Positions 1 to 64,000 of a stretch of DNA of 64,000 nucleotides are shown here, piece by piece (the first letter of the stretch is position 1; every line of letters begins with the position of its first letter). The position numbers and the translations under genes are program-made. The DNA is taken from positions 515,233 through 579,232 of the forward strand of contig NZ_LN831198.1 in NCBI RefSeq assembly GCF_001368795.1, read 5' to 3'. Origin of the DNA: Paenibacillus ihuae. GTDB taxonomy: Bacteria > Bacillota > Bacilli > Paenibacillales > Paenibacillaceae. A model generated the notes under the pieces. That model worked only from the letters and a program-made list of their open reading frames with translations. It searched no databases and was not told the origin of the DNA.

Positions 1-2
1 AC

Positions 3-317
3 TTTGATCAAACTCGATGTGTTTTTTCAAATGATACTGGACTATGTTCTTTGCAGGCAGCCGCCACTGAGAACGATATGCATCCCTGGAAATATAAACC
101 TTTAGCTTGCTGGGTATTTCCATTAAGTATGGAAAACGGTCTGATAAGTGGCCCACCAGCACAAGATCAAATCGACCCGGATTATGTTGATGAAACTTAT
201 CCGGGATATACGAAGTACGTCACCTGTGGAAGTCATGATAATAATGGGGAAATATGGTACAAAAAGTATTATAATGAAATATTGAAAATTGAAACTATAA
301 TGAATAATAAAAAGTAG
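3..317 (+). CDS. C-terminal part of a cysteine-cluster (YkgJ/DUF3109-like) protein, 5' end outside window
   Basis: The frame is open from the left edge to a TAG at 315-317, so this is the tail of a longer gene. The visible part contains spaced cysteines in the pattern C-x7-C ([10 protein letters not shown]) followed by [15 protein letters not shown]. The layout of a cysteine, a short linker, CSL, then a tryptophan/YKPL segment and a further cysteine resembles the C-terminal half of the metal- or FeS-binding YkgJ/UPF0153 and DUF3109 proteins. Enzyme function for those families is not established. The family call rests on motif resemblance only. The gene ends just before a strong terminator hairpin. 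Confidence 0.55.
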
Positions 318-331
318 ACTCACTTCAAATG

Positions 332-351
332 AGAACAAAAGTTCGCTGACA
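332..351 (+). promoter_or_regulatory. Candidate LexA (DinR) box plus CTGACA hexamer upstream of sbcD
   Basis: GAAC-AAAA-GTTC at 333-344 is directly followed by CTGACA at 346-351. The same composition, a GAAC-N4-RTTY dyad abutting CTGACA, occurs upstream of the Z1 gene, the pPIWI-RE operon and the helicase operon. A TATAAT lies at 376-381, but 24 bases from CTGACA, so the exact promoter is uncertain. The site also coincides with the left arm of the terminator hairpin, so it is the weakest of the four. Confidence 0.45.
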
Positions 352-376
352 ACCTTCTGTCAGCGAACTTTTGTTT
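335..376 (+). terminator. Intrinsic terminator after the cysteine-cluster gene
   Basis: A perfect stem of about 17 bp (GTTCGCTGACA pairing with TGTCAGCGAAC, extended by an A-tract against a T-tract) has a 6-base loop and is followed by TTTTGTTT. The left arm also overlaps the candidate LexA box for sbcD, so this DNA may serve both roles. Confidence 0.75.
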
Positions 377-453
377 ATAATAGAGTGACATAAAACAAGG
401 AAACGTATAACCGTTAAGTTAAGCGAAAGAATTATACGAAAGGACGGAAAACC

Positions 454-1650
454 ATGAAAATCTTCCACACAGCAGACTGGCACCTAGGCAAGCTGGTACA
501 AGGCGTCTATATGACAGAGGATCAGCATTACATCCTTGAACAATTCATCAAGGATATTGAAATAGAGCAGCCTGATGTCATCATCATCGCAGGCGATCTA
601 TACGATCGTGCCGTCCCACCGACGGAAGCAGTGCAATTACTCGATAGAGTGCTGCAGAAGATTATACTGCAGTTGAAAATTCCTGTACTCGCCGTCGCCG
701 GTAATCATGACAGTCCAAGCCGTCTCGACTTCGGCAGCACCATTATGAGAGCCTCGGGGCTACATATCGCCGGAGAACTTCATACCTCCATGGAGCCTGT
801 GGTCTTGAGTGATGAGTATGGTGAAGTTCACTTCCATCTCATTCCTTATGCTGAGCCAGGGAAAGTACGTTATTTACTAGGTGATGAGAGTATTAGAACA
901 CATAACGATGCCATGCAGAAGATTACGGAGGATATTAAAAGCACGATGGACCCGAACGCCCGCCATATTTTTGTGGGACATGCTTTTGTAACACCTGGCG
1001 GTGAAGCACAGGATAATACCAGTGATTCTGAACGGCCGCTGTCGATCGGTGGGGCTGAACATGTAAATTCCGAATTTTTTGACGGATTCCATTACACCGC
1101 ATTAGGTCACTTGCATCAGGCACATCATGTTGGAAACGAAACGGTCCGATATGCTGGCTCACCGCTGAAGTATTCCATTTCGGAAGAACTTCATAACAAG
1201 GGATATTTAATTGTCCATCTGGATGAACACGGAGAGACAACGATTGAGAAAAGATTGCTGACACCACGACGCGACATGCGGACCGTCGAAGGTTTCATCG
1301 CAGATATTGAGCAGCATGTCATTAATGAGGATTATGTGTTCGTCCGCTTGCTGGATGAATTGTTGGTGTCATCGCCAATGGAACGGGTACGCTCGGTCTA
1401 TCCAAACGCAATGCATGTAGAACGCAAGATGACAATCCCAGGGTTGATTGGGGAGCCACAGGTGGTTGAAGGACGAGCAAAGATGGATGGACTGTCGCTG
1501 TTTAAAGCTTTTTATAAAGACGTAAGAGGAACAGAGCTATCGCCAGAAACAGAGAAGTTGTTTATCGAAACGCTGCAGGAAATCCTGGAGAAAGAAGGTG
1601 AGCGTTATGAGACCGCTCAAGCTGACAATGACGGCGTTCGGGCCGTATAA
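454..1650 (+). CDS. sbcD: Exonuclease SbcD, Mre11-type nuclease subunit of SbcCD
   Basis: This is the metallophosphoesterase subunit that works with SbcC to cut hairpins and blocked DNA ends. The phosphoesterase motifs are in order: TADWHLG (residues about 6-12), GDLYDR, GNHDS, VGHAF and GHLHQAHH, followed by YAGSP, which is typical of SbcD. At 398 aa the length is normal for the family. The ATG at 454 has AAAGGA about ten bases upstream. The gene overlaps sbcC by 44 bases, so the two are translated together. A candidate LexA box lies upstream. Confidence 0.95.
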   Translation: MKIFHTADWHLGKLVQGVYMTEDQHYILEQFIKDIEIEQPDVIIIAGDLYDRAVPPTEAVQLLDRVLQKIILQLKIPVLAVAGNHDSPSRLDFGSTIMRASGLHIAGELHTSMEPVVLSDEYGEVHFHLIPYAEPGKVRYLLGDESIRTHNDAMQKITEDIKSTMDPNARHIFVGHAFVTPGGEAQDNTSDSERPLSIGGAEHVNSEFFDGFHYTALGHLHQAHHVGNETVRYAGSPLKYSISEELHNKGYLIVHLDEHGETTIEKRLLTPRRDMRTVEGFIADIEQHVINEDYVFVRLLDELLVSSPMERVRSVYPNAMHVERKMTIPGLIGEPQVVEGRAKMDGLSLFKAFYKDVRGTELSPETEKLFIETLQEILEKEGERYETAQADNDGVRAV

Positions 1651-4600
1651 GGATACAGAGGTTATTGATTTCTCCGAGCTTAAAGAGCACCGGTTATTTG
1701 TCGTATCAGGGAATACGGGGGCCGGGAAGACATCGATTTTTGACGCGATCTGTTTCGCTTTGTACGGAGATGCAAGTGGTGAAGATAGAAATGATAACAA
1801 GATGCTCCGGAGCCATTTCGCCGATGACCAGGTCCACACGTCTGTTGATTTGGAATTTGAGCTGAAAGGTCGGACGTACCGTGTATTTCGGCAGTTAGCC
1901 CATGTAAAGACCGGAAATAAAGGTGCGACAGGAGATAGTTATGAACTGTACGAAATCAGCGGTGGACAGGCTGTCCCCATTGTCGATCGTTTTATCGTGT
2001 CGCAGGTGGATGAGAAAATTCGCGGACTTATTGGACTCACCAAGGAGCAGTTTAGTCAGATCGTTATGCTGCCACAGGGTGAATTCCGCAAGCTGCTCAC
2101 CTCAGAGACAGAGAACAAGGAAGAGATCTTGCGCCGGATTTTTAAGACAGGGTTATATAAACAGGTCGCGGACCATTTGAATGAACAACGCAAGGATATG
2201 CAGCAAATTTGCTCGGAGCAAGCGAAGATGCTGGAATATCATATCGGTAATGTGAAAGGTGCTCTAGGTGGGCGTGAAGCCTCTGACTTATACAAGGTTT
2301 TTGAGCAGGAGAACTACAATACTTATCAAGTGCTTGAAGCATTGGATAAAGAGATTGAATATTATACTGTGCAACTGAAAGAAAAGAAGCAGTTGCTGCA
2401 AGCTGAAATGACCAAATTCCAAGAACATACGGCTGTTTATCATCAAGTACAAGCGGTGAATGGACAATTTGATCTGTTAGATCAGAAAGCTGAAGTAAAG
2501 CAACAGTTAGTAGCGAAAGAAGATGTTATCAAGCAGCAAACAGTGCAGCTGTCTCTGGCGGAGCAAGCGGTTCACCTTCAGGTCTATGAACAACATAATA
2601 TTGAAATGACGGATGAACTAAGTCGTAAAAGCGAGTTGCTCGAAGCTGCGCTTACAGAATGCCTGCAGGCTGAAACTGCCCTCAATACGGCTATTGCTCT
2701 CTATAAGCAGGAGGAAGGAAAGGAAGAATTACGGAATCAATCTTTACGTGAACTGGATCGGCTTCAAGGATATCTCCCGGCAGTAAAAGAGATTGACCAG
2801 AGACAGCAACGAGTCACGAAGCTTACGATAGAAGTGGATACCTTGTCTAAGCAGCTGAACGGCTCAATTGTTGAGCTGGAGAAGAAGCAGAGCGATCGAC
2901 TCTCTAAAGCAGCGCAAGTTAAGGAACTGGAAGATAAGGTTCTTCATTTGCCGGCAAAGACTGAGAAGCTTAGCCAGTTAAGACAGCAGGCTGTAACTAT
3001 GAAAGAATATCTCGGCCTGTTAGACAAACTTACAATAGAACAAGCAGAAGAAAGAGAGAATAAAGGGTCATTTGAACAAGCGGATCAGGCGTATTCTGCA
3101 ATTGAGGAACGCTGGATTGAAGGGCAAGCAGGATTGCTTGCAAGTCATCTTCATGATGGTGAGTTATGTCCGGTCTGCGGAAGTCTTGATCATCCCCAAA
3201 AAGCTGCTGCCACCGGCGACATTCCTACCAAAGAAGAGCTTGAGCGAATGCGTAAGGAGAAATCTTCATATGAAAAAAAACACCTCGAAGTAAAGGCGAA
3301 GCTCACAACTACTGAACAGCAGATTAAAGAGAAGCAGCAACAGTTGCTTGAACTGGGATATCCGTTAGAAGGGATTCAGACAGTCTACGCTGATCTGCAA
3401 ATAGAGGGGAAGGCACTGGTTGAAGAGGAGAAGCAACTGAAGGAAGAGAATTCTATGTTGGCTCCACTCAAGCAAGCACTAGATACACTGGACAGCAAAT
3501 TGGAGGAGTTACGCAAACAAAAGGAACATACGCTAAATTTGTTCAATAGCAAAAATACTGAATATGTAACTGAGAAAGCATTATTTGATCAATCGTTATC
3601 CAGCTTGCCAGAAGAAGTACGTAGTCTCGGGAAATTAGAACAGCATATCAAGAGTGCAGAGGTTAACAATAAACAACTGGAGAACGCGTGGAAGCAAGCA
3701 CAGGGTCAATACCTGGAAGCGAACGAACGGAATATCAAGGCATCTGCAAGCCGAGTCAATGCTGAGAATGGGAAGAGTGAAGCGACTACCAATAAGGACA
3801 AGGCTCTTCAAAGCTACGTCGGAGCGTTAGAGCAGGCTGGGTTCGCTTCAGAAGAAAGCTATAAAGCAGCGAAGATGAGCAATAGTGCTCAAGCTGAGCT
3901 GAAGAGTCAGATTGAAATGCACAAGGCCTCATTGTCATCGGTAACCAAGCAAATTGAGGAATTAACCTCCACGCTGGCAGGTAAAGAACGTCAAGATCTT
4001 GCCATCCTGCAGAAGCTTCTAGATGATCTGGAGCAATCTATTGATATCGTTCGCGCGGAGTCTATCCAAGCCGGGAATAACTTTGATAAAGGCTCGGAAT
4101 ATAAGGCGAATATTCTTGAGGCTGAGCGTAGCTGCCAAGAGGCTGAACGTGAGTACCAAGTCGTGAAAGATTTGTATGATGTTGTGCGCGGAGAGAATAG
4201 TAGTAAGATCTCCTTTGAACGCTATCTGCAAATTGAGTTTTTAGATAAAATTATTCACAATGCAAACCATCGGCTACAAAAGATGTCCGGAGGACAATAC
4301 TATCTTGTCCGCAGCGACCGTATGGAGAAACGCGGTAAGCAAAGTGGCCTTGGATTTGATGTGTATGACAATTATACCGGTCAATTGAGGGATGTAAAGA
4401 CATTATCCGGTGGAGAAAAGTTTAATGCTTCGCTGTGTCTAGCGCTCGGAATGGCAGATGTTATTCAAGCTTATGATGGCGGGGTTTCACTAGAAACCAT
4501 GTTCATCGACGAGGGTTTTGGTTCACTGGACGAAGAGTCTCTGAACAAGGCTATTGATACTCTGATTGACCTGCAACAGTCCGGCCGAATGATTGGTGTA

Positions 4601-4699
4601 ATCTCACATGTCCAAGAGCTGAAGAGCGCAATTCCGGCAATCCTGGAGGTGAAGAAAACTAGAGAAGGGTATAGTTATACCAATTTTGATGTGAGTTAA
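1607..4699 (+). CDS. sbcC: Exonuclease SbcC, Rad50-type ATPase subunit of SbcCD
   Basis: This SMC-like ATPase clamps DNA for the SbcD nuclease. The Walker A is GNTGAGKTS near residue 35. Long coiled-coil arms surround a zinc hook CPVCGS (cysteines near residues 521 and 524). The ABC signature LSGGEKFNAS and the Walker B FIDEGFGSLDEES lie near the C-terminus. The start is set at the ATG at 1607 (MRPLKLTMTAFGPY, the usual SbcC N-terminus), with AAGGTG six bases upstream. A GTG at 1598 is possible but less likely. The product is about 1030 aa, which is normal for the family. Confidence 0.95.
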   Translation: MRPLKLTMTAFGPYKDTEVIDFSELKEHRLFVVSGNTGAGKTSIFDAICFALYGDASGEDRNDNKMLRSHFADDQVHTSVDLEFELKGRTYRVFRQLAHVKTGNKGATGDSYELYEISGGQAVPIVDRFIVSQVDEKIRGLIGLTKEQFSQIVMLPQGEFRKLLTSETENKEEILRRIFKTGLYKQVADHLNEQRKDMQQICSEQAKMLEYHIGNVKGALGGREASDLYKVFEQENYNTYQVLEALDKEIEYYTVQLKEKKQLLQAEMTKFQEHTAVYHQVQAVNGQFDLLDQKAEVKQQLVAKEDVIKQQTVQLSLAEQAVHLQVYEQHNIEMTDELSRKSELLEAALTECLQAETALNTAIALYKQEEGKEELRNQSLRELDRLQGYLPAVKEIDQRQQRVTKLTIEVDTLSKQLNGSIVELEKKQSDRLSKAAQVKELEDKVLHLPAKTEKLSQLRQQAVTMKEYLGLLDKLTIEQAEERENKGSFEQADQAYSAIEERWIEGQAGLLASHLHDGELCPVCGSLDHPQKAAATGDIPTKEELERMRKEKSSYEKKHLEVKAKLTTTEQQIKEKQQQLLELGYPLEGIQTVYADLQIEGKALVEEEKQLKEENSMLAPLKQALDTLDSKLEELRKQKEHTLNLFNSKNTEYVTEKALFDQSLSSLPEEVRSLGKLEQHIKSAEVNNKQLENAWKQAQGQYLEANERNIKASASRVNAENGKSEATTNKDKALQSYVGALEQAGFASEESYKAAKMSNSAQAELKSQIEMHKASLSSVTKQIEELTSTLAGKERQDLAILQKLLDDLEQSIDIVRAESIQAGNNFDKGSEYKANILEAERSCQEAEREYQVVKDLYDVVRGENSSKISFERYLQIEFLDKIIHNANHRLQKMSGGQYYLVRSDRMEKRGKQSGLGFDVYDNYTGQLRDVKTLSGGEKFNASLCLALGMADVIQAYDGGVSLETMFIDEGFGSLDEESLNKAIDTLIDLQQSGRMIGVISHVQELKSAIPAILEVKKTREGYSYTNFDVS

Positions 4700-5048
4700 T
4701 TAAATCGTTGTTTATATTTATAGTGAGATGTATAATCGGTTTTCTTTAAGTCCTACGCTGAAAAATTAAACTAAAAAACCAGAAAAGAGACGAACTTCGA
4801 TTGTTCATTTTTTTTCCGTTTATTAAACATTGGGGGACTAGTAGAGGTGGTTATGCACAATGAAATTAGAAGCAAAAAATCTAAAGGGAATATTTGGTCG
4901 ACATACTTCTATTTTTGTCGTAATGTCTATTTATAGATATCTATGAGCTATAGGGTTATCTTCTTTGGTAACTTTTCATGAATAAGTCGGGAAGAACCGA
5001 TAGTTTCAAGTGTTAATTTTTATAGTTACAAGTCAAGGAGTATATATA
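4700..5048 (+). other. Intergenic region between sbcC and mcrB
   Basis: This 349-base AT-rich stretch has no convincing gene. A weak GAAC/GTTC hairpin followed by eight Ts (4792-4815) may end the sbcDC transcript. No good promoter for the McrBC pair was found. GAACCGATAGTTT near 4995 resembles a LexA box but has a 5-base spacer. Confidence 0.5.
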
Positions 5049-7337
5049 ATGAGTGATTCGATTAAGAATGGCGTTTCATTACATGACATTAACTATAGTT
5101 TATTGGATAAAAGCCTTCGGAGGTTTAATAAGTACCGGGTAAATAATGAGGAGGAATATCAGAATGAACGTCAATTAAAGGTTGAAATCATGTCCGTAAT
5201 CGGTCCGATTCTCAGAAATTTGGAAATGGATTCGCAGCATATGATTGACCGGTTAATACAAGTTACTACAGGAGAAGGCAAAAATAGAAAAGTCTATCAG
5301 AATATATATAAGTTGTTCAAGGGATGGATCTGGCGGGATAATTTCAGGCGCATATTGCAATATTCTGAGTTGGTTGTCATCTTGAACTTATTGCAAGATT
5401 TATTAGAGCAAGGTATTACGGTTGAAATCAAAGAGCGATTCAGAGAGCAGTATCGAGCAATGATAGAGGCACATGGAAGTATCAAACCTAAAACAAATGA
5501 AGTACCTGTTCCATTGTTAGCCATGTTACTAGCATCTTATAATCCTGATAAATATGTGCTCTATATACCAAAAGAAAATTTCGATTCATTTGGAGAGCAC
5601 CTTGGCCTTATCATTCCTAACGATGTGGTGGAAAGATATACTTTATATAACCAGGTGGCAAATATGATACTTAATTACGCTAAGAAAAAGGGATACAACG
5701 TTCAAGACTTATTGGATGTTTATCATGTTGTTAATATGACTGATAAATATGAGAATGTAACTGGAGGGTTCAGGACTGTTATGAGCAATAGCCAACCTAT
5801 AAACAAAATTTTATATGGTCCGCCAGGGACAGGAAAAACCTACAATGTTATCTATGAAGCCTTATCCATTCTAAACCCAGAAATTGATTCTGATATCATT
5901 ACGAATCCACAACTCCGAGATGAGGCTGTAGCTCTTTTTAACCAGTATGTAGACAGCAATCATATTATGTTCTGCACCTTTCATCAATCGTATAGCTATG
6001 AAGAGTTCGTGGAGGGAATTCGGTTCAGTGATGAAAAGAAGCAGTATGAAGTTCAAGACGGCATCTTCAAAAGATTATGTAACGCGGCACGGGCAACCTA
6101 CTCTGAACTTAGAGAAACTTATAAATTCGACCCCGATCAAACCCAGTTTTTCAAAATGTCCCTAGGCAATACGGGGAATAGTGATGAGGATGAGGTATAT
6201 GATTACTGCATCTCAAACAATGAGATCGCTCTAGGTTGGGGGGAGAATGTCGATTTCTCTAAATGCCAAAACAAGCAAGCAATACGTGGATTGTATGAAT
6301 CCCAACTGCCGGACGAAAACCCTTACGGAGCAGAGTTTGTAGAGCGTTTTAAGCATTGGATGCGAATCGGAGATATCGTCGTCATCTCGCATGGCAATAA
6401 GAAGGTTAGAGCGATTGGGAAAATAACTAGCGAATACAACTACAGAGTAGACTCGCCAATTGCTTATCATCAATTCAGGGGAGTCCAGTGGCTGTACGAA
6501 AATAATGAAGCCATGCTCCCCGTGCAAAGCGTTTTGCGAGAAAAGTTTTTTTCACAACAAACAATCTATATGTTCGATAAGAAAGACCTAAACATGGACA
6601 GCATAAAGGAATTAATTTCGGGCATACGAGAGCAGGGAGAGCAAGATCAACAATACATCCTCATAATTGACGAGGTTAATCGGGGGAATATCTCCAAGAT
6701 CTTCGGGGAATTGATCACACTGATCGAACCGGACAAGAGAACGAACCAGAAAAATGAACTTTCAGTCACACTCCCATACTCGGGGGATCGTCTTCGTGTG
6801 CCTTCCAATGTTCATATTATTGGCACAATGAATACAGCCGATCGCTCTATTTCTTTAATTGATACCGCTTTGCGAAGAAGATTTGAATTCGTTGAGATGT
6901 TGCCGGACTACTCGCTGCTTCCATCAGATGTGGAAGGAGTGAATATCAAGTTATTAGTGGAAACAATAAATCAACGTATTGAATATTTATATGATCGGGA
7001 CCATGTGATCGGACATGCCTATTTTTTGATGGATAACCCTCAGATTGAGAATTATATTGCAGTGATGCTAAGTAAGGTGATACCGCTTCTGCAAGAGTAT
7101 TTCTATGATGATTGGGAGCAAATCGAACTCGTATTAGGAGGTTCAGGGAAGCCTAGAGATAATTCTTATTTTCTGAACAGAGTTGTGATGCAAGCTGATA
7201 AGCTATTTGCTAAGAAATCTGGCTCCCTCGAACCTATTAAAGCTCGTTATTTCGTCCAAACAAACCCGACAGTGGATGCACTCAAGCGGATTTATAACAT
7301 GTCTAAGAATCAAGCTGAACAGGACGATGAGGAATGA
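5049..7337 (+). CDS. mcrB: McrB-family AAA+ NTPase with an inserted domain
   Basis: This is the motor subunit of a McrBC-type restriction system, which translocates DNA and activates the McrC nuclease. The AAA Walker A is GPPGTGKTYN (residue about 257). The Walker B is ILIIDEVNRGN (about 535), followed by the McrB signature GTMNTADRSISLIDTALRR. About 120 residues between them (about 361-481, starting near FFKMSLGNTGN and including IALGWG and IGDIVVISHGNKK) form a separate alpha/beta module that looks like an EVE/PUA-type modified-base or RNA-binding fold; this is a resemblance only. The N-terminal 250 residues are not recognised. The start at 5049 follows AAGGAG. The stop overlaps mcrC in ATGA. 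Confidence 0.88.
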   Translation: MSDSIKNGVSLHDINYSLLDKSLRRFNKYRVNNEEEYQNERQLKVEIMSVIGPILRNLEMDSQHMIDRLIQVTTGEGKNRKVYQNIYKLFKGWIWRDNFRRILQYSELVVILNLLQDLLEQGITVEIKERFREQYRAMIEAHGSIKPKTNEVPVPLLAMLLASYNPDKYVLYIPKENFDSFGEHLGLIIPNDVVERYTLYNQVANMILNYAKKKGYNVQDLLDVYHVVNMTDKYENVTGGFRTVMSNSQPINKILYGPPGTGKTYNVIYEALSILNPEIDSDIITNPQLRDEAVALFNQYVDSNHIMFCTFHQSYSYEEFVEGIRFSDEKKQYEVQDGIFKRLCNAARATYSELRETYKFDPDQTQFFKMSLGNTGNSDEDEVYDYCISNNEIALGWGENVDFSKCQNKQAIRGLYESQLPDENPYGAEFVERFKHWMRIGDIVVISHGNKKVRAIGKITSEYNYRVDSPIAYHQFRGVQWLYENNEAMLPVQSVLREKFFSQQTIYMFDKKDLNMDSIKELISGIREQGEQDQQYILIIDEVNRGNISKIFGELITLIEPDKRTNQKNELSVTLPYSGDRLRVPSNVHIIGTMNTADRSISLIDTALRRRFEFVEMLPDYSLLPSDVEGVNIKLLVETINQRIEYLYDRDHVIGHAYFLMDNPQIENYIAVMLSKVIPLLQEYFYDDWEQIELVLGGSGKPRDNSYFLNRVVMQADKLFAKKSGSLEPIKARYFVQTNPTVDALKRIYNMSKNQAEQDDEE

Positions 7338-8599
7338 AACATCTTGTCGTGACTGAATGCTTCAATTCACTTCTGATATCAGATACGGGGAATCAAGAAT
7401 GTCTTACGTCGTTAGAAGCTGATGAACTTGCGGCCTACGTAATAAAACATGATTTAGAGGAAGACGGCATACAATTCTCCCGAAACGAGATTACCTTTAT
7501 CAATTATGTAGGGTTTATACAATTGAGATCGTGTTCAATAGAAATCTTACCTAAGGTATCTGGAAATGATGTTCGTCACTCGAGACAAGTGTTGTTACGA
7601 ATGCTTCAGCGTTCCGGATTTTTAAACATCCACGAGAGCCAAGTCAGTCAGCTGATGATTGAGAAAATGAACTTGTTCGAGATTATTGCTAGTTTATTCA
7701 CGGAGAAGCTCGCTCTAGAACTTAGAAAGGGAGTATTTAAGACCTATCAGAGAGAATACGGCGAGCTTCACCTCGTTAGAGGAAAGATTAACATGAATCG
7801 ACAACTTCTTCGGGAAGCCATGATGCAGCCGGGGGTTAGTTGTATATACGACGAGTTTCAAATAGACAATCCATTAAATCAAGCGTTCAGAGCTGCGCTA
7901 CAAATCGTTATGTCTCAATCCAAGTTCCCCTCGACAAAGAAGCGAGCTATGAGCAGTGAGGTATTATTGGATGAAGTAGATTCTAGGCTATTTAACTACG
8001 ATCAGTTGGATCGTATACGATTCGATCGAACGAACGTCCGTTTTCAAGATAGCTTCCAGCTTGCTAAACTTTTAGTTGGCCGGTCAGCACCTGTATTTTC
8101 CCCAGGTAGAAATAAGAATAGCTCGATCTTGTTTAAAATGAATGATTTGTTTGAGGCCTATATTGCTTATTTGGTACGTAAGAATTGGGACGAGGTTACG
8201 GTAAAGGATAGAAGCTATAAACTGCTCGTCAACGAGAGAAACAGTAGGGGGGTCTTCCAGCTTGAACCGGACCTATTGGTCGCCCGGCCAAACGGGAAAC
8301 AAATCATTATCGACACTAAGTGGAAAATGATTCACTCTCAGCGTCCCCGGCATGGGGTGAAACGTGAAGACTTTTACCAGATGTATGCTTATTTAACTCG
8401 CTACAAAAAAGTTACTGAGGTAGTATTACTCTACCCTCACCATGATGGAATTGCATCATGCGACAGCTGTTTGGAATCCTGGCATCTAGAAGGAGAGTCT
8501 GGGAAAAAGATTAAGGTATATTCTATCCAATATGAGAATGAGCAGGTTGCTGAGAGTGAACTTCGCGACATAGTAGGTTCTTTAGAATTATTAGATTAA
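7334..8599 (+). CDS. mcrC: McrC-family PD-(D/E)XK nuclease subunit
   Basis: This is the nuclease partner of the McrB protein encoded immediately upstream; the genes overlap by 4 bases. The C-terminal third carries a PD-(D/E)XK core, LEPDLLV then IIIDTKWK (residues about 312-335), with YQMYAYLTRYKK behind it, as in McrC. The N-terminal half has the McrC-type beta-rich region (SCSIEILPKVSG). At 421 aa the length is typical. McrBC enzymes cut modified DNA; the modification recognised here cannot be read from sequence. Confidence 0.88.
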   Translation: MKHLVVTECFNSLLISDTGNQECLTSLEADELAAYVIKHDLEEDGIQFSRNEITFINYVGFIQLRSCSIEILPKVSGNDVRHSRQVLLRMLQRSGFLNIHESQVSQLMIEKMNLFEIIASLFTEKLALELRKGVFKTYQREYGELHLVRGKINMNRQLLREAMMQPGVSCIYDEFQIDNPLNQAFRAALQIVMSQSKFPSTKKRAMSSEVLLDEVDSRLFNYDQLDRIRFDRTNVRFQDSFQLAKLLVGRSAPVFSPGRNKNSSILFKMNDLFEAYIAYLVRKNWDEVTVKDRSYKLLVNERNSRGVFQLEPDLLVARPNGKQIIIDTKWKMIHSQRPRHGVKREDFYQMYAYLTRYKKVTEVVLLYPHHDGIASCDSCLESWHLEGESGKKIKVYSIQYENEQVAESELRDIVGSLELLD

Positions 8600-8691
8600 T
8601 TAGATACAGGACATAGGCAGAATTCTGTTTATTATTCGGAAATTTACAAATAGACCGGATGGGTAGTAACTGTACACTGAATTCATTAAAT

Positions 8692-8711
8692 AGAACACCC
8701 GTTTACTGACA
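8692..8711 (+). promoter_or_regulatory. Candidate LexA (DinR) box plus CTGACA hexamer upstream of the Z1 gene
   Basis: GAAC-ACCC-GTTT at 8693-8704 is followed with the same spacing as the other three sites by CTGACA at 8706-8711. TTTGTT follows at 17 bases and TAGAAT at 22 bases, so the -10 box is uncertain. Two copies of TTCATTAAATA (8682-8692 and 8743-8753) flank the site. Confidence 0.55.
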
Positions 8712-8775
8712 GGAAGTGGTCAATGGGATTTGTTAGAATGTATTCATTAAATACACCTACTTAAGGAGCAAGAGT

Positions 8776-10944
8776 ATGTTAAAGACAATGCAAACAGGGA
8801 TTTTTTATAATACACTAAAGGAAAAAAATGGATATAACGAGCCCTTGGAGACCTGTATTAAGGAAACTGTTGCTAAGTTACATGAGAATAATACAAGCGC
8901 TAATCGTCCGGGAATGTTACTCGGGAAAATTCAGTCAGGTAAAACTCGGACATTTATTGGAATTATGGGTCTTGCTTATGATAATGATTTCGATGTGACT
9001 ATAATACTTACCAAAGGAACAATTGCACTTGCACAGCAGACGATTGAGCGTCTAAATAGTGAATTTCATGAACTCATTCAAAATGATAAAATGCAAGTTT
9101 TTGACATCATGAATGTACCAAGTGGTCTCCGGGGTTATGTGCTTAACCAAAAACTTGTCTTTGTTGTGAAAAAGGAAAAGCGTAACATGGAACGACTCCA
9201 TAATGCATTCTTTGAGAAATACCCGTTACTTGGAGAAAAGAGAATATTAATAATTGATGATGAAGCTGACTATGCCAGTCTTGGCTTTAATAAGTCTAAA
9301 GCTGAAGGTCTGGAAATTAAAAAAATTGCCGGTAGCATAGATGAATTTCGTAAAAAAGCTGGTAAGTGCGATTTTCTCCAAGTTACAGCAACGCCATACT
9401 CTCTCTATCTTCAGCCTGAAGAATTGACGATTGAATCCAAAAAACTGGAATTCAAGCCCATTCGACCTGCCTTTACTAAATTAGTTCCCATACATAACCG
9501 GTACATCGGTGGCGATTTTTACTTTGATCAGAATGATGATGGCAGTGACTCCATTTCGAAACATTTGTTTGAAGAAGTTAGTGAAAGTGAATTGGAAGCT
9601 CTGAAAAAATCAGATCGTCGATCATTTAAAATTGAAGATTGTCTTATTAGTCCTAAAGTTAAAACACTCCGTGAAGCTATCGTCAACTTTATTGTTGGTG
9701 GCTCCATTCGTCGATTGCAGAACAGAGAATTAAATGAAGTGGAAAAGAAGTTCAGCTTTATCATTCATACCGAACAAAATAAATCCTCTCATGGTTGGCA
9801 AGATGATGTGATCCTGGCAATCTGCGATAAGTTAAATGAGGAATGCAAGGCAGATATGCCACGATATAATGAATTAGTTGAGGAAGCCTACGATAACCTT
9901 AAAGAATCAATTGATCTCTATCATTTAGAAATACCTACTATTGAATCGGTTAAAAAAGAAGTGCGGAAGGCTTTTTTGGATGAGCACATCATGACAATGG
10001 TAGTGAACTCAGAAAAAGAAGTGAAGGAACTTCTGGACGAAACAGGTCAATTGAAATTACGTACTCCACTGAACATTTTTATTGGTGGACAAATCTTAGA
10101 CCGTGGCATAACAATAGGGAATTTAATTGGATTTTATTATGGTCGAAGACCAAAAACATTTCAGCAGGATACGGTACTGCAGCATTCCCGTATGTTTGGA
10201 GCCCGCCCAATGGAAGATTTAATTGTTACCAGGTTTTATACGACCAAGCCTATTTACGATATCATGAAAAAAATCCACGATTTCGATACTGCATTGCGTG
10301 AAGCTTTTGAAAGAGGGAACCAAAATAATGGTGTGATATTTATACAAAAGGATACAAAAAACAAAATAGTACCTTGCTCGCCCAATAAGTTGTTGTTATC
10401 TAGCATCACTACGCTTAAGCCCTCATCTCGCCTACTTCCTGTTGGTTTTGAACTTAAAGCCAAAACAAACATGCAAAAGGCTGTTTCTCAGATTGATAAA
10501 ATGTTAGGTAGTAAAACCAATAACTTCGATGAGCCATTCCTAATGGATCTTGATGAAGTAATTGAAATGATCAAATTAATCGAGAGTACTTTTAAGGAAG
10601 GTCATAACTGGGATCAAAAAGCATTCATATCAAGTCTTGAGTTTTTAAGTAATCGCTCTACCACATTACAGGAACGTCAAGGGAAGGTTTGGGTTTTGGT
10701 GCGCAAAGAACGTCAGGCGCAAAGGCTCAAACAAAATGATGGACGACTTGAAAACTCGCCGGATTCTTATCAAGAGAAAAACAAGGCTCGTGATGTGGCG
10801 CAAGACATCCCAGCCTTAGTTCTGCTCCGTCAAGAGGGTGAGGTTGAGAAAGGATGGAGTGGCAATCCCTTCTGGTGGCCTGTATTAGTTACACCGGCAG
10901 ATACGCGGACGGCAGTATTTACGAGTGAAGAAGTGTCGGATTAA
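8776..10944 (+). CDS. Z1-domain P-loop ATPase, solitary
   Basis: The product is 722 aa and appears to be a superfamily-2-like ATPase of the Z1 family found in restriction and defence loci. The Walker A is GKIQSGKTRT (about residue 52), the Walker B IIDDEADYASLG, a motif-III-like QVTATPYSLYL, and a motif-VI-like region with GGQILDRGIT and QHSRMFGAR. Z1 proteins are usually encoded with a methylase, a GHKL ATPase and PD-(D/E)XK or AIPR proteins; none of these is adjacent here. The start at 8776 follows AAGGAG. The substrate is unknown, and partners may be the neighbouring McrB/C-like genes. Confidence 0.75.
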   Translation: MLKTMQTGIFYNTLKEKNGYNEPLETCIKETVAKLHENNTSANRPGMLLGKIQSGKTRTFIGIMGLAYDNDFDVTIILTKGTIALAQQTIERLNSEFHELIQNDKMQVFDIMNVPSGLRGYVLNQKLVFVVKKEKRNMERLHNAFFEKYPLLGEKRILIIDDEADYASLGFNKSKAEGLEIKKIAGSIDEFRKKAGKCDFLQVTATPYSLYLQPEELTIESKKLEFKPIRPAFTKLVPIHNRYIGGDFYFDQNDDGSDSISKHLFEEVSESELEALKKSDRRSFKIEDCLISPKVKTLREAIVNFIVGGSIRRLQNRELNEVEKKFSFIIHTEQNKSSHGWQDDVILAICDKLNEECKADMPRYNELVEEAYDNLKESIDLYHLEIPTIESVKKEVRKAFLDEHIMTMVVNSEKEVKELLDETGQLKLRTPLNIFIGGQILDRGITIGNLIGFYYGRRPKTFQQDTVLQHSRMFGARPMEDLIVTRFYTTKPIYDIMKKIHDFDTALREAFERGNQNNGVIFIQKDTKNKIVPCSPNKLLLSSITTLKPSSRLLPVGFELKAKTNMQKAVSQIDKMLGSKTNNFDEPFLMDLDEVIEMIKLIESTFKEGHNWDQKAFISSLEFLSNRSTTLQERQGKVWVLVRKERQAQRLKQNDGRLENSPDSYQEKNKARDVAQDIPALVLLRQEGEVEKGWSGNPFWWPVLVTPADTRTAVFTSEEVSD

Positions 10945-11089
10945 TTGAAAACAAATTTATCTGATATTGATTGAGATCGAATGAGAGAATGAAAGAGATG
11001 CGGAATTGTCATGGAAATGTATGATAATACTGCATCGCTTTTATTGTAGGAGTACAAATTTAATTGTTTATTGATTAAGCATGTATGTA

Positions 11090-11158
11090 TCCTAGCAGAT
11101 TATTAGAATAAGTCCTTGCTAGGAGCCCCTTGACTGTCAAATACATACAGAATATTAG
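11090..11158 (+). promoter_or_regulatory. Inverted repeat and promoter upstream of the second McrB-like gene
   Basis: TCCTAGCA (11090-11097) and TGCTAGGA (11117-11124) form an 8-bp inverted repeat. TTGACT (11130-11135) and TATTAG (11153-11158), 17 bases apart, make a reasonable promoter just downstream. The repeat has no T-tract, so it looks more like an operator than a terminator. The rest of the 280-base gap shows nothing else. Confidence 0.45.
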
Positions 11159-11224
11159 AGTTATAAAATATGGTGGCAGTTATAAATAAATGTTAAATAA
11201 TTCGAACATTCAAAGGAGCTCATT

Positions 11225-13477
11225 ATGATCAACTTATCTCAATATCAGCAAATCTTCGATATTGAAAATACCACGGAACGATGCAAAAAAGTTAATGATA
11301 CCATGGATCAGTTCTGGAAATCAGAATTAGATCAGTTGGCTGGGGAATTAATTGGTCAGGATTATAGAATTGCTACATACGGTCAAACGTTAGTGACCAC
11401 CTATCATGACTCGTTAAATCCTAAATATGCAGAGCAAAAGAAAGATACGAGTATAGGCAAAAAGTATTTTGCTCAAATCGTTGGCAATACAGGGAACAAA
11501 GAGTTCAATCTGCTAACACTCGAGTTTAACGGTGTTGAGCGTCAGTTTTATATCAATATAGAACTAAGTTTTTATCAAGTCTATGAGTTGATTAAGACTG
11601 GTCGTCTGAATTCGATGTTAAGTGAACTGGATAGTGAGATCAGAACATTCACCAGAACAGGTTCCTTCACGAAAAATGAAATTGAACGATCTGAATTGGA
11701 ACAGACTTTAACTGCAATGATTAAACCAAGAACCAGACCCTGGGTTTATTTTGGTCTAGCACTTCCTCTGGAAGGTGAGTATCAGAGCACTGATATTGTA
11801 AATATGTTAAGAGTTATATGGGAGAAGACGGCTTCACTACGGAATTATGTATTTGAGGATAGAACGCAAAGTGCTAAATCCTCGCATATTATGGCATTGA
11901 TTGCTTCGGTGGAGACGAGTTATTCGGTTTCGCTGTTTGGATATCCCTATCAGATTCATTATGGAACTCTTGAGAATGAGAAGTCGGGAACTCGGGAACA
12001 GGAATTCACATTAAAGCGGGATGGGCAGACGATTGTACAAGGCTACTTTTACTATAGTGAATATGATGTGAGATCAGCAATAAACAAACCGGTGCTTGCA
12101 GTGAATGTAGAGGGTTATAATCATATTTATGCAAACGTATCAGGTCTTCTTGATGATGATCGTAAGGAATGGTGGATTAAAAAATCATTTAAAATGCAAA
12201 ACCAAGATAACGAGGTATTAAAGCTTCGCGCGCTTGATTTACTACGTCAGAATGGTATTCCGGTACGTAATGATAATGAATATCTGACAGGTACATACAA
12301 CAATATAAAGCAGCAGTTTGAAGAAGAGCTAGCCGAAATTAAAGGGAGATTCGCTTGTGCTGCCCTTTTGTTCGCTCATGTGGGCGGGCGTGGAGGATTT
12401 AAATTTCTCGAGACCACTGCTCCAAGTGTTGAACCGGTGGATGATGATTCGGCAAACGATGATCATTCAACGGAGATTGTTGAGTACAACAGCAATTTTA
12501 ATTTTTCAGTTATTTATGAGACGATTCAGAATTGTTCCCTGACTTTTGATAAAGATTTAATCCGTGACCTACATCTGAATTTGACAGCTTTGAACGATAA
12601 GCATTTTGTTATTCTAAGCGGTATTTCGGGAACGGGCAAAACACAGCTAGCTAAACTCTACGCAAATGCAGTATATGGTTTGTCCTATGAAGCTGACAAT
12701 CCGTATTTATCTATAATACCTGTTCGTCCGGATTGGACGGATGCGACTGCTTTGTTTGGCTATTACAGCTCTTTTGAGAATGGATATATTATGACAGAAT
12801 TCTTAAAGGCGATCCTTCACGCTCAAGAGGAGCGCGAGAAACCACATTTTATTGTACTCGACGAAATGAATCTAGCCCGGGTCGAGTATTATTTAAGCGA
12901 TTATCTGAGCGGGGTGGAATCACATCATGAAATTCCTTTGCATAATCGAGATGACCTAGTACTGATTCCTTCCAAAATTAAAATACCGCCGAATGTATAT
13001 CTTATTGGAACGATAAATGTAGATGAAACAACACATAGTATCTCGGACAAGGTATTAGATCGTGCATTCGTTATGACATTAAGCGAGGTGGATCTGCAAA
13101 CTTTTTGGAGTCGTGTAGATGATGGTGTCAGAGCGGAACTGCAGAACGAATTTGTATTTTTGAAGCTACTGAATGGGTTGTTGGCTCCTTATCACCTGCA
13201 TTTTGGATACCGGACAATGAATGAGATGATTCAGAAAATGAGCAGCTATCTTGCGTTAGATGTTGAACATCAGGGCTCAAGAAAGGCTATGCTGGATCGT
13301 GTTATTGCGGAGAAGGTGCTTCCGAAACTTAGAGGTGATGATCGGATAGCTGATCTGCTTAAAGAACTAAAAGAAACCTTCTCTGAAAATTTGAATGAAG
13401 AATCAGTAAGTTACGGTCATATTATTCGTATGGAGAAGGAGCTTGTACGTTATGGAGCAACACAGTTCTGGCGGTGA
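11225..13477 (+). CDS. McrB-like AAA+ ATPase (second system)
   Basis: At 750 aa this has an unrecognised N-terminal half and a C-terminal AAA domain. The Walker A is GISGTGKTQLAK (about residue 467), the Walker B FIVLDEMNLARVEYYLSD, and the sensor region LIGTINVDETTHSISDKVLDRA. This replaces the MNTADR signature of classical McrB. The pattern matches ATPases paired with DUF2357-type nucleases in McrBC-like systems. It overlaps the next gene by 26 bases. The start follows AAAGGAG. It shares little obvious sequence with the first McrB, so it is a distinct lineage, not a recent duplicate. Confidence 0.8.
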   Translation: MINLSQYQQIFDIENTTERCKKVNDTMDQFWKSELDQLAGELIGQDYRIATYGQTLVTTYHDSLNPKYAEQKKDTSIGKKYFAQIVGNTGNKEFNLLTLEFNGVERQFYINIELSFYQVYELIKTGRLNSMLSELDSEIRTFTRTGSFTKNEIERSELEQTLTAMIKPRTRPWVYFGLALPLEGEYQSTDIVNMLRVIWEKTASLRNYVFEDRTQSAKSSHIMALIASVETSYSVSLFGYPYQIHYGTLENEKSGTREQEFTLKRDGQTIVQGYFYYSEYDVRSAINKPVLAVNVEGYNHIYANVSGLLDDDRKEWWIKKSFKMQNQDNEVLKLRALDLLRQNGIPVRNDNEYLTGTYNNIKQQFEEELAEIKGRFACAALLFAHVGGRGGFKFLETTAPSVEPVDDDSANDDHSTEIVEYNSNFNFSVIYETIQNCSLTFDKDLIRDLHLNLTALNDKHFVILSGISGTGKTQLAKLYANAVYGLSYEADNPYLSIIPVRPDWTDATALFGYYSSFENGYIMTEFLKAILHAQEEREKPHFIVLDEMNLARVEYYLSDYLSGVESHHEIPLHNRDDLVLIPSKIKIPPNVYLIGTINVDETTHSISDKVLDRAFVMTLSEVDLQTFWSRVDDGVRAELQNEFVFLKLLNGLLAPYHLHFGYRTMNEMIQKMSSYLALDVEHQGSRKAMLDRVIAEKVLPKLRGDDRIADLLKELKETFSENLNEESVSYGHIIRMEKELVRYGATQFWR

Positions 13478-14945
13478 TTTTCTGCTCCGATTAAATGGTG
13501 AAGCATGGGTTACCTTGGAAGATGCCTACTTAATCGAAGCGACTACCTACGATTGGAAGTATGTAATGAAAGACTTGGAACCGCAGCCTTCGGTCCAGTT
13601 TTGCGGTTTGCGGCATTTCCCAAATCGAATCTGTGAAGGAGAAGTTTATGGTCAATTAACGACACCTTTTTATAGCGGCCAGGTCACTTTAGTGATTAAT
13701 GGAGTAGTATTTGATACTTATATTTATTCGGATACCCGGAAAATGACGCAGGAGCAATATCACCTCATGTTAAGTGAGATTTTACAGGAAGCGTCGCTTT
13801 GTTTCGAGCATTCGGGGATTGAACTGGGAGTTGATGCCGATGATCGTTCGCGTGAGCTTTCTTTGGCACAATGGAGCTATATTGAAGCATCGTTCTCTTC
13901 ACTTGCAACCATGATCCGACACGTGATTGAGAACCCGACTAGGGTACTTCAAGCCCATGAACAACAAATGAGACGGGATCGAGTCAAGGTAGTGGATACG
14001 CGAACACTGGTCTGGGTAGAACGAAATAGAGGGCGGAGCCCTAATGGAACCATACCGAAAACAGTGAAATCTTCTATGCGAGAAGATAACTACAACACAT
14101 ATGAGAATAGGCTGATAAAGCGGCAACTGATGGAACTGAGAAATCTGCTGAAGCTGTACGGGAATACAAGTCCGGCAGAATTTGCAAGTAGAGCTGAAGC
14201 CTATGCTGATAAAGTAGGGTATTGGCTAAGAGATCCTTTTTTTCAGCAAGTAACTCCCTACCAAGCTGTGATCCGAATATCCCAAGTGTTTCGAAAACAT
14301 CCCGTATACCGACAGTGCTATCAATGGTTTGATCGCTTATACAAGCATGGGAAAGAACGAATCGGCATGAGTTACAATTATCCGCTGAGAGAAACTTTTG
14401 CGCTATATGAGATATGGTGTTATATGCAACTTGTGAAGCTTTTTCGGGAAAAGGGCTTATTAAAAGACAGCAGTAGGTTATTCCGAACCAGAAGGGAAGG
14501 GATTTTCCTTCATTTTGCAGAGCACAACGAGAGTGTTGTCCAGTTAAAGAATGGTATGCAACTATCCTATCAACGGGTATTTCAAAGTAATTCACCGCAC
14601 TTTTACACCTTTACACAGAAGATGGTCCCCGACATTGTTATTGATGCAGGAGAACGTCTATATATTCTCGATCCTAAATACCGCGTAGCTAGCAATTTGG
14701 GGACAGCACTTGGAGAAATGCATAAGTACAAGGATGGAATTTTGCTACGCCATAACGACGAACGTGCAGTTCAGAGCGTTTATATCTTGACCCCTGTTCA
14801 GAGCGATGAACTTCGTTATTTCACGGCAGATTTTCACGAAAGATATAATATGGGGGCAATGACGGTTATGCCGGGTGGTGGCATGAGATCACTAGAGATG
14901 TGCGTAGATAAACTGGTGCATGAGGTAGAGGAAAGGCTTATTTAA
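13452..14945 (+). CDS. DUF2357-type PD-(D/E)XK nuclease partner of the McrB-like ATPase
   Basis: The 497 aa protein has a DUF2357-like N-terminal and middle region (NTYENRLIKRQL is characteristic). It ends in a nuclease core with PDIVIDAG, LYILDPKYRV and then GEMHKYKDGIL (residues about 395-430). The D, D-x-K order and trailing helix fit the PD-(D/E)XK fold. It is the functional equivalent of McrC for the upstream ATPase. GGAGAAGGAG lies before the ATG at 13452, which is therefore preferred over the TTG at 13443. Confidence 0.75.
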   Translation: MEQHSSGGDFLLRLNGEAWVTLEDAYLIEATTYDWKYVMKDLEPQPSVQFCGLRHFPNRICEGEVYGQLTTPFYSGQVTLVINGVVFDTYIYSDTRKMTQEQYHLMLSEILQEASLCFEHSGIELGVDADDRSRELSLAQWSYIEASFSSLATMIRHVIENPTRVLQAHEQQMRRDRVKVVDTRTLVWVERNRGRSPNGTIPKTVKSSMREDNYNTYENRLIKRQLMELRNLLKLYGNTSPAEFASRAEAYADKVGYWLRDPFFQQVTPYQAVIRISQVFRKHPVYRQCYQWFDRLYKHGKERIGMSYNYPLRETFALYEIWCYMQLVKLFREKGLLKDSSRLFRTRREGIFLHFAEHNESVVQLKNGMQLSYQRVFQSNSPHFYTFTQKMVPDIVIDAGERLYILDPKYRVASNLGTALGEMHKYKDGILLRHNDERAVQSVYILTPVQSDELRYFTADFHERYNMGAMTVMPGGGMRSLEMCVDKLVHEVEERLI

Positions 14946-14963
14946 AAAGTCAGGAGGATGCAA

Positions 14964-15377
14964 ATGTCAATTCCAGATAAAGGTCTAATAATCGAACATT
15001 TAAGCAATAAGTACAGTTGTAAATTAACAACCATGACAAGAAAACAAATCATGTTCGAGGGAAACAAAAATGGCGAACGCATTGTTGTATGTACTCCGGG
15101 TTCTAAAATACACAAAAAAGGTAGTGGTTGGTTCGATTTGAAAATGGCTCAAGTTGAACTTTTAGATGACGCTAATATTTCGATTTTGGCTGTAAGACTT
15201 GAGGGGAACAAAGTATATTATATAGATTTCAAAGAGCTTAGGAAATTGATAACTCCTGATTACATTGTATTTACACCTCATATAGGTGAACATTGGAAAT
15301 TTTTTGTTTGGGAGTCTCATATCGAGATTCAAGGGAATAGAGAAAAATTCTATGTTCAGCCAGAATTTGTTTCTTGA
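14964..15377 (+). CDS. Small protein of unknown function in the second McrB-like operon
   Basis: The product is 137 aa. An AGGAGG at 14952-14957 sits six bases before the ATG at 14964; the ATG at 14958 would be too close to it. It is soluble and mixed alpha/beta, with a conserved-looking block WFDLKMAQVELLDDA, then ILAVRLEGNKVYYIDF, and a later GEHWKFFVWE. No catalytic motif is evident. Its position 18 bases after the nuclease gene suggests a third component of that system. No family is recognised. Confidence 0.6.
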   Translation: MSIPDKGLIIEHLSNKYSCKLTTMTRKQIMFEGNKNGERIVVCTPGSKIHKKGSGWFDLKMAQVELLDDANISILAVRLEGNKVYYIDFKELRKLITPDYIVFTPHIGEHWKFFVWESHIEIQGNREKFYVQPEFVS

Positions 15378-15408
15378 ATTAGTGACCTCACAGAATCGGA
15401 ATTTATTT

Positions 15409-15428
15409 CGAACATACATTCGCTGACA
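15409..15428 (+). promoter_or_regulatory. Candidate LexA (DinR) box plus CTGACA hexamer upstream of the pPIWI-RE operon
   Basis: CGAAC-ATAC-ATTCG at 15409-15422 differs by one base from a perfect Gram-positive SOS dyad. CTGACA follows at 15423-15428. TAGTTT lies 17 bases downstream and TATCCT 22 bases downstream, so the -10 is not settled. The operon starts at 15490. Confidence 0.65.
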
Positions 15429-15489
15429 ACTAATAGTCACACCCATAGTTTATCCTATATCTATCAATCTTCTAATAGGATGGTGCTCT

Positions 15490-16551
15490 ATGGCTAAAAC
15501 ACATGACACTCTTCTGTCCCTGATCAAAGGCATTAACAAATGGCAGGGCGACTATGGCAGGATTCCGGATGAGCTTTATAAGGGAATGCTGCTGTTCATT
15601 GAACAGACAGCTGCTTCTAAAGCTCAACCTCCGGTTGATCTATATCATCTACTGCAAACTCTTCATCGCCCCTCCAAAGAATGGGGGATCCCTGATCTCC
15701 AAGACTATTACCCCGAAGAAGCTTCTTTGTTAGAAGAATTCATTGGCTTAACGCCGGATGCTGATGAGTTCCTGAACAGATATGTCTCCCCACAGGATGC
15801 TGAGCAACAGACTATGTATGAGATCCTCATGTACTGCCGAGAAGAAGATCGACAGCTTCAGCAGGAATATACTCGCATCCGCACGTTTCTATCTAATCCA
15901 AAAAATGCCGTAGTTACTTCCTTTCAATTGTCCCAATTTGCTGATACATTCCTTGATGTTCAACTAACGAATTTGATCAAACAATGTTATGAAGAAATAA
16001 CACCTGCGGTGGCAAACTTTCGGAAGTGCCCCCACTGTGGATGGACCCTGGAGTATAAGAATGACCGGTGGCGTTGTAATAAGGAAGATATCTGTCATCT
16101 GCTTGCTGATTTTGAGCGCATGAGTTCTTTTGATTTTGGTAAAGAAAGGGTATTGCGGCTTGTACCCGGAATTCAAAGATTTGTATTGCTGCCTGGAATA
16201 TCTGAACTTAGAATCGCCGAACGATTGATTCGTAAGGGATATCAGGTTGAGCTCTATCCCAATGTAGATGAATATGATCTCTTGGTATCCGAAGATGGAA
16301 AAAGGATCTTTCTTGATGTCAAGGACTTTAGAGATCCACGGACGCTTGCTAATTTCTTCAATCATCAGAGTCCTGCCTACCTGGAAAAGTACAAGAACAA
16401 ATGCCTTATTGTAGTTCCGAATTATCGCAGCCAGCTCTTCGCATCTTATCGTGAACGAAGTATGAATCTGCTAAACGAAACTGCTAGGGCATGTATCGAA
16501 ATGATTATGGAGAAAGAAATTGAATCCACGCTGAAGAAGGTGTTTCTGTGA
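15490..16551 (+). CDS. pPIWI-RE module restriction-endonuclease-fold DNase
   Basis: The 353 aa protein is the first gene of a three-gene module. A zinc-ribbon-like segment CPHCGW...RWRCNKEDIC lies near residues 178-198. The C-terminal half has a restriction-endonuclease core, with EYDLLVSEDGKR then IFLDVKDFRD (about 257-282), giving the D and D-x-K catalytic set. This matches the REase protein that Burroughs, Iyer and Aravind described beside pPIWI-RE and a helicase. Cleavage of invading DNA is inferred from the family. It overlaps the helicase by 4 bases (GTGA). Confidence 0.8.
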   Translation: MAKTHDTLLSLIKGINKWQGDYGRIPDELYKGMLLFIEQTAASKAQPPVDLYHLLQTLHRPSKEWGIPDLQDYYPEEASLLEEFIGLTPDADEFLNRYVSPQDAEQQTMYEILMYCREEDRQLQQEYTRIRTFLSNPKNAVVTSFQLSQFADTFLDVQLTNLIKQCYEEITPAVANFRKCPHCGWTLEYKNDRWRCNKEDICHLLADFERMSSFDFGKERVLRLVPGIQRFVLLPGISELRIAERLIRKGYQVELYPNVDEYDLLVSEDGKRIFLDVKDFRDPRTLANFFNHQSPAYLEKYKNKCLIVVPNYRSQLFASYRERSMNLLNETARACIEMIMEKEIESTLKKVFL

Positions 16552-19500
16552 GGCAGACTTATTGGGATCTTTCCGAAGGTTTCATCAAGGCGTTTGAATC
16601 ACTTCAACTGCGTAAGTCCGAAATTAACCTTCTGGTGAGCATGGAGTTATTCATTACAGGTTGTACTTTGATCGATCCTAAGCTATCTATCCATCAAGCG
16701 TGGTCAGTTTTGGTTGGTTACAATGAACCCATTCTGAAACATACCACTCGCTCGGACATCATCACCCGGCTGAGAATTCTATTTCCTGAACTGCGAACCA
16801 AGAAGAATCTCTTGAAACGAATCAATGCCTATATGGAAATCGGGAGTGAGTATCGGTTATACGAGATCAAGGAGGATGAAGGAGCGATTCGTATTGCTCC
16901 GCGTTATTTAATTGACCGTTCTTCTATCTATAGCAATATCCTTGAACATTCCATCCCACGCCAGTTGAATGCTAAACCCTTTGCTAATGAAAAAGTGTTT
17001 ACATACTCTCGAAGGATTCGAGGTGGGCAATGGATTACCTTCCAGGGGGAAATCCCTGAATCTATGCTCTCCAATGAAGTCAAACCTCTGCCAGCGTATC
17101 GGCCTAAAAGAATATTTAAGCTTTCGGTCCCATATAACGGAGCTGTATTAGCAACTGAGATGGATCAACTCCTAGGAGCATCGGCCATGTGGGTAAGTAG
17201 GGCCAAGTCTGTGCTTTTGGAATCGCTTGATGGTATGGATCTAGAATTTGTGTATCAAGGGAATCAACACATTGGTGGGGGGCTTGGAGCAGGGAAGTCG
17301 ACTTTTATGATGATGGAAGCCTACCGGCTGGTAAAACATGAGGGTGCAAGGGTAGGCTTCATTGAAGGTAGTGTTATGCAGGCCCTTGAACGTGTAAAAG
17401 AATTGCGTAAGCTTGGAATACATGCAGTTCCTGTTATTGGGAGAACCTCCAGAGAAGATCATCTCAATAACTATTTGTTTGCGAATAGCAGTGGCATTCA
17501 AGAGGTTAGTGATTGGAAGAGCCAGCAGCATGAGTCACTTATTCATTTATCTGATGTCTGTATCATTAAAGCGTTGGCTGAAGATTATGATCGGAGTAGC
17601 AGATATCCTTGTGTCCAGTTGCAGCAAGACGATACATCTGTGAAATGTCCGCTTGCACATGCCTGTGGTGTATATAAAGATTTATCTTCCTTGCAGAATG
17701 CTGAAGTATGGGTTGCCACTGCGCCGAGTGTTCTAAAGACACGTATATCAGCAGTGATTGATCCCTTGGAGAGAACGATTTACGAAGCCATGTATGACCT
17801 GCTTGATGTTGTTTTTGTAGATGAAGCGGATCAGGTGCAGAAGCAGTTTGATGAGACCTTTTTGACACAATACAATGTGTTCGGGGCAGCTGACGATATC
17901 TTTGAACAGTTAAGATATGAATCTAATGAACTTACTAGAGGACAATATGGTCAGTATGCTGGTGATTCTGCCATTATTGAGTGGAACGATAGACTCCGTA
18001 TGCTTGACCAGATGATCTGGCAAATTTATCGCAAGCTGGACTTATCTCAGACGTTGCGGAAGGATATACGGAATAATCTGATTCGGGTGGCAGCATTGGC
18101 AGGCACACTAAGTGAAAAACTCTCTGACAATACTCAACTACAGTCAAAGTTATTCAAACGTTTCAGCGAATACGCCTCAGACCCATACAAAGATCCAATA
18201 CTCTCAAGAATCGTTGATGAGATTGTAGAGGCAGAGAGCCCCGAGCAGAAGCAGAGACTCCTGGAGCAGATTATATCCAAAGTAAAAGGAGTCCTAAAAC
18301 CAAGGGTGAAAATAGAACTGCTCTTTGCGCAGCTTGAATTCTTCCTGTACTTATGTAGGGCAGAGGAGAGTATCAAATACATTTTAACTACGTTTCCTAT
18401 GATTCAAGCTAAACTTGGCCTATCGATTAATTTCTCACCTTTGTTTACTATGCAGAAGGATTATCAAGCATTTATGAAAGAAGCGATGACCGGGATTACC
18501 TTAGGATATAAATATGACTTGCCTGACAATGAAAAGACCGGGAAATTCAAGCTGATTGAATATACTGCTGTGGGCCGTCTGCTGCTTCATGATTGGCATA
18601 ATTTGTATCAAGAATGTGACGGGAAAGCAGGTCCTGCAGTTGTATTTCTCTCAGGAACCAGTCATGCTCCGAAGTCGGCTCATTACGACTTGGAGACACC
18701 TTCAGAATGGTTGCTAAGAGCAAACCGCCAAAGCTCAGTTATTCAAATGAATTATAAGCCCGTGCTTGATGAGGTTAATGAAGGGTTTTATGCCGTGTCA
18801 GGTATTTGTAATCCAGAACAGAGAAATCAATATTTAAGTGGGATGGTGCAGCATCTAAAGCCAGATATTGAATATGAGCTGAAACACTGGAGAACTGAAG
18901 GTAACAACAGGAGAGTATTACTAGTTGTGAACTCTTATGATGACGTTGAAACAGTATGCAGTGTTTTTCGGAATGATCGAATTTGGAAGGGCAGATATAA
19001 GGCGCTCTCAAGGGATGATGGTCACCAAGAAGATCAGTATTCTAGAGTATTGATCGAATCCTTTTATCGGGAACGGGCTGAGATATTGATTGTACCCCTA
19101 TTGTCCGTTGGTCGGGGATATAACATATTAGATAGACAGGGAGAGGCGCTCTTCGGTTCAGTATTCTTTCTGGTTCGTCCTTACCCCATACCCAATGATC
19201 TGAATTATCTTGTTCAGGTCCTGCATGCGTATTTGCCAGAATATATGCGTCGAATAGAAGGAAAGAACCTTGTTTACGATAAGGCGGTTACCAAGCTACG
19301 GCAAATCAGCAGCAGTAAGCTGGAGCATATGTATATAAAACCGGATTTCTGGTCGATCTTAAGTCCCAAAGAAAGAGAGATTCTGGGATGGTACACTTTT
19401 GTTCCGGTATGGCAAATGATCGGTCGTTTGCTGCGTGGAGGGTTAGATGCCCGTGTCCACTTCTGTGATGCTAAGTTCAACGCTAAACCAGCAGGTAACC

Positions 19501-19631
19501 CTGAAGGATATTCGATGCTTGAAGTATGGGCAGCAATTATGCGCAAGAACAAGAAGGATGCTATTTTCCAAAGTTTATATGGGCCCTTTAGCGAAGCGAT
19601 TAATAATATGAATATAGGAGGCAGTCTATGA
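16548..19631 (+). CDS. pPIWI-RE module DinG/XPD-like helicase
   Basis: The 1027 aa protein starts with GTG, overlapping the upstream stop. The Walker A is GLGAGKSTFMM (about residue 243). The DExx motif is VVFVDEADQVQK (about 420). Between them lie cysteines at about 338, 355, 367 and 373 (the last two in KCPLAHAC), placed as in the FeS-cluster domain of XPD/DinG helicases. Late motifs include VPLLSVGRGYNI and a terminal MIGRLLRGG, fitting motifs V and VI. It probably unwinds a duplex or R-loop for the PIWI protein and the nuclease. It overlaps the PIWI gene by 4 bases. Confidence 0.8.
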   Translation: MRQTYWDLSEGFIKAFESLQLRKSEINLLVSMELFITGCTLIDPKLSIHQAWSVLVGYNEPILKHTTRSDIITRLRILFPELRTKKNLLKRINAYMEIGSEYRLYEIKEDEGAIRIAPRYLIDRSSIYSNILEHSIPRQLNAKPFANEKVFTYSRRIRGGQWITFQGEIPESMLSNEVKPLPAYRPKRIFKLSVPYNGAVLATEMDQLLGASAMWVSRAKSVLLESLDGMDLEFVYQGNQHIGGGLGAGKSTFMMMEAYRLVKHEGARVGFIEGSVMQALERVKELRKLGIHAVPVIGRTSREDHLNNYLFANSSGIQEVSDWKSQQHESLIHLSDVCIIKALAEDYDRSSRYPCVQLQQDDTSVKCPLAHACGVYKDLSSLQNAEVWVATAPSVLKTRISAVIDPLERTIYEAMYDLLDVVFVDEADQVQKQFDETFLTQYNVFGAADDIFEQLRYESNELTRGQYGQYAGDSAIIEWNDRLRMLDQMIWQIYRKLDLSQTLRKDIRNNLIRVAALAGTLSEKLSDNTQLQSKLFKRFSEYASDPYKDPILSRIVDEIVEAESPEQKQRLLEQIISKVKGVLKPRVKIELLFAQLEFFLYLCRAEESIKYILTTFPMIQAKLGLSINFSPLFTMQKDYQAFMKEAMTGITLGYKYDLPDNEKTGKFKLIEYTAVGRLLLHDWHNLYQECDGKAGPAVVFLSGTSHAPKSAHYDLETPSEWLLRANRQSSVIQMNYKPVLDEVNEGFYAVSGICNPEQRNQYLSGMVQHLKPDIEYELKHWRTEGNNRRVLLVVNSYDDVETVCSVFRNDRIWKGRYKALSRDDGHQEDQYSRVLIESFYRERAEILIVPLLSVGRGYNILDRQGEALFGSVFFLVRPYPIPNDLNYLVQVLHAYLPEYMRRIEGKNLVYDKAVTKLRQISSSKLEHMYIKPDFWSILSPKEREILGWYTFVPVWQMIGRLLRGGLDARVHFCDAKFNAKPAGNPEGYSMLEVWAAIMRKNKKDAIFQSLYGPFSEAINNMNIGGSL

Positions 19632-22114
19632 ACAGAATGGAGCTCTTTGCACTGGAAGTAAATGAAGCGGTATTCTATCATGAAACGATTCATGTCATGC
19701 ATATGCCAGACAGCTGGCGCAATTTTTTTATTACACAAGCTACACCTCAAAACCACAAGCTTGCATATAAGGTTGAACCTCTTTGCAAAAAGCTTAAGAG
19801 CATATTTCCGGAGATTGTTCATGTGGATTTAAATAATAAAGTACTGCAAAAAGACTTGCCATGGATTGTATCTACTGTTGAAATTCCAGAGTCTCATATT
19901 AAAAAGCTCACTCTAGGCTGGTTTGCATATTTGAAAGGATATTCAGAAGCGAATCTCCCGGAAGAAATTAAAGAGGCCGAGCTGGGATGGGAAACTTCTA
20001 CATTTGGCGAGCTTCATGAATCTATTGATAAATACCAGTGGCTTCCTGGCTTGGCAGCTCATAAGTTCTGTGAAGAACTGCGAACAGTTGAGTTAGGGAA
20101 AGGTATTGTAGAGGCGCTCCAGTTTCATCATACGATCTTTAATAATCAGCATGAATGTGTCTCCACTCCGATCAGGAAATCACCGAAACACGATCCTTTC
20201 TCTTATGTACTGAAGGTTGAACTGAAGAATCGTGGTGGGGATGCTGATAGACCGCTTATTCTTGTAACTGTAGGTACAAGGCGGTATTTGAGGAACGCAC
20301 AAATTAAGGAAGGTTCCTGTTATTTAAAAGCGGATCATGCCTGTTCAGTTCTTGTGTCAGTCCGTAATCCGTATACATTGCAAGAGAAGCTTTCTTTCTC
20401 ACAGCTTCAGTTTGAGCGTCGTGCTGGTAGTGGACAGGGAACACCGCCTTTTGCAGTCTGGAAAACAGCCCTGGATGGTTTGTATTGGGATGTTCTGTAC
20501 GGAGAATCCCTCGAACCGGATAGTTTGCTCTCTAACCCTGCTGCATTCCTGGACGGAAAGGGTGAAGTTACTGCCTATGTAGTCAATCATCATTCGTTCA
20601 ATGGCAAAGGTAACTTTGTGAAGTCAGGACTCGGGTTGTCGGAGAAAAGTGGTCTGTTTAATAAATTTAAAGAAGTACTTGCTATGTATCATCTAACACC
20701 GTTATTTCATATTCCGGAGATCCCTCGTAAGCGTATGAATGACATTCGGTTCCCTATTGTCGCGCATCAAGCAGAAAAGCTTATTATTGAGGTTTATAGT
20801 AGTGAAGCAATGTTTACTGCAATGAAAGAAGTTTATACGACCGAACAAAAATCACTGGAAAATAAATCGATAATCTTTAATCGTCAAATTTCAGAGAATG
20901 TCTATGGGCTCAATTGCGATAAGGATGTAACCGTAGAATTCGTATACTGCAATCCTATTGAAATTGTAAGTGAACTGGAAGTTGGAACATATAAATCTGA
21001 TGTTGCCTTTATCAAGCGAGTGAATCAAATTAACAAGCTGCTTAATGAAGAACGGACTTCCGGGGATCAGCGGACATTGGCATTAGTGGAGATTGCGCCT
21101 AAAGAAAACTGGAGCAAAAACGGTGATCCTAAGAGAGCTATAAGGGAAGGGATGAAAAAGGCAAGACGTCTTACTCAGTTCATACATCCTCTTACAGGAG
21201 ATGAGAAGGGGGATACTGCTCGCATAATCAATGCATTATTTGATTTACTTAATGATGCAGGCTTCCTAAGCAACAATGTAACCAAGCTAGATTCTTACGG
21301 TCCAATTCTGTCATTTAATATTTTAAAAGCAGACAACAAACATTTACCTGTCATATCAAAAATGGATGGTACAGAGACGATGTTGAAGATATTCGGAGTT
21401 GAGTCATGGCTACCTTTAGGAGAGGCGCCTTTTTATCTGGAACAGGTCAAAATGTTGGATAATCCGGGTAAAGGGAATCAAAGTAAACAGATTTTTTTGG
21501 ATTTTATGGTAAGAGCTATTGAGAATGAGCTTGGTCAAGATATAAAGCAGCTAACAGTAATGATCAATGCGACTCTGAGAAAGGACTGGCTTCCAGTCAT
21601 TCGAAATACTGACATTCAATACGATAAAGTTCCTTATCTGAGCGAACGGCTAGTAAATGATGCCCGTCTTAAGTTTATACGTGTTAATATGACGGATGAT
21701 GTGCCGCAATATAGAATTATTGAAGATGATGCTGAAGAGAAATTCAACAAAGCTTCGGGGATTTTCAAAGATCCACTAGGGATTTATTATGGTGTTGGTG
21801 GAAGGCCAAGAGCATGGTCTGGTGTGAGAAACGAAGATATCAAGTTCCTGTCACCTAGCAAACTGCTGCTTCAGCAGAAAGCAGTCGAGTACATTCCTCT
21901 GGGAGAGCTGGATGAGATGGAACGTGATGATTTGGCAAATTTAGTTGATCAGCTTCGAAGAGTAGGTCTGAATTACGATAAACACACGATATATCCTTAT
22001 GGTATTCGGATCACAAAAATTCTGTCGAAATATTTAACTGGAGAAGAGAAGAATTATGATCCGGAGTTTGATGAGGGAGTGGAGTTTTGGGAGGAGGTTG
22101 AGGAGTTGGTGTAG
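19628..22114 (+). CDS. pPIWI-RE family prokaryotic Argonaute/PIWI protein
   Basis: The 828 aa protein has the length and layout of the pPIWI-RE family: an N-terminal DUF3962-like region and a C-terminal RNase-H-fold PIWI domain with family-specific R and E residues. Visible landmarks are TLALVEIAPKENW (about residue 485), LTVMINATLRKDWLP (about 640), YGVGGRPRAWSG (about 720) and the C-terminal YPYGIRITKILSKYL. The ATG overlaps the helicase stop. The proposed family role is guide-directed recognition of foreign nucleic acid, possibly RNA-DNA hybrids; this is prediction. A terminator follows. Confidence 0.8.
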   Translation: MNRMELFALEVNEAVFYHETIHVMHMPDSWRNFFITQATPQNHKLAYKVEPLCKKLKSIFPEIVHVDLNNKVLQKDLPWIVSTVEIPESHIKKLTLGWFAYLKGYSEANLPEEIKEAELGWETSTFGELHESIDKYQWLPGLAAHKFCEELRTVELGKGIVEALQFHHTIFNNQHECVSTPIRKSPKHDPFSYVLKVELKNRGGDADRPLILVTVGTRRYLRNAQIKEGSCYLKADHACSVLVSVRNPYTLQEKLSFSQLQFERRAGSGQGTPPFAVWKTALDGLYWDVLYGESLEPDSLLSNPAAFLDGKGEVTAYVVNHHSFNGKGNFVKSGLGLSEKSGLFNKFKEVLAMYHLTPLFHIPEIPRKRMNDIRFPIVAHQAEKLIIEVYSSEAMFTAMKEVYTTEQKSLENKSIIFNRQISENVYGLNCDKDVTVEFVYCNPIEIVSELEVGTYKSDVAFIKRVNQINKLLNEERTSGDQRTLALVEIAPKENWSKNGDPKRAIREGMKKARRLTQFIHPLTGDEKGDTARIINALFDLLNDAGFLSNNVTKLDSYGPILSFNILKADNKHLPVISKMDGTETMLKIFGVESWLPLGEAPFYLEQVKMLDNPGKGNQSKQIFLDFMVRAIENELGQDIKQLTVMINATLRKDWLPVIRNTDIQYDKVPYLSERLVNDARLKFIRVNMTDDVPQYRIIEDDAEEKFNKASGIFKDPLGIYYGVGGRPRAWSGVRNEDIKFLSPSKLLLQQKAVEYIPLGELDEMERDDLANLVDQLRRVGLNYDKHTIYPYGIRITKILSKYLTGEEKNYDPEFDEGVEFWEEVEELV

Positions 22115-22158
22115 TGTGTATTCTTATAGGAACAGGCAATATAAAGCTGAGATTAATC

Positions 22159-22187
22159 AAGACGACATTCTTGTCGTCTTTTTTAGT
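22159..22187 (+). terminator. Terminator of the pPIWI-RE operon
   Basis: AAGACGACA and TGTCGTCTT form a 9-bp stem with a TTCT loop, followed by TTTT. It lies 45 bases after the stop codon. Confidence 0.88.
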
Positions 22188-22256
22188 TAGCTTTTAGTTA
22201 ACAAGGACTTCAGACTCGATTTGTCGAATTAATTCGAATAAGGGAATATTTTCAAA

Positions 22257-22276
22257 TGAACATACGTTCGCTGACA
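22257..22276 (+). promoter_or_regulatory. Candidate LexA (DinR) box plus CTGACA hexamer upstream of the helicase pair
   Basis: TGAAC-ATAC-GTTCG at 22257-22270 matches the Gram-positive SOS dyad in both core arms. CTGACA follows at 22271-22276, and TATGGT lies 17 bases further (22294-22299). It shares TTCAAAT upstream with the sbcD site. A 14-base palindrome, TCGAATTAATTCGA, is at 22224-22237. Confidence 0.7.
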
Positions 22277-22341
22277 AGTGGTTGTCTAGGTAATATGGTC
22301 TAATAGAAACAGGCAGTAAGATGAATGGAGGCGGAGTAGAA

Positions 22342-25035
22342 ATGGCGTTTCTGAAATGTTCAATGTGTTCAAGCATGCTTAAGGCTGTTCAAATATCTCA
22401 TAGAATCAGTCAGGTTGGAGAGCAGCGGAGTTTAGAGTATACCCCTAATGGAATCAAATGTTCAGATTGGTCTCAAAAAATGGAAACATATAGAGAACAT
22501 TCGGAAGGCGTCTACTGCCCGGAATGCCTGGCAAATGTAAATCTGGAAAAGGATGAAATGCCCTTGTGTGAGGATTCTCGGATTCCAGGAGTGAGCAGTA
22601 GTGAGTTTTCGGCCAATGAAGTCCTAGAGAAGCTAAAAACACTAGCCGATGAAGAGAATGCTGAGATTCATGTACATACTTTACCGGCCAAGGATGCTAT
22701 TTATTCAGAAATTCCAGCATTTATACCACAGCCGATCCGGGATTCTTTAAGCCGTATGGGAATAAATCAACTCTATGTGCATCAGGCGCAAACAGTAGAA
22801 GCGGTACATAGAGAATCAAATGTGGTGTTAGTAACTTCAACTTCGTCAGGTAAGACTTTGTCATACAATTTGCCGATTCTTAGTTATCTTTATGATCATC
22901 CTAATGATAAAGCACTATACTTATTCCCAACAAAAGCTTTGGCCAATGATCAATTGGATCAACTCAAACGCTTTGGTGAAATCAAATCTTCCAATCAGCC
23001 ATCTTTGGATGAGTGGTTTGAGACCGAATTAAAGTTAGGTGAACGAATCATACATGCAGGTCGACTAGATGGAGATACGGAGAATGGGCCAAGGCAGCGG
23101 ATTATGGAAAAAGCACAGATATGGATGAGCAACCCGGATATGATCCATTATTCTATTCTTGGCCAGGTTCAAGCGTTGAAATATTCTTCAGGGACGTATA
23201 TCCGGAATTATCTTTGCAATCTCAAATTTATAGTGCTCGATGAGATGCATATGTATCGCGGTACGTTTGGATCCCATGTTGCACTGGTACTTCGTCGATT
23301 ACTAAAAGTATGCCGTGAGCTGGGAAATAACCGGAATATTCAGATCATAACCAGTTCGGCTACCATAGATAATCCGGTGAAATTGGCTCAGGATCTAACA
23401 GGTCTTACAGAGTTTGTACTCATTGATACGGATGGTTCAGCTCATCAGCGCAAAGAGATCGTTCTATGGAATCCAGGGATATCAGCTGGTGAGCAGGTTA
23501 GACGTGCACCCTCAACGGATGCAATTACGATTGCTAAGCAAGCTATGACCGTCAATCAGAAAGTAATTAAGAGTATTATCTTTCAGCCCTCCCGGAGTCA
23601 GACGATGGTGTTTACCAAATATATTAAAGACGTTTTAAGACAGCCTCTTCGCTTGCCAAAAGAACGTGTCGAAGGAGAAAAACTAGCTGCCTTTTACACG
23701 GGGATATTGCCTAATGAGACTCGGAAACGAATTATCGAACGCCTGAAATCCCACGACATCCACGTAGTTATTACTACAAATGCACTTGAAGTAGGGATTG
23801 ATATTGGTGATTTGAGTCTGGCTGTCTTGGTTGGGTATCCTGGTTCGAAGGCAGCATTCTCACAGCAGATCGGGCGTGTAGGGCGGAAAGGTGAGGGAGT
23901 TGCCATACTCATCTGGCAAGATGATCCACTTCAGCAATATTACATGCGCAATCCTCATGAATTTCTGCATAAAGCGCCTGAAGTTGTAAGAATTAATCCG
24001 ACTAATTATAAGATATTGGCGCTTCATTTACCTTTACTCAAAGAAGAACTTGGGCGGGATTTAACGGAAATAGATCTGAAAAGTATGTTTCCGAACCTAG
24101 ATGAGGAATATATTCAATCCATCTTGCAGACCGCAGTTGCAGCAGAAGGAACAGAAGAAGCGGTTGTAGATAAGAAGTTTAGTCTCCGTTCAATCTCAGG
24201 TCAAAGCTACAGTGTATCTATTCGTGGACAGAATCACTCTGTAGTGGATGGCCTGGATGAATGGAGTGCTATGAGGGATTTCCATGAAGGGGCCATCTAC
24301 TGGACACCAGGCGATAAAGCGTATCGTGTAGATTCCATTAATCGCCGGAAGGGTGAAATTATTCTTTTGCCTATTCAGGAGTTGACTTATCATACTCAAT
24401 CTTCTTATAAAGATAAAATTGATGTTATCCAAACGTACCAGAAACATGATGATGAAGAAATTAATATGGCCTATGGTGAGTTTGAGATTAAGAGAAGTGT
24501 ATTTGGTTACAAAAAGCTATACTTTGGGCAAAAGGGTGATTCAGAACAAGTGACTCTAACACATCCATCGGTAACGAAATTTGCTCCAGAAGGAACTTGG
24601 CTAACCATTACAGATTCAGATTGGCTGCTGCTAAAAGAGAATATTCAGGATTGGGCAAGTGAACATCGAACTACCGAGATGCTGATAGAGGCTTCACTTC
24701 ATGCCGCCCAGCATGCTATGACGTCGGTAATTCCAGATATGATCATTTGCGATGCTAATGATTTTACAGGCTTCTCTGCAAGCGGAATCTCTGCATTTGC
24801 TAATCGACCGGTTATTGGGTTTTATGGAGAAAATGGTTCGGGGCTTGGAACAATCGAGGCGATTTACGAGAATACAACTAAGGTGATGCGTAAGGCACTT
24901 GAACTTATGGAGAGCTGCCCTTGTAGTGAAGGATGTCCAAGTTGTGTTCAGCTCCCTGGTAAGTACAATAATGTTGAACTATTTAAACCTGGAGCAAAGA
25001 TACTCCTGAAATCTTTAATCGAGAGGAACGATTAA
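22342..25035 (+). CDS. DEAD/DEAH-box helicase with C-terminal cysteine cluster (MrfA/DUF1998-like), copy 1
   Basis: The 897 aa SF2 helicase has motif I TSTSSGKTLSYN, motif II VLDEMHMYRG, motif III TSSATIDNP and motif VI QIGRVGRKGEG. The C-terminus carries CPCSEGCPSCVQ, the zinc cluster seen in YprA/MrfA-type helicases. The N-terminus has CSMC and CPEC pairs that could bind another zinc. The ATG at 22342 is chosen because GGAGGCGGAG precedes it and the product then lines up with the start of copy 2. The MrfA family acts in DNA repair, and related DUF1998 helicases serve in DISARM and Druantia defence. Confidence 0.82.
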   Translation: MAFLKCSMCSSMLKAVQISHRISQVGEQRSLEYTPNGIKCSDWSQKMETYREHSEGVYCPECLANVNLEKDEMPLCEDSRIPGVSSSEFSANEVLEKLKTLADEENAEIHVHTLPAKDAIYSEIPAFIPQPIRDSLSRMGINQLYVHQAQTVEAVHRESNVVLVTSTSSGKTLSYNLPILSYLYDHPNDKALYLFPTKALANDQLDQLKRFGEIKSSNQPSLDEWFETELKLGERIIHAGRLDGDTENGPRQRIMEKAQIWMSNPDMIHYSILGQVQALKYSSGTYIRNYLCNLKFIVLDEMHMYRGTFGSHVALVLRRLLKVCRELGNNRNIQIITSSATIDNPVKLAQDLTGLTEFVLIDTDGSAHQRKEIVLWNPGISAGEQVRRAPSTDAITIAKQAMTVNQKVIKSIIFQPSRSQTMVFTKYIKDVLRQPLRLPKERVEGEKLAAFYTGILPNETRKRIIERLKSHDIHVVITTNALEVGIDIGDLSLAVLVGYPGSKAAFSQQIGRVGRKGEGVAILIWQDDPLQQYYMRNPHEFLHKAPEVVRINPTNYKILALHLPLLKEELGRDLTEIDLKSMFPNLDEEYIQSILQTAVAAEGTEEAVVDKKFSLRSISGQSYSVSIRGQNHSVVDGLDEWSAMRDFHEGAIYWTPGDKAYRVDSINRRKGEIILLPIQELTYHTQSSYKDKIDVIQTYQKHDDEEINMAYGEFEIKRSVFGYKKLYFGQKGDSEQVTLTHPSVTKFAPEGTWLTITDSDWLLLKENIQDWASEHRTTEMLIEASLHAAQHAMTSVIPDMIICDANDFTGFSASGISAFANRPVIGFYGENGSGLGTIEAIYENTTKVMRKALELMESCPCSEGCPSCVQLPGKYNNVELFKPGAKILLKSLIERND

Positions 25036-25038
25036 GAG

Positions 25039-27798
25039 ATGCCTCTGATATGTTCATCTTGTGGAGCAGTTAAACCCTACGGGGATTTTGTTCAGATCAG
25101 CTATAAAGCTGATTCTAGAGGCTATCGACGGGAAATTCAACAACGAGCTAACGGAGTCCACATCATGGATTGGCAATCCCTTGAAGCTGAATATGAGAGC
25201 GACAGTGTTCAAGGAGAAGGTATCTTTTGCATTGAAGATGGAAGTCCTATAATGAGCAGCTTACTTATGACAGAAGAAGTTGATTTGCTTTTAGATAGAA
25301 GGCTTCCACTTCAAGAGTCATTTCATAGCAGTCTTCTAGCGGGACAATTAGTTGATCTGAGCAAACGCATTCGAGCCGATGTATTTGTCCATGAGACAGA
25401 TGAGATACAAGGTGTGTACGATGAGCATATACCAATGGAGAGTTGGATGCGTAGTAAGCTTGAATCAATGGGAATCAATAAACTTTATAAGCATCAGGGT
25501 GAAGCAGTGGAAGCGGTAAGACAAGGACGTAATGTAGTTATTTGCACAAAGACGGCATCGGGTAAATCGTTGTCATACAACATTCCTATAATAGAAAAAC
25601 TCGTAGCTGACCCAAATGCTTGCGCCCTCTATTTATCGCCTTTTAAAGCCTTGGTCGAAGATCAATTTGCTCATTTACAACAATGGACAGATCTGGAAGA
25701 AGAAAGTGTAAGTAACTTCAAAATGGCTGGATTCTCTAAACTAAAGGTCCATGGAACAGAAGTGCCCGCTGGTCTTCTTTTCGGTCAACGAAATATTCCT
25801 CAGCATAAGAGGAAAGACCAGGCTTCCAATCTGGTATTTGAACAGGGACGCTATTGGCTAACCAATGTTCATTATTTGCATCCCATTCTTCAATGTATAG
25901 GAGCACAGACAGGGAAGGCTTCGCAATTAATTAGGTTCTTAACAAATCTCCGTTATATCGTAATAGATGAGCTACATCATTACTCCGGTATGATTGGTTC
26001 AAAAGTGGCTATGGTCATTCGTCGTTTAAGAATGTTATGTGAAAGATTAGGAAATCGGGAGATTCAATTCATTGCATGTTCTGCTACTATTGCTAATCCT
26101 AAACAATTGGTTGAGGAATTAACAGGTAAGAGGGGTATTCAAGGATTCCATGAAGTTATGGAAAGCAACGCACCGATTAATAAAAAGGATATTGTTCTAT
26201 GGAACCCTGGTCTTATAGATATAGAGCATAAAAGAAGAGCAGTTGCATCAGATCTTTATGAGATCCTAAAATCAGTTTACAGTAATGGGCAATGGCCGAG
26301 AAGTATTATTTTCTCTAGTAATCGTCAACAATCTCAGCTTTTAAGTAGAGAACTCAATATAATTCTAAGAACACACCTTAATGAGTCCGGATCAATAGAA
26401 TTGAAAGAAGGTCAGGATTTATTTCTTCCGTATCATGCTAATTTACCTCAAGAAATCAAGGAGCAAACTATAAAGAAGCTACAACAAGGTGAAATATTGG
26501 GCCTTGTAACGACAAAGGCCTTGGAGGTAGGCATTGATGTAGATAGTTTAGATATATGCATTATGCTCGGTTACCCTGGATCTCACGCATCCTTTTGGCA
26601 ACAAGCAGGTCGAGTAGGGAGAAGCAGAGATGGTTTAGTTGTCATGATGTTACAGGAAGAGCCGCTACAACAATATTATGCTCGTAATCCACTAGAGTTC
26701 TTCCAGCAAATACCGGAATCTGCTGCAATTAATATTAATAATCCAAAAATATTACGGGAGCATCTTGTTTATGCCGCGCATGAGCAAGGAGGAACGATTT
26801 ACAATGCTATCAATTACGTTCGCGCCGGCGTCCTTCGAAAGGTATTAGCTGATGTTAACGAACAATGGCAACAGGCTGAAGGCAAACTGGTTTATATGGG
26901 GGAGTCTCCAAAGTATCAGCCATTAATTGCGATGGGTGAAACATACACGGTCGTGAGCAAAAGTGGATGGAATGAAACAATATTGTTTCAGAATGTGGAC
27001 ACTCGATCTTTGATTAGAGATTATCATGTAGATGCAGTCTTTTTAGGATCAGATAACCGAAGTTATTACAAGGTAAAGTGGATCGATAAGAGGCAGCGGA
27101 AGGTTCTAGTGGAACAGGTGAGATCGGACTATCTTACACGCGGTATTGTGCGGGATAGTATCGAAGTGAGTGATATTAATAAGCTCATATTAGTTGGTAA
27201 TGAGTTGAAAGCGAACATTGGGAATATAGTTGTTAAACGAAACACATTCGGCTACAAGAAAATATACACTCACAATGCAAAACCATCAGAAACGGTACAG
27301 GTAACCAATACCTACCCTGTTTCGTTTCAAACAGATGCACTGTGGTTGCTGTGGGATGAACAAGGTAAAAGTCAGCTTAGAAATCTTTTAACAGGTATAC
27401 AAGCAGTATCAGATCTTACATTCGAGGAGCTTCTCGATGGAAGTATACATGCAGCTGAACATGCTCTAGCCGCAGCAATTCCAGCTATTGTGAAATGCAG
27501 CGCTGCTGACTTTCAACATGTCTCATTTCACTCGAGTTCAACTTTATTCGGGATGCCAGGTTTATTTATATATGATAGCCAAGTCGGAGGGGGCTCTGGA
27601 ATCGTTGAGGTTGTTGCTGAAAAGTTTGCAGTACTATTGGAAAAGGCCAAGCTAATGATGACAAGCTGTAGCTGCTCCAATGGTTGTCCATCTTGTGTTC
27701 AACTTTTCCAATGTGAACGTCAAAATGAACCGTTGCATAAAGTAGGAGGATTAGTTGTCATCCAATCACTTCAGAAATATTTCGAGGAGAACTTATAA
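25039..27798 (+). CDS. DEAD/DEAH-box helicase with C-terminal cysteine cluster (MrfA/DUF1998-like), copy 2
   Basis: The 919 aa paralogue of the preceding gene begins three bases after its stop. Motif I is TKTASGKSLSYN, motif II VIDELHHYSG, motif III CSATIANP and motif VI QAGRVGRSRDG. The cysteine cluster is CSCSNGCPSCVQ. The N-terminal CSSC is kept, but the second pair of copy 1 is reduced to one cysteine. Similarity runs end to end, yet the two are well diverged, which suggests an old duplication kept as two specialised subunits. The weak ribosome binding site suggests translational coupling. Confidence 0.82.
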   Translation: MPLICSSCGAVKPYGDFVQISYKADSRGYRREIQQRANGVHIMDWQSLEAEYESDSVQGEGIFCIEDGSPIMSSLLMTEEVDLLLDRRLPLQESFHSSLLAGQLVDLSKRIRADVFVHETDEIQGVYDEHIPMESWMRSKLESMGINKLYKHQGEAVEAVRQGRNVVICTKTASGKSLSYNIPIIEKLVADPNACALYLSPFKALVEDQFAHLQQWTDLEEESVSNFKMAGFSKLKVHGTEVPAGLLFGQRNIPQHKRKDQASNLVFEQGRYWLTNVHYLHPILQCIGAQTGKASQLIRFLTNLRYIVIDELHHYSGMIGSKVAMVIRRLRMLCERLGNREIQFIACSATIANPKQLVEELTGKRGIQGFHEVMESNAPINKKDIVLWNPGLIDIEHKRRAVASDLYEILKSVYSNGQWPRSIIFSSNRQQSQLLSRELNIILRTHLNESGSIELKEGQDLFLPYHANLPQEIKEQTIKKLQQGEILGLVTTKALEVGIDVDSLDICIMLGYPGSHASFWQQAGRVGRSRDGLVVMMLQEEPLQQYYARNPLEFFQQIPESAAININNPKILREHLVYAAHEQGGTIYNAINYVRAGVLRKVLADVNEQWQQAEGKLVYMGESPKYQPLIAMGETYTVVSKSGWNETILFQNVDTRSLIRDYHVDAVFLGSDNRSYYKVKWIDKRQRKVLVEQVRSDYLTRGIVRDSIEVSDINKLILVGNELKANIGNIVVKRNTFGYKKIYTHNAKPSETVQVTNTYPVSFQTDALWLLWDEQGKSQLRNLLTGIQAVSDLTFEELLDGSIHAAEHALAAAIPAIVKCSAADFQHVSFHSSSTLFGMPGLFIYDSQVGGGSGIVEVVAEKFAVLLEKAKLMMTSCSCSNGCPSCVQLFQCERQNEPLHKVGGLVVIQSLQKYFEENL

Positions 27799-27965
27799 GA
27801 GAATACATGGTGGAAGGGCATTGCAAAGGGGTTATGTTTGATTCCGATAACTATCAAAAAAATTGAGAATGGTACAGCCGATTGAAGTTTGGAAGCTTGT
27901 AAGTTGCGACAAGCGATATTAATAAGTATACGACTGTAATAAGCAGAATTTTTGATGAACTAGAG

Positions 27966-27998
27966 GGGGACGTAAGGATTGTGCGTCTCTTTTTTTGC
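27966..27998 (+). terminator. Probable terminator of the helicase pair
   Basis: GGGGACG and CGTCTCT pair with some G-U wobbles around an 11-base loop, followed by a run of Ts. Confidence 0.6.
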
Positions 27999-28003
27999 AT
28001 AAC

Positions 28004-28034
28004 GACAAATTCTGTCATCTAATCCAAGTATAAT
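28004..28034 (+). promoter_or_regulatory. Promoter and candidate WYL operator of the TerB-dynamin-HerA operon
   Basis: GACA-AATTC-TGTC at 28004-28016 overlaps the expected -35 region of a perfect TATAAT at 28029-28034. An almost identical site (GACA-TTTTC-TGTC) sits at the same distance from the -10 box of the WYL gene. A regulator binding here would block or replace -35 recognition. Confidence 0.55.
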
Positions 28035-28112
28035 AGGAGAATATACCGACATTTTAATAACTACATTTGTATTATGTGGCTAAATTCAAGGTAAGGAGCG
28101 AGCAAATAGGGA

Positions 28113-29042
28113 ATGAATTCACTCATCCATCTTGAGAAGAAACTTCTCTCACTAAGCAATCAGCTTAAAAGTTTAAGTCAAGAGCTGGAGAAGGAGCGGA
28201 ATCTGTCAGCGAAAGACCAGGAATCCGGATATGACCGCATCCAAATGCTGGCCAGAAAATATCCGATTAAAAATGTAAAGTTGCGAACGGCACACGAGTC
28301 GACAAAGAAGGCATATTTCGGCTTACTTACTCTCTTATCTACTGCAGCACAGCAAGATCTTACAGAGGATCAGAGGTTATTCTTGCAGCGGATTGCTGCA
28401 GGGGCTGGCTATAGTCTGGATTTCGAAGAATGGATAAAAGCTAGAAAGACGATTGAAGAAGAATTGGAAGATGGAAACAGAATTCCATTGGAAGAGAATA
28501 CATATTCACTGCTACTAGATGGCCTGTTATTAATCAATCTTACAGGGGCTGCTACGATGGAAGAGTGGCGAATGCTTGCGGAGCTCTCGATTGTGCTGAA
28601 CTTTGCACAGGAAGATCTCGAAATGCTCGCCCAATTGGCCAGAAGCATCATCCATCAGAATGAGGAGGAGTTCAACTCAGTTGTAGTAACGGATTCTGTG
28701 AAGTGGAGGGGGATGTTTACTCACCATATTCCTGCTGCCTGGTTGAAGAATAACAGGATTTATTGCGGCAGTTACGAGGAGATTATTGATAATGAGGAAC
28801 TTCAGAGTTTAATTTCCAAGATGTTAAGAATACACGATCAATTAGAAGTTGAGTATAAATTGAAGGAGGATTCAATCGTTAAAAAAGATGATGTAATTGT
28901 AAAATACATAAAAAATGATGAAGAAAATAGTATATTATCTCCCAGAAGCGGGCGTGTCTTTTATAAAGAATTAAAGAAAAATATAACCAATAGCCAAAAA
29001 ATGGTGACTACCAGTGTTTTTATTGGCAGCTGTTTTGAGTAG
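28113..29042 (+). CDS. TerB-like helical protein with lipoyl-like C-terminal domain
   Basis: The 309 aa protein has an N-terminal coiled coil, then two TerB-like helical units (about 65-100 and 125-185; for example LLTLLSTAAQQDLTEDQ and LEMLAQLARSIIHQN). The C-terminus (about 255-305, IVKKDDVIVKYI then ILSPRSGRVFYKEL) reads like a biotinyl/lipoyl-type sandwich hybrid, without the modified lysine motif. It is homologous to the protein at 35504-36736 on the other strand (compare LALLSQSIIEQN there). AAGGAG is 15 bases upstream, rather far, but an in-frame stop just upstream excludes an earlier start. It is the first gene of the dynamin operon. Confidence 0.6.
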   Translation: MNSLIHLEKKLLSLSNQLKSLSQELEKERNLSAKDQESGYDRIQMLARKYPIKNVKLRTAHESTKKAYFGLLTLLSTAAQQDLTEDQRLFLQRIAAGAGYSLDFEEWIKARKTIEEELEDGNRIPLEENTYSLLLDGLLLINLTGAATMEEWRMLAELSIVLNFAQEDLEMLAQLARSIIHQNEEEFNSVVVTDSVKWRGMFTHHIPAAWLKNNRIYCGSYEEIIDNEELQSLISKMLRIHDQLEVEYKLKEDSIVKKDDVIVKYIKNDEENSILSPRSGRVFYKELKKNITNSQKMVTTSVFIGSCFE

Positions 29043-29104
29043 GTAGACATACCGAAGACCTAACAATCAGACTTTTGAAAGCAGACTACAAAAGGAGACA
29101 CATA

Positions 29105-31279
29105 ATGAGCTCTAGTACCCATACAATAGAAACAACAGAGGATTATGCCGAATTTGCTGGTGCGGTTGAAACTGTTGCAAGGAATCTTTCGGCCGTTGCC
29201 GCTGAGCATGACCTAGGGTTGGTTACCCGGTTAGGGCAGAATTTTATTCTGAAGACTACTGATTTTTACAGAGAAAACCGAAAACTGAATATCGGAGTCA
29301 TTGGCCAGGTTAAAGCTGGTAAGTCATCTTTTTTAAACTCTTTGCTCTTTCAAGGCGCTGAGGTGCTACCCAAGGCTTCAACCCCCAAGACGGCTACACT
29401 GACCAAAATGGAATATGCCGAGCAGAACAGAATTCATGTTGAATATTACACACCGGAGGAGTGGGAGGTGCTTGAGGATAATGCCGCTGTCGATTCAGAG
29501 GAGGATATTTATCATTCGGCGCGTGAAATCGTAGGTATGGTAGAGCATTCCGGAATTGAACCGCTTCATTATCTGGAGAAGGGGACGGAAGATGAGTTGT
29601 TCGACAGCTATGAGCATCTGATCGCCCATCTTAATGATTATGTAGGCGAGGACGGCCGCTTCACTCCGCTGGTTAAAGCCGTCACCCTGTTTCTGAATAA
29701 AGAAGAATTCAAGGGGATTTCTATTGTGGATACCCCGGGACTGAACGATCCGATTGCTTCACGGACGGTTCGCACCAAAGAATTCATGGAGGTATGCGAT
29801 GTTGTCTTCTTCCTCAGCCAGACAGGCAGCTTCCTGGATAAAAGTGACTGGGCCCTCTTATCTACCCAGCTTCCGCAGAAGGGGGTTAAGAAGCTGGTAC
29901 TTGTGGCCAGCAAGTTCGACAGCGGCATCCGCGATGTGCTGCGGCATAAGGATGAGGATGATATTTTTGGCGGCTGGGAGGACGACAACAGCGCGGATAC
30001 GATTGCCGGAGCGTATGCAATTATCTCACGGAAGCTGAACCGGCGTGCGCGGGAGAAGGTAGCAGAATTTACAGAGGATCTGAGAAGGCGTAACAGCCCG
30101 GAGCCGCTCATTCAAGTGATCGGGGAGTGCGGGAAGCCGGTCCTCATCTCGGCGATCGCCTATAATATGTCGCTTAAGCAGCCGGCGGAATACAACATGG
30201 AGGAACAGAACATCTGCCGCGGGCTGCAGGAGTTCTCTAAGGAGCTGGCTGCCGACCTTAAGCTGCTGAGCAATATGAGTACCATTCAGGAAATCTATGC
30301 GGTGGTGGTGGAGGAGAAGACGGAGATCCTGCGGCAAAAGGCGAAAGGCTTCGTGCCCACGGCATTGGAGGAGCTCAAACAGCTGCTGGGAGGCTTCCGG
30401 GAAAAAGCGGAAAAGCAGCTCGCGCTCTTGTCCGGCAGTGATCGCGAACGGCTGCTGGAGCAAAAGCGGGGGATGGAGAATCAGATTTCTTCTATCCATG
30501 CTGATGTGGTGACGGTCTTCGGTGAACTGAATGCCCGGCTGGAGGCTGAGAAGTCAGAGGCCGTGCGCGATTTACGGAAGGCGAGCAGCGAGCACTCCAG
30601 ATTGTCGGAGCGGACAGGCACGGAGGTCAAGACCGGCTCCCGGACGTATTCCACTTCCAAATGGTACAAGCCGAAATCATGGGGAACCTCCCGTACTGAA
30701 CATTACAGCTATGAGGTTGTCTATTCCTATCTGGATGTGGCGGATGCCCTTGATAATCTGCGCTCCTACTCGATAGAAGCCATGAATCAGATCGAGGAGA
30801 TGTTTAGTGAGAGTATTCAGCTGAAGGAGATGAAGCGGAAGCTGTTGACCGTTGTGGTTAATAATTTCGATATGGGTAGTGAGAAATATGACCCGGCCTT
30901 CTTCCGGCTGCTGGTAGAGGAGAAGATTAACGGGATTGAGTTCCCGGTCATCAAGCTGGATATTACGGAAGCGACGAACCGCTTTGTGTCCAAGTTCAGC
31001 GGTGAGATTACCTCGGCATCCGAGAAGACGAATATGCAGAATGCCATGCTGAGTGCCGTTAACGCACTGTTCGAGACGATGAGCACTCAGCTGAGTGAGC
31101 GGGTGAAAGTGTTCAAAGCGGACATGAACGAAATTGCCGGACAGCTGAGTGTGTCCCTGCTGGCCAGCGTGCAGGCTGAATTCGACGAGTTGCTGCAGAA
31201 ATATGAGAACCGTCAGCAAGAGATTGAGAAGTACAGAGAGTATATTTACATGCTGTCAGATGAACTTAAGAGACTATAA
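29105..31279 (+). CDS. Dynamin-like GTPase (soluble type)
   Basis: The 724 aa protein has G1 GQVKAGKSSFLNSL (about residue 70), G3 IVDTPGLNDP (about 210) and G4 VASKFDSG, as in bacterial dynamin-like proteins. Long coiled-coil stretches follow (about 420-500 and C-terminal). No clear membrane span is present, unlike the dynamin at 38281-39906. AAAAGGAG precedes the ATG at 29105, which is preferred over an upstream TTG at 29075. Bacterial dynamins remodel membranes, and some act in phage defence. The operon links it to a TerB-like protein and a HerA-type ATPase. Confidence 0.82.
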   Translation: MSSSTHTIETTEDYAEFAGAVETVARNLSAVAAEHDLGLVTRLGQNFILKTTDFYRENRKLNIGVIGQVKAGKSSFLNSLLFQGAEVLPKASTPKTATLTKMEYAEQNRIHVEYYTPEEWEVLEDNAAVDSEEDIYHSAREIVGMVEHSGIEPLHYLEKGTEDELFDSYEHLIAHLNDYVGEDGRFTPLVKAVTLFLNKEEFKGISIVDTPGLNDPIASRTVRTKEFMEVCDVVFFLSQTGSFLDKSDWALLSTQLPQKGVKKLVLVASKFDSGIRDVLRHKDEDDIFGGWEDDNSADTIAGAYAIISRKLNRRAREKVAEFTEDLRRRNSPEPLIQVIGECGKPVLISAIAYNMSLKQPAEYNMEEQNICRGLQEFSKELAADLKLLSNMSTIQEIYAVVVEEKTEILRQKAKGFVPTALEELKQLLGGFREKAEKQLALLSGSDRERLLEQKRGMENQISSIHADVVTVFGELNARLEAEKSEAVRDLRKASSEHSRLSERTGTEVKTGSRTYSTSKWYKPKSWGTSRTEHYSYEVVYSYLDVADALDNLRSYSIEAMNQIEEMFSESIQLKEMKRKLLTVVVNNFDMGSEKYDPAFFRLLVEEKINGIEFPVIKLDITEATNRFVSKFSGEITSASEKTNMQNAMLSAVNALFETMSTQLSERVKVFKADMNEIAGQLSVSLLASVQAEFDELLQKYENRQQEIEKYREYIYMLSDELKRL

Positions 31280-31295
31280 GGCCGGGGGAATGAAG

Positions 31296-34200
31296 ATGGC
31301 AACAAGCATAGAGAAGCAGCGGCGGGATCATGAATATCAGCTGGAGACAGCGGTTGAAGCTGCCGGCCGGATTATTACCAAAAGCTATCTGGATCAGCTG
31401 GAGCAGTATGCCATTATCGAGCCCTCCGAAGAAGAAATTGATATAGATATTGCCGAATGCGGCCAGTTCTATCAGCTGACCAAGCTGGTCTACAATAAGG
31501 ATGAGCATTTCCTGGATAAGCTGACGACGATTGCTAACGTAGCCCATTCTATCAATGGAAGTATCGCTTCGATCATCAAGAGTGACGGGCAGTCAGTGAA
31601 TTATTACCTCGGCGTCATCTCCAAGAATGACCGCGGCCGGAATGAGAACAGCCTGCTTAGACGGCAGGCGGCATCCAAGGCGTTTCAGGGAGCGATTCAG
31701 GGTAATCTGATCGGGTCCGATGTGCTGACACTGGACAAGGATGAGGTTATGGAGCTGCAGCAGAATATTTTCTCCCGGAGCGCTCAGGCGGTATCCTCCG
31801 TGTCAGGAGTCGTCGCACTGCGGGACGGCGATATGAAAGGTATGCCAGCGTATGTGCAGGGGATTGAGAACATGGTCGATTCCTTGCGCGGCCAGGCCTA
31901 TACGATTGTGCTCATCGCCGATCCGCTTCGTAGCAGTGAGCTGAAGGCAGTTAAGCAAGGATATGAACTGCTGCATACCGAGCTGTCCGCCTACTGGCGC
32001 AGCTCACTGACCCTGAACGAAAGTGACAGCACCTCGTTATCCCAGGCGGCTTCAGAAGGCGTATCCAGCGGGATTACCAAGGGTATTGCTTTAACCCAGG
32101 GCAAGAATACATCTAAAGGGTATTCTCTTGGCGGGCATGCTGGTGTGAACCTTGGAATACCCAACACAGGTATTGGTATAAATCTGGGCGGAAGCTTTGG
32201 CAAATTCAGCTCCACCGGAGAATCCTCCGGGGAGACGACGAGCCAGAGCGAGATGGAGAATATTACCCGCAGCACTAGCAGTACCTCCGGTATCACGCGC
32301 AGCGGGGGGAAGAGCCTGCAGCTTCATTACGAGAACAGAAGCACCAAGGCACTGCTGGACAAAATCGACAGTCAGCTTGAGCGTCTGGATGTATGTGAGA
32401 GCTTCGGCGCCTTCAATTGCGCGGCCTATGTCATTGCGGATGACCGCAACGCCGCCATGACGGTCTCCAGCAACTATAATGCACTGATGCGCGGGGAAGC
32501 ATCCTCCATCCAGGCTTCATTCATTAACACCTGGCACAAACAAGCTGATGTAAAGCGGCTGCTGGCCTATTTGAATTCCTTTGTACATCCGCGTTTCACC
32601 GGGCAGGGGCATGGAGTATCGGAAGAGGCGCTGCAGGTGACGCCAGCATCGATTCTGAATGGGAACGAGATTGCCATTCAGATCGGCTTGCCGAAGAAGT
32701 CGGTTGCCGGCATCTCTGTAATTCCCATGGCGCCATTCGGCCGTAATGTACGTACAGCCAAAGGGGGAAGGGTGCTGCAGCTTGGCAGTCTCTATCATAT
32801 GGGCAAGCCGGATGGCTCACCGGTCATACTGGATGTTCAGAGTCTGGCTGCACATACCTTCATTACCGGATCAACCGGTTCGGGTAAATCGAATACGATC
32901 TACCAGTTATTAACCAAGCTTGAAGAGCAGAGGGTATCCTTTCTGGTCATTGAGCCGGCCAAAGGGGAGTACAAGCATGTCTTCGGCAGCCGGCCGGATG
33001 TGAATGTATTCGGCACGAATGCGCAGGCTGCCCCGCTGCTGCGGCTGAACCCGTTTGTCTTCCCGTCAGGCATTCATGTTTTGGAGCATATTGACCGCCT
33101 GATTGAGATCATGAATGTGTGCTGGCCGATGTATGCGGCTATGCCTGCTGTACTTAAAGAAGCCGTTGAGGATGCATACATAGAAAGCGGCTGGGATCTG
33201 GAGAGCTCGGAGAACCGCTATAACAATGGCTTTTATCCGACCTTTATCGATGTCATGGGCTCTTTGAAGCGGGTGATTGAGCAGACGGCTTACGCGGACG
33301 AGGTGAAGAGCAACTATAAAGGCTCCCTGCTTACCCGAGTCAAATCATTGACCAATGGGCTGAACGGGCAGATTCTCTGCAATGGAGAGCTGGATAACGG
33401 GCTGCTGTTTGATCAGAATACCATTATTGATCTGAGCAGAGTCGGCTCTGCCGAGACCCGGTCACTGATTATGGGGATGCTGGTCATGCGTCTGCAGGAG
33501 CACAGGATGCATCAGGGCGGTATGAATGTACCGCTTAAGCATGTTACAGTCCTGGAAGAAGCCCATCATCTGCTGAAAAGAACTTCCGGCGAGCAATCGA
33601 TGGAAGGCGCCAATCTGCAGGGGAAATCCGTCGAGATGCTGGCAAATGCCATTGCCGAAATGCGGACACTCGGTGAAGGGTTTATTATCGCCGATCAGTC
33701 ACCGGGACTGCTGGATGCAGCCGCCATTCGTAATACGAATACCAAAATTATACTGCAGACACCTGACATGAATGACCGGCAGCTTGTCGGCAGAGCAGCC
33801 AATCTGAATGACGAGCAGATCTTGGAGCTGGCCAAGCTTTCTACTGGGGTTGCTGCAATCTACCAGAACAATTGGCTGGAGCCGGTCTTATGCACTCTGG
33901 AGCCGTTCGCAGCTGCGGAAGAAGTATACAGCTTTGTTCCTGAAGTGCAGAGCAGCATCATGGGGGCGCGCTATACCCGGGAGCTGCTGAAGCTGCTGCT
34001 GGGTAAGCTTTTGCCGGAGTACCCGGAGCTGGATCTGGAATACCTGGAAGCGGGCCTCTCCCGCTCCAGGCTGTCAACGAAGTCCAAGATTATGCTGCAT
34101 CAGCTGATCGGCGAATATAAAGATGCTCAGCAGCTGCAGCTGTGGAACAGCGAAGGATTTGCACAGCTGGCTGGTCTCGTCAGTGATCTGATGGACGGAG

Positions 34201-34418
34201 AATCTATCATGGAGCAGACCCGCTTGGCCGGAGTAGAAGTGGAGCGGCTGAACGGACATCTGAACGCGGTGATTAGCCGCAGGATCGGTCCGGTCGATGA
34301 ACCTTTAGCTCATGTCATCAGCCATTGTTTGATGAAGCATCAGTCGGCGAGAGATAATGAAGGACTCAAATTATATTATATGTGGGAACATATGACTCGG
34401 GAGAGTATACGGGGGTAG
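31296..34418 (+). CDS. HerA/FtsK-superfamily ATPase (DUF87-like) with Gly/Ser-rich insert
   Basis: The 1040 aa protein has Walker A ITGSTGSGKSNTIYQ (about residue 525), Walker B VTVLEEAHHLLKR (about 750) and the HerA-like IADQSPGLLD. HerA ATPases are hexameric pumps for DNA or protein. Residues about 250-335 form a striking Gly/Ser/Thr-rich stretch (GGHAGVNLGIPNTGIGINLG, then SSTSGITRSGG) placed before the ATPase core. The ATG at 31296 has GGGGGAA upstream; 31290 is an alternative. It lies 16 bases after the dynamin gene. The partner nuclease may be the LHH protein downstream, since HerA proteins often work with nucleases. Confidence 0.75.
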   Translation: MATSIEKQRRDHEYQLETAVEAAGRIITKSYLDQLEQYAIIEPSEEEIDIDIAECGQFYQLTKLVYNKDEHFLDKLTTIANVAHSINGSIASIIKSDGQSVNYYLGVISKNDRGRNENSLLRRQAASKAFQGAIQGNLIGSDVLTLDKDEVMELQQNIFSRSAQAVSSVSGVVALRDGDMKGMPAYVQGIENMVDSLRGQAYTIVLIADPLRSSELKAVKQGYELLHTELSAYWRSSLTLNESDSTSLSQAASEGVSSGITKGIALTQGKNTSKGYSLGGHAGVNLGIPNTGIGINLGGSFGKFSSTGESSGETTSQSEMENITRSTSSTSGITRSGGKSLQLHYENRSTKALLDKIDSQLERLDVCESFGAFNCAAYVIADDRNAAMTVSSNYNALMRGEASSIQASFINTWHKQADVKRLLAYLNSFVHPRFTGQGHGVSEEALQVTPASILNGNEIAIQIGLPKKSVAGISVIPMAPFGRNVRTAKGGRVLQLGSLYHMGKPDGSPVILDVQSLAAHTFITGSTGSGKSNTIYQLLTKLEEQRVSFLVIEPAKGEYKHVFGSRPDVNVFGTNAQAAPLLRLNPFVFPSGIHVLEHIDRLIEIMNVCWPMYAAMPAVLKEAVEDAYIESGWDLESSENRYNNGFYPTFIDVMGSLKRVIEQTAYADEVKSNYKGSLLTRVKSLTNGLNGQILCNGELDNGLLFDQNTIIDLSRVGSAETRSLIMGMLVMRLQEHRMHQGGMNVPLKHVTVLEEAHHLLKRTSGEQSMEGANLQGKSVEMLANAIAEMRTLGEGFIIADQSPGLLDAAAIRNTNTKIILQTPDMNDRQLVGRAANLNDEQILELAKLSTGVAAIYQNNWLEPVLCTLEPFAAAEEVYSFVPEVQSSIMGARYTRELLKLLLGKLLPEYPELDLEYLEAGLSRSRLSTKSKIMLHQLIGEYKDAQQLQLWNSEGFAQLAGLVSDLMDGESIMEQTRLAGVEVERLNGHLNAVISRRIGPVDEPLAHVISHCLMKHQSARDNEGLKLYYMWEHMTRESIRG

Positions 34419-34422
34419 GCAA

Positions 34423-35040
34423 ATGGGGATGGAGAATCTGTCGCTGGGCAGTAAAGAGGCTGCTGAAGTGAAGCGGCCGGGAGCGGGCACGGATATTGAT
34501 GTACGGTTAATTGATGTAGAGAAGCTGGACAGACCTCTCTATGAGTCGGAGCGTAATCAGGATAGTGAGGCTCCGCACGAGGTTATAGAACCGGCTCCAC
34601 GGCCGGAATGGACAGAGGAAGAGAAGCGGCAATGCCAGCTTGAAACAGGCTGGCCGGGTACTATTATTGACTCGGTAAGTTCCACTGAGGAGTCTAAGAT
34701 TTACATCGATGCAGGCCTGAAGGTGAGTGAAATCGGAGGCAAGCCTTGCCTAGAGCGGAACGATATTGATGGAGGCCAGAAGGATGCTATGGGCCGGACG
34801 AATAAGGAACGGATGGCCCTTGGGCTGGCACCGGTAACGCCGGACGGCAAGACAGTCGAGCTGCATCATATCGGCCAGAAGGCCGATTCCCCACTAGCCG
34901 AATTGACCATGGAGCAGCATAGGGGCAAAGGCAATGATACGATTCTGCATGACAAGAAGATTGAGAGTGCAATTGACCGTATTGCCTTTAATGCAGAGAA
35001 AGCGGAGCACTGGAAAAGACGGGCAGAAGCATATAATTGA
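34423..35040 (+). CDS. LHH-family (HNH/Endo VII fold) nuclease
   Basis: The 205 aa protein ends with TVELHHIGQKADSPLAELT (about residues 145-165), then HRGKGND and ILHDKKIESAIDR. This is the LHH signature of the HNH/Endo VII nucleases known as toxin tips in polymorphic toxins. No signal peptide, WXG100/LXG domain or repeats are present, so the usual delivery module is missing. It starts four bases after the HerA stop, and its stop overlaps the region of the ribosome binding site of the immunity gene. Confidence 0.8.
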   Translation: MGMENLSLGSKEAAEVKRPGAGTDIDVRLIDVEKLDRPLYESERNQDSEAPHEVIEPAPRPEWTEEEKRQCQLETGWPGTIIDSVSSTEESKIYIDAGLKVSEIGGKPCLERNDIDGGQKDAMGRTNKERMALGLAPVTPDGKTVELHHIGQKADSPLAELTMEQHRGKGNDTILHDKKIESAIDRIAFNAEKAEHWKRRAEAYN

Positions 35041-35051
35041 GGAGGAGAACA

Positions 35052-35447
35052 ATGAAGACTGTAATTGAGCAAATTGAACAGCAGTTCCGTCTGTTCCATG
35101 CGGCAGGCTGCTCAGTAGAGCAGGTAATGGAAGCGGAGGAGCAGTTGGGCCTGCGGTTCGCAGACGAATACCGGAATTATGTACTGAATTATGGCGCAAT
35201 CTCATTTGGCTCCCATGAGTTTACGGGATTGAACGTAGATTCGTATATTAACGTTACAGATGTGACCCGGCAGGAGCGCGAACTTAGAGATAAACTGCCG
35301 GCTGATTGTTATGTTGTGCAGCAGCTTGGCATTGAAGGGCTGGTTATCCTGCAACATCAGAGCGGCGCCGTGTCTCAGCTGGACGAATCCGGTAACTGCT
35401 CGCGGATTGCCGATAGCTTCAGCGGATATCTTGGAACATTGTTGTAG
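35052..35447 (+). CDS. SUKH (SMI1/KNR4) family immunity protein
   Basis: The 131 aa protein is predicted to neutralise the adjacent LHH nuclease. The N-terminal block VMEAEEQLGLRFADEYRNY followed by NYGAISFGSHEFTGL is the characteristic SUKH opening. A strong GAGGAGGAG precedes the ATG at 35052. The toxin-then-immunity gene order is typical. Confidence 0.82.
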   Translation: MKTVIEQIEQQFRLFHAAGCSVEQVMEAEEQLGLRFADEYRNYVLNYGAISFGSHEFTGLNVDSYINVTDVTRQERELRDKLPADCYVVQQLGIEGLVILQHQSGAVSQLDESGNCSRIADSFSGYLGTLL

Positions 35448-35460
35448 ATTGAAGCAGCAC

Positions 35461-35490
35461 AGGGGCTCCCTCGCGGGAGCCCCTTCATTA
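35461..35490. terminator. Bidirectional hairpin between convergent operons
   Basis: AGGGGCTCCC and GGGAGCCCCT pair around a short loop between two converging genes. It has only a short T-rich tail on the plus side. Confidence 0.7.
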
Positions 35491-35503
35491 ATATTCTATA
35501 CAG

Positions 35504-36736
35504 TTAAGAGAAATTTGCGCTGCTGATGATTTCGTTTTTCTTATTAATAGAAGAGGTTGTGAATAATGTTCTACGGGAATTATCAGGATCACGCTCGTAG
35601 TTGCTGTGATAATTCCAACAGTTCATAAACTTGGAGTTGCTGACTGTACTGGTGCAGTTGGAAATTATCGCGGAGGCATAGTAGGGTTTGGTGTTTCTTC
35701 CCCCGCATTCTTTAAAGGAACATTGATTGATAAGTAGCTCTTGGATTTTTGAAGGCTGCTGTGACCATATTACACAACCTAGATTGTCCCAATCGCCTGA
35801 ATCTTTAGTGTGTGGATACATACATTGATTGAATTCACAAGAAATAATCTTGGTAGTGGTAACATCTTTAAGAATAAGTGTTCTTGCCTTGAAATCACGG
35901 AACAAACAATTCACTAACATGATTTCTTCGCAATAGTTGAACTGAATGGAGTTGGTAGAACCGATGAATTCACAATTAACCAATTCTACTTTTTCGCAGG
36001 CTTCAAATATTAATTGAAAATCTGCTGTATTTATGATCATGTTCTCAAGGTGGATATTGTTCTTGCTCATTAACATGCTTGTCAGTCCTAAATAATTCCC
36101 CTCTTGTTGCTCAAAATTGTAAAGGGTCCGTTTCTGATAAACCATAGAGAATAGATCATCCCCTGTAGTGATGAATACTTGCACATATTCTTTCGTGTAG
36201 TAATAGAACATATTGGAAGATATGCTGACTGGTCTTATTTCCTCAGCAGCAATGTATTTATCGTGATTCTGCTCGATGATGCTTTGCGATAACAAGGCTA
36301 AATACTTGATTTCTGCAGCGCTAATCTGCAACTGTTCGCTGAGTTCGGCAATAAATTGTAGCTGTTGGCTAGTATCCTGGCTGCCTATCGCTGTTATGAC
36401 AAGACTATCAACCACATAAGCAAACTTAAGCTCCTCCGTTCTGAAGCCTTCAATGAAATCGTCCAGAAAGTCCTTATCAGCTTCAGTTGCCCGGCGTATG
36501 TATTCCTGCATACTGGTATCTTTTGTTACTCCCAGAATAACTCTCTGAAGCAGGAATAGCTGAGAATCATTCATCCCGTCACTGTAGTGGGCTACTAGGC
36601 AGAGCATTTTCAGATATAAATCGCGGTAGTACTCTTCCTGTGAAGCTAAAGGATGGTCCATGATCGCATAAAGCTTAGCTTTGTTGTCATTCATAGCTTC
36701 CCGGAGCAGATTTACCTTTTCCTTGTAGATTTGCAC
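35504..36736 (-). CDS. TerB-like helical protein with C-terminal beta-helix
   Basis: The 410 aa protein starts with GTG at 36736 behind AGGAGG, 9 bases away. Residues about 20-150 form two TerB-like helical units (LYLKMLCLVAHYSDGMNDSQ and IKYLALLSQSIIEQN) homologous to the protein at 28113. Residues about 190-400 show short repeats of the type xxLVNCxF and xxIISCEF, as in a right-handed beta-helix or pentapeptide-like solenoid. This could be a sensor or a protein/DNA-mimicking surface; the role is unknown. It lies 16 bases after the second dynamin gene. Confidence 0.6.
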   Translation of the reverse strand: MQIYKEKVNLLREAMNDNKAKLYAIMDHPLASQEEYYRDLYLKMLCLVAHYSDGMNDSQLFLLQRVILGVTKDTSMQEYIRRATEADKDFLDDFIEGFRTEELKFAYVVDSLVITAIGSQDTSQQLQFIAELSEQLQISAAEIKYLALLSQSIIEQNHDKYIAAEEIRPVSISSNMFYYYTKEYVQVFITTGDDLFSMVYQKRTLYNFEQQEGNYLGLTSMLMSKNNIHLENMIINTADFQLIFEACEKVELVNCEFIGSTNSIQFNYCEEIMLVNCLFRDFKARTLILKDVTTTKIISCEFNQCMYPHTKDSGDWDNLGCVIWSQQPSKIQELLINQCSFKECGGRNTKPYYASAIISNCTSTVSNSKFMNCWNYHSNYERDPDNSRRTLFTTSSINKKNEIISSANFS

Positions 36737-36752
36737 GGTGCAGTTCCTCCTG

Positions 36753-38291
36753 TTATTCTCCCAAACTGAGATGTGTATTGAATATTTCTGCGTACAACCC
36801 GCTGGCTTTGCATTCATTCTGAATATGTATATCCGGCTGCTTTATTACACAATGGGACTGAATAATGCCTACTAGTTGGTCAATATACGTGCTGCCTCCG
36901 GGCTGCGCTGCGATTACGGGCTTCATGTCATTGAAGGTATTCTGCAGCAGGTGGAAGGTGCTGTCATCAGAACTGAGACCTTTCATCTGTCGATAGTTTC
37001 TGAGCAACTGCAGCGGATTCGTCAGACTCTCCTGAATTAGTTCGATCTCTGAAGGTTCAGGCATAGCGATGCCAGCCAAATCTGAGATAAGCTTAAGCTC
37101 TGTAAAGAAATCAGTCTGCAGTTGCTTCAGGGCTTGGTTAACGGATTTTAGTGCGGCGATGCTACGTGAAATCTCAGTGATGAGCGAATCGAGGCATTCG
37201 CTGATCGTAGGATCATCCGTCAGCGTTCTGGATTTGTTAAGCCGGTTCAGGCGGCGGCTCTCCTGCTCAATCTCATTCTCGTAGAACTGCTTGCAGCGGA
37301 TGAAGATTGTTTTGAAGTTACGGGCGAACTTGGATTCATACACCTGCGCATTCCAGCGGTCCAGTTGATCACGGATGGCTGCACTGTCATACTGATCACG
37401 CTCAACATTGGAAAATGCCAGCACATTTAGATAAGCAATTCCCTTGAGGTCGAGCACCTTTTTGGTTTTGGCGATAATCTCTCGCAGGTCCTGCTCCGGC
37501 TTCTTGTCGGCCTTGTTCACAATAATCAGCTTCGGAATATCCTCCCGCAGACTGCGGATGAAGGTAATATCCTCCTCTGTAATAGTCCCGGCATCCGCTT
37601 GGATGAACCAGAGAATGAACTGGCTTGAATTGAGGTGCGTCCGGGCAATCTGCTCGTCTGTTTTGGCGGAGTGGTTCTTGTTATCGGCCTTGGAGTAACC
37701 TGGCGTATCTAGGAAAGCAATATGATTATAATGATGCCAGGGGGTAGTCAGAAAGATTGAATTCATCACGTGGCCCAAAGTCACCGGATCGGTCAAAGGC
37801 CGGTCATGCTCATCATCCACTTTCCCGAAGCCGTGCGTAATCCGCTGAATAGCCTTTAATTCCAGATCGATTTTGGTGTTGAAAATATTAATGCCCTGTA
37901 CCTGGTGATCAGGCCCGTTAACGATATAGGTCGGAACTGAGGTAGAGGGGTCAATATCTGCCGGAAGCACACGTTTACCCATTAAAGCGTTCAGGAAGCT
38001 GGACTTTCCGCTAGAGAATCCGCCGCCAAGAGAGACAACATTTTTACCGATCAGCTTATCGAACAGGACGAAATCCTTGAACTTCTCGAACTCATTCTTG
38101 AAATTGGTGAACAGAACATGGAAATCAGCCGGGGCATTCTTCTGGAGTGTCTCCGGGATTTGTCGGCCGATAATATCCTCAATTCTGCTTAGGTCTACTT
38201 TAAGATCCGGTTGCTTCGAATAGCGGATGACTGTGCGGAGCAGCTCGAAATTGCTCCTTAATTTGTCCGTTACTTGCGCATCATAGCTCAT
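36753..38291 (-). CDS. Dynamin-like GTPase (second in minus operon)
   Basis: The 512 aa protein has G1 GGGFSSGKSSFLNALMG (about residue 74), G3 FLDTPGYSK and G4 VNKADKKPEQ. The C-terminal half is helical with no clear membrane span. The ATG at 38291 follows GAGGAG and overlaps the stop of the upstream dynamin by 11 bases, so the two GTPases are made in coupled amounts, as expected of a heteromeric dynamin pair. Confidence 0.82.
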   Translation of the reverse strand: MSYDAQVTDKLRSNFELLRTVIRYSKQPDLKVDLSRIEDIIGRQIPETLQKNAPADFHVLFTNFKNEFEKFKDFVLFDKLIGKNVVSLGGGFSSGKSSFLNALMGKRVLPADIDPSTSVPTYIVNGPDHQVQGINIFNTKIDLELKAIQRITHGFGKVDDEHDRPLTDPVTLGHVMNSIFLTTPWHHYNHIAFLDTPGYSKADNKNHSAKTDEQIARTHLNSSQFILWFIQADAGTITEEDITFIRSLREDIPKLIIVNKADKKPEQDLREIIAKTKKVLDLKGIAYLNVLAFSNVERDQYDSAAIRDQLDRWNAQVYESKFARNFKTIFIRCKQFYENEIEQESRRLNRLNKSRTLTDDPTISECLDSLITEISRSIAALKSVNQALKQLQTDFFTELKLISDLAGIAMPEPSEIELIQESLTNPLQLLRNYRQMKGLSSDDSTFHLLQNTFNDMKPVIAAQPGGSTYIDQLVGIIQSHCVIKQPDIHIQNECKASGLYAEIFNTHLSLGE

Positions 38292-39906
38292 GATTGATCT
38301 CCTCAATTCTGTACAGATGCTTGGCGGCCTGGCTGAGCAGCTCATCCTGCAGTTCCTGTTCCTCGTCACGTTTAGCCTTGAGCTCGCTGAGAGCCTTCTC
38401 CAGAAGAGAACGCTGCTGCTCAACCTGCCCGCTGATTGAAGCATTCAGCTGGTGGATCTGGTCAGTAATTTCAGCTTCCACATGCGAGCCTACCTGTGTG
38501 ATCACGGCAGGGTATACCTCAGTCTGCAGCTTATGCCGGATCTCTTCCTTCAACACAGTGCGTTTCTTGCTTTCGAAGTGCTTGCCGATAAAATGCTTCG
38601 CCAGAGCGCCTATAACCGTAAACAGGGGGCCGAAGATAATCAGGCTGATGCCTGCAATAACCCCATTCATAATTTTTTTGGTGATACTGTCGGTATCAAT
38701 GCTTAAATGCTCAAACGAGAACCCGCTGTCTGCACCGAAGTCAATATGGATACGGTCCGTGAGCTTTTTCAGGTACCGCCGGACTTTGGGCAGCAAACGC
38801 TCCTGAATACTCCTCGTGAGCGACTCGCGGACGATATGATTAACCTTCTCGGCAATGTCCTGCTTGTTCAGAATCAGGGTACATAAGGTATTCTCTTCAG
38901 CCGTCAGGCTACTTCGGACATCATTCTGAATGTCTCGTACAATAAGAGGGATCTCTTTCTCAAACAGGTGATTATCATCTGTCAATTGACTGTTCAGCGA
39001 GAGCATTCTCCGGTTCAGCTGTTCCTCTTGCTCTTCCAGTTCCGAGACTGATAAGCTTTTGCTTTGAATAAGCATTTTCAGATAATTGCCGGTAGTGTTC
39101 GCCTCCTGCAAGGCCAGTGTCCGGAATTTTCCGCCAAGCAGCTGCGCGGACTGGTTCTGAATGTGGAGCAGGAACCCTTCAAGCTCTTCTACATCCCCTT
39201 TATTGCTGCTGGTTACGCAGTAGGTGATCTGGTCCGGCTGTTCAATATACTTTCTGATACTGTCCTTGAGATGGCTGAGACCCAGCTCCAGCTCCTCCAG
39301 GCCTACCTTGTCGCTTTTGGTAATGACGATACAGACCGGTGTGTGATGGAGATTCAACTCCCGCAGAATCTGTACGCTGCTGCTCTTGAGGACCATGTCG
39401 TCTGCAGGAAAAGTGAGAATGTAAGCCAGACTTTGTGGCAGATAGCGGTCAATCGCCAGATTATGTACCTCAATCCCCGATTCGAAGCCAGGCATGTCCA
39501 CGACCATGACCTCAGGAATACGGGCGAGTAAGTGTTCATTCCTTAGCTGCAGCCGAATGCTTTCTACGTGAGCGGCATTATTAAATTCACCTGCCCTGAA
39601 GCTAGAAATATCGGTGACAGTCATCTGATCATTTGTATGAACGATAACGACAGAATCCTGCTCCTGATAGATGATTTCTGTCGGCACAGCCGTTTCTGGA
39701 GTAATATTCTCCTTGAGAAGAGCTCTGCTATAGCCCAGCAGCGTGTTGAGCAAAGCGCTTTTTCCTGCACTGAACTTGCCAATGACAGGTGTGCATACCT
39801 TGCTGGTGTTTATTTCATCCAGCAGACTATTAATAGAATCACTAGGTAATTTATGAGAATTATTAATAACAGCAATTTCATTTAATATAGAACGAATTTG
39901 ATTCAC
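38281..39906 (-). CDS. Dynamin-like GTPase with membrane segment (first in minus operon)
   Basis: The 541 aa protein starts with GTG at 39906 after AGAGGAG. It has G1 IGKFSAGKSALLNTLLG (about 44), G3 VVDMPGFESG and G4 VITKSDKVG. Near residues 410-440 is a long hydrophobic stretch (VIAGISLIIFGPLFTVIGA) that fits the membrane-inserting paddle of bacterial dynamins. Flanking regions are coiled coil. It lies 15 bases after the WYL gene, so the two are cotranscribed. Confidence 0.82.
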   Translation of the reverse strand: MNQIRSILNEIAVINNSHKLPSDSINSLLDEINTSKVCTPVIGKFSAGKSALLNTLLGYSRALLKENITPETAVPTEIIYQEQDSVVIVHTNDQMTVTDISSFRAGEFNNAAHVESIRLQLRNEHLLARIPEVMVVDMPGFESGIEVHNLAIDRYLPQSLAYILTFPADDMVLKSSSVQILRELNLHHTPVCIVITKSDKVGLEELELGLSHLKDSIRKYIEQPDQITYCVTSSNKGDVEELEGFLLHIQNQSAQLLGGKFRTLALQEANTTGNYLKMLIQSKSLSVSELEEQEEQLNRRMLSLNSQLTDDNHLFEKEIPLIVRDIQNDVRSSLTAEENTLCTLILNKQDIAEKVNHIVRESLTRSIQERLLPKVRRYLKKLTDRIHIDFGADSGFSFEHLSIDTDSITKKIMNGVIAGISLIIFGPLFTVIGALAKHFIGKHFESKKRTVLKEEIRHKLQTEVYPAVITQVGSHVEAEITDQIHQLNASISGQVEQQRSLLEKALSELKAKRDEEQELQDELLSQAAKHLYRIEEINHEL

Positions 39907-39921
39907 ATGTATTCTCCTCTA

Positions 39922-40881
39922 TTAGCATAGTTCTACTAGATCGCCTTGACTGCGCAGCCACATATCAATCCCTTTACCGAATACTTCAGCCGAAATAGTG
40001 TATACCCCGCCGGTTTCATCCAGCACTTTGGCTGTAGGCAGACGGTCCAGTACCGCCTCGACCGATTCGCCTTTAAAGCGGAATTTTATCTGCTGCAGTT
40101 CTCCTCCGTACATGAACTGCACCCGCTTGCGGAACTCGCCTTCCTCGAAACGGTCTTTATATGGGATAATGAACCGCTCGTCCAGTACATGGAAATCTAT
40201 CATCCGGTCGATGCGGTAGATTGTAGGATAGAGATCCTGTTTGCCGGCGGCAGCGGTATTATCCGCTTTATTATCAATGAAGGCAGCCAGATAGAAGTAA
40301 TATTCCGAGAAAAGGATTGCGACGGGCTGGAGTCTCCGGTGCACAACTGCTTTGCCTTTAACACGCTGGTAGTCAACCTGTAGAATTCGGTTCTCCTTGA
40401 CGGCCATTCCGATGTCCCACAGCTTGCTCCCGAATACCGTCCTATGTTGTGGTTCTACATAGTGGAACTTCTCGTTAGCAATCAGCTCGGTCATGGGTTT
40501 ATGAGCATTCTTTGGCAAACAGCATTCCAGGAGCTTATCCAGCATCGGCATAAGCTCCTGGCGAGTAAAAGCACGACTTTCCAGCATGATTTTGCAGATC
40601 GCCAGCACTTCACTGTTAGAAAGCATCGCGCGGTTCACTCGTTCCAGTCGGTAGCCGTTAACTGATTTGTCGAAAATAACTTCGTGACTTAATCCTTCCT
40701 CGAGGAAACGCTGCTCCAAAAATGCGCGTATATCCTCGATATCTCTTTGAATGCTGCGCTCATTCACGCCGTATCTGGCAGCTTCCGTTTTTTTATAGAT
40801 AACAGCACCTTCGCAAAGCCTGGTATAAATGGCCAGGACACGCCCGTTTTTTCCGCTATTATTCATGAAAGCTAATCTCAT
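39922..40881 (-). CDS. WYL-domain transcriptional regulator
   Basis: The 319 aa protein has an N-terminal winged helix (residues about 15-60, NERSIQRDIEDIRAFL is the DeoR/HTH_11-like recognition region) and a central WYL domain (about 150-220). WYL regulators bind nucleic-acid-type ligands and often control phage-defence loci. It leads the minus operon. Neither start has ideal spacing: the ATG at 40881 lies right behind GGGAG, and the ATG at 40866 is 15 bases away. Confidence 0.85.
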   Translation of the reverse strand: MRLAFMNNSGKNGRVLAIYTRLCEGAVIYKKTEAARYGVNERSIQRDIEDIRAFLEQRFLEEGLSHEVIFDKSVNGYRLERVNRAMLSNSEVLAICKIMLESRAFTRQELMPMLDKLLECCLPKNAHKPMTELIANEKFHYVEPQHRTVFGSKLWDIGMAVKENRILQVDYQRVKGKAVVHRRLQPVAILFSEYYFYLAAFIDNKADNTAAAGKQDLYPTIYRIDRMIDFHVLDERFIIPYKDRFEEGEFRKRVQFMYGGELQQIKFRFKGESVEAVLDRLPTAKVLDETGGVYTISAEVFGKGIDMWLRSQGDLVELC

Positions 40882-40906
40882 CTCCCAATCCAGTGTCGAT
40901 GACTCT

Positions 40907-40937
40907 ATTATAATTCATAAGATGGACATTTTCTGTC
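40907..40937 (-). promoter_or_regulatory. Promoter and candidate operator of the WYL-dynamin operon
   Basis: On the minus strand a TATAAT (40912-40907) is preceded by GACA-GAAAA-TGTC (40937-40925). The centre-to-(-10) distance equals that at the plus-strand dynamin operon. The rest of the 305 bases up to 41186 shows no supported feature. Confidence 0.55.
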
Positions 40938-41186
40938 ATTTCTTTGCAATGATGCAGGGACTATTTTTGCTAGCCATGGTGCATAAAGATGAGGGTCTCC
41001 GATTTGCTACTTCTACAGCGCAAAGGTCCTCAAAAGATAGTCGACTTTGGCAGCGGAAGCAGTAATTCATGCGGTGACCTGGAATTAATGCTATAACAGA
41101 GAGTTGAATTTTATGTGATTATAAATTGTGAAAAATATTATTTTTAGTTATATAGTTTAAATGTATTGAGTAATAGGGGGAAATAC

Positions 41187-41457
41187 ATGATGGTAAAGCG
41201 TGGTATGGTCAGTGTTGTTGCGTTAATACATATTTACATTCTGTACCTGGAAAGTTCCTGTGGGCTACACCTAAGGGTCAGAAGGCATTTGGAACTACAG
41301 CGCAGGTGGCCAAGGATTCGAAGTCGCTCGCGTTTAATCAGGGTCTCTATAACGGTTTCTGGCTGCGGGACGGATTTGGGGAATGCTGTATCCGGATGAG
41401 GCAGTAGCTATATTAGGTAAAAAGAGACGCTTCGCACATGGCAAATGCCGTATGTGA
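41187..41457 (+). pseudogene. Decayed DUF1304 membrane protein gene
   Basis: Three frames must be joined to read the DUF1304 hallmarks: VALIHIYILYLE, then FLWATPKGQKAFG and AFNQGLYNGF, then FLAAGRIWGMLYPDEA. The breaks fit single-base losses near 41252 (E-M-FLW) and 41358 (NGFLAAG). The end is also missing, because the frame runs into the terminator at 41419. The original would be a four-helix membrane protein of about 120 aa. Confidence 0.8.
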
Positions 41458-41468
41458 AGCGTCTCTTT
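41419..41468. terminator. Bidirectional terminator between DUF1304 remnant and glutathione peroxidase gene
   Basis: AAAGAGACGCTTCGCACAT pairs almost perfectly with ATGTGAAGCGTCTCTTT, with A- and T-rich ends. Confidence 0.82.
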
Positions 41469-41487
41469 GGGTTAGGATAAAATGTAT

Positions 41488-41967
41488 CTAGTCCAGCAGT
41501 TTGGCGATATCCGCTTCAATCTGATCCGGTGTGGTCTGCGGCGAAAACCGCTTCAGTACACGGCCTTCCTGGTCGACCAGGAATTTGGTGAAGTTCCATT
41601 TGACACTCTTTGAGCCCAGCAGGCCCGGAGCTTCCTTGGACAAGTATTTGAAGAGCGGATGCGCGTCGTCACCCTTTACATCAACCTTTTCATACATCGG
41701 GAAGGTTACTCCGTAATTAATTTCGCAGAATTCAGCGATGTCCTCGCTTTCCCCCGGCTCCTGTCCGGCAAATTGATTGCTTGGAAAGCCGAGCACTTCA
41801 AAACCGCGGTCCTTGAATTTATCGTATACCTCTTGAAGCCCCTTGTACTGTGGGGTGAATCCGCATTTACTGGCTGTGTTGACGACGAGCAGCACTTTAC
41901 CTTTGTACTTCGACAGTGATTCTTCTTGTCCGCGCAAGGTGTTGGCTTCAAAATCATAAATGCTCAT
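41488..41967 (-). CDS. Glutathione peroxidase family thiol peroxidase (BsaA-like)
   Basis: The 159 aa protein reduces hydroperoxides, in bacteria of this type most likely with thioredoxin. The catalytic tetrad is visible: Cys35 in NTASKCGFTPQY, Gln in PSNQFAGQEPG, and Trp-Asn in KWNFTKFLVD. Length and N-terminus are standard. GGGAGG lies before the ATG at 41967. It is a single gene with its own upstream region, which contains two ATTTATCACA copies. Confidence 0.93.
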   Translation of the reverse strand: MSIYDFEANTLRGQEESLSKYKGKVLLVVNTASKCGFTPQYKGLQEVYDKFKDRGFEVLGFPSNQFAGQEPGESEDIAEFCEINYGVTFPMYEKVDVKGDDAHPLFKYLSKEAPGLLGSKSVKWNFTKFLVDQEGRVLKRFSPQTTPDQIEADIAKLLD

Positions 41968-42138
41968 GAATCTGGCCTCCCGAATATAAATTTATCACAA
42001 TTTAATTTTACACTATTTATCACAGGATGCAAGCCGCTGAGGTGTGACAACATTGTATTATCGTTTCAAATAATGACCATTGTTTAAGGTTTAAGTATGC
42101 GCGAATAAAAAAATCGGTTCAAAAGGAGAAGATTAACA

Positions 42139-42573
42139 ATGACAACATTGAAAATGAAGGCCTTGTATACAGCTACAGCTACAGTCCGCGGCGGACGTGA
42201 AGGTTCTGTGGAATCGTCGGACGGCGCTTTGAAGCATGATTTGAAAATGCCCAAGGAGCTTGGCGGACCGGGAGGCAATGGCACCAATCCGGAGCAGCTG
42301 TTTGCGGCAGGGTATGGAGCCTGTTATGAGAGTGCACTTGCCCATATTGCCCGTAAAGAGGGCGTGAAGCTTCAGGATGTGGTGGTTACTTCCAACGTGC
42401 TGATCGGCAAGGACGAAAGCGATGGAGGGTTCAAGCTGGCGGTAAAGCTGGATATCAGCCTGCCGGGCATTGAACGTGCGAAGGCGGAGGAGCTTGCTGC
42501 AAAAGCACATGAATTCTGTCCATACTCCAAAGCGACCCGCGGGAATATTGAAGTTGAATTAAATGTAATCTAA
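42139..42573 (+). CDS. Organic hydroperoxide resistance protein, Ohr/OsmC family
   Basis: The 144 aa thiol peroxidase for organic hydroperoxides has reactive Cys62 in GYGACYESAL and resolving Cys127 in HEFCPYSKAT, with NPEQLFAAGY before them, which defines the Ohr branch. AAAAGGAG is upstream. No OhrR regulator gene is adjacent, and no clear OhrR operator was found. Confidence 0.92.
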   Translation: MTTLKMKALYTATATVRGGREGSVESSDGALKHDLKMPKELGGPGGNGTNPEQLFAAGYGACYESALAHIARKEGVKLQDVVVTSNVLIGKDESDGGFKLAVKLDISLPGIERAKAEELAAKAHEFCPYSKATRGNIEVELNVI

Positions 42574-42762
42574 GAGCGGTATAAACTCATGTTCCTGGGA
42601 ATAATGGCTAAATAGAGACGGATAGCAGATATGAGTAATAAATAGCGGGCGGCAGCGCGTACTTTGGTTGACATCACCCCCAAAATTCTTTAATATGTCT
42701 AAGTATCTGTTAAAGTTGCGTGCGCTACTAAATACCAAAAATTTAAATAATGGGTGATGAAG

Positions 42763-43041
42763 ATGTCTTACAGACCGAAAATTACGAATGTGACCAAAGC
42801 CAGCAGCAATGATAAAGAAGGCTTGTACGAATTTATTATTAAGACTGCTGACGGAACACAGTGCCGCGCGTTCTACAGTCGGTTTCCGGAATGGAAAATG
42901 ACGAACATCAGCCGCCTGCTTAAAACCCCATGCCCGGTTTGCCGTAAAGATTTCATCTGCAAATGCATGGAAGCATTCACAGCTGATTTTGAAGGACAAA
43001 TGATCGGGGACGAATGGATCGACAAGGCAATTGCCGAATAA
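42763..43041 (+). CDS. Small cysteine-containing protein of unknown function
   Basis: The 92 aa protein starts at the ATG at 42763 (GGGTG upstream; GTG 42754 and ATG 42757 are alternatives). It has CPVCRKDFICKC near residues 58-69, which could bind a metal. The family is not recognised. It ends before a strong terminator. Confidence 0.6.
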   Translation: MSYRPKITNVTKASSNDKEGLYEFIIKTADGTQCRAFYSRFPEWKMTNISRLLKTPCPVCRKDFICKCMEAFTADFEGQMIGDEWIDKAIAE

Positions 43042-43062
43042 TTAAACGGACGGACAAATGAG

Positions 43063-43094
43063 AGCGCGGGAGCTATCCCGCGTTTTTGTTTTTC
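43063..43094 (+). terminator. Intrinsic terminator after the small cysteine protein gene
   Basis: GCGCGGGA and TCCCGCG form the stem, followed by TTTTTGTTTTT. Confidence 0.9.
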
Positions 43095-43150
43095 CTGGGA
43101 TTAGGTTAGGTCCATTAGGATATGCTGAGCAAACAAGGGGCGTGTGGATT

Positions 43151-43571
43151 ATGGAGCATAGGTATGGAGGAGGAGAAGGGCAAGCGGTTGTACTGATCGA
43201 CGGTGTATGTCATCTTTGCCAGGGGCTGGTCCGCTTCATTATTCCGCGTGATCCCAAGGGCATATTTAAGTTTGCAGCTCTGCAGAGCGAAGCTGGACGT
43301 GAACTGCTGATTACTGCAGGCCTTGAGACAGACCGGCTAAACACAGTTGTGCTGCTTGATAATGGCAGGTTTTATACAGAATCGTCTGCTGTGCTGCGCA
43401 TCGCCCGCAGGCTGCGTTTTCCGTGGCCAGCCGCCTATATCTTCATTCTTATCGCCCCGTCCGCTGCGCAACGCCGTATATCGGCTTGTAGCAAGGAACC
43501 GTTACCGCTGGTTCGGGCGTGATGAGCAATGCCTGCTCCCTACGCCGGATATCCGGAAGAGATTTCTTTGA
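43151..43571 (+). pseudogene. DCC-family (DUF393) thiol-disulfide protein gene with frameshift
   Basis: The N-terminal two thirds read VVLIDGVCHLCQGLVRF, the DCC-family redox motif. Near 43451-43458, in a run ATCGCCCCG, the frame changes: the family C-terminus (RPLRNAVYRLVARNRYRWFG, ending LPTPDIRKRFL) continues in the next frame to 43571. In the original frame the protein ends at 43522 with an unrelated tail. One inserted base explains it. It may be a genuine mutation or a sequencing error. The start at 43151 follows AAGGGG. Confidence 0.82.
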
Positions 43572-43599
43572 AATGTTAGGCAGCAGTTGAAATGCAAAG

Positions 43600-43627
43600 A
43601 AGCAGCGGGAGATCCCGCTGCCTCTTG
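43600..43627. terminator. Bidirectional terminator between the DCC remnant and the secreted stalk protein gene
   Basis: AGCAGCGGGA pairs with TCCCGCTGCCT, between converging genes, with T-rich flanks on both sides. Confidence 0.82.
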
Positions 43628-43642
43628 TTGTAGATATAAGAT

Positions 43643-44833
43643 TTATTTAGTGATTGCTTCTGCCGATAGCGGGTAGCTTTGGACAAGCTTCCATTTACCG
43701 TCAGCAGACTTTTTCAGTGTAGTGACCATGGTAGTGCGGTTGTCCTGGAATTGTGGTCCCTTAAGCTTCTTGGTCGTCTGCACAGAATATAAGGCTGCTT
43801 CGTTACCTGTATAGGCGATAATCTTCGAGGATTCAATTACGGTTTGAAGATCGTAAGCCTGGAAAACTTGGCCAGCCATTACTTTGTTCTGCTCATACCC
43901 GGGGGAAGACTCGTCAATGGTAGACTGCACGCCTTCAAGATCCTCTTTGTTGGTGAAGTCAATATTTGCGGCAAATACAGCTTTGATCGCTGCCTCATCT
44001 GCCTGCGGCACAGTAACAGCTGCATTCAGAACCTCTTGCGGAAGGCTATATTTAATAGCTTGAACTTGCACATTGCTGATTTTCCAGCCGGAATCCTTGG
44101 AACTGCGGGTTAGGGAATAGACATTCTCCGACTGACTGTTCGGCATGAACGGCCCGCTGATTTTTTCAGAGGACTCAATGGTGTGTACAGTCACTTCATT
44201 GGTCTTTACATCGATAATATTCATCTGATCTACTGAGTTTTTGAGCTGGTAGGTTGCGTATTGCTCCTTGAGCTGCGGGCCAATCTGAGCCAGAGGGGAT
44301 TTGGAATCAATGAGGCTCATGAACCCGTCATAGTTCTCTTCATTAGAATAGGATACATACTTTTTGAAGAAATCAGCAATCTCAGCAGTGTCCACAGTGC
44401 TCTGGAGGCTAGTAATCTCAACGGTTCTGGTAGTAGCATTCCATACCACGTTGTTGCCTGTGGCTTCACTTACAAACCGGACCGGTACATAAGTGACGTT
44501 ATTAACCATTTTGGGAGCAGTCTGCAGCGGTTTGATGATTCCGTTAATGCTCGCATTTTTGCTGCCGATCTGCAGCTTGATGGTCAGGCCTTCCTTGGTG
44601 GCGGTTATCGTGCTTGTCTTGGCGTCAAATACCAGTTTCAAGCCCAGCTTCTCAAAAATAGGACGCATGGGAACGAGGATGGAGTGCCCGTCATTCAGGG
44701 GGGCATTGGTCGTCGTCAGGTTAAGCTTTTGCTGGTCAATTTGCACTGAGATAGGTTTCTCTGCTGCGGATGCGGACAAGCTGATGGCGCTGGATAAGGT
44801 GAGTACAGCAATAAATCCGGGTAGTATTTTCAT
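43643..44833 (-). CDS. Secreted protein with copper amine oxidase-like N-terminal (stalk) domain
   Basis: The 396 aa protein has a signal peptide (MKILPGFIAVLTLSS, cleavage near ASA-AEK). Residues about 30-135 form a copper-amine-oxidase-N domain (LVPMRPIFEKLG and YVPVRFVSEATG are its two typical turns). This domain is not an oxidase but a common extracellular module in Paenibacillus. Two NTF2/SnoaL-like repeats follow (about 145-260 and 275-390, each ending with a GWKI or GKWKLV strand). It is presumably an exported binding protein; the ligand is unknown. AAGGAG precedes the start. Confidence 0.82.
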   Translation of the reverse strand: MKILPGFIAVLTLSSAISLSASAAEKPISVQIDQQKLNLTTTNAPLNDGHSILVPMRPIFEKLGLKLVFDAKTSTITATKEGLTIKLQIGSKNASINGIIKPLQTAPKMVNNVTYVPVRFVSEATGNNVVWNATTRTVEITSLQSTVDTAEIADFFKKYVSYSNEENYDGFMSLIDSKSPLAQIGPQLKEQYATYQLKNSVDQMNIIDVKTNEVTVHTIESSEKISGPFMPNSQSENVYSLTRSSKDSGWKISNVQVQAIKYSLPQEVLNAAVTVPQADEAAIKAVFAANIDFTNKEDLEGVQSTIDESSPGYEQNKVMAGQVFQAYDLQTVIESSKIIAYTGNEAALYSVQTTKKLKGPQFQDNRTTMVTTLKKSADGKWKLVQSYPLSAEAITK

Positions 44834-44984
44834 TTGCGGAAAATCTCCTTTTTAAATAGTAGTGTGGTAGGATAATGTCTGCCATCTGATATTATAACCG
44901 AGAAATACATCTTGGGTATATATCCCATTTTGGATATGGCCTGCCAGAAAATCAAGAGCTAGCCGCCATAGGATAAAAAAATTA

Positions 44985-45013
44985 TTGCTGCTCTACTGCA
45001 TATATGCTACTAT
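44985..45013 (+). promoter_or_regulatory. Promoter of the first Tad cluster
   Basis: TTGCTG (44985-44990) and TACTAT (45008-45013) are 17 bases apart. Transcription would begin near 45020, just before a terminator-like hairpin. Confidence 0.6.
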
Positions 45014-45040
45014 AGCTGTAAATTAAAGGATTAACAGCGG

Positions 45041-45089
45041 AAGCACCGTTCAATGACCGTATCTCACGGTTATTGGCGGTGCTTTTTTT
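45041..45089 (+). terminator. Terminator-like hairpin in the leader of the first Tad cluster
   Basis: AAGCACCG/CGGTGCTT outer stem and ACCGT/ACGGT inner stem are followed by seven Ts. It lies between the promoter and the first gene, so it may act as an attenuator or end a short RNA. No plus-strand gene precedes it that would need a terminator. Confidence 0.75.
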
Positions 45090-45121
45090 GTTGTCTCAAT
45101 TACAGAAAGGAGAGTGGCTTC

Positions 45122-46291
45122 ATGGCGGCGAGAATTGTACTGGCCGTGCGCGAGAGTCAATACATTGAACCGTTGCTGCATTATATCCATCACAGTGATT
45201 ACGGTGAACTGTTGCGGGTGTCAGCGTTCAGCAGGCCGGAAACCTTTATGGAATTTATGAAAAGCGAAGAGACGGTGGATGCGGTTGTCGGAGATCCCTT
45301 CTTCATTGAAGCCTGGCTGGTGGAGGGGAAGAATACGGTTCCGTGGGCGGTCCTTAGTGAGGATGGCCGGACATTAGGCAAGAGTGCTAATCTGGCTGGC
45401 GGCGTGGTCATTGCGAAATACCAGTCGCTTCCCGCACTTCTCGAATCCATACTACAGCTGTGTGATGTGGTGCGATCCAGGCCATCCTCCGCGGATAGAG
45501 AACAGACCCTCATACTCGGAGTGGTCTCAGCGACGGGCAGCAGCGGCAAAACAACTCTCGCGCTCAATATGTCCAAACAGCTTACGGATCTAGGGCTGTC
45601 TGTCTTCTATTTGAATCTTGAAAGTGTGGACAGCAGCGGATTATTTGTGCCAGTGGCGGCCGGGAACACACCAGGACTGGAACGGTTGCTCTATGACCTC
45701 AAGGCAGGCCGGGGGGAAGGGGGCAAGAACAACGCAGGGAGTATTGAGCTGGGAAGATATGTGGCCAGGTATGACCGCCTGCGCTGTGATGCATTCAGAC
45801 CTGTTGAGAACTTCAAAGAAATGCTCCAGATGACCCGTCAGGATACGCTGGATTTATTGGACCTGCTGGATGCAGCCGGAAGCTATGACCTCGTGATCGT
45901 TGATGCCGGCAGTATTGAAGAGGAACGGACTCTGGCTGTATTACAGCGGTGCGGGATCCTGCTGTGGATGCTCAGAAACGATGAGGCAAGCATGTACAAA
46001 ACCCTAAGGTGGCTGGAGTATGGCAGCCATCCGTATTCCGGCTGGCCGCCGGATATTCAGGAGAGGAGCAGGTTTGTACTCAACTTTGCCGCGGATTCAG
46101 CGCAGAACACACCGGTTCCTGAAGATATTAAGCCGGATGCACTGCTTCCTTATATCCCGTCCTGGGGCTTACGGCATCATGTAGAGCTCTGTCTCAGTTC
46201 TCCCCAGTTTATGGCTGGCGTTCAGCAGCTCTGCGAAGGACTCATAGAGCCGGCATTACCCCGCGTGTTTACAGGTAATCTGCATGAATGA
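45122..46291 (+). CDS. TadZ/CpaE-like ATPase
   Basis: The 389 aa MinD/ParA-type protein places Tad machines in the cell. An N-terminal receiver-like region (about 1-125) is followed by a P-loop ATPase with SATGSSGKTTLALN (about 140) and YDLVIVDAGS. The ATG at 45122 has AAAGGAG 9 bases upstream. It overlaps the CpaF gene by 8 bases. Confidence 0.8.
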   Translation: MAARIVLAVRESQYIEPLLHYIHHSDYGELLRVSAFSRPETFMEFMKSEETVDAVVGDPFFIEAWLVEGKNTVPWAVLSEDGRTLGKSANLAGGVVIAKYQSLPALLESILQLCDVVRSRPSSADREQTLILGVVSATGSSGKTTLALNMSKQLTDLGLSVFYLNLESVDSSGLFVPVAAGNTPGLERLLYDLKAGRGEGGKNNAGSIELGRYVARYDRLRCDAFRPVENFKEMLQMTRQDTLDLLDLLDAAGSYDLVIVDAGSIEEERTLAVLQRCGILLWMLRNDEASMYKTLRWLEYGSHPYSGWPPDIQERSRFVLNFAADSAQNTPVPEDIKPDALLPYIPSWGLRHHVELCLSSPQFMAGVQQLCEGLIEPALPRVFTGNLHE

Positions 46292-47549
46292 AGAGCTGTT
46301 CAGGAAGCTGAGGCGTGACATCCGCGCAGGGCTCGATGTTACATCGGCTGTAGGGAACCATGAGCTCAGCGCATATATAGAACGAACCATTCTGGAAATG
46401 CAGAGCCTGCGGTATTTAACAGCCCAGGAGAAGCATGAGCTGGTGAAGAAGCTGTTCGATTCCTTCCGGGGGCTCGATGTGCTGCAGCCGCTGGTGGATA
46501 ATCCGGCGATCACTGAGATTATGATCAACAGCCATGAAGAGATTTTTGTGGAGGAGGAGGGGCAGATCCGGCGTCTGCCGCTGGCCTTCGAGTCTAGAAG
46601 CAGACTGGAGGATATTATCCAGTCGGTGGTATCCGGGGTAAACCGGGTAGTCAATGATTCCTCGCCGATTGTGGATGCACGGCTGCAGGATGGCTCACGC
46701 GTCAATGTTGTGCTGCCGCCGGTGGCGCTGAAAGGGCCGGCTATGACCATCCGCAAATTTCCCGAATCGCCGATGACAATGGGCGAACTGGTGCGGCGCG
46801 GTGCGCTAAGCGGAGAGGCGGCGGAGTTTCTGCAAATTCTGGTTGCTGCCGGATACAACATTTTTATCAGCGGCGGTACCGGCTCCGGCAAGACTACATT
46901 TTTAAACGCCTTGTCCCAGTTCATTCCGCCGCAGGAACGGGTGATTACGATTGAGGACTCAGCCGAGCTGCAGATTGTCACCGTGCCTAACCTCGTCTCC
47001 CTGGAGACGAGGAACGCCAATACGGAGGGACGCGGGGAGATTACCATCCGCGATCTGATCCGCTCGTCCCTGCGGATGCGGCCGAACCGCATCGTGGTCG
47101 GTGAGGTCCGGGGAGCCGAATGCCTGGATATGCTGCAGGCGATGAATACCGGCCATGCGGGAAGCTTGTCCACAGGGCACTCGAACAGCGCGCGGGATAT
47201 GGTCAGCCGCCTGGAGACGATGGTGCTCAGCGCAGCCGATCTTCCGGTAGCCGTAGTCCGGGAGCAGATCGGCTCGGCGATTGACATCTTCGTGCATCTC
47301 TCCCGGCTTCGGGACCGTTCACGAAGAGTGCTGGAAATTAGCGAGGTCATTGGTATACAGGATGGGGAGGTGGTGCTGAACCCCTTGTATGAGTTCCGGG
47401 AGATCGGGGAAAGTGACGGGAGGGTAGACGGCGCCCTTGTTGCCTGCGGCAATCCTCTGCAGCATTCCGGCAAGCTGAAGATGGCCGGAGTAAGTAGCTA
47501 TCCCCTGGCGCAATTTGAGTCTGTGATTTCGAAGGGGGTGCTGATATGA
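46284..47549 (+). CDS. TadA/CpaF-family secretion ATPase
   Basis: The 421 aa protein powers assembly of Tad/Flp pili. The N-terminal domain (about 1-130) is followed by the RecA-like motor with GGTGSGKTTFLNAL (about 196), Asp box ITIEDSAEL, Walker B RIVVGEVRGAE and the His box TGHAGSLSTGHSN. All motor motifs are intact. It overlaps its neighbours on both sides. Confidence 0.92.
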   Translation: MNEELFRKLRRDIRAGLDVTSAVGNHELSAYIERTILEMQSLRYLTAQEKHELVKKLFDSFRGLDVLQPLVDNPAITEIMINSHEEIFVEEEGQIRRLPLAFESRSRLEDIIQSVVSGVNRVVNDSSPIVDARLQDGSRVNVVLPPVALKGPAMTIRKFPESPMTMGELVRRGALSGEAAEFLQILVAAGYNIFISGGTGSGKTTFLNALSQFIPPQERVITIEDSAELQIVTVPNLVSLETRNANTEGRGEITIRDLIRSSLRMRPNRIVVGEVRGAECLDMLQAMNTGHAGSLSTGHSNSARDMVSRLETMVLSAADLPVAVVREQIGSAIDIFVHLSRLRDRSRRVLEISEVIGIQDGEVVLNPLYEFREIGESDGRVDGALVACGNPLQHSGKLKMAGVSSYPLAQFESVISKGVLI

Positions 47550-48394
47550 AGCAGTCGCACAGGATGCCAGTCCGCGTACCGGTGCGCCGAAGAAGATTAG
47601 GGGGTGTAGGCGAGAAAGGTGTGAATGAAAAGGAAATCCGAAGGAAGCCTCAACTGCCTGACTATACGGTGTACATATTGTCCCCCGGATTGAAAACGCT
47701 GGCGGTGCTGGCAGGCGGGCTGCTGCTTTTTGGCCTCGGCTATCTGTTCTATCACCAGGTGCTGCTCTCCTTACTGCTGGTTCCTGGAGGAGCTTATGCG
47801 CCGAGGATCCTGCGTGATTATCTCAGAAACCGGCGGCGCTCGGCGCTCAATCTGCAGTTTAAGCAGACCTTGTTTTCACTCTCTTCTTCGCTATCCGCCG
47901 GACGTTCGGTAGAGAATGCTTTTCGTGAAGCCGTTGCGGATCTGCAAATGCTCGACCCGGAGGGAAGCAGCGATATGCTCTCGGAGCTGACGATTATCTG
48001 CGCCCGGATGGAATATAACCAGCCGGTAGAGGAGGCGTTGCATGATTTCAGCCTGCGGGCCGGGATGGAGGATGTTGAGCGGTTTGCCGATGTGTTCTCC
48101 GTCTGCAAGCGCACTGGCGGTGATCTGGTCGAAGTGGTACGCCGCACGTCCACGATTATTGGAGAGAAGCTTGATATTCAGCAGGATATTGCCGTCAGTA
48201 TTGCCCAGAAGAAATTCGAGGCCAAAGCGCTGCTGGCCGCTCCGTTAATGATGGTTTTATTTATGAGCCTGACCGCAGGCGATTATATGCAGCCGATGTA
48301 TACAGGTGCAGGAATGGCTATTTCGACCTTAGCGCTGGCTGGTTTGTTTCTCTGTTATCTCTGGACTTCCAAGATCATGAATATTCCGCTGTAA
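47546..48394 (+). CDS. TadB-like inner-membrane platform protein
   Basis: The 282 aa protein has a charged N-terminus, two membrane spans near residues 50-85, a T2SSF-type cytoplasmic domain (about 110-225, with SSSLSAGRSVENAF) and two C-terminal spans. It forms the membrane platform with the TadC-like protein next door. The ATG overlaps the ATPase stop. Confidence 0.82.
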   Translation: MKQSHRMPVRVPVRRRRLGGVGEKGVNEKEIRRKPQLPDYTVYILSPGLKTLAVLAGGLLLFGLGYLFYHQVLLSLLLVPGGAYAPRILRDYLRNRRRSALNLQFKQTLFSLSSSLSAGRSVENAFREAVADLQMLDPEGSSDMLSELTIICARMEYNQPVEEALHDFSLRAGMEDVERFADVFSVCKRTGGDLVEVVRRTSTIIGEKLDIQQDIAVSIAQKKFEAKALLAAPLMMVLFMSLTAGDYMQPMYTGAGMAISTLALAGLFLCYLWTSKIMNIPL

Positions 48395-48406
48395 GGGGGC
48401 GAGGTG

Positions 48407-49279
48407 ATGCGGTGGATGTGCGGCGGGGCCGCGATAGCTTTGGGACTGTGCTGGATGCTTCTGCGGCTGAAATGCGGCCGCCGGTATGCCGTGCTGCGCA
48501 GCCTGCCGATGGAGGGACTGCGGCTGCGTGGAATAGGAGAACCCTTTCTGCTGCTGATCGAGAGATGGCGAATCGGTAGTCATCTGCCTTCGGTCATGTT
48601 CAGAATCCAGCGGTCGCTGCAGCAGAGCTATGGCATGCGCTACAGCGCAGAGCGGACACTGCTCTTTATGGCTGAAATGTTCAGCTACAGCTGGCTGTTT
48701 ATGCTTGGGGGCAGCCTGCTGACCGCCTTCAGCGGCGAGCAAGCCGGAATCATAATCGGCGCGGTCCTGACGCTGATATTACCGGTTGCGCTGGTCAGTG
48801 ATCTGCATAAGAAGGTTAAGCTGCGTGAACAAAATATTATGCTGGAGCTGCCTGAGCTGCTGAACAGCATCGTACTGCTGGTTGGTGCCGGAGAGACTGT
48901 GCAGCGGGCGATTATCCGCTGTGTTGAGAGCCGCAAGGGCAACTACAGTCATCCGCTTTATAAAGAATTATTTATTATGACTACAGAATGGGAAGGCGGC
49001 TATTCGTTCCAGCAGGCCTTCGAGAATTTCAGCAAACGCTGTGCAGTGCAGGAGGTTTCGCTGTTCACAACGACAGTACTGCTGAATTACCGCAGAGGCG
49101 GTGCAGATTTCGTTCTCTCGCTGCGGGATCTTTCGCGGATGTTATGGGAGAAACGGAAGGCGGTCAGCCGGACGCGCGGGGAACAGGCTTCCTCGAAGCT
49201 GGTTTTTCCGATGGTGCTTATTTTTTTAATTGTAATTGTGCTGGTGGGAACACCGGCGATCATGATGCTGAAAATGTAG
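48407..49279 (+). CDS. TadC-like inner-membrane platform protein
   Basis: The 290 aa protein has membrane spans at the N-terminus, near residues 90-130 and at the C-terminus (LIFLIVIVLVGTPAIMML). The central T2SSF domain includes LPELLNSIVLLVGAGETVQ. AAGGGGGCGAGG precedes the ATG at 48407; the GTG at 48404 is an alternative. Confidence 0.8.
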   Translation: MRWMCGGAAIALGLCWMLLRLKCGRRYAVLRSLPMEGLRLRGIGEPFLLLIERWRIGSHLPSVMFRIQRSLQQSYGMRYSAERTLLFMAEMFSYSWLFMLGGSLLTAFSGEQAGIIIGAVLTLILPVALVSDLHKKVKLREQNIMLELPELLNSIVLLVGAGETVQRAIIRCVESRKGNYSHPLYKELFIMTTEWEGGYSFQQAFENFSKRCAVQEVSLFTTTVLLNYRRGGADFVLSLRDLSRMLWEKRKAVSRTRGEQASSKLVFPMVLIFLIVIVLVGTPAIMMLKM

Positions 49280-49292
49280 GAGGATGAGGAGA

Positions 49293-49481
49293 ATGATGAC
49301 GACGTTAACGGAAGCTGCAAAAGGCTTGTGGAAGGATGAAGAGGGGCTGGGCACGCTGGAGATGATTATGATTATTGCGGTTTTGATTGCGGTGGTGCTG
49401 GTGTTCCGCACAGAAATTGTGAAGGTGGTCAAGGATTTGATCAGTACAGCCGGAAGTAAGAGCCAGGAAGTTTTTGACTGA
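49293..49481 (+). CDS. Flp-type pilin
   Basis: The 62 aa prepilin has a short basic/acidic leader ending EEG, then LGTLEMIMIIAVLIAVVL. The Gly before the cut and Glu at +5 are the class-IV prepilin rule. One hydrophobic helix follows. Among the clustered ATGs, 49293 is best spaced (9 bases) from AGGAGG; 49284 is too close. It is the main pilus subunit candidate. Confidence 0.82.
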   Translation: MMTTLTEAAKGLWKDEEGLGTLEMIMIIAVLIAVVLVFRTEIVKVVKDLISTAGSKSQEVFD

Positions 49482-50143
49482 TGAACCTGAAGAATGACGA
49501 AGGCAGCTTCACCATTGAAGCGTCTATGCTGCTGCCCATCATCATGGGGATTACGATGCTGCTGTTGTTCTTCTGTCTGTATACCTACCAGAGGACTATG
49601 CTGCTGCAGGTAGCCTCTGTTACGACAGAGCGGGCGGCTTTCAATTGGGATAACAGTCATAAAGACGCGGAGGGGGCCTTCGCGACTGGGGATTATGATT
49701 CGCTGTACTGGCGCATTGGAGAAGATGGATTGCTAACTTCACTCTTTGGCGCAGGAGCTGTGAATGGCGGAGTGAAGCTGACCTTGCCTGCTGAGGGAGG
49801 CTCAGGGACATTGCCGGTTATCAAACTTCAACAATCTGCCGGGAAGGTTCCGGCTAATATGACAGGTGAGCTGGCTTACACCTATAGTCTGACAAGCCGC
49901 AAAGTAAGTGCAGAGCTCAAGCGTGTGCTTCATCTACCGGTACTGGATGATATTCTCGAGGATAACGCTGAACCGGAAGTGCAGGCACAATCGGTTGTTG
50001 CAGATCCTGTGGAGTTTATCCGCACCGTGGACCTGATGCGTTATTGTGGAGCGAAGTTTAAGGGAAAGGGACAGGACAGCGGTTCCGGGATAAGCATGGA
50101 GAAGCAGGACGCAGGTAAGATGCTGACCAAGCTGAAAGAATAA
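49481..50143 (+). CDS. TadE-like pseudopilin
   Basis: The 220 aa protein starts DEGSFTIEASMLLPI: prepilin-like Gly, Glu at +5 and a hydrophobic helix (about 13-36), then an extracellular domain. This is the TadE pattern of a minor pseudopilin. The ATG overlaps the pilin stop by one base. Confidence 0.75.
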   Translation: MNLKNDEGSFTIEASMLLPIIMGITMLLLFFCLYTYQRTMLLQVASVTTERAAFNWDNSHKDAEGAFATGDYDSLYWRIGEDGLLTSLFGAGAVNGGVKLTLPAEGGSGTLPVIKLQQSAGKVPANMTGELAYTYSLTSRKVSAELKRVLHLPVLDDILEDNAEPEVQAQSVVADPVEFIRTVDLMRYCGAKFKGKGQDSGSGISMEKQDAGKMLTKLKE

Positions 50144-50218
50144 GCAGCTAGATAATGTAGGGATTTTGGAACTGTAGGAGCGATAGCTCAGAACAATACG
50201 CCAGGGGAGGCGGCTCGG

Positions 50219-52483
50219 TTGAAGATTGTAAAGACTTTGACTTCCGGTCAGCGAAAAGGGCAGACATCCAGACGGAACAACCGGACCGAAGGCTCAGTCT
50301 CGATTTTTCTGATCATGGTGCTGGCATTTGTATTTCTGTTCACCGCTGTATTGATTGATTATGCAAGGATTGCCGCGGCGAATGTACAGCAGGAGCGTCT
50401 GGCAAGGGCAGCGGTCCGCTCGGTGATGTCCTCTTATGATATCAGCCTGCGGGAGAATTACGGCTTGTTCACCTTCGGGGGCGAGGACGGAGATCAGCTG
50501 CTGTCCGGTGTGCTGAATGACAATTTATACGAGAGCGGCCGGGGGGATGCCTTTAATCTGCTGCCTGTGAAGCTGGACACCTCCTCCTTAACCTGGAGCC
50601 GTCCCGTTGGGAGCTACGATATCTTTCGCAGGCAGATTGCCGAGGAGATGAAATATAAGGCACCGATTGACTTCACGCTGGAGCTGGCCGGAAAGTTCAA
50701 GCCGCTGTCGGCGGCGATGGGGGAAGCTTCACGTTCAACGAAGGTGCTTGGTAAGCTGCAGCCTCTATATGATGCGCGCGAAGCAGCACTGGATCTCATG
50801 ATGAAGCAGCGGCGGCAGGCAGCGGAGAGCGGGAGAGTACTGCAGCAGATGATTATGAATCCTCCTCATGAAAATGTGAGCACTCTTTCTCTGGGGGATA
50901 TTGTATCTGCAGCTGATATTGTGGCCATGTACAGTGATTATGTCGGGAAATACTACGCAGACCTATACCGTGACCGGGAAACGCAGCCTGAAAAGTATCA
51001 GCAGGCTCTTTCCCGCTACATAGAGCAAGCTGCTGCTCTGATTTCCGAGCTCCCAGGCACTTTGTCCGCTTACAAGCTGCAGCATAACTCTCTGATGGCT
51101 GAGGCGAAAGAGGCGCTTAAGCAGGCCGGGGAACTAAATGAGCAGATGAGAAGTGTGCTGGAGCAATCCAGAAGCAGCGGGGCGGAGAGCGGTGAAGCTT
51201 CGGCAAGCGGCTGGGATATTCCAGGCAGCAGCAATACTGAACTGAGTGCCGAGCCGCTGGCGAAGCTGCGTGAGCAGGAAGACGCGCTTATTCTTACGCC
51301 TGCCGAAATCAGCGGGATGGAGCAAAATTTGCATGCACAGGAGTTAGCTTCGCAGGCGGTAGAACCGCCGGTTTCTGTCCTGCCGGCCGTGCTGTCCGAA
51401 GTCTCCGGGCTGTATGCTGATTTTACCCAGATGAGTACCGCCGTAATAGACGCTTCACGTGCCAGCAGTAATTATCTGAAGAATTACGGAGATGACGGGG
51501 CCGTTATAACAGCCGAAGCTGCCCAGATCGAATCGCACCGGACCTCGGATAGCGAGCGCAAGCAGCTGGAACAGCAGGCCAAAACCAAGCTTGGAGATGC
51601 CATGAAGCTGCTGGAGCAGTTACGCAGTCTGGGAGATAGTGCGGGGGCAGCGATGGAACGTTACAGCACACTCAGGCAATATTATGAGGAGAATATTAAT
51701 CTTAATCAGGCGCAGGATCAGGAGACAACAGGGGAATCCGGGAGCGGTGCGGATATTCATTCTGCAGGCGGCTCAGCAATGAGGAAGGTGGATGGTCTAT
51801 ATGCTTCTATAGGCAGCATTATGGAGGGCGCGCGGGATAGGTTGTTCCAAACAGAATACTCTGCGCTGTATTTTCCGCATTTTGATCTTTCTTTGCTGAC
51901 ATCGGTCGTCTCTGGCCCTGCCGGTGATACAGCCTCTGTGCTGGCAGATCAGCTAGATCCGCATGCCCAGGAGCTGGAGTACATTTTATACGGCTTTCAT
52001 AATCCGGCAGGAAATGTGGCGGCAGCCTTTGGGGAGATCTTTGCACTCAGGCTGGCTATCCGGACGATGGAGGGTTTTATCGAAAGTGCCCGGCTCAGCA
52101 ATCCGCTGGCCATTCTGGCTGCGGCACTGCTGTACGGTGTGGAGCATGCGGTTCAAGATATGCTGCTCCTATGCAAGACAGGAGAGGTTCCGTTGTCCAA
52201 ATACTTGCCTGCAAAGCTGAATTACCGCGATTACTTGCGCCTGTTCATGCTGCTGCACGGGACGGGGAATGTACAGCTGTCCCGGATGCTGGCCCTGATC
52301 AGGCTTGATACAGGAATCAACCCGGCGGAAAGGTTCACTTACGCTTCAGCAGAGATCCGTATGGGCCTGCGGCTGTGGTTTTTGCCGGGTGTGGTAAAGC
52401 TGCTGGATTATAGCTCGGCTCTACCCGGTGAGGTAGAAGATAAAGTGTACTACCGGTCAGTGCAGGCTGATTTTTCATATTAG
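50219..52483 (+). CDS. TadG/DUF5702-like large pseudopilin-type protein
   Basis: The 754 aa protein has an N-terminal EGSVSIFLIMVLAFVF helix followed by LIDYARIAAANVQQERLARA, a typical DUF5702 start. A long, mostly helical extracellular region follows. It lacks Glu at +5, so processing by the prepilin peptidase is uncertain. A TTG start at 50219 with GGGGAGG upstream is used. Confidence 0.72.
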   Translation: MKIVKTLTSGQRKGQTSRRNNRTEGSVSIFLIMVLAFVFLFTAVLIDYARIAAANVQQERLARAAVRSVMSSYDISLRENYGLFTFGGEDGDQLLSGVLNDNLYESGRGDAFNLLPVKLDTSSLTWSRPVGSYDIFRRQIAEEMKYKAPIDFTLELAGKFKPLSAAMGEASRSTKVLGKLQPLYDAREAALDLMMKQRRQAAESGRVLQQMIMNPPHENVSTLSLGDIVSAADIVAMYSDYVGKYYADLYRDRETQPEKYQQALSRYIEQAAALISELPGTLSAYKLQHNSLMAEAKEALKQAGELNEQMRSVLEQSRSSGAESGEASASGWDIPGSSNTELSAEPLAKLREQEDALILTPAEISGMEQNLHAQELASQAVEPPVSVLPAVLSEVSGLYADFTQMSTAVIDASRASSNYLKNYGDDGAVITAEAAQIESHRTSDSERKQLEQQAKTKLGDAMKLLEQLRSLGDSAGAAMERYSTLRQYYEENINLNQAQDQETTGESGSGADIHSAGGSAMRKVDGLYASIGSIMEGARDRLFQTEYSALYFPHFDLSLLTSVVSGPAGDTASVLADQLDPHAQELEYILYGFHNPAGNVAAAFGEIFALRLAIRTMEGFIESARLSNPLAILAAALLYGVEHAVQDMLLLCKTGEVPLSKYLPAKLNYRDYLRLFMLLHGTGNVQLSRMLALIRLDTGINPAERFTYASAEIRMGLRLWFLPGVVKLLDYSSALPGEVEDKVYYRSVQADFSY

Positions 52484-52498
52484 CAGGAGGTAGGCAGA

Positions 52499-53536
52499 AT
52501 GAAACGCTGGTACCAGAGACGATGCAAGCACCAGGATGAAGGCAGTATGGTTGTTGAAGCGGCTATGGTGCTCCCTATGTTTCTTCTGTTCGTCTTATTC
52601 CTGATCTTTATCGTTCAGATGACGTTGTATTCGACGGCTCTGCAGAGTACCGCCTCCGACACGGTCAAGATGATCTCAGCCCATATCTATCCTGCGGCTT
52701 TGGCATCGCAGAAGTGGGGGGCGCAGGATAGCGGTATAGCTGATCCGGCAGGTGCCGGCAGCATTAGCGGGAATGCAGGCGGAGCACCGGATGGAACAAC
52801 TGCGGGAGCTGCTGCCGGTTCAACATTGTCTTCCGGCAAGTGGGGTATTCCCCGTCTTTCACTTACAGAATGGAGCGACAGCTACGCAGCGGATCTGCCG
52901 GCACCTGTTGATGAGTGGGTCAGATCTGCCGTGCAGCGCGCAGAGGGTCCGCTGCAGGAGCTTCAGGCTGAGGCGTCGCAGTCTGTGCTTGACCTTGCAC
53001 TTAAGCCTCTGATCAAGCCGTATCTGGCTACAGATTGGCTGGAATATGACCGGCTTCATGTCTCCAATGTCACCGTTCCGGAGCTGAAGAACGGCACACG
53101 CCCCTACTTCGGACTTGTCGTCAGCTACGAGCTGCCGATGAAGGTTCCTTTTTTGAACCGGGGTATCGTTCTGGAAGCCAGCGCGGTAGAACGGCTTTGG
53201 GTAGGGAATACCGATACTGCAGGGCAGAGCGGGAATGCCGGAGAGGGCGGGGAGCATGGCTCCATCGTAATACTGGACAAGCCAAATCCCGGCGTTGCTA
53301 ATCATCAAGGCAGGATCCGGGTCAAGGTTCCGCCGGGAGCATCGGCTAACCTGGCAATTTTCTATAAGAGCGGCCAGAGTACGGCGAAATATTTGGGCTG
53401 GAAGCAGGCAGATGAAGCCGGATATATCGAATGGGAGTGGAAAATCGGGGTAAATACGACGCCGGGTTCCTGGCCCTTTGTAATCACTTTGGATGATGGA
53501 ACCAGCCTGGAAGCAACTTTTACAGTAGTGAAATGA
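52499..53536 (+). CDS. TadE-like protein with C-terminal beta domain
   Basis: The 345 aa protein starts with a prepilin-like DEGSMVVEAAMVLPMF (Glu +5) and a helix to about residue 45. The middle is Gly/Ala-rich. The last 80 residues look like a beta-sandwich (VRVKVPPGASANLAIFY, then GSWPFVITLDDG), perhaps an adhesive or Ig-like domain. AGGAGG precedes the ATG. Confidence 0.75.
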   Translation: MKRWYQRRCKHQDEGSMVVEAAMVLPMFLLFVLFLIFIVQMTLYSTALQSTASDTVKMISAHIYPAALASQKWGAQDSGIADPAGAGSISGNAGGAPDGTTAGAAAGSTLSSGKWGIPRLSLTEWSDSYAADLPAPVDEWVRSAVQRAEGPLQELQAEASQSVLDLALKPLIKPYLATDWLEYDRLHVSNVTVPELKNGTRPYFGLVVSYELPMKVPFLNRGIVLEASAVERLWVGNTDTAGQSGNAGEGGEHGSIVILDKPNPGVANHQGRIRVKVPPGASANLAIFYKSGQSTAKYLGWKQADEAGYIEWEWKIGVNTTPGSWPFVITLDDGTSLEATFTVVK

Positions 53537-53561
53537 TACAGCGGAAGAAGGTGAATTGCAG

Positions 53562-54074
53562 ATGGCGGAATGGGCTTTTTGGGGCTGCCTGATCTTTCTG
53601 GGGGCGGCATTCATCACGGATTTGCGGAGAATGCGGATACCGAACTGGATCTCCGTGCTTGCTTTGGTGACGGGGCTATGTTCAAGGGGATTCATATACG
53701 GCTGGCATGGTTTGCTGTTCGCACTTTGTGGTGCAACCGCGGGGTTTGCCGTCCTGCTGCTCATGTATTTTATGGGAGCGGTGGGTGCCGGGGACGTGAA
53801 GCTTTTTGCCGGGATTGGGGCCTGGCTGGGGGTATGGTTCTCATTGCAGGTAATTATGTATTCTGTTTTGTTCGGTGCAGTGATCGGTTGGATCATTGTG
53901 CTGGCCCGAAGGGAGACAGGCAGGCGCATGCGCAATGTTATCAGTAGGACTGCCGGATTTCTGCTGCTGCGTAACCCCGCTTTATTAAGAAGCGGAAAGG
54001 ACAGTGAGATGCTAAGGTTTCCTTTTATGCTGGCTGTTCTTCCGGGATTTTTATGCGCCTATGTCTACCTTTAG
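53562..54074 (+). CDS. A24 prepilin peptidase (TadV/CpaA-like)
   Basis: The 170 aa membrane aspartic protease cuts the Flp pilin and TadE-like proteins. The two catalytic aspartates are in FITDLRRMRIPNW (about residue 20) and GAGDVKLFAGIG (GxGD motif, about 75). There is no methylase domain, as is usual for Tad enzymes. The ATG at 53562 is favoured over the TTG at 53556 by AAGAAGGTGA spacing. Confidence 0.85.
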   Translation: MAEWAFWGCLIFLGAAFITDLRRMRIPNWISVLALVTGLCSRGFIYGWHGLLFALCGATAGFAVLLLMYFMGAVGAGDVKLFAGIGAWLGVWFSLQVIMYSVLFGAVIGWIIVLARRETGRRMRNVISRTAGFLLLRNPALLRSGKDSEMLRFPFMLAVLPGFLCAYVYL

Positions 54075-54089
54075 ATTAGGAGGTGAAGC

Positions 54090-55748
54090 TTGTTGTTCGG
54101 ATTAAACCGTGATTTTGTACAACTGGATGGTATATCGATGCAGCTGGGGAGCCCTGACGGATTGTCGGCCGCAGAGCTTAACATGGTTCAGGCCAGGATG
54201 CTGATGAATACGGGCATTCCCCATCATTTGCGTCTGCTGCTAAGGGAGGTTGATCTGCAGGTTACACTGGAATATCCTGTCTCCCGCCGCAAAATGCTCA
54301 GTCATCTGCTGAAAAGTGAAAGACTGGGCATGGCCGATTTCTTCGGACTGCTGCTGCAAATTACCCGGGGGATCGAAGAAGGCAGGCTGTATATGCTTCG
54401 GGCGGAGCAGTACGCACTGCATGAGGACTATATTTTTGTAGATGGGTCTCTAAGCAGCGGCAAGGTATACCTAACTTACATACCTTTGCAGTCTGAGAGG
54501 CTGCAGGCACCACCTGGAGAGAGCATGAAGTCTCTGATCATGGTGCTTATGGCATCGGTCACAGAGCTTTCGGGAAGCGGGGTCCAAAGACTGTTGCAGT
54601 ACTGCGGAAGTGAGGAGTTCACCATGGCGGGACTCAAAACGCTGCTGGCAGAGCTGCTGACTGACGGAATCCCTGTGACTAGACCTTCCGGAAATACAGA
54701 TTCTGCCCCAGCGGGCTTTCTATCAAGCGGGGCAAAAGCTCCGGCTGCAGAGACAATGATTAAGCAGAACCCGCAGGTGATTGCAGCGGTGGAACCAGTT
54801 GTACCGAGGAGATGGTCATTCACTCAGCCGCAGGTGGAAGCAGCCAGTGCCGGGCAGATTGAAGCTCCATGGAGCAATTCTTTGCCTAAACTCCGGTTAA
54901 AGGAAGAATTGGACTCGCTTGGTCCTGAAGATACCGTGAATGACGGGAACTTACCATCCTCCTATAGAACTTATGCTGCATTAGGCGCTGTTTTGGTAGA
55001 TGCGTTGTTGTGGAAGTTTCTTTATTTGGATCAACCGCTCATGATCTGGTTAATTGTTTGCCTTACAGCGACTTTAATACTGGGGATTCTGTGCTGGCTG
55101 GTATGGAGTGAAAGATTGACGTTCGGGCGGAATAAGGTGGAGGCTGACAACGAGGAAGTACCTGAGCCGGAAGTGGGAAGGGGAGATAAACACAGGCAGA
55201 GCCGCAATCCGAAGGAGCTGGAGTGGGATTTTGGCAGAAATCCGCTAGCGCCTGTTCGTCCCCTGGCTCCAATCAGGACTGAACGGGAGCCGGCTGTACC
55301 GGATTATCCGGATATTGAGGATATGCGGCACAGGACGGCAGTGGAGGGCAGACATCAACCTGCTCCAGAAGCGGCAACAGCGCTGCTGACGCGAAGCGAT
55401 GCTTCGGGTACGGAGCGGGAGAAGGCAGAGCGGGCACGCACAGCTCCTTATCTTGAACGAATCCAGACAGATGAAGACGATATTCGTGAGAGGATTGAAC
55501 TTAACCGTGCAAGCTTTATCATCGGCCGCTCCCCGGAGGTTGCCCAGTATGTAGAGAGGTCCGAGGGAGCCTCAAGGGTGCATGCTGAAATATCAAGGGG
55601 GCCGGCAGGGTATATCCTGAAGGATCTGGATTCCAGAAACGGGACGCTGTATCAGGGAGCTCCGATGATTCCCTACAAGGAATATCCGCTGACTGAAGGG
55701 AGTGTGTTTACAATCGTAAAAGGCTGTTACACCTTCCGTTCAGCCTGA
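54090..55748 (+). CDS. DUF6382 and FHA-domain membrane protein
   Basis: The 552 aa protein has an N-terminal DUF6382-like domain (about 1-175), a linker, two membrane spans (about 290-345) and a C-terminal FHA domain (about 470-550, with FIIGRSPEVAQ, SRVHAEI and DSRNGTLYQG) that binds phosphothreonine. It is the last gene of the first Tad cluster, and may link assembly to Ser/Thr kinase signalling. The start is TTG with AGGAGGTGA upstream. Confidence 0.82.
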   Translation: MLFGLNRDFVQLDGISMQLGSPDGLSAAELNMVQARMLMNTGIPHHLRLLLREVDLQVTLEYPVSRRKMLSHLLKSERLGMADFFGLLLQITRGIEEGRLYMLRAEQYALHEDYIFVDGSLSSGKVYLTYIPLQSERLQAPPGESMKSLIMVLMASVTELSGSGVQRLLQYCGSEEFTMAGLKTLLAELLTDGIPVTRPSGNTDSAPAGFLSSGAKAPAAETMIKQNPQVIAAVEPVVPRRWSFTQPQVEAASAGQIEAPWSNSLPKLRLKEELDSLGPEDTVNDGNLPSSYRTYAALGAVLVDALLWKFLYLDQPLMIWLIVCLTATLILGILCWLVWSERLTFGRNKVEADNEEVPEPEVGRGDKHRQSRNPKELEWDFGRNPLAPVRPLAPIRTEREPAVPDYPDIEDMRHRTAVEGRHQPAPEAATALLTRSDASGTEREKAERARTAPYLERIQTDEDDIRERIELNRASFIIGRSPEVAQYVERSEGASRVHAEISRGPAGYILKDLDSRNGTLYQGAPMIPYKEYPLTEGSVFTIVKGCYTFRSA

Positions 55749-55772
55749 GAAAGCCGGAGGAACGGGCAAGCC

Positions 55773-56675
55773 TCACTCTGACTTAAGCTGCTCCAGTGCC
55801 GGCTGCAAGGTTGGATAAGTGAAGGTGAAGCCATGATTCACCGCTTTGGCCGGAAGCACCCTCTGGCCCTCCAGCAGAATTTCTGAGAGTTCACCGACAG
55901 CTGCTTTTAATATCACGGCAGGAACCGGAAACCAATGCGGACGATGATATACTTTGCCGATCATTTTGCCGAACTGCCCGTTAGTTACGGGATTAGGGGC
56001 CGTGGCATTGACCGGGCCTGTAATTTCCGGGGTGCGGATACAGAAATCGATCAGACGGGCGATATCCTCCAGGTGAATCCAGGAGAGCCACTGCTTCCCG
56101 CTGCCAATTCTGCCCCCAAAGCCTAAGGAATAGGGCAGCTTCATTTTGGGGAAAGCTCCACCCTCGTTTCCTAGGACAACGCCGGTGCGCAGTTTGATCA
56201 GCCGTACCCCTTGATAAGCTTCATCCGCAGCGGCTTCCCAGGTCTTAACGACCTCTGAGGGAAAGTCCATGACACGGGCAGGTGAATCTTCGTCAAAGGT
56301 ATCGTTAAATGATGTACCGTAAATGGCGACAGCAGAGGCTTGAAGAATGACAGGTGGCTTATGCTGCAGAGCAGCAATCAGCTTACCGGCGGCGCTCACG
56401 GTTTCAAGCCGGGATTCCATAATTGCTTTCTTCCCGCTTGGACTCCAGCGCTGGCTGAGTGAGGCACCGGCCAGATTGACCAGTGCATCCGCATTTTCTG
56501 CAATTTCAGGAGTTGTGGCAAGGTCACCCCATGTTGTATAGCTGAGGGCGGGATGAGTCAGCTTACTGTTCGGCAGCTTGCGGCCGGCTAAGAGGATTTG
56601 ATGTCCAGCAGCGAGCCAGTATTCCGTAAGCTCACGACCGATAAATCCGCTGCCGCCGCAGATGATATATTTCAT
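55773..56675 (-). CDS. TIGR01777-family NAD(P)-dependent epimerase
   Basis: The 300 aa SDR protein has the NAD-binding GGSGFIGRELTEYW, NLAGASLSQRW and WLSWIHLEDIARLI typical of the YfhF/TIGR01777 group, ending with a DUF1731-like segment. The substrate is unknown. GGGAGGA precedes the ATG at 56675. Confidence 0.88.
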   Translation of the reverse strand: MKYIICGGSGFIGRELTEYWLAAGHQILLAGRKLPNSKLTHPALSYTTWGDLATTPEIAENADALVNLAGASLSQRWSPSGKKAIMESRLETVSAAGKLIAALQHKPPVILQASAVAIYGTSFNDTFDEDSPARVMDFPSEVVKTWEAAADEAYQGVRLIKLRTGVVLGNEGGAFPKMKLPYSLGFGGRIGSGKQWLSWIHLEDIARLIDFCIRTPEITGPVNATAPNPVTNGQFGKMIGKVYHRPHWFPVPAVILKAAVGELSEILLEGQRVLPAKAVNHGFTFTYPTLQPALEQLKSE

Positions 56676-56703
56676 GAAGGAATCCTCCCTTTCAGGATGA
56701 GTC

Positions 56704-57159
56704 TTACTTGATGAGGTGCCGGTAGGGAGTGTAGTCGATGCCGTTCTTCTCAAGAAAGGTAACGAGAAACCGGTTGTCCCTTCGCGGAGTGGCAACGATA
56801 TATCCCTTGATGCAGTGCTCACGGGTCACGGCCGGCGCGTTGCTCTCCACGGCGATCTTACCGATCTCAGCAGCGATCGAATGTTTGGCGATATCGCGGA
56901 AGGGTCCTGGCACAGGCTGCACCAGCTGATCCAGAAACGCCTTCATTTCGTCGCTCCACAGCGGACGGCTGCGTTCGACCCAATAGTTCTGCCAGTCCAG
57001 CTTGGATTTGCCGTCAGCTTTGGGCAGCACCTTGAGGAATTTACGGAACATAAAGAAGCCGCCGATGCACATGCAGCCCAGCAGTAGAAAGGTCCAAAAT
57101 GCGATGGAGTTCATAAACCAATTGCTTGGAGTCGACGATAATAAACTGAAATCAGACAT
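56704..57159 (-). CDS. DUF2621 family protein (YneK-like)
   Basis: The 151 aa protein has one membrane span near residues 18-42 and a cytoplasmic domain with WSDEMKAFLDQLVQPVPGP, characteristic of DUF2621 in spore-formers. Function is unknown. It lies 28 bases upstream of the epimerase gene on the same strand, probably in an operon. AAAGGCGG precedes the ATG. Confidence 0.82.
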   Translation of the reverse strand: MSDFSLLSSTPSNWFMNSIAFWTFLLLGCMCIGGFFMFRKFLKVLPKADGKSKLDWQNYWVERSRPLWSDEMKAFLDQLVQPVPGPFRDIAKHSIAAEIGKIAVESNAPAVTREHCIKGYIVATPRRDNRFLVTFLEKNGIDYTPYRHLIK

Positions 57160-57331
57160 GTATACACCGCCTTTGACAATGATGATTGTCACAAACCTTC
57201 ATCTTACCTAAAGTATAGCGTATTTCCAAAGTTTTGCGAAGCGAAAGCACTCCGCCGGGGCTTGCCTAGATTTATTTTCCCGATCACGGTAGAATAAGGG
57301 TTAATTCGTGAAGGAAAGAGGGAAAAAAGGC

Positions 57332-58459
57332 ATGCTGAAAATAGGTTCACATGTGTCCTGCGCGGACAAGGGGCTCTTAAGCGCGGCTAATGAAGCAAAT
57401 GAGTATGGTTCCAGCTCGTTCATGATATATACGGGAGCGCCGCAAAATACACGCCGTAAGCCGATTGAAGCGATGTATCCTGCCGAAGGGAAACTGGCAA
57501 TGAAGGCTAACGGCGTTGAAGAGATCGTCGTGCACGCTCCATATATTATTAATCTGGGCTCCTATAAGGACAACACATATCAGCTTGCTGTTGATTTCCT
57601 GCAGCAGGAGATCCGCCGTACGCATGAGCTTGAGGTCAAGCATATTGTACTTCATCCGGGAGCTTACACAGACAAGGACGCGGAATACGGCATCCAGCGG
57701 ATTGCTGACGGTCTAAACGAGGTGCTTGGCGGTACGAACGAGACGGAAGTGCATGTTGCCCTGGAGACGATGGCGGGTAAAGGGACAGAAATCGGCCGCA
57801 GCTTCGAGGAGATTGCCTCTATTATTGACAAGGTCGTACATAATGAGCGGCTGTCCATCTGTCTGGATACCTGTCACATCCATGATGCGGGTTATGATAT
57901 TGTGGGTGATCTGGACGGCGTCCTGCGTCAGTTTGACGAGATTATCGGTCTCAAGCGGCTGGGCGTGGTCCACATCAATGACAGCAAAAATCCGCGCGGA
58001 GCAGGCAAGGACCGCCATACTCCTATTGGTTCAGGCTGGATAGGCTTCGAGACGATCAACAAGGTTGTCCACCACGAAGCACTCTCAGATCTGCCGTTTA
58101 TTCTGGAGACTCCATGGATCGGGAAGGATGCCAAAAAGCTGCGCCCGATGTACGAGATTGAAATCGCCCTGCTGCGTGGTAATGTGGCTGAACGGTTCGG
58201 TGCGGAATTCCTGCAGGAAGTGGAAGAGCTGCATTCTTTCTTTGCCAAACAGGAGATGGATTCCCGTAAGTATGTGCTTGATGTATGGGATCTGCTCAAG
58301 AATGATGCCAAGGCCAAAAAGGCTGATCCGCGTGAGCCGCTGGAACGTCTTTACGATAATGTAGCCGCAGCCGGACTCTTCCCGCTGCTTAGCGAGGAAG
58401 CTGTCAATCAGCGCTTAATCGCCTGGCTGGCAGGTAAACAGTTGCTCGTGAACGCTTAA
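57332..58459 (+). CDS. nfo: Deoxyribonuclease IV (AP endonuclease) with C-terminal extension
   Basis: The 375 aa base-excision repair enzyme cuts at abasic sites. The TIM-barrel metal ligands appear in [69 protein letters not shown] and RHTPIGSG. The normal family core ends near residue 285; about 90 further residues follow, helical, with no recognised domain. The ATG at 57332 begins the usual MLKIGSHVS. Confidence 0.92.
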
Positions 58460-58510
58460 ACTAGATATACGTTAGATTGCGCAAGTAGATGAGAGGATGG
58501 ACAGCGGACT

Positions 58511-59407
58511 ATGGAATTACATGTGAAAAGAGATCATTTTACAGGCGGACAATATCCGAACCGGGCACGCATGCTCATTTCTTGTCCGGACGGGCCGGGA
58601 ATCGTAGCGGCTGTGTCGCATTTTTTATACCAGCAAGGTGCCAATATCGTGCAGTCAGACCAATATACGATGGACCCGGATGGCGGCATGTTTTTCATGA
58701 GAGTGGAGTTTGACCTGCCCAAGCTTGATGAGCGGCTGGATGAGGTGCGCTCGATCTTCGGCGGTGTCGCCGAGCGTTTTAAGATGGACTGGCAGATTTT
58801 CAATGTGAGCCATAAGAAGAAGCTTGCGATCTTTGTATCCAAAGAGGATCACTGTCTGGTCGAACTGCTCTGGCAATGGCAGGCCGGTGATCTGGATGCG
58901 GATATTGCTCTTGTAGTTAGCAATCACACAGATATGCAGGCCTATGTTGAATCCTTTGGTATTCCGTTCCACCATATTCCGGTTACAGCGGATACGAAGG
59001 CGGAAGCGGAGCAGCGCCAGCTGGAGGTCATTGGAGATGATATTGATGTCATCATTCTGGCCCGCTACATGCAGATTATCTCACCTTCGTTCATCGAGCA
59101 TTACCGGCACCGGATTATCAATATCCACCACTCGTTCCTGCCGGCATTCGTTGGCGGTAAACCTTATGCCCAGGCGTATCAGCGCGGGGTGAAGATTATC
59201 GGTGCAACTGCCCACTATGTCACTGAAGAGCTGGACGGCGGTCCAATCATTGAGCAGGACGTGCAGCGGGTCAGCCACAGCGACGATGTGAGCGAGCTGA
59301 AACGAATCGGACGTACCATCGAGCGGGTAGTATTGGCCCGAGCTGTGAAATGGCATATCGAGGACAGAATTTTGGTACATCACAATAAGACTGTAGTATT
59401 TAATTAA
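58511..59407 (+). CDS. purU: Formyltetrahydrofolate deformylase
   Basis: The 298 aa protein releases formate from 10-formyl-THF, supplying PurT and balancing one-carbon units. The N-terminal ACT domain (about 15-95, SCPDGPGIVAAVSHFLY) is followed by the formyltransferase fold with IINIHHSFLPAF, GATAHYV and LDGGPIIEQD, which give the Asn-His-Asp catalytic set. AGAGGATGG is upstream. Confidence 0.94.
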   Translation: MELHVKRDHFTGGQYPNRARMLISCPDGPGIVAAVSHFLYQQGANIVQSDQYTMDPDGGMFFMRVEFDLPKLDERLDEVRSIFGGVAERFKMDWQIFNVSHKKKLAIFVSKEDHCLVELLWQWQAGDLDADIALVVSNHTDMQAYVESFGIPFHHIPVTADTKAEAEQRQLEVIGDDIDVIILARYMQIISPSFIEHYRHRIINIHHSFLPAFVGGKPYAQAYQRGVKIIGATAHYVTEELDGGPIIEQDVQRVSHSDDVSELKRIGRTIERVVLARAVKWHIEDRILVHHNKTVVFN

Positions 59408-59465
59408 TTGCAATTCCCAAACATTACAACCGAATAAATTATAAAAGGTGAAAAAGCATTTTACC

Positions 59466-59500
59466 GGCATTTTGGCTACTTCTGCCAAAGTGCCTTTTTT
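59466..59500 (+). terminator. Terminator between purU and the second Tad cluster
   Basis: GGCATTTTGGC pairs with GCCAAAGTGCC (one G-U), followed by TTTTTT. It ends 37 bases before the next start codon. Confidence 0.88.
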
Positions 59501-59537
59501 CGTGGGCAAAAATCGGTTTTCAAAGGAGGTAAGGGAC

Positions 59538-60284
59538 TTGGCTTCACAGCGTGGAACTCTGTTAAAACGTAATTATTTCTTTGCCTTTTTGATCCTGCTT
59601 GCCGGTTTCGGCGGGCTGCTCGGCTATGACCTGTATTTCAAGCCTTATGTGTTGTCTCAGAGTGTAGTCAAGATTAAAGTGGCTGACGGCGGCTTTTTAC
59701 CCAAAAACTATGAACTGAAGCAAAGTGATCTCTACCTGGATTCTGTTCAGACGAAAGATGTCCCATCAGGCGTAATTACGGAAATTACCCAGGTGGAGCA
59801 CAAGATTACCAATGTGAATCTGATGGACGGCAGCATTCTGACGGCATCTCTGGTAGATGTCAGTGATTTGGAGCCGCAGCAGGACGAGGGGATATTTCCG
59901 ATCCCCAAGGAAGCCATTTACGCTATCAACGGTTCGCTGCGCAGCAGGGATAAGGTGGACATTTACCTGGTTGAGGGCGATTCGCCGAATAAGGAGCGGA
60001 GTGGCGGCACAACAGCTGAGACAGGCGCTCCGGGAGCGGTAACAGGGGGAACTGAACCGATAAGGCCTTCCCGAAAGGTGTTCCTGAGCGGTGTCACCGT
60101 AAACTATGTTCGTTCAGAGGATAACAATGATGTGCTGGACTCGGAGAACGGCAACACCAATAACCGCGTAACTTCAACAGGCAAGGTTGCGGCACCGGAG
60201 TTGAAGCTGAAGAAAAGCGATGGTGAGCTGCTCGGGCAATATTTGGAGCAGGGCAAGAAGCTGTGGATTGTACGCGTTGAATAG
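59538..60284 (+). CDS. CpaB/SAF-domain pilus assembly protein
   Basis: The 248 aa protein has an N-terminal membrane anchor (FAFLILLAGFGGLLGYDLYF). A SAF-like domain (about 50-165, with DVPSGVITEITQVE and FPIPKEAIYAINGSLRSRD, DKVDIYLV) matches CpaB/RcpC. A Gly/Thr-rich linker and a beta-rich tail follow. The TTG start follows AAAGGAGGT. It opens the second Tad cluster. Confidence 0.8.
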   Translation: MASQRGTLLKRNYFFAFLILLAGFGGLLGYDLYFKPYVLSQSVVKIKVADGGFLPKNYELKQSDLYLDSVQTKDVPSGVITEITQVEHKITNVNLMDGSILTASLVDVSDLEPQQDEGIFPIPKEAIYAINGSLRSRDKVDIYLVEGDSPNKERSGGTTAETGAPGAVTGGTEPIRPSRKVFLSGVTVNYVRSEDNNDVLDSENGNTNNRVTSTGKVAAPELKLKKSDGELLGQYLEQGKKLWIVRVE

Positions 60285-60300
60285 AAAGGAGGAAGCGGCC

Positions 60301-61365
60301 TTGAAAATATTCAGTCTGGGCATGGATCAACTGACGAATAATGAGATGAAGCTGGCCGGATTTACAGTTATAACGCAAAATGTACTGCCTGAACCCGCTC
60401 ATGCCGAAGGGCACATGCTGATGATTACGAGCGAACAGGTATCTGTTTCGGCCTTAAGTGAGCTGAGCCGGAAGTTTCCGCGCTCTACGATCCTGTATGT
60501 ATATCTGCAAAAAGGTGTACGCGGCTACCAGGCCATTCATATGCTGTGCGAAAGCCTGGGGATCTGCTTTATTCCGCCGCGCTCCACATCCTCGGCAATA
60601 ATTGAAAAGCTGCGGTACATCATAGAGGAGGAGCAGGAGGAACGCGGAAATCTGGTCGGTTTTTTCGGCTCGGGTCCAGGGATCGGCTGCACCAGTGTAG
60701 CTAAGCTGTTCGCCAGACGGATTGCTGCGGCAGGGCTGCGGGTGATTTTGCTGGGAATGGATCTGTATGATCCCGGTTATGACCGTAAACCAGCTATAAG
60801 TCTGGACAGACTACGCCCCCGGATCACAGGGAAGATGCTCCACGGCGAGGATTTTGAAGGGCTGATCAAGCAGGACGGATATTCCTATTTACCGGGCAAT
60901 TTCGATTTTCTAAGTGTCCACGATTATCAGGAGGAGGAAATCGAATATCTGCTGGCGGAAGCAGGTGCAAACGCAGATGTGGTTGTTGCTGACTTTGGCT
61001 CCATTCCTGAGAGTGCCGCATGGTACGTGGGCATGCAGAAATCAGCACTGCGTATGATGGTTACGCACCCACGGCATGAATACCGGCTTCAAGCTCTACT
61101 CGAGCTGACCGGGCACATGGATCTGCATCCGCAGGATTTCCAGTGGATCATTAACCGCAGCAATGTGGAAGAAATAACTTCACCCAAAAGTCTGGCGCTG
61201 CGCTTCGGCAGTGAGATTCTGCTTGAGTTGCCCTTCTATCAGCCGCTTCTGGACAGTCTGCCCCTGGACAAAAAAGAACTCCAGCATGTCGATGACAAGG
61301 TTCACGCTCTGTTAGTGTCCCTGGGCCTCGCGCCGGAAGTACGTAAAAAGGGGATTTTCCAATGA
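60301..61365 (+). CDS. TadZ-like ATPase with altered Walker A
   Basis: The 354 aa protein starts with TTG behind AAAGGAGG. The P-loop region reads GFFGSGPGIGCTSVAKLF (about residue 119): the usual lysine of GKT/S is cysteine. The Walker B-like VVVADFGSIPES is kept. It is probably a TadZ-type placement protein with weak or no ATPase activity. It overlaps the ATPase gene by 4 bases. Confidence 0.72.
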   Translation: MKIFSLGMDQLTNNEMKLAGFTVITQNVLPEPAHAEGHMLMITSEQVSVSALSELSRKFPRSTILYVYLQKGVRGYQAIHMLCESLGICFIPPRSTSSAIIEKLRYIIEEEQEERGNLVGFFGSGPGIGCTSVAKLFARRIAAAGLRVILLGMDLYDPGYDRKPAISLDRLRPRITGKMLHGEDFEGLIKQDGYSYLPGNFDFLSVHDYQEEEIEYLLAEAGANADVVVADFGSIPESAAWYVGMQKSALRMMVTHPRHEYRLQALLELTGHMDLHPQDFQWIINRSNVEEITSPKSLALRFGSEILLELPFYQPLLDSLPLDKKELQHVDDKVHALLVSLGLAPEVRKKGIFQ

Positions 61366-62909
61366 TCGAATACCGCGAAGAGATTTGGCAGGAACAGCGG
61401 CGGGATGAGGGGGAGTATTCTAAGCGGAAAACGCTTTGGCAACCCGATGAGTTCATGGATAATCCGCTTCCTATACCGGCAACCCGCCTTCCGTTCTCCC
61501 TGAAACAGAGTGTTTTGCGCACCAGCAAGCCTGGCAAAGAAGACTTTTACACCTTCCTGCACAAGATGAAAAGCGACATGAACGCCGGTTTGGAGCGGGA
61601 AGATGACGGTTATTTTGAACTGAATGCCAAGGCGCTGATTGGCGATCCGCAAGCGGTCAGCTTTTTTATGAATGAAATTGAAAAGTATTTACGCAAAACA
61701 CCATTTACCGGCCGCGTGCCTGAGGCATACCGGACTGCAGCTGAAGCGCTTTTTCATGAATGGAAGGGCTTTGGTCCTGCCTACCGCTGGTTCACAGACC
61801 GTGCATACAGCGAATCAACCGGACTACAGATGATCGGACGGCAAATCTTTTACAACCATCGCGGCAGGTTTGTCGCCTATCCCTATGACATGCCCTCGCT
61901 GGACCGGGTGGAGCAGTTGAAACGTTCCCTCCTCAAAAGCGACCCTAACAAAAAGCTGAACAAGGACAACCCTTCGGTAGAGTTCAAAATGGATGATCCG
62001 CTATGGCCTGGAAGGTTCATCCGGCTTGCCATCTGGGTATCGCCCAGGGTGTGGGAAGGATTTACAACGATTTCGATGCGGCGCCAGGTGGTAGAGTTTC
62101 TTGATCTGGAGGATCAGGCGGGTACGGAGTGTATTCCTGCGGAGGCTATAGAGCTAATCCGTGCACTCTCCGGAACGTTCCGCAATACGGTCATTGCAGG
62201 CGCTGTCGGTTCAGGCAAAACCACCTTCGCCAATACGATTGTCGGTGAGCAGCTTCTGGGTTCTGCCTCCTGCATGGGAGTGGTGATGATAGAAAAGCAT
62301 CCGGAGTCGATTCTGCCGTACCAGATCAAGGGACACCGGATTATTCCGATACAGGCGGCCAATGAGGAGCTGATGGAGGTAGGGGGGGAGTCGCTGCGCC
62401 ACGATCCGAACATCCTTTATATGACTGAAATGCGCTACAACGAGTGGGAGTTCTATCTGTGGAGCGGTGAGAAAGGCTACGACGGGATTACCGGAACTTT
62501 TCATACGGTTGACTCGGAGGATATTCCGTATCAGGGGGCTTTTGCAGTGTCCACGAGGATCGGCGGCAGCCTGAAGGGTCATCTGATCTCAGCACTGAAG
62601 TCCTGCGAGCTGGTCTTTATTCTGGAAAGCGTACCGGACGGGAAAAAGCGGCTGGCGCGGATTTCCGAGGTGTTCTATGACGAAGAGCGCAACTCGGTGT
62701 TCGCGAATGATCTGATGCGCTGGGAGGAGGAGCAGTCGGCCTGGAGCTATAATGACAAGCTGACGGAGAAGCTGATGACGAAGATGCGTAAGAAAAATGC
62801 GCGTGCCATGCGCGTGCTGATGCAGGAATTGGGGCACCTGGCTGCGATGAAGCCTATGGAGAATCCGCTGAAGGAGAGCCTTAAATCCAGGATTGTACTG
62901 AACGAATGA
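61362..62909 (+). CDS. TadA/CpaF-like secretion ATPase (second cluster)
   Basis: The 515 aa protein is longer than the first-cluster ATPase and only distantly similar. Walker A GAVGSGKTTFANT (about 284), Walker B NILYMTEMRYNEWE and the His box GTFHTVDSEDI are all present. The N-terminal 200 residues are specific to this branch. Confidence 0.82.
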   Translation: MIEYREEIWQEQRRDEGEYSKRKTLWQPDEFMDNPLPIPATRLPFSLKQSVLRTSKPGKEDFYTFLHKMKSDMNAGLEREDDGYFELNAKALIGDPQAVSFFMNEIEKYLRKTPFTGRVPEAYRTAAEALFHEWKGFGPAYRWFTDRAYSESTGLQMIGRQIFYNHRGRFVAYPYDMPSLDRVEQLKRSLLKSDPNKKLNKDNPSVEFKMDDPLWPGRFIRLAIWVSPRVWEGFTTISMRRQVVEFLDLEDQAGTECIPAEAIELIRALSGTFRNTVIAGAVGSGKTTFANTIVGEQLLGSASCMGVVMIEKHPESILPYQIKGHRIIPIQAANEELMEVGGESLRHDPNILYMTEMRYNEWEFYLWSGEKGYDGITGTFHTVDSEDIPYQGAFAVSTRIGGSLKGHLISALKSCELVFILESVPDGKKRLARISEVFYDEERNSVFANDLMRWEEEQSAWSYNDKLTEKLMTKMRKKNARAMRVLMQELGHLAAMKPMENPLKESLKSRIVLNE

Positions 62910-62922
62910 GGGGGCGTGAAGT

Positions 62923-63972
62923 GTGGACTTCATCTTTTATTTAATCCGCTTTGCTCTTCATTTGCTGGTTGCCTGGGGGCTCTGGCAGATGGTAAAGCCG
63001 CTGGTTGAACGTCATTTGAGGCAGCTTGGGCAGAGTATAGATCAGCATATGAAGCTTAGAAGGAGTCTTTTCCGCAAAAAAATCAGCAAGGTTAAGAAAA
63101 GGATGTGGCTGTACCGGCATTTAGATGACATGCTCTATTTTGCCCACCGGAGGTATGAGCCTGTGATCAGTGTTACGCGTTTTGTCATGCGTTCGGGTTT
63201 TCTGTTTATAGCGGTGTTATTGTCCACCTTACTGACTTTGCGTGAGCTGCCGGGACATATGAGCTTTAACAATCCATTTCTGGAGGGGATCAGCTTCGGG
63301 GAACGTCTGCCGGTTCACGAGATTTGGCGGCTTCCGCTGTTTGTGGCAATTATTGCGGGGAGCATTCCTTATTTACGGATGCGATACAGATATGCACAGA
63401 GAAAAGTACGCGGCAGCTACGATCTGCTTGACGTGATCAAGATTGCGACCAAATTTACGCATTTATCGGCGGATTCTATTTTGGCCAGAACGGCAGATTT
63501 ATTGACCGAGGAAAATGTTCTGAAGACGCCCGTGAGGCTGCTGAGTGCGGCATTTGCCAATTACAGCAATGAATATGAGCTTAATGAGCAGGCCGCGAGA
63601 TTCTCGGATGCGATAGGCACGACCTTTGCTGTTGAGTTTGTGTCTGATCTGCTGTACTGCGAGAAGGAGGGGACACGTTATCTAAAAAGCTCGCTCATGA
63701 TGCTTAACCGTTCCATGGAACAGCAGCGCGACACCATTATGACGGTAAAAGCAGGCAGCAGGGATGCGATCAGTCTGGGGCTGTATGGGAACTTGGTCGT
63801 ACTGGTTTCTTCAGTCGGGACGTTTATGTATATGCTGAAGCCGGATGTCTACTTTAAGCTGCAGTTTCAGACTACCGTAGGTCTTACCTTTCTGATGGTT
63901 ATCATCTCCGGGCTGTTTATTTCCTTCATGATCAGTACGATACTCGCCAGACCCAAACTGGACTACCACTAG
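62923..63972 (+). CDS. TadB/TadC-like membrane protein (second cluster)
   Basis: The 349 aa protein has five likely membrane spans (near residues 5-25, 85-105, 130-150, 285-310 and 318-345), with a cytoplasmic domain between spans 3 and 4. The layout fits a Tad platform protein, although T2SSF motifs are weak. The GTG start at 62923 follows GAGGGGGCGTG. Confidence 0.62.
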   Translation: MDFIFYLIRFALHLLVAWGLWQMVKPLVERHLRQLGQSIDQHMKLRRSLFRKKISKVKKRMWLYRHLDDMLYFAHRRYEPVISVTRFVMRSGFLFIAVLLSTLLTLRELPGHMSFNNPFLEGISFGERLPVHEIWRLPLFVAIIAGSIPYLRMRYRYAQRKVRGSYDLLDVIKIATKFTHLSADSILARTADLLTEENVLKTPVRLLSAAFANYSNEYELNEQAARFSDAIGTTFAVEFVSDLLYCEKEGTRYLKSSLMMLNRSMEQQRDTIMTVKAGSRDAISLGLYGNLVVLVSSVGTFMYMLKPDVYFKLQFQTTVGLTFLMVIISGLFISFMISTILARPKLDYH

Positions 63973-63984
63973 AGGGGATGAAAG

Positions 63985-64000
63985 ATGGAACGGTTATTGC
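63985..64000 (+). CDS. Start of a further gene of the second Tad cluster, cut by the window edge
   Basis: An ATG at 63985 with GAGGGG upstream begins MERLL. Only the first codons are visible, and identity cannot be stated. A second platform protein would be expected here. Confidence 0.45.

What the first reader, a model, noticed from the sequence alone, without database searches (positions are those of the whole stretch)
8692..22276. SOS-like element shared by four promoters of the defence block
The motif N-GAAC-A-N3-R-TT-Y-R followed directly by CTGACA occurs at 332-351 (sbcDC), 8692-8711 (Z1), 15409-15428 (pPIWI-RE operon) and 22257-22276 (helicases). The dyad matches the Gram-positive LexA consensus, two of the four closely. 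DNA-damage control of a PIWI-type defence module would be notable. CTGACA may be the -35 box or an operator extension.
Basis: partly seen in the sequence, partly recalled or inferred. Interest (0 to 1): 0.8.

Follow-up and report, generated by a model that had tools for sequence, protein, structure and literature searches.

The report
DNA-damage promoter shared by phage defences
Many unrelated anti-phage systems of these soil bacteria share one conserved promoter that joins an SOS (LexA-type) DNA-damage box to a second operator, probably read by a DNA-damage-type WYL regulator, which suggests that one damage signal switches on much of the immune arsenal.

Summary
In detail: four exact copies, none in shuffles. 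They are part of a composite promoter: GAAC-N4-RTTC (pal1), TGACA-N6-TGTC (pal2), then a -10 usually 12 nt on, without a -35. It occurs in 221 of 394 family genomes; reversed control, one hit. It precedes pPIWI-RE operons (13 distinct sites), sbcDC, type I restriction, Argonaute, Cas3 and MmeI genes, with Gabija, McrB, BREX and Dnd genes further downstream, and a WYL regulator gene whose presence tracks the site (176 of 180 genomes with the gene, 45 of 214 without).

Pal1 is very probably a LexA operator: the pPIWI 14-mer is the recA box of 30 of 30 fetched relatives. CTGACA is not a -35 box but half of pal2, which resembles the site of the WYL activator DriD. Proposed: LexA repression plus a WYL activator, both answering single-stranded DNA. 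Nothing was measured; both bindings are inferred. My paper searches showed no earlier description. Main gaps: defence operons lacking the site were not counted, and 21 of 98 core WYL genes in the genus are reduced to the DNA-binding half.

The parts
333..344 (+). pal1 (LexA-type operator GAACAAAAGTTC) of the sbcDC promoter
   Evidence: AGAACAAAAGTTCG is listed as a B. subtilis SPbeta SOS box (PMC8270828, passage)
347..361 (+). pal2 TGACA-N6-TGTC of the sbcDC promoter (second operator)
365..376 (-). mirrored pal1' (AAACAAAAGTTC on the minus strand); with 333-361 it makes a 19-bp hairpin
   Evidence: 1 mismatch; -29.1 kcal/mol, z -9.3
376..381 (+). -10 candidate TATAAT of sbcDC (14 nt after pal2 instead of 12)
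   Evidence: mirrored sbcDC-type sites show no -10 peak at 12
454..4699 (+). sbcD and sbcC, first operon behind the element
8693..8704 (+). pal1 (GAACACCCGTTT) of the Z1 operon promoter
8707..8721 (+). pal2 TGACA-N6-GGTC of the Z1 promoter
8734..8739 (+). -10 hexamer TAGAAT of the Z1 promoter
8776..14945 (+). Z1-domain helicase gene, AAA gene, DUF2357/PDDEXK_7 nuclease gene
   Evidence: Pfam PF10593, PF07728, PF09823, PF04411; PADLOC Helicase_II for the first
15410..15421 (+). pal1 (GAACATACATTC) of the pPIWI-RE promoter; 15409-15422 is the recA SOS box of relatives in reverse complement
15424..15438 (+). pal2 TGACA-N6-AGTC of the pPIWI-RE promoter
15451..15456 (+). -10 hexamer TATCCT of the pPIWI-RE promoter
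15490..22114 (+). pPIWI-RE operon: REase/Y, DinG-like helicase with Z domain, PIWI protein
   Evidence: Pfam PF18154, PF18155, PF13111, PF18157, PF13032; PADLOC PprRE, PprDinG, PprPIWI
22258..22269 (+). pal1 (GAACATACGTTC) of the helicase operon promoter
22272..22286 (+). pal2 TGACA-N6-TGTC of the helicase promoter
22299..22304 (+). -10 hexamer TCTAAT of the helicase promoter
22321..27798 (+). MZB-type DEAD-box helicase gene and the following 919-aa gene
   Evidence: Pfam PF00270, PF09369 for the first; homologues of both behind the element in L159

Best explanation
The element is a composite, activator-dependent promoter that joins two DNA-damage inputs. The upstream dyad (pal1, about -53 to -42) is a LexA operator. 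The second dyad (pal2, about -39 to -25) takes the place of the -35 box and is bound by a WYL-family regulator related to PafBC and DriD, most likely the chromosomal protein encoded just behind one copy of the same element (own C1:219208-220173), or its island paralogues. In undamaged cells LexA sits beside the activator site and keeps the promoter off. When phage DNA, restriction or other damage makes single-stranded DNA, RecA triggers LexA cleavage and the WYL protein is activated, recruiting sigma-A RNA polymerase to a promoter without a -35. Shown here: the architecture, its preferred spacing, its conservation, the genes behind it, the identity of the pPIWI pal1 with the recA box, and the linkage with the WYL gene. 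Inferred: LexA binding, WYL binding, activation rather than repression, and induction by damage.
For: 29-mer (pal1+CTGACA+TTGTC, up to 2 mismatches) in 79 of 100 genus genomes, 3 control hits in all; 47-mer (up to 1 mismatch) in 221 of 394 family genomes and 15 of 19 genera, 1 control hit. On loci scanned without a -10 filter, the -10 peaks at 12 nt after pal2 in 32 island-type sites: mean 4.41 of 6 TATAAT matches, next best of 36 spacings 3.03; TANNNT in 20 of 32, and in 19 of 21 core-type sites. No -35 hexamer (142 sites, none with 5 or more of 6). LexA: recA box of 30 of 30 fetched relatives equals the pPIWI pal1; lexA promoter boxes are GAAC-N4-GTTY; lexA in 100 of 100 genus genomes. WYL: gene downstream in 18 of 18 core-type loci, DNA-binding half 70-76% identical in four of them where the rest has gone; site in 176 of 180 genomes with the gene and 45 of 214 without; profile hits PafBC in the PDB (E 2.4e-9) and DriD weakly (about 1e-3), Foldseek ranks both first. 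The DriD probe has GACA/TGTC half-sites, and its site overlaps the -35 at a fixed distance from the -10 (PMC12340889, passages).
Against: No transcript or binding data. 21 of the 98 genus genomes with the core WYL gene have only its DNA-binding half (open frame under 160 aa, counted by eye), so the presumed ssDNA-sensing half is dispensable there. Position 9 of pal1 is A in 64 of 142 sites and in none of 37 distinct lexA-promoter boxes, although it is so in the recA box. Mirrored sbcDC-type sites break the 12-nt spacing (1 of 11 with TANNNT there), and in core-type sites the mean TATAAT match at 12 (3.86) is hardly above that at 15 (3.67). The AlphaFold model of the WYL protein is weak (pLDDT 65; Foldseek TM-scores about 0.3 or less for full-length PafBC and DriD chains). 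The co-occurrence is not corrected for phylogeny, many sites are orthologous rather than independent, and one search scored at most 11 candidates a genome.
Confidence: 0.6

Rival explanations
1. Same architecture, but the WYL protein is a repressor (as BrxR is) that covers the -35 region and lets go on binding a signal; LexA is a second lock.
For: BrxR, a WYL regulator of a defence island, represses (PMC9122601, passages); CapW is recalled as a repressor too (PMC9122588 seen only as a listing). Foldseek also lists BrxR and CapW. HTH-only orthologues are easier to read as repressors.
Against: The promoters have no -35 hexamer, so they look dependent on an activator; sequence and fold matches rank PafBC first and DriD above BrxR, both activators.
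Confidence: 0.2
2. The whole 29-bp element is read by WYL regulators alone; pal1 only looks like a LexA box.
For: pal1 keeps one distance to pal2 (in the 142 sites by construction of the search) and is mirrored around pal2 at sbcDC; position 9 is often A.
Against: pal1 of pPIWI is the recA box letter for letter; the pal1 consensus GAACATAYRTTC is compatible with the B. subtilis LexA consensus CGAACATATGTTCG (PMC8270828, passage).
Confidence: 0.12
3. Ordinary SOS promoter: LexA box plus CTGACA as the -35 box, no second regulator.
For: CTGACA differs from TTGACA by one base.
Against: The -10 peaks 22 nt from CTGACA (127 of 142 sites in the partly -10-selected set); the TGTC partner is conserved (G in 142 of 142, C in 139, partly by threshold); beside GAAC-type boxes in the lexA and recA loci pal2 reaches at most 6 of 9 letters.
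Confidence: 0.05
4. A mobile repeat or chance resemblance without regulatory role.
For: Two copies lie near mobile genes (L096, L353).
Against: High conservation is confined to the operator and -10 positions, downstream genes differ, and controls are near zero.
Confidence: 0.01

Closest known systems
LexA/SOS regulon of Bacillus subtilis type
   Same: GAAC-N4-GTTC operator; pal1 at pPIWI identical to recA's box in the genus and, at sbcDC, to an SPbeta SOS box
   Different: Here the box is coupled at one distance to a second operator and stands before many anti-phage systems
PafBC / RecA-NDp promoters of mycobacteria
   Same: WYL-family protein; an element near -26 instead of a -35; activation by ssDNA is known for PafBC (PMC11804915, passages). 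TTGTC lies 12 nt from the -10, as in the RecA-NDp motif TTGTCRGTG-N8-TAnnnT (motif recalled, not from a call)
   Different: PafBC is a heterodimer on a non-palindromic site (PMC6789036, passages); here the site is palindromic and the core gene stands alone
DriD of Caulobacter
   Same: WYL activator, described as homodimeric, on a palindrome with GAC/GTC half-sites that overlaps the -35 at a fixed distance from the -10 (PMC12340889, passages)
   Different: GAC-N7-GTC there, GAC-N8-GTC here; no LexA box beside it in the passages read
BrxR (and CapW) regulators of BREX and CBASS
   Same: WYL proteins that govern phage defence
   Different: BrxR acts on its own island from inverted repeats and represses (PMC9122601, passages; CapW recalled); here one element recurs before many different systems and the core regulator gene is not in the window's island
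RptR, repressor of restriction systems in diverse bacteria
   Same: Shared control of defence genes (PMC12255303, title and abstract start only)
   Different: Not compared further; seen only as a listing

Membership tests
LexA operator (SOS box) | GAAC-N4-GTTC core | tested here: met
   At the four window sites the core is GAAC-N4-RTTY, three of four with G at position 9 and three of four ending in C; A at position 9 in 64 of 142 sites
LexA operator (SOS box) | Same box as the lexA and recA promoters | tested here: met
   own lexA region and lexA promoters of the genus; recA box identical in 30 of 30 fetched relatives. The window's own recA was not found in the assembly
LexA operator (SOS box) | LexA binds it and damage derepresses it | not testable with these tools
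   needs footprint and transcripts
WYL activators (PafBC, DriD, SiwR) | HTH-WYL-WCX protein | tested here: met
   Pfam HTH_11, WYL, WCX and a sub-threshold HTH_PafC match for the core protein; but 21 of 98 orthologues in the genus are HTH only
WYL activators (PafBC, DriD, SiwR) | Operator in the -35 region at fixed distance from the -10, promoter without a -35 | tested here: met
   mirrored sbcDC-type sites are an exception, and the peak is weak in core-type sites by TATAAT score
WYL activators (PafBC, DriD, SiwR) | The WYL protein binds this operator and needs ssDNA | not testable with these tools
   only synteny and co-occurrence
PafBC RecA-NDp promoter | Non-palindromic TTGTCRGTG-N8-TAnnnT (recalled) | tested here: not met
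   the site is palindromic; RGTG is not conserved at positions 30-33, although one own site (C1:505307) fits the motif fully
BrxR-type local regulator | Regulator encoded in and acting on its own defence operon | tested here: inconclusive
   the core WYL gene follows a gene of no known family (own copy scanned) in 18 of 18 loci, while sites lie at many other loci; but WYL genes follow 10 of 68 island-like sites (one of them, L351, the core gene itself) and could act locally

The most novel reading that the evidence does not exclude
Paenibacillaceae have a dedicated immune regulon: one composite LexA-plus-WYL promoter, recognised by a chromosomal WYL protein, is the plug-in socket by which incoming defence islands of many kinds (PIWI, Argonaute, CRISPR, restriction, Gabija, BREX, Dnd) are wired to the cell's ssDNA/damage signal, so that the genome-wide arsenal is induced together when a phage starts to replicate; some mobile elements have taken the same promoter for small RNAs.
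Probability: 0.4. Interest if true: 0.93.

Novelty: new variant of a known kind. Interest (0 to 1): 0.82.

Why it matters
The examples of WYL control of phage defence that I read about act inside single loci. A promoter shared by unrelated systems and tied to the SOS response would mean that bacterial immunity can be run as one inducible programme, would explain how islands become regulated on arrival in a new host, and makes a testable prediction for pPIWI-RE systems, on which the library held only one paper. It also gives a sequence signature by which unknown defence genes in this family could be found.

Tried and rejected
CTGACA as a -35 box: rejected on spacing and on the conserved TGTC partner. 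LacI gene at own C1:824858: its AAACATACGTTCCCTGACA lacks the right half of pal2, so not counted as a member; the site before the island WYL gene at own C1:494593 lacks it too. MarR site at C2:444569 has pal2 within 1 mismatch; it was not among the sites that also have pal1, so probably chance. The pal2 plus -10 pattern alone at up to 2 mismatches is only modestly above its control in the own genome (49 against 32). Rfam on L096: only an implausible hit at E 0.73; on L353: an epsC hit elsewhere and a chance-like one. Phage records similar to the L096 stretch: none. The WYL fold prediction was too weak for modelling DNA binding. A relation between the two divergent genes next to the L092 and L095 sites: no blastp hit. 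Rows dropped before counts: 240 site hits were reduced to 142 distinct 47-mers; that set asked for pal1 of 7 or more of 8, pal2 of 8 or more of 9, at least 2 of 3 fixed -10 letters, and a pre-filter that lost the own C1:505307 site. Many of those loci came from searches that included the -10, so spacing was tested again without a -10 filter on the window and loci L001-L174 (the core-type class there was itself defined with a TGGTA motif near the -10). Gene families were named for 54 distinct proteins picked by me, not for all genes near sites. The split by letters puts some defence sites (for example L205, L309) in the core-like group; 51 of 74 core-like sites have the WYL gene within 3 kb. 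Genome counts of site against WYL gene were read by eye.
Full report
Observation. The pattern GAACANNNRTTYRCTGACA has 4 exact matches in the window and none in 100 shuffles. In the own assembly (6,723,505 bases, 13 contigs) a looser 19-mer has five exact places, four of them here.

What the element is. Reading on past CTGACA shows that the conserved unit is longer. A search for CTGACA-N5-TTGTC-N12-TANNNT in the own genome gave 8 places at up to 1 mismatch: the Z1, pPIWI-RE and helicase sites, sites before two type I restriction operons, the core WYL locus, a short stretch without ORF, and a MarR gene that I take for chance (genes). At up to 2 mismatches the excess over the control is modest, 49 against 32. 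Aligned, the unit is GAAC-N4-RTTC (pal1), two bases, TGACA-N6-TGTC (pal2), about 12 bases, -10 hexamer. Among 142 distinct sites collected from all searches, the letters of pal1 and pal2 are nearly invariant (position 9 apart), partly by choice of threshold, while N4 favours ATAY and most positions between pal2 and the -10 are free. On loci scanned without a -10 filter, the match to TATAAT peaks at 12 nt in the 32 island-type sites (mean 4.41 of 6, next 3.03 among 36 spacings; TANNNT in 20 of 32). In 21 core-type sites, which are orthologues, TANNNT is there in 19, but the mean match (3.86) is hardly above that at 15 nt (3.67). The 11 mirrored sbcDC-type sites do not share the spacing (1 of 11). 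No -35 hexamer is present: best TTGACA matches at spacers 16-18 in 142 sites are no better than random, none reaching 5 of 6. CTGACA itself is 22 nt from the -10 at three window sites and 24 nt at sbcDC. At sbcDC pal1 is repeated in mirror image on the other side of pal2, giving a 19-bp hairpin of -29.1 kcal/mol.

How widespread. The 29-mer core with up to 2 mismatches occurs in 79 of 100 genus genomes; the reversed control gave 3 hits in all. The 47-mer with the -10 and up to 1 mismatch occurs in 221 of 394 family genomes and 15 of 19 genera, with one control hit.

What lies behind it. The commonest copy (61 of 142 distinct sites) precedes a fast-evolving gene of 216-255 codons and then a WYL regulator gene (own C1:219208-220173). 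In 18 of 18 such loci examined the WYL gene is there. The other copies differ from genome to genome. By blastp against the window's genes, the first gene is the pPIWI-RE REase at 13 distinct sites, sbcD at 6 and the MZB helicase at 4, and an AddB-like PDDEXK gene followed by a UvrD-like gene recurs. Pfam and PADLOC name others. First genes: HsdM with HsdS, once with HsdR behind it (own L093, L097), a Piwi-domain Argonaute (L309), Cas3 (L247), MmeI (L308), SIR2 (L281), an RNase_T exonuclease (L209). Some genes downstream: an OLD-type gene and GajB behind pPIWI-RE (L170), McrB (L322), BrxC (L287), DndF (L168), PbeA (L205). The own C1:3949386 site, with a weak pal2, precedes a 148-aa gene and then HmaA. 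Not all are known defence genes: L216 has PH-domain membrane proteins before a WYL gene, and several first genes have no known family. The proteins scanned were my choice, and I did not count defence operons that lack the element.

Pal1 as a LexA operator. lexA is present in 100 of 100 genus genomes. The region upstream of the own lexA (shared with a divergent gene, yneA by recalled gene order) carries boxes of the form GAAC-N4-GTTY, and 37 distinct such boxes were read from lexA promoters of the genus. In 30 of 30 fetched recA loci, of 40 relatives with recA, the gene is preceded by CGAATGTATGTTCG, whose reverse complement CGAACATACATTCG is the pPIWI-RE box at 15409-15422. The sbcDC 14-mer AGAACAAAAGTTCG is listed as a B. 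subtilis SPbeta SOS box, and the consensus there is CGAACATATGTTCG (PMC8270828, passages only; also GAACN4GTTC in PMC4234289, passages). Against this, position 9 is A in 64 of 142 sites, as in the recA box but in none of the 37 lexA-promoter boxes. In the lexA and recA loci pal2 is absent at its phase: best 6 of 9 letters among 289 box-like places. The own recA was not found while 40 of 40 other genomes examined have it, two only in part, so an assembly gap is likely.

Who reads pal2. The best candidate among 14 WYL-domain matches in the own genome is the WYL protein encoded behind the core copy. It has HTH, WYL and WCX domains and a sub-threshold match to Pfam's PafC HTH. A profile of 18 sequences finds PafBC (E 2.4e-9) and, weakly, DriD chains (about 1e-3) in the PDB, and Foldseek ranks PafBC and DriD first, with a weak model (pLDDT 65, full-length TM-scores about 0.3 or less). 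Its DNA-binding half is found at E <= 1e-38 in 180 of 394 family genomes and 4 of 19 genera (at most 11 candidates scored a genome); 176 of those 180 have the 47-mer, against 45 of 214 without (read by eye; Fisher p 2e-62, not corrected for kinship). Outside the two core-bearing genera it is 7 of 7 against 45 of 212 (p 3e-5; six of the seven are one genus). Two of the four exceptions (G005, G034) have the site with 13 nt spacing. Related WYL genes lie behind 10 of 68 island-like sites within the flanks held, one of these (L351) being the core gene. DriD binds ATACGAC-N7-GTCGTAT (the probe contains GACA-N5-TGTC), overlapping the -35 at a fixed distance from the -10 (PMC12340889, passages); here it is GACA-N6-TGTC in the same place. 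SiwR, another WYL activator, also binds a palindrome between -35 and -10 (PMC10693628, passages). In 21 of 98 genus genomes the core WYL gene keeps only its DNA-binding half (counted by eye; four examples), which the simple ssDNA-sensor model does not explain.

Mechanism proposed. LexA on pal1 next to a WYL activator on pal2 in place of the -35 makes a promoter with two locks that both answer ssDNA: RecA-driven LexA cleavage, and WYL activation. Steps shown: architecture, conservation, gene content, identity of one box with the recA box, linkage with the WYL gene. Steps inferred: both bindings, sign of the WYL effect, induction.

Prior work. Paper searches for PafBC with WYL and promoter, Paenibacillus with LexA and SOS box, LexA with WYL or defence island, SOS with anti-phage defence and SOS box, WYL with Firmicutes and regulon, Paenibacillus with WYL, SOS and phage defence, and LexA-regulated defence systems showed no description of this element in their listings, of which I saw titles and starts of abstracts. 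The one held paper on pPIWI-RE (PMC3702460, found; passages) has no occurrence of SOS, WYL or Paenibacillus in its main text. The library lacks most subscription journals and all bioRxiv preprints.

Noticed in passing
L096:5290-5500 (own C7:93289-93499, minus strand): A copy of the element precedes a stretch of about 170 nt in which I saw no sizeable ORF on that strand and which ends in a G+C-rich hairpin and T-run; a transposase gene lies about 2.4 kb away. Candidate damage-induced small RNA; its fold is only mildly better than shuffles (z -2.0).
   Followed up: partly
L353:740-966 (viral contig IMGVR_UViG_3300003841_000032, minus strand): The only exact viral-contig match of the 47-mer also precedes a stretch of about 190 nt without a listed ORF of 100 aa on that strand and with a terminator-like hairpin, on a contig with terminase, portal and head protease genes. 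A phage may use the host's defence promoter for a small RNA.
   Followed up: partly
core WYL gene, 21 of 98 genus genomes (for example L149-L152): The WYL gene behind the core element is reduced to its DNA-binding half, which stays 70-76% identical in the four looked at.
   Followed up: partly
L094:4303-4950 (own C1:218302-218949): The fast-evolving gene between the core element and the WYL gene has no Pfam match (scanned in a longer frame); its model (pLDDT 88) resembles, among other beta-sandwich proteins such as integrins, the parts of VWA proteins and ArnA/B-Sec23/24 outside the VWA domain.
   Followed up: partly
L092:9710-13628 and L155, L160, L165, L169, L174, L210: A PDDEXK (AddB-like) gene with a UvrD-like gene, often with a WYL gene, recurs behind the element; for the own L092 PDDEXK gene PADLOC gives only Cas4-like matches. 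Possibly an undescribed defence system.
   Followed up: partly
G000: recA was not found in the window's assembly by TIGR02012, although 40 of 40 other genus genomes examined have it, two in part; probably an assembly gap.
   Followed up: partly
L047 (own C1:315022-315267): An ORF of 81 codons matching only the LexA DNA-binding part, about 200 bases behind a LexA-like box CGAACGCATGTTTG, with another reading frame between.
   Followed up: no
window 39922-40881 (minus strand): A further, divergent WYL-domain gene lies in the window; the scan found no copy of the element before it.
   Followed up: no
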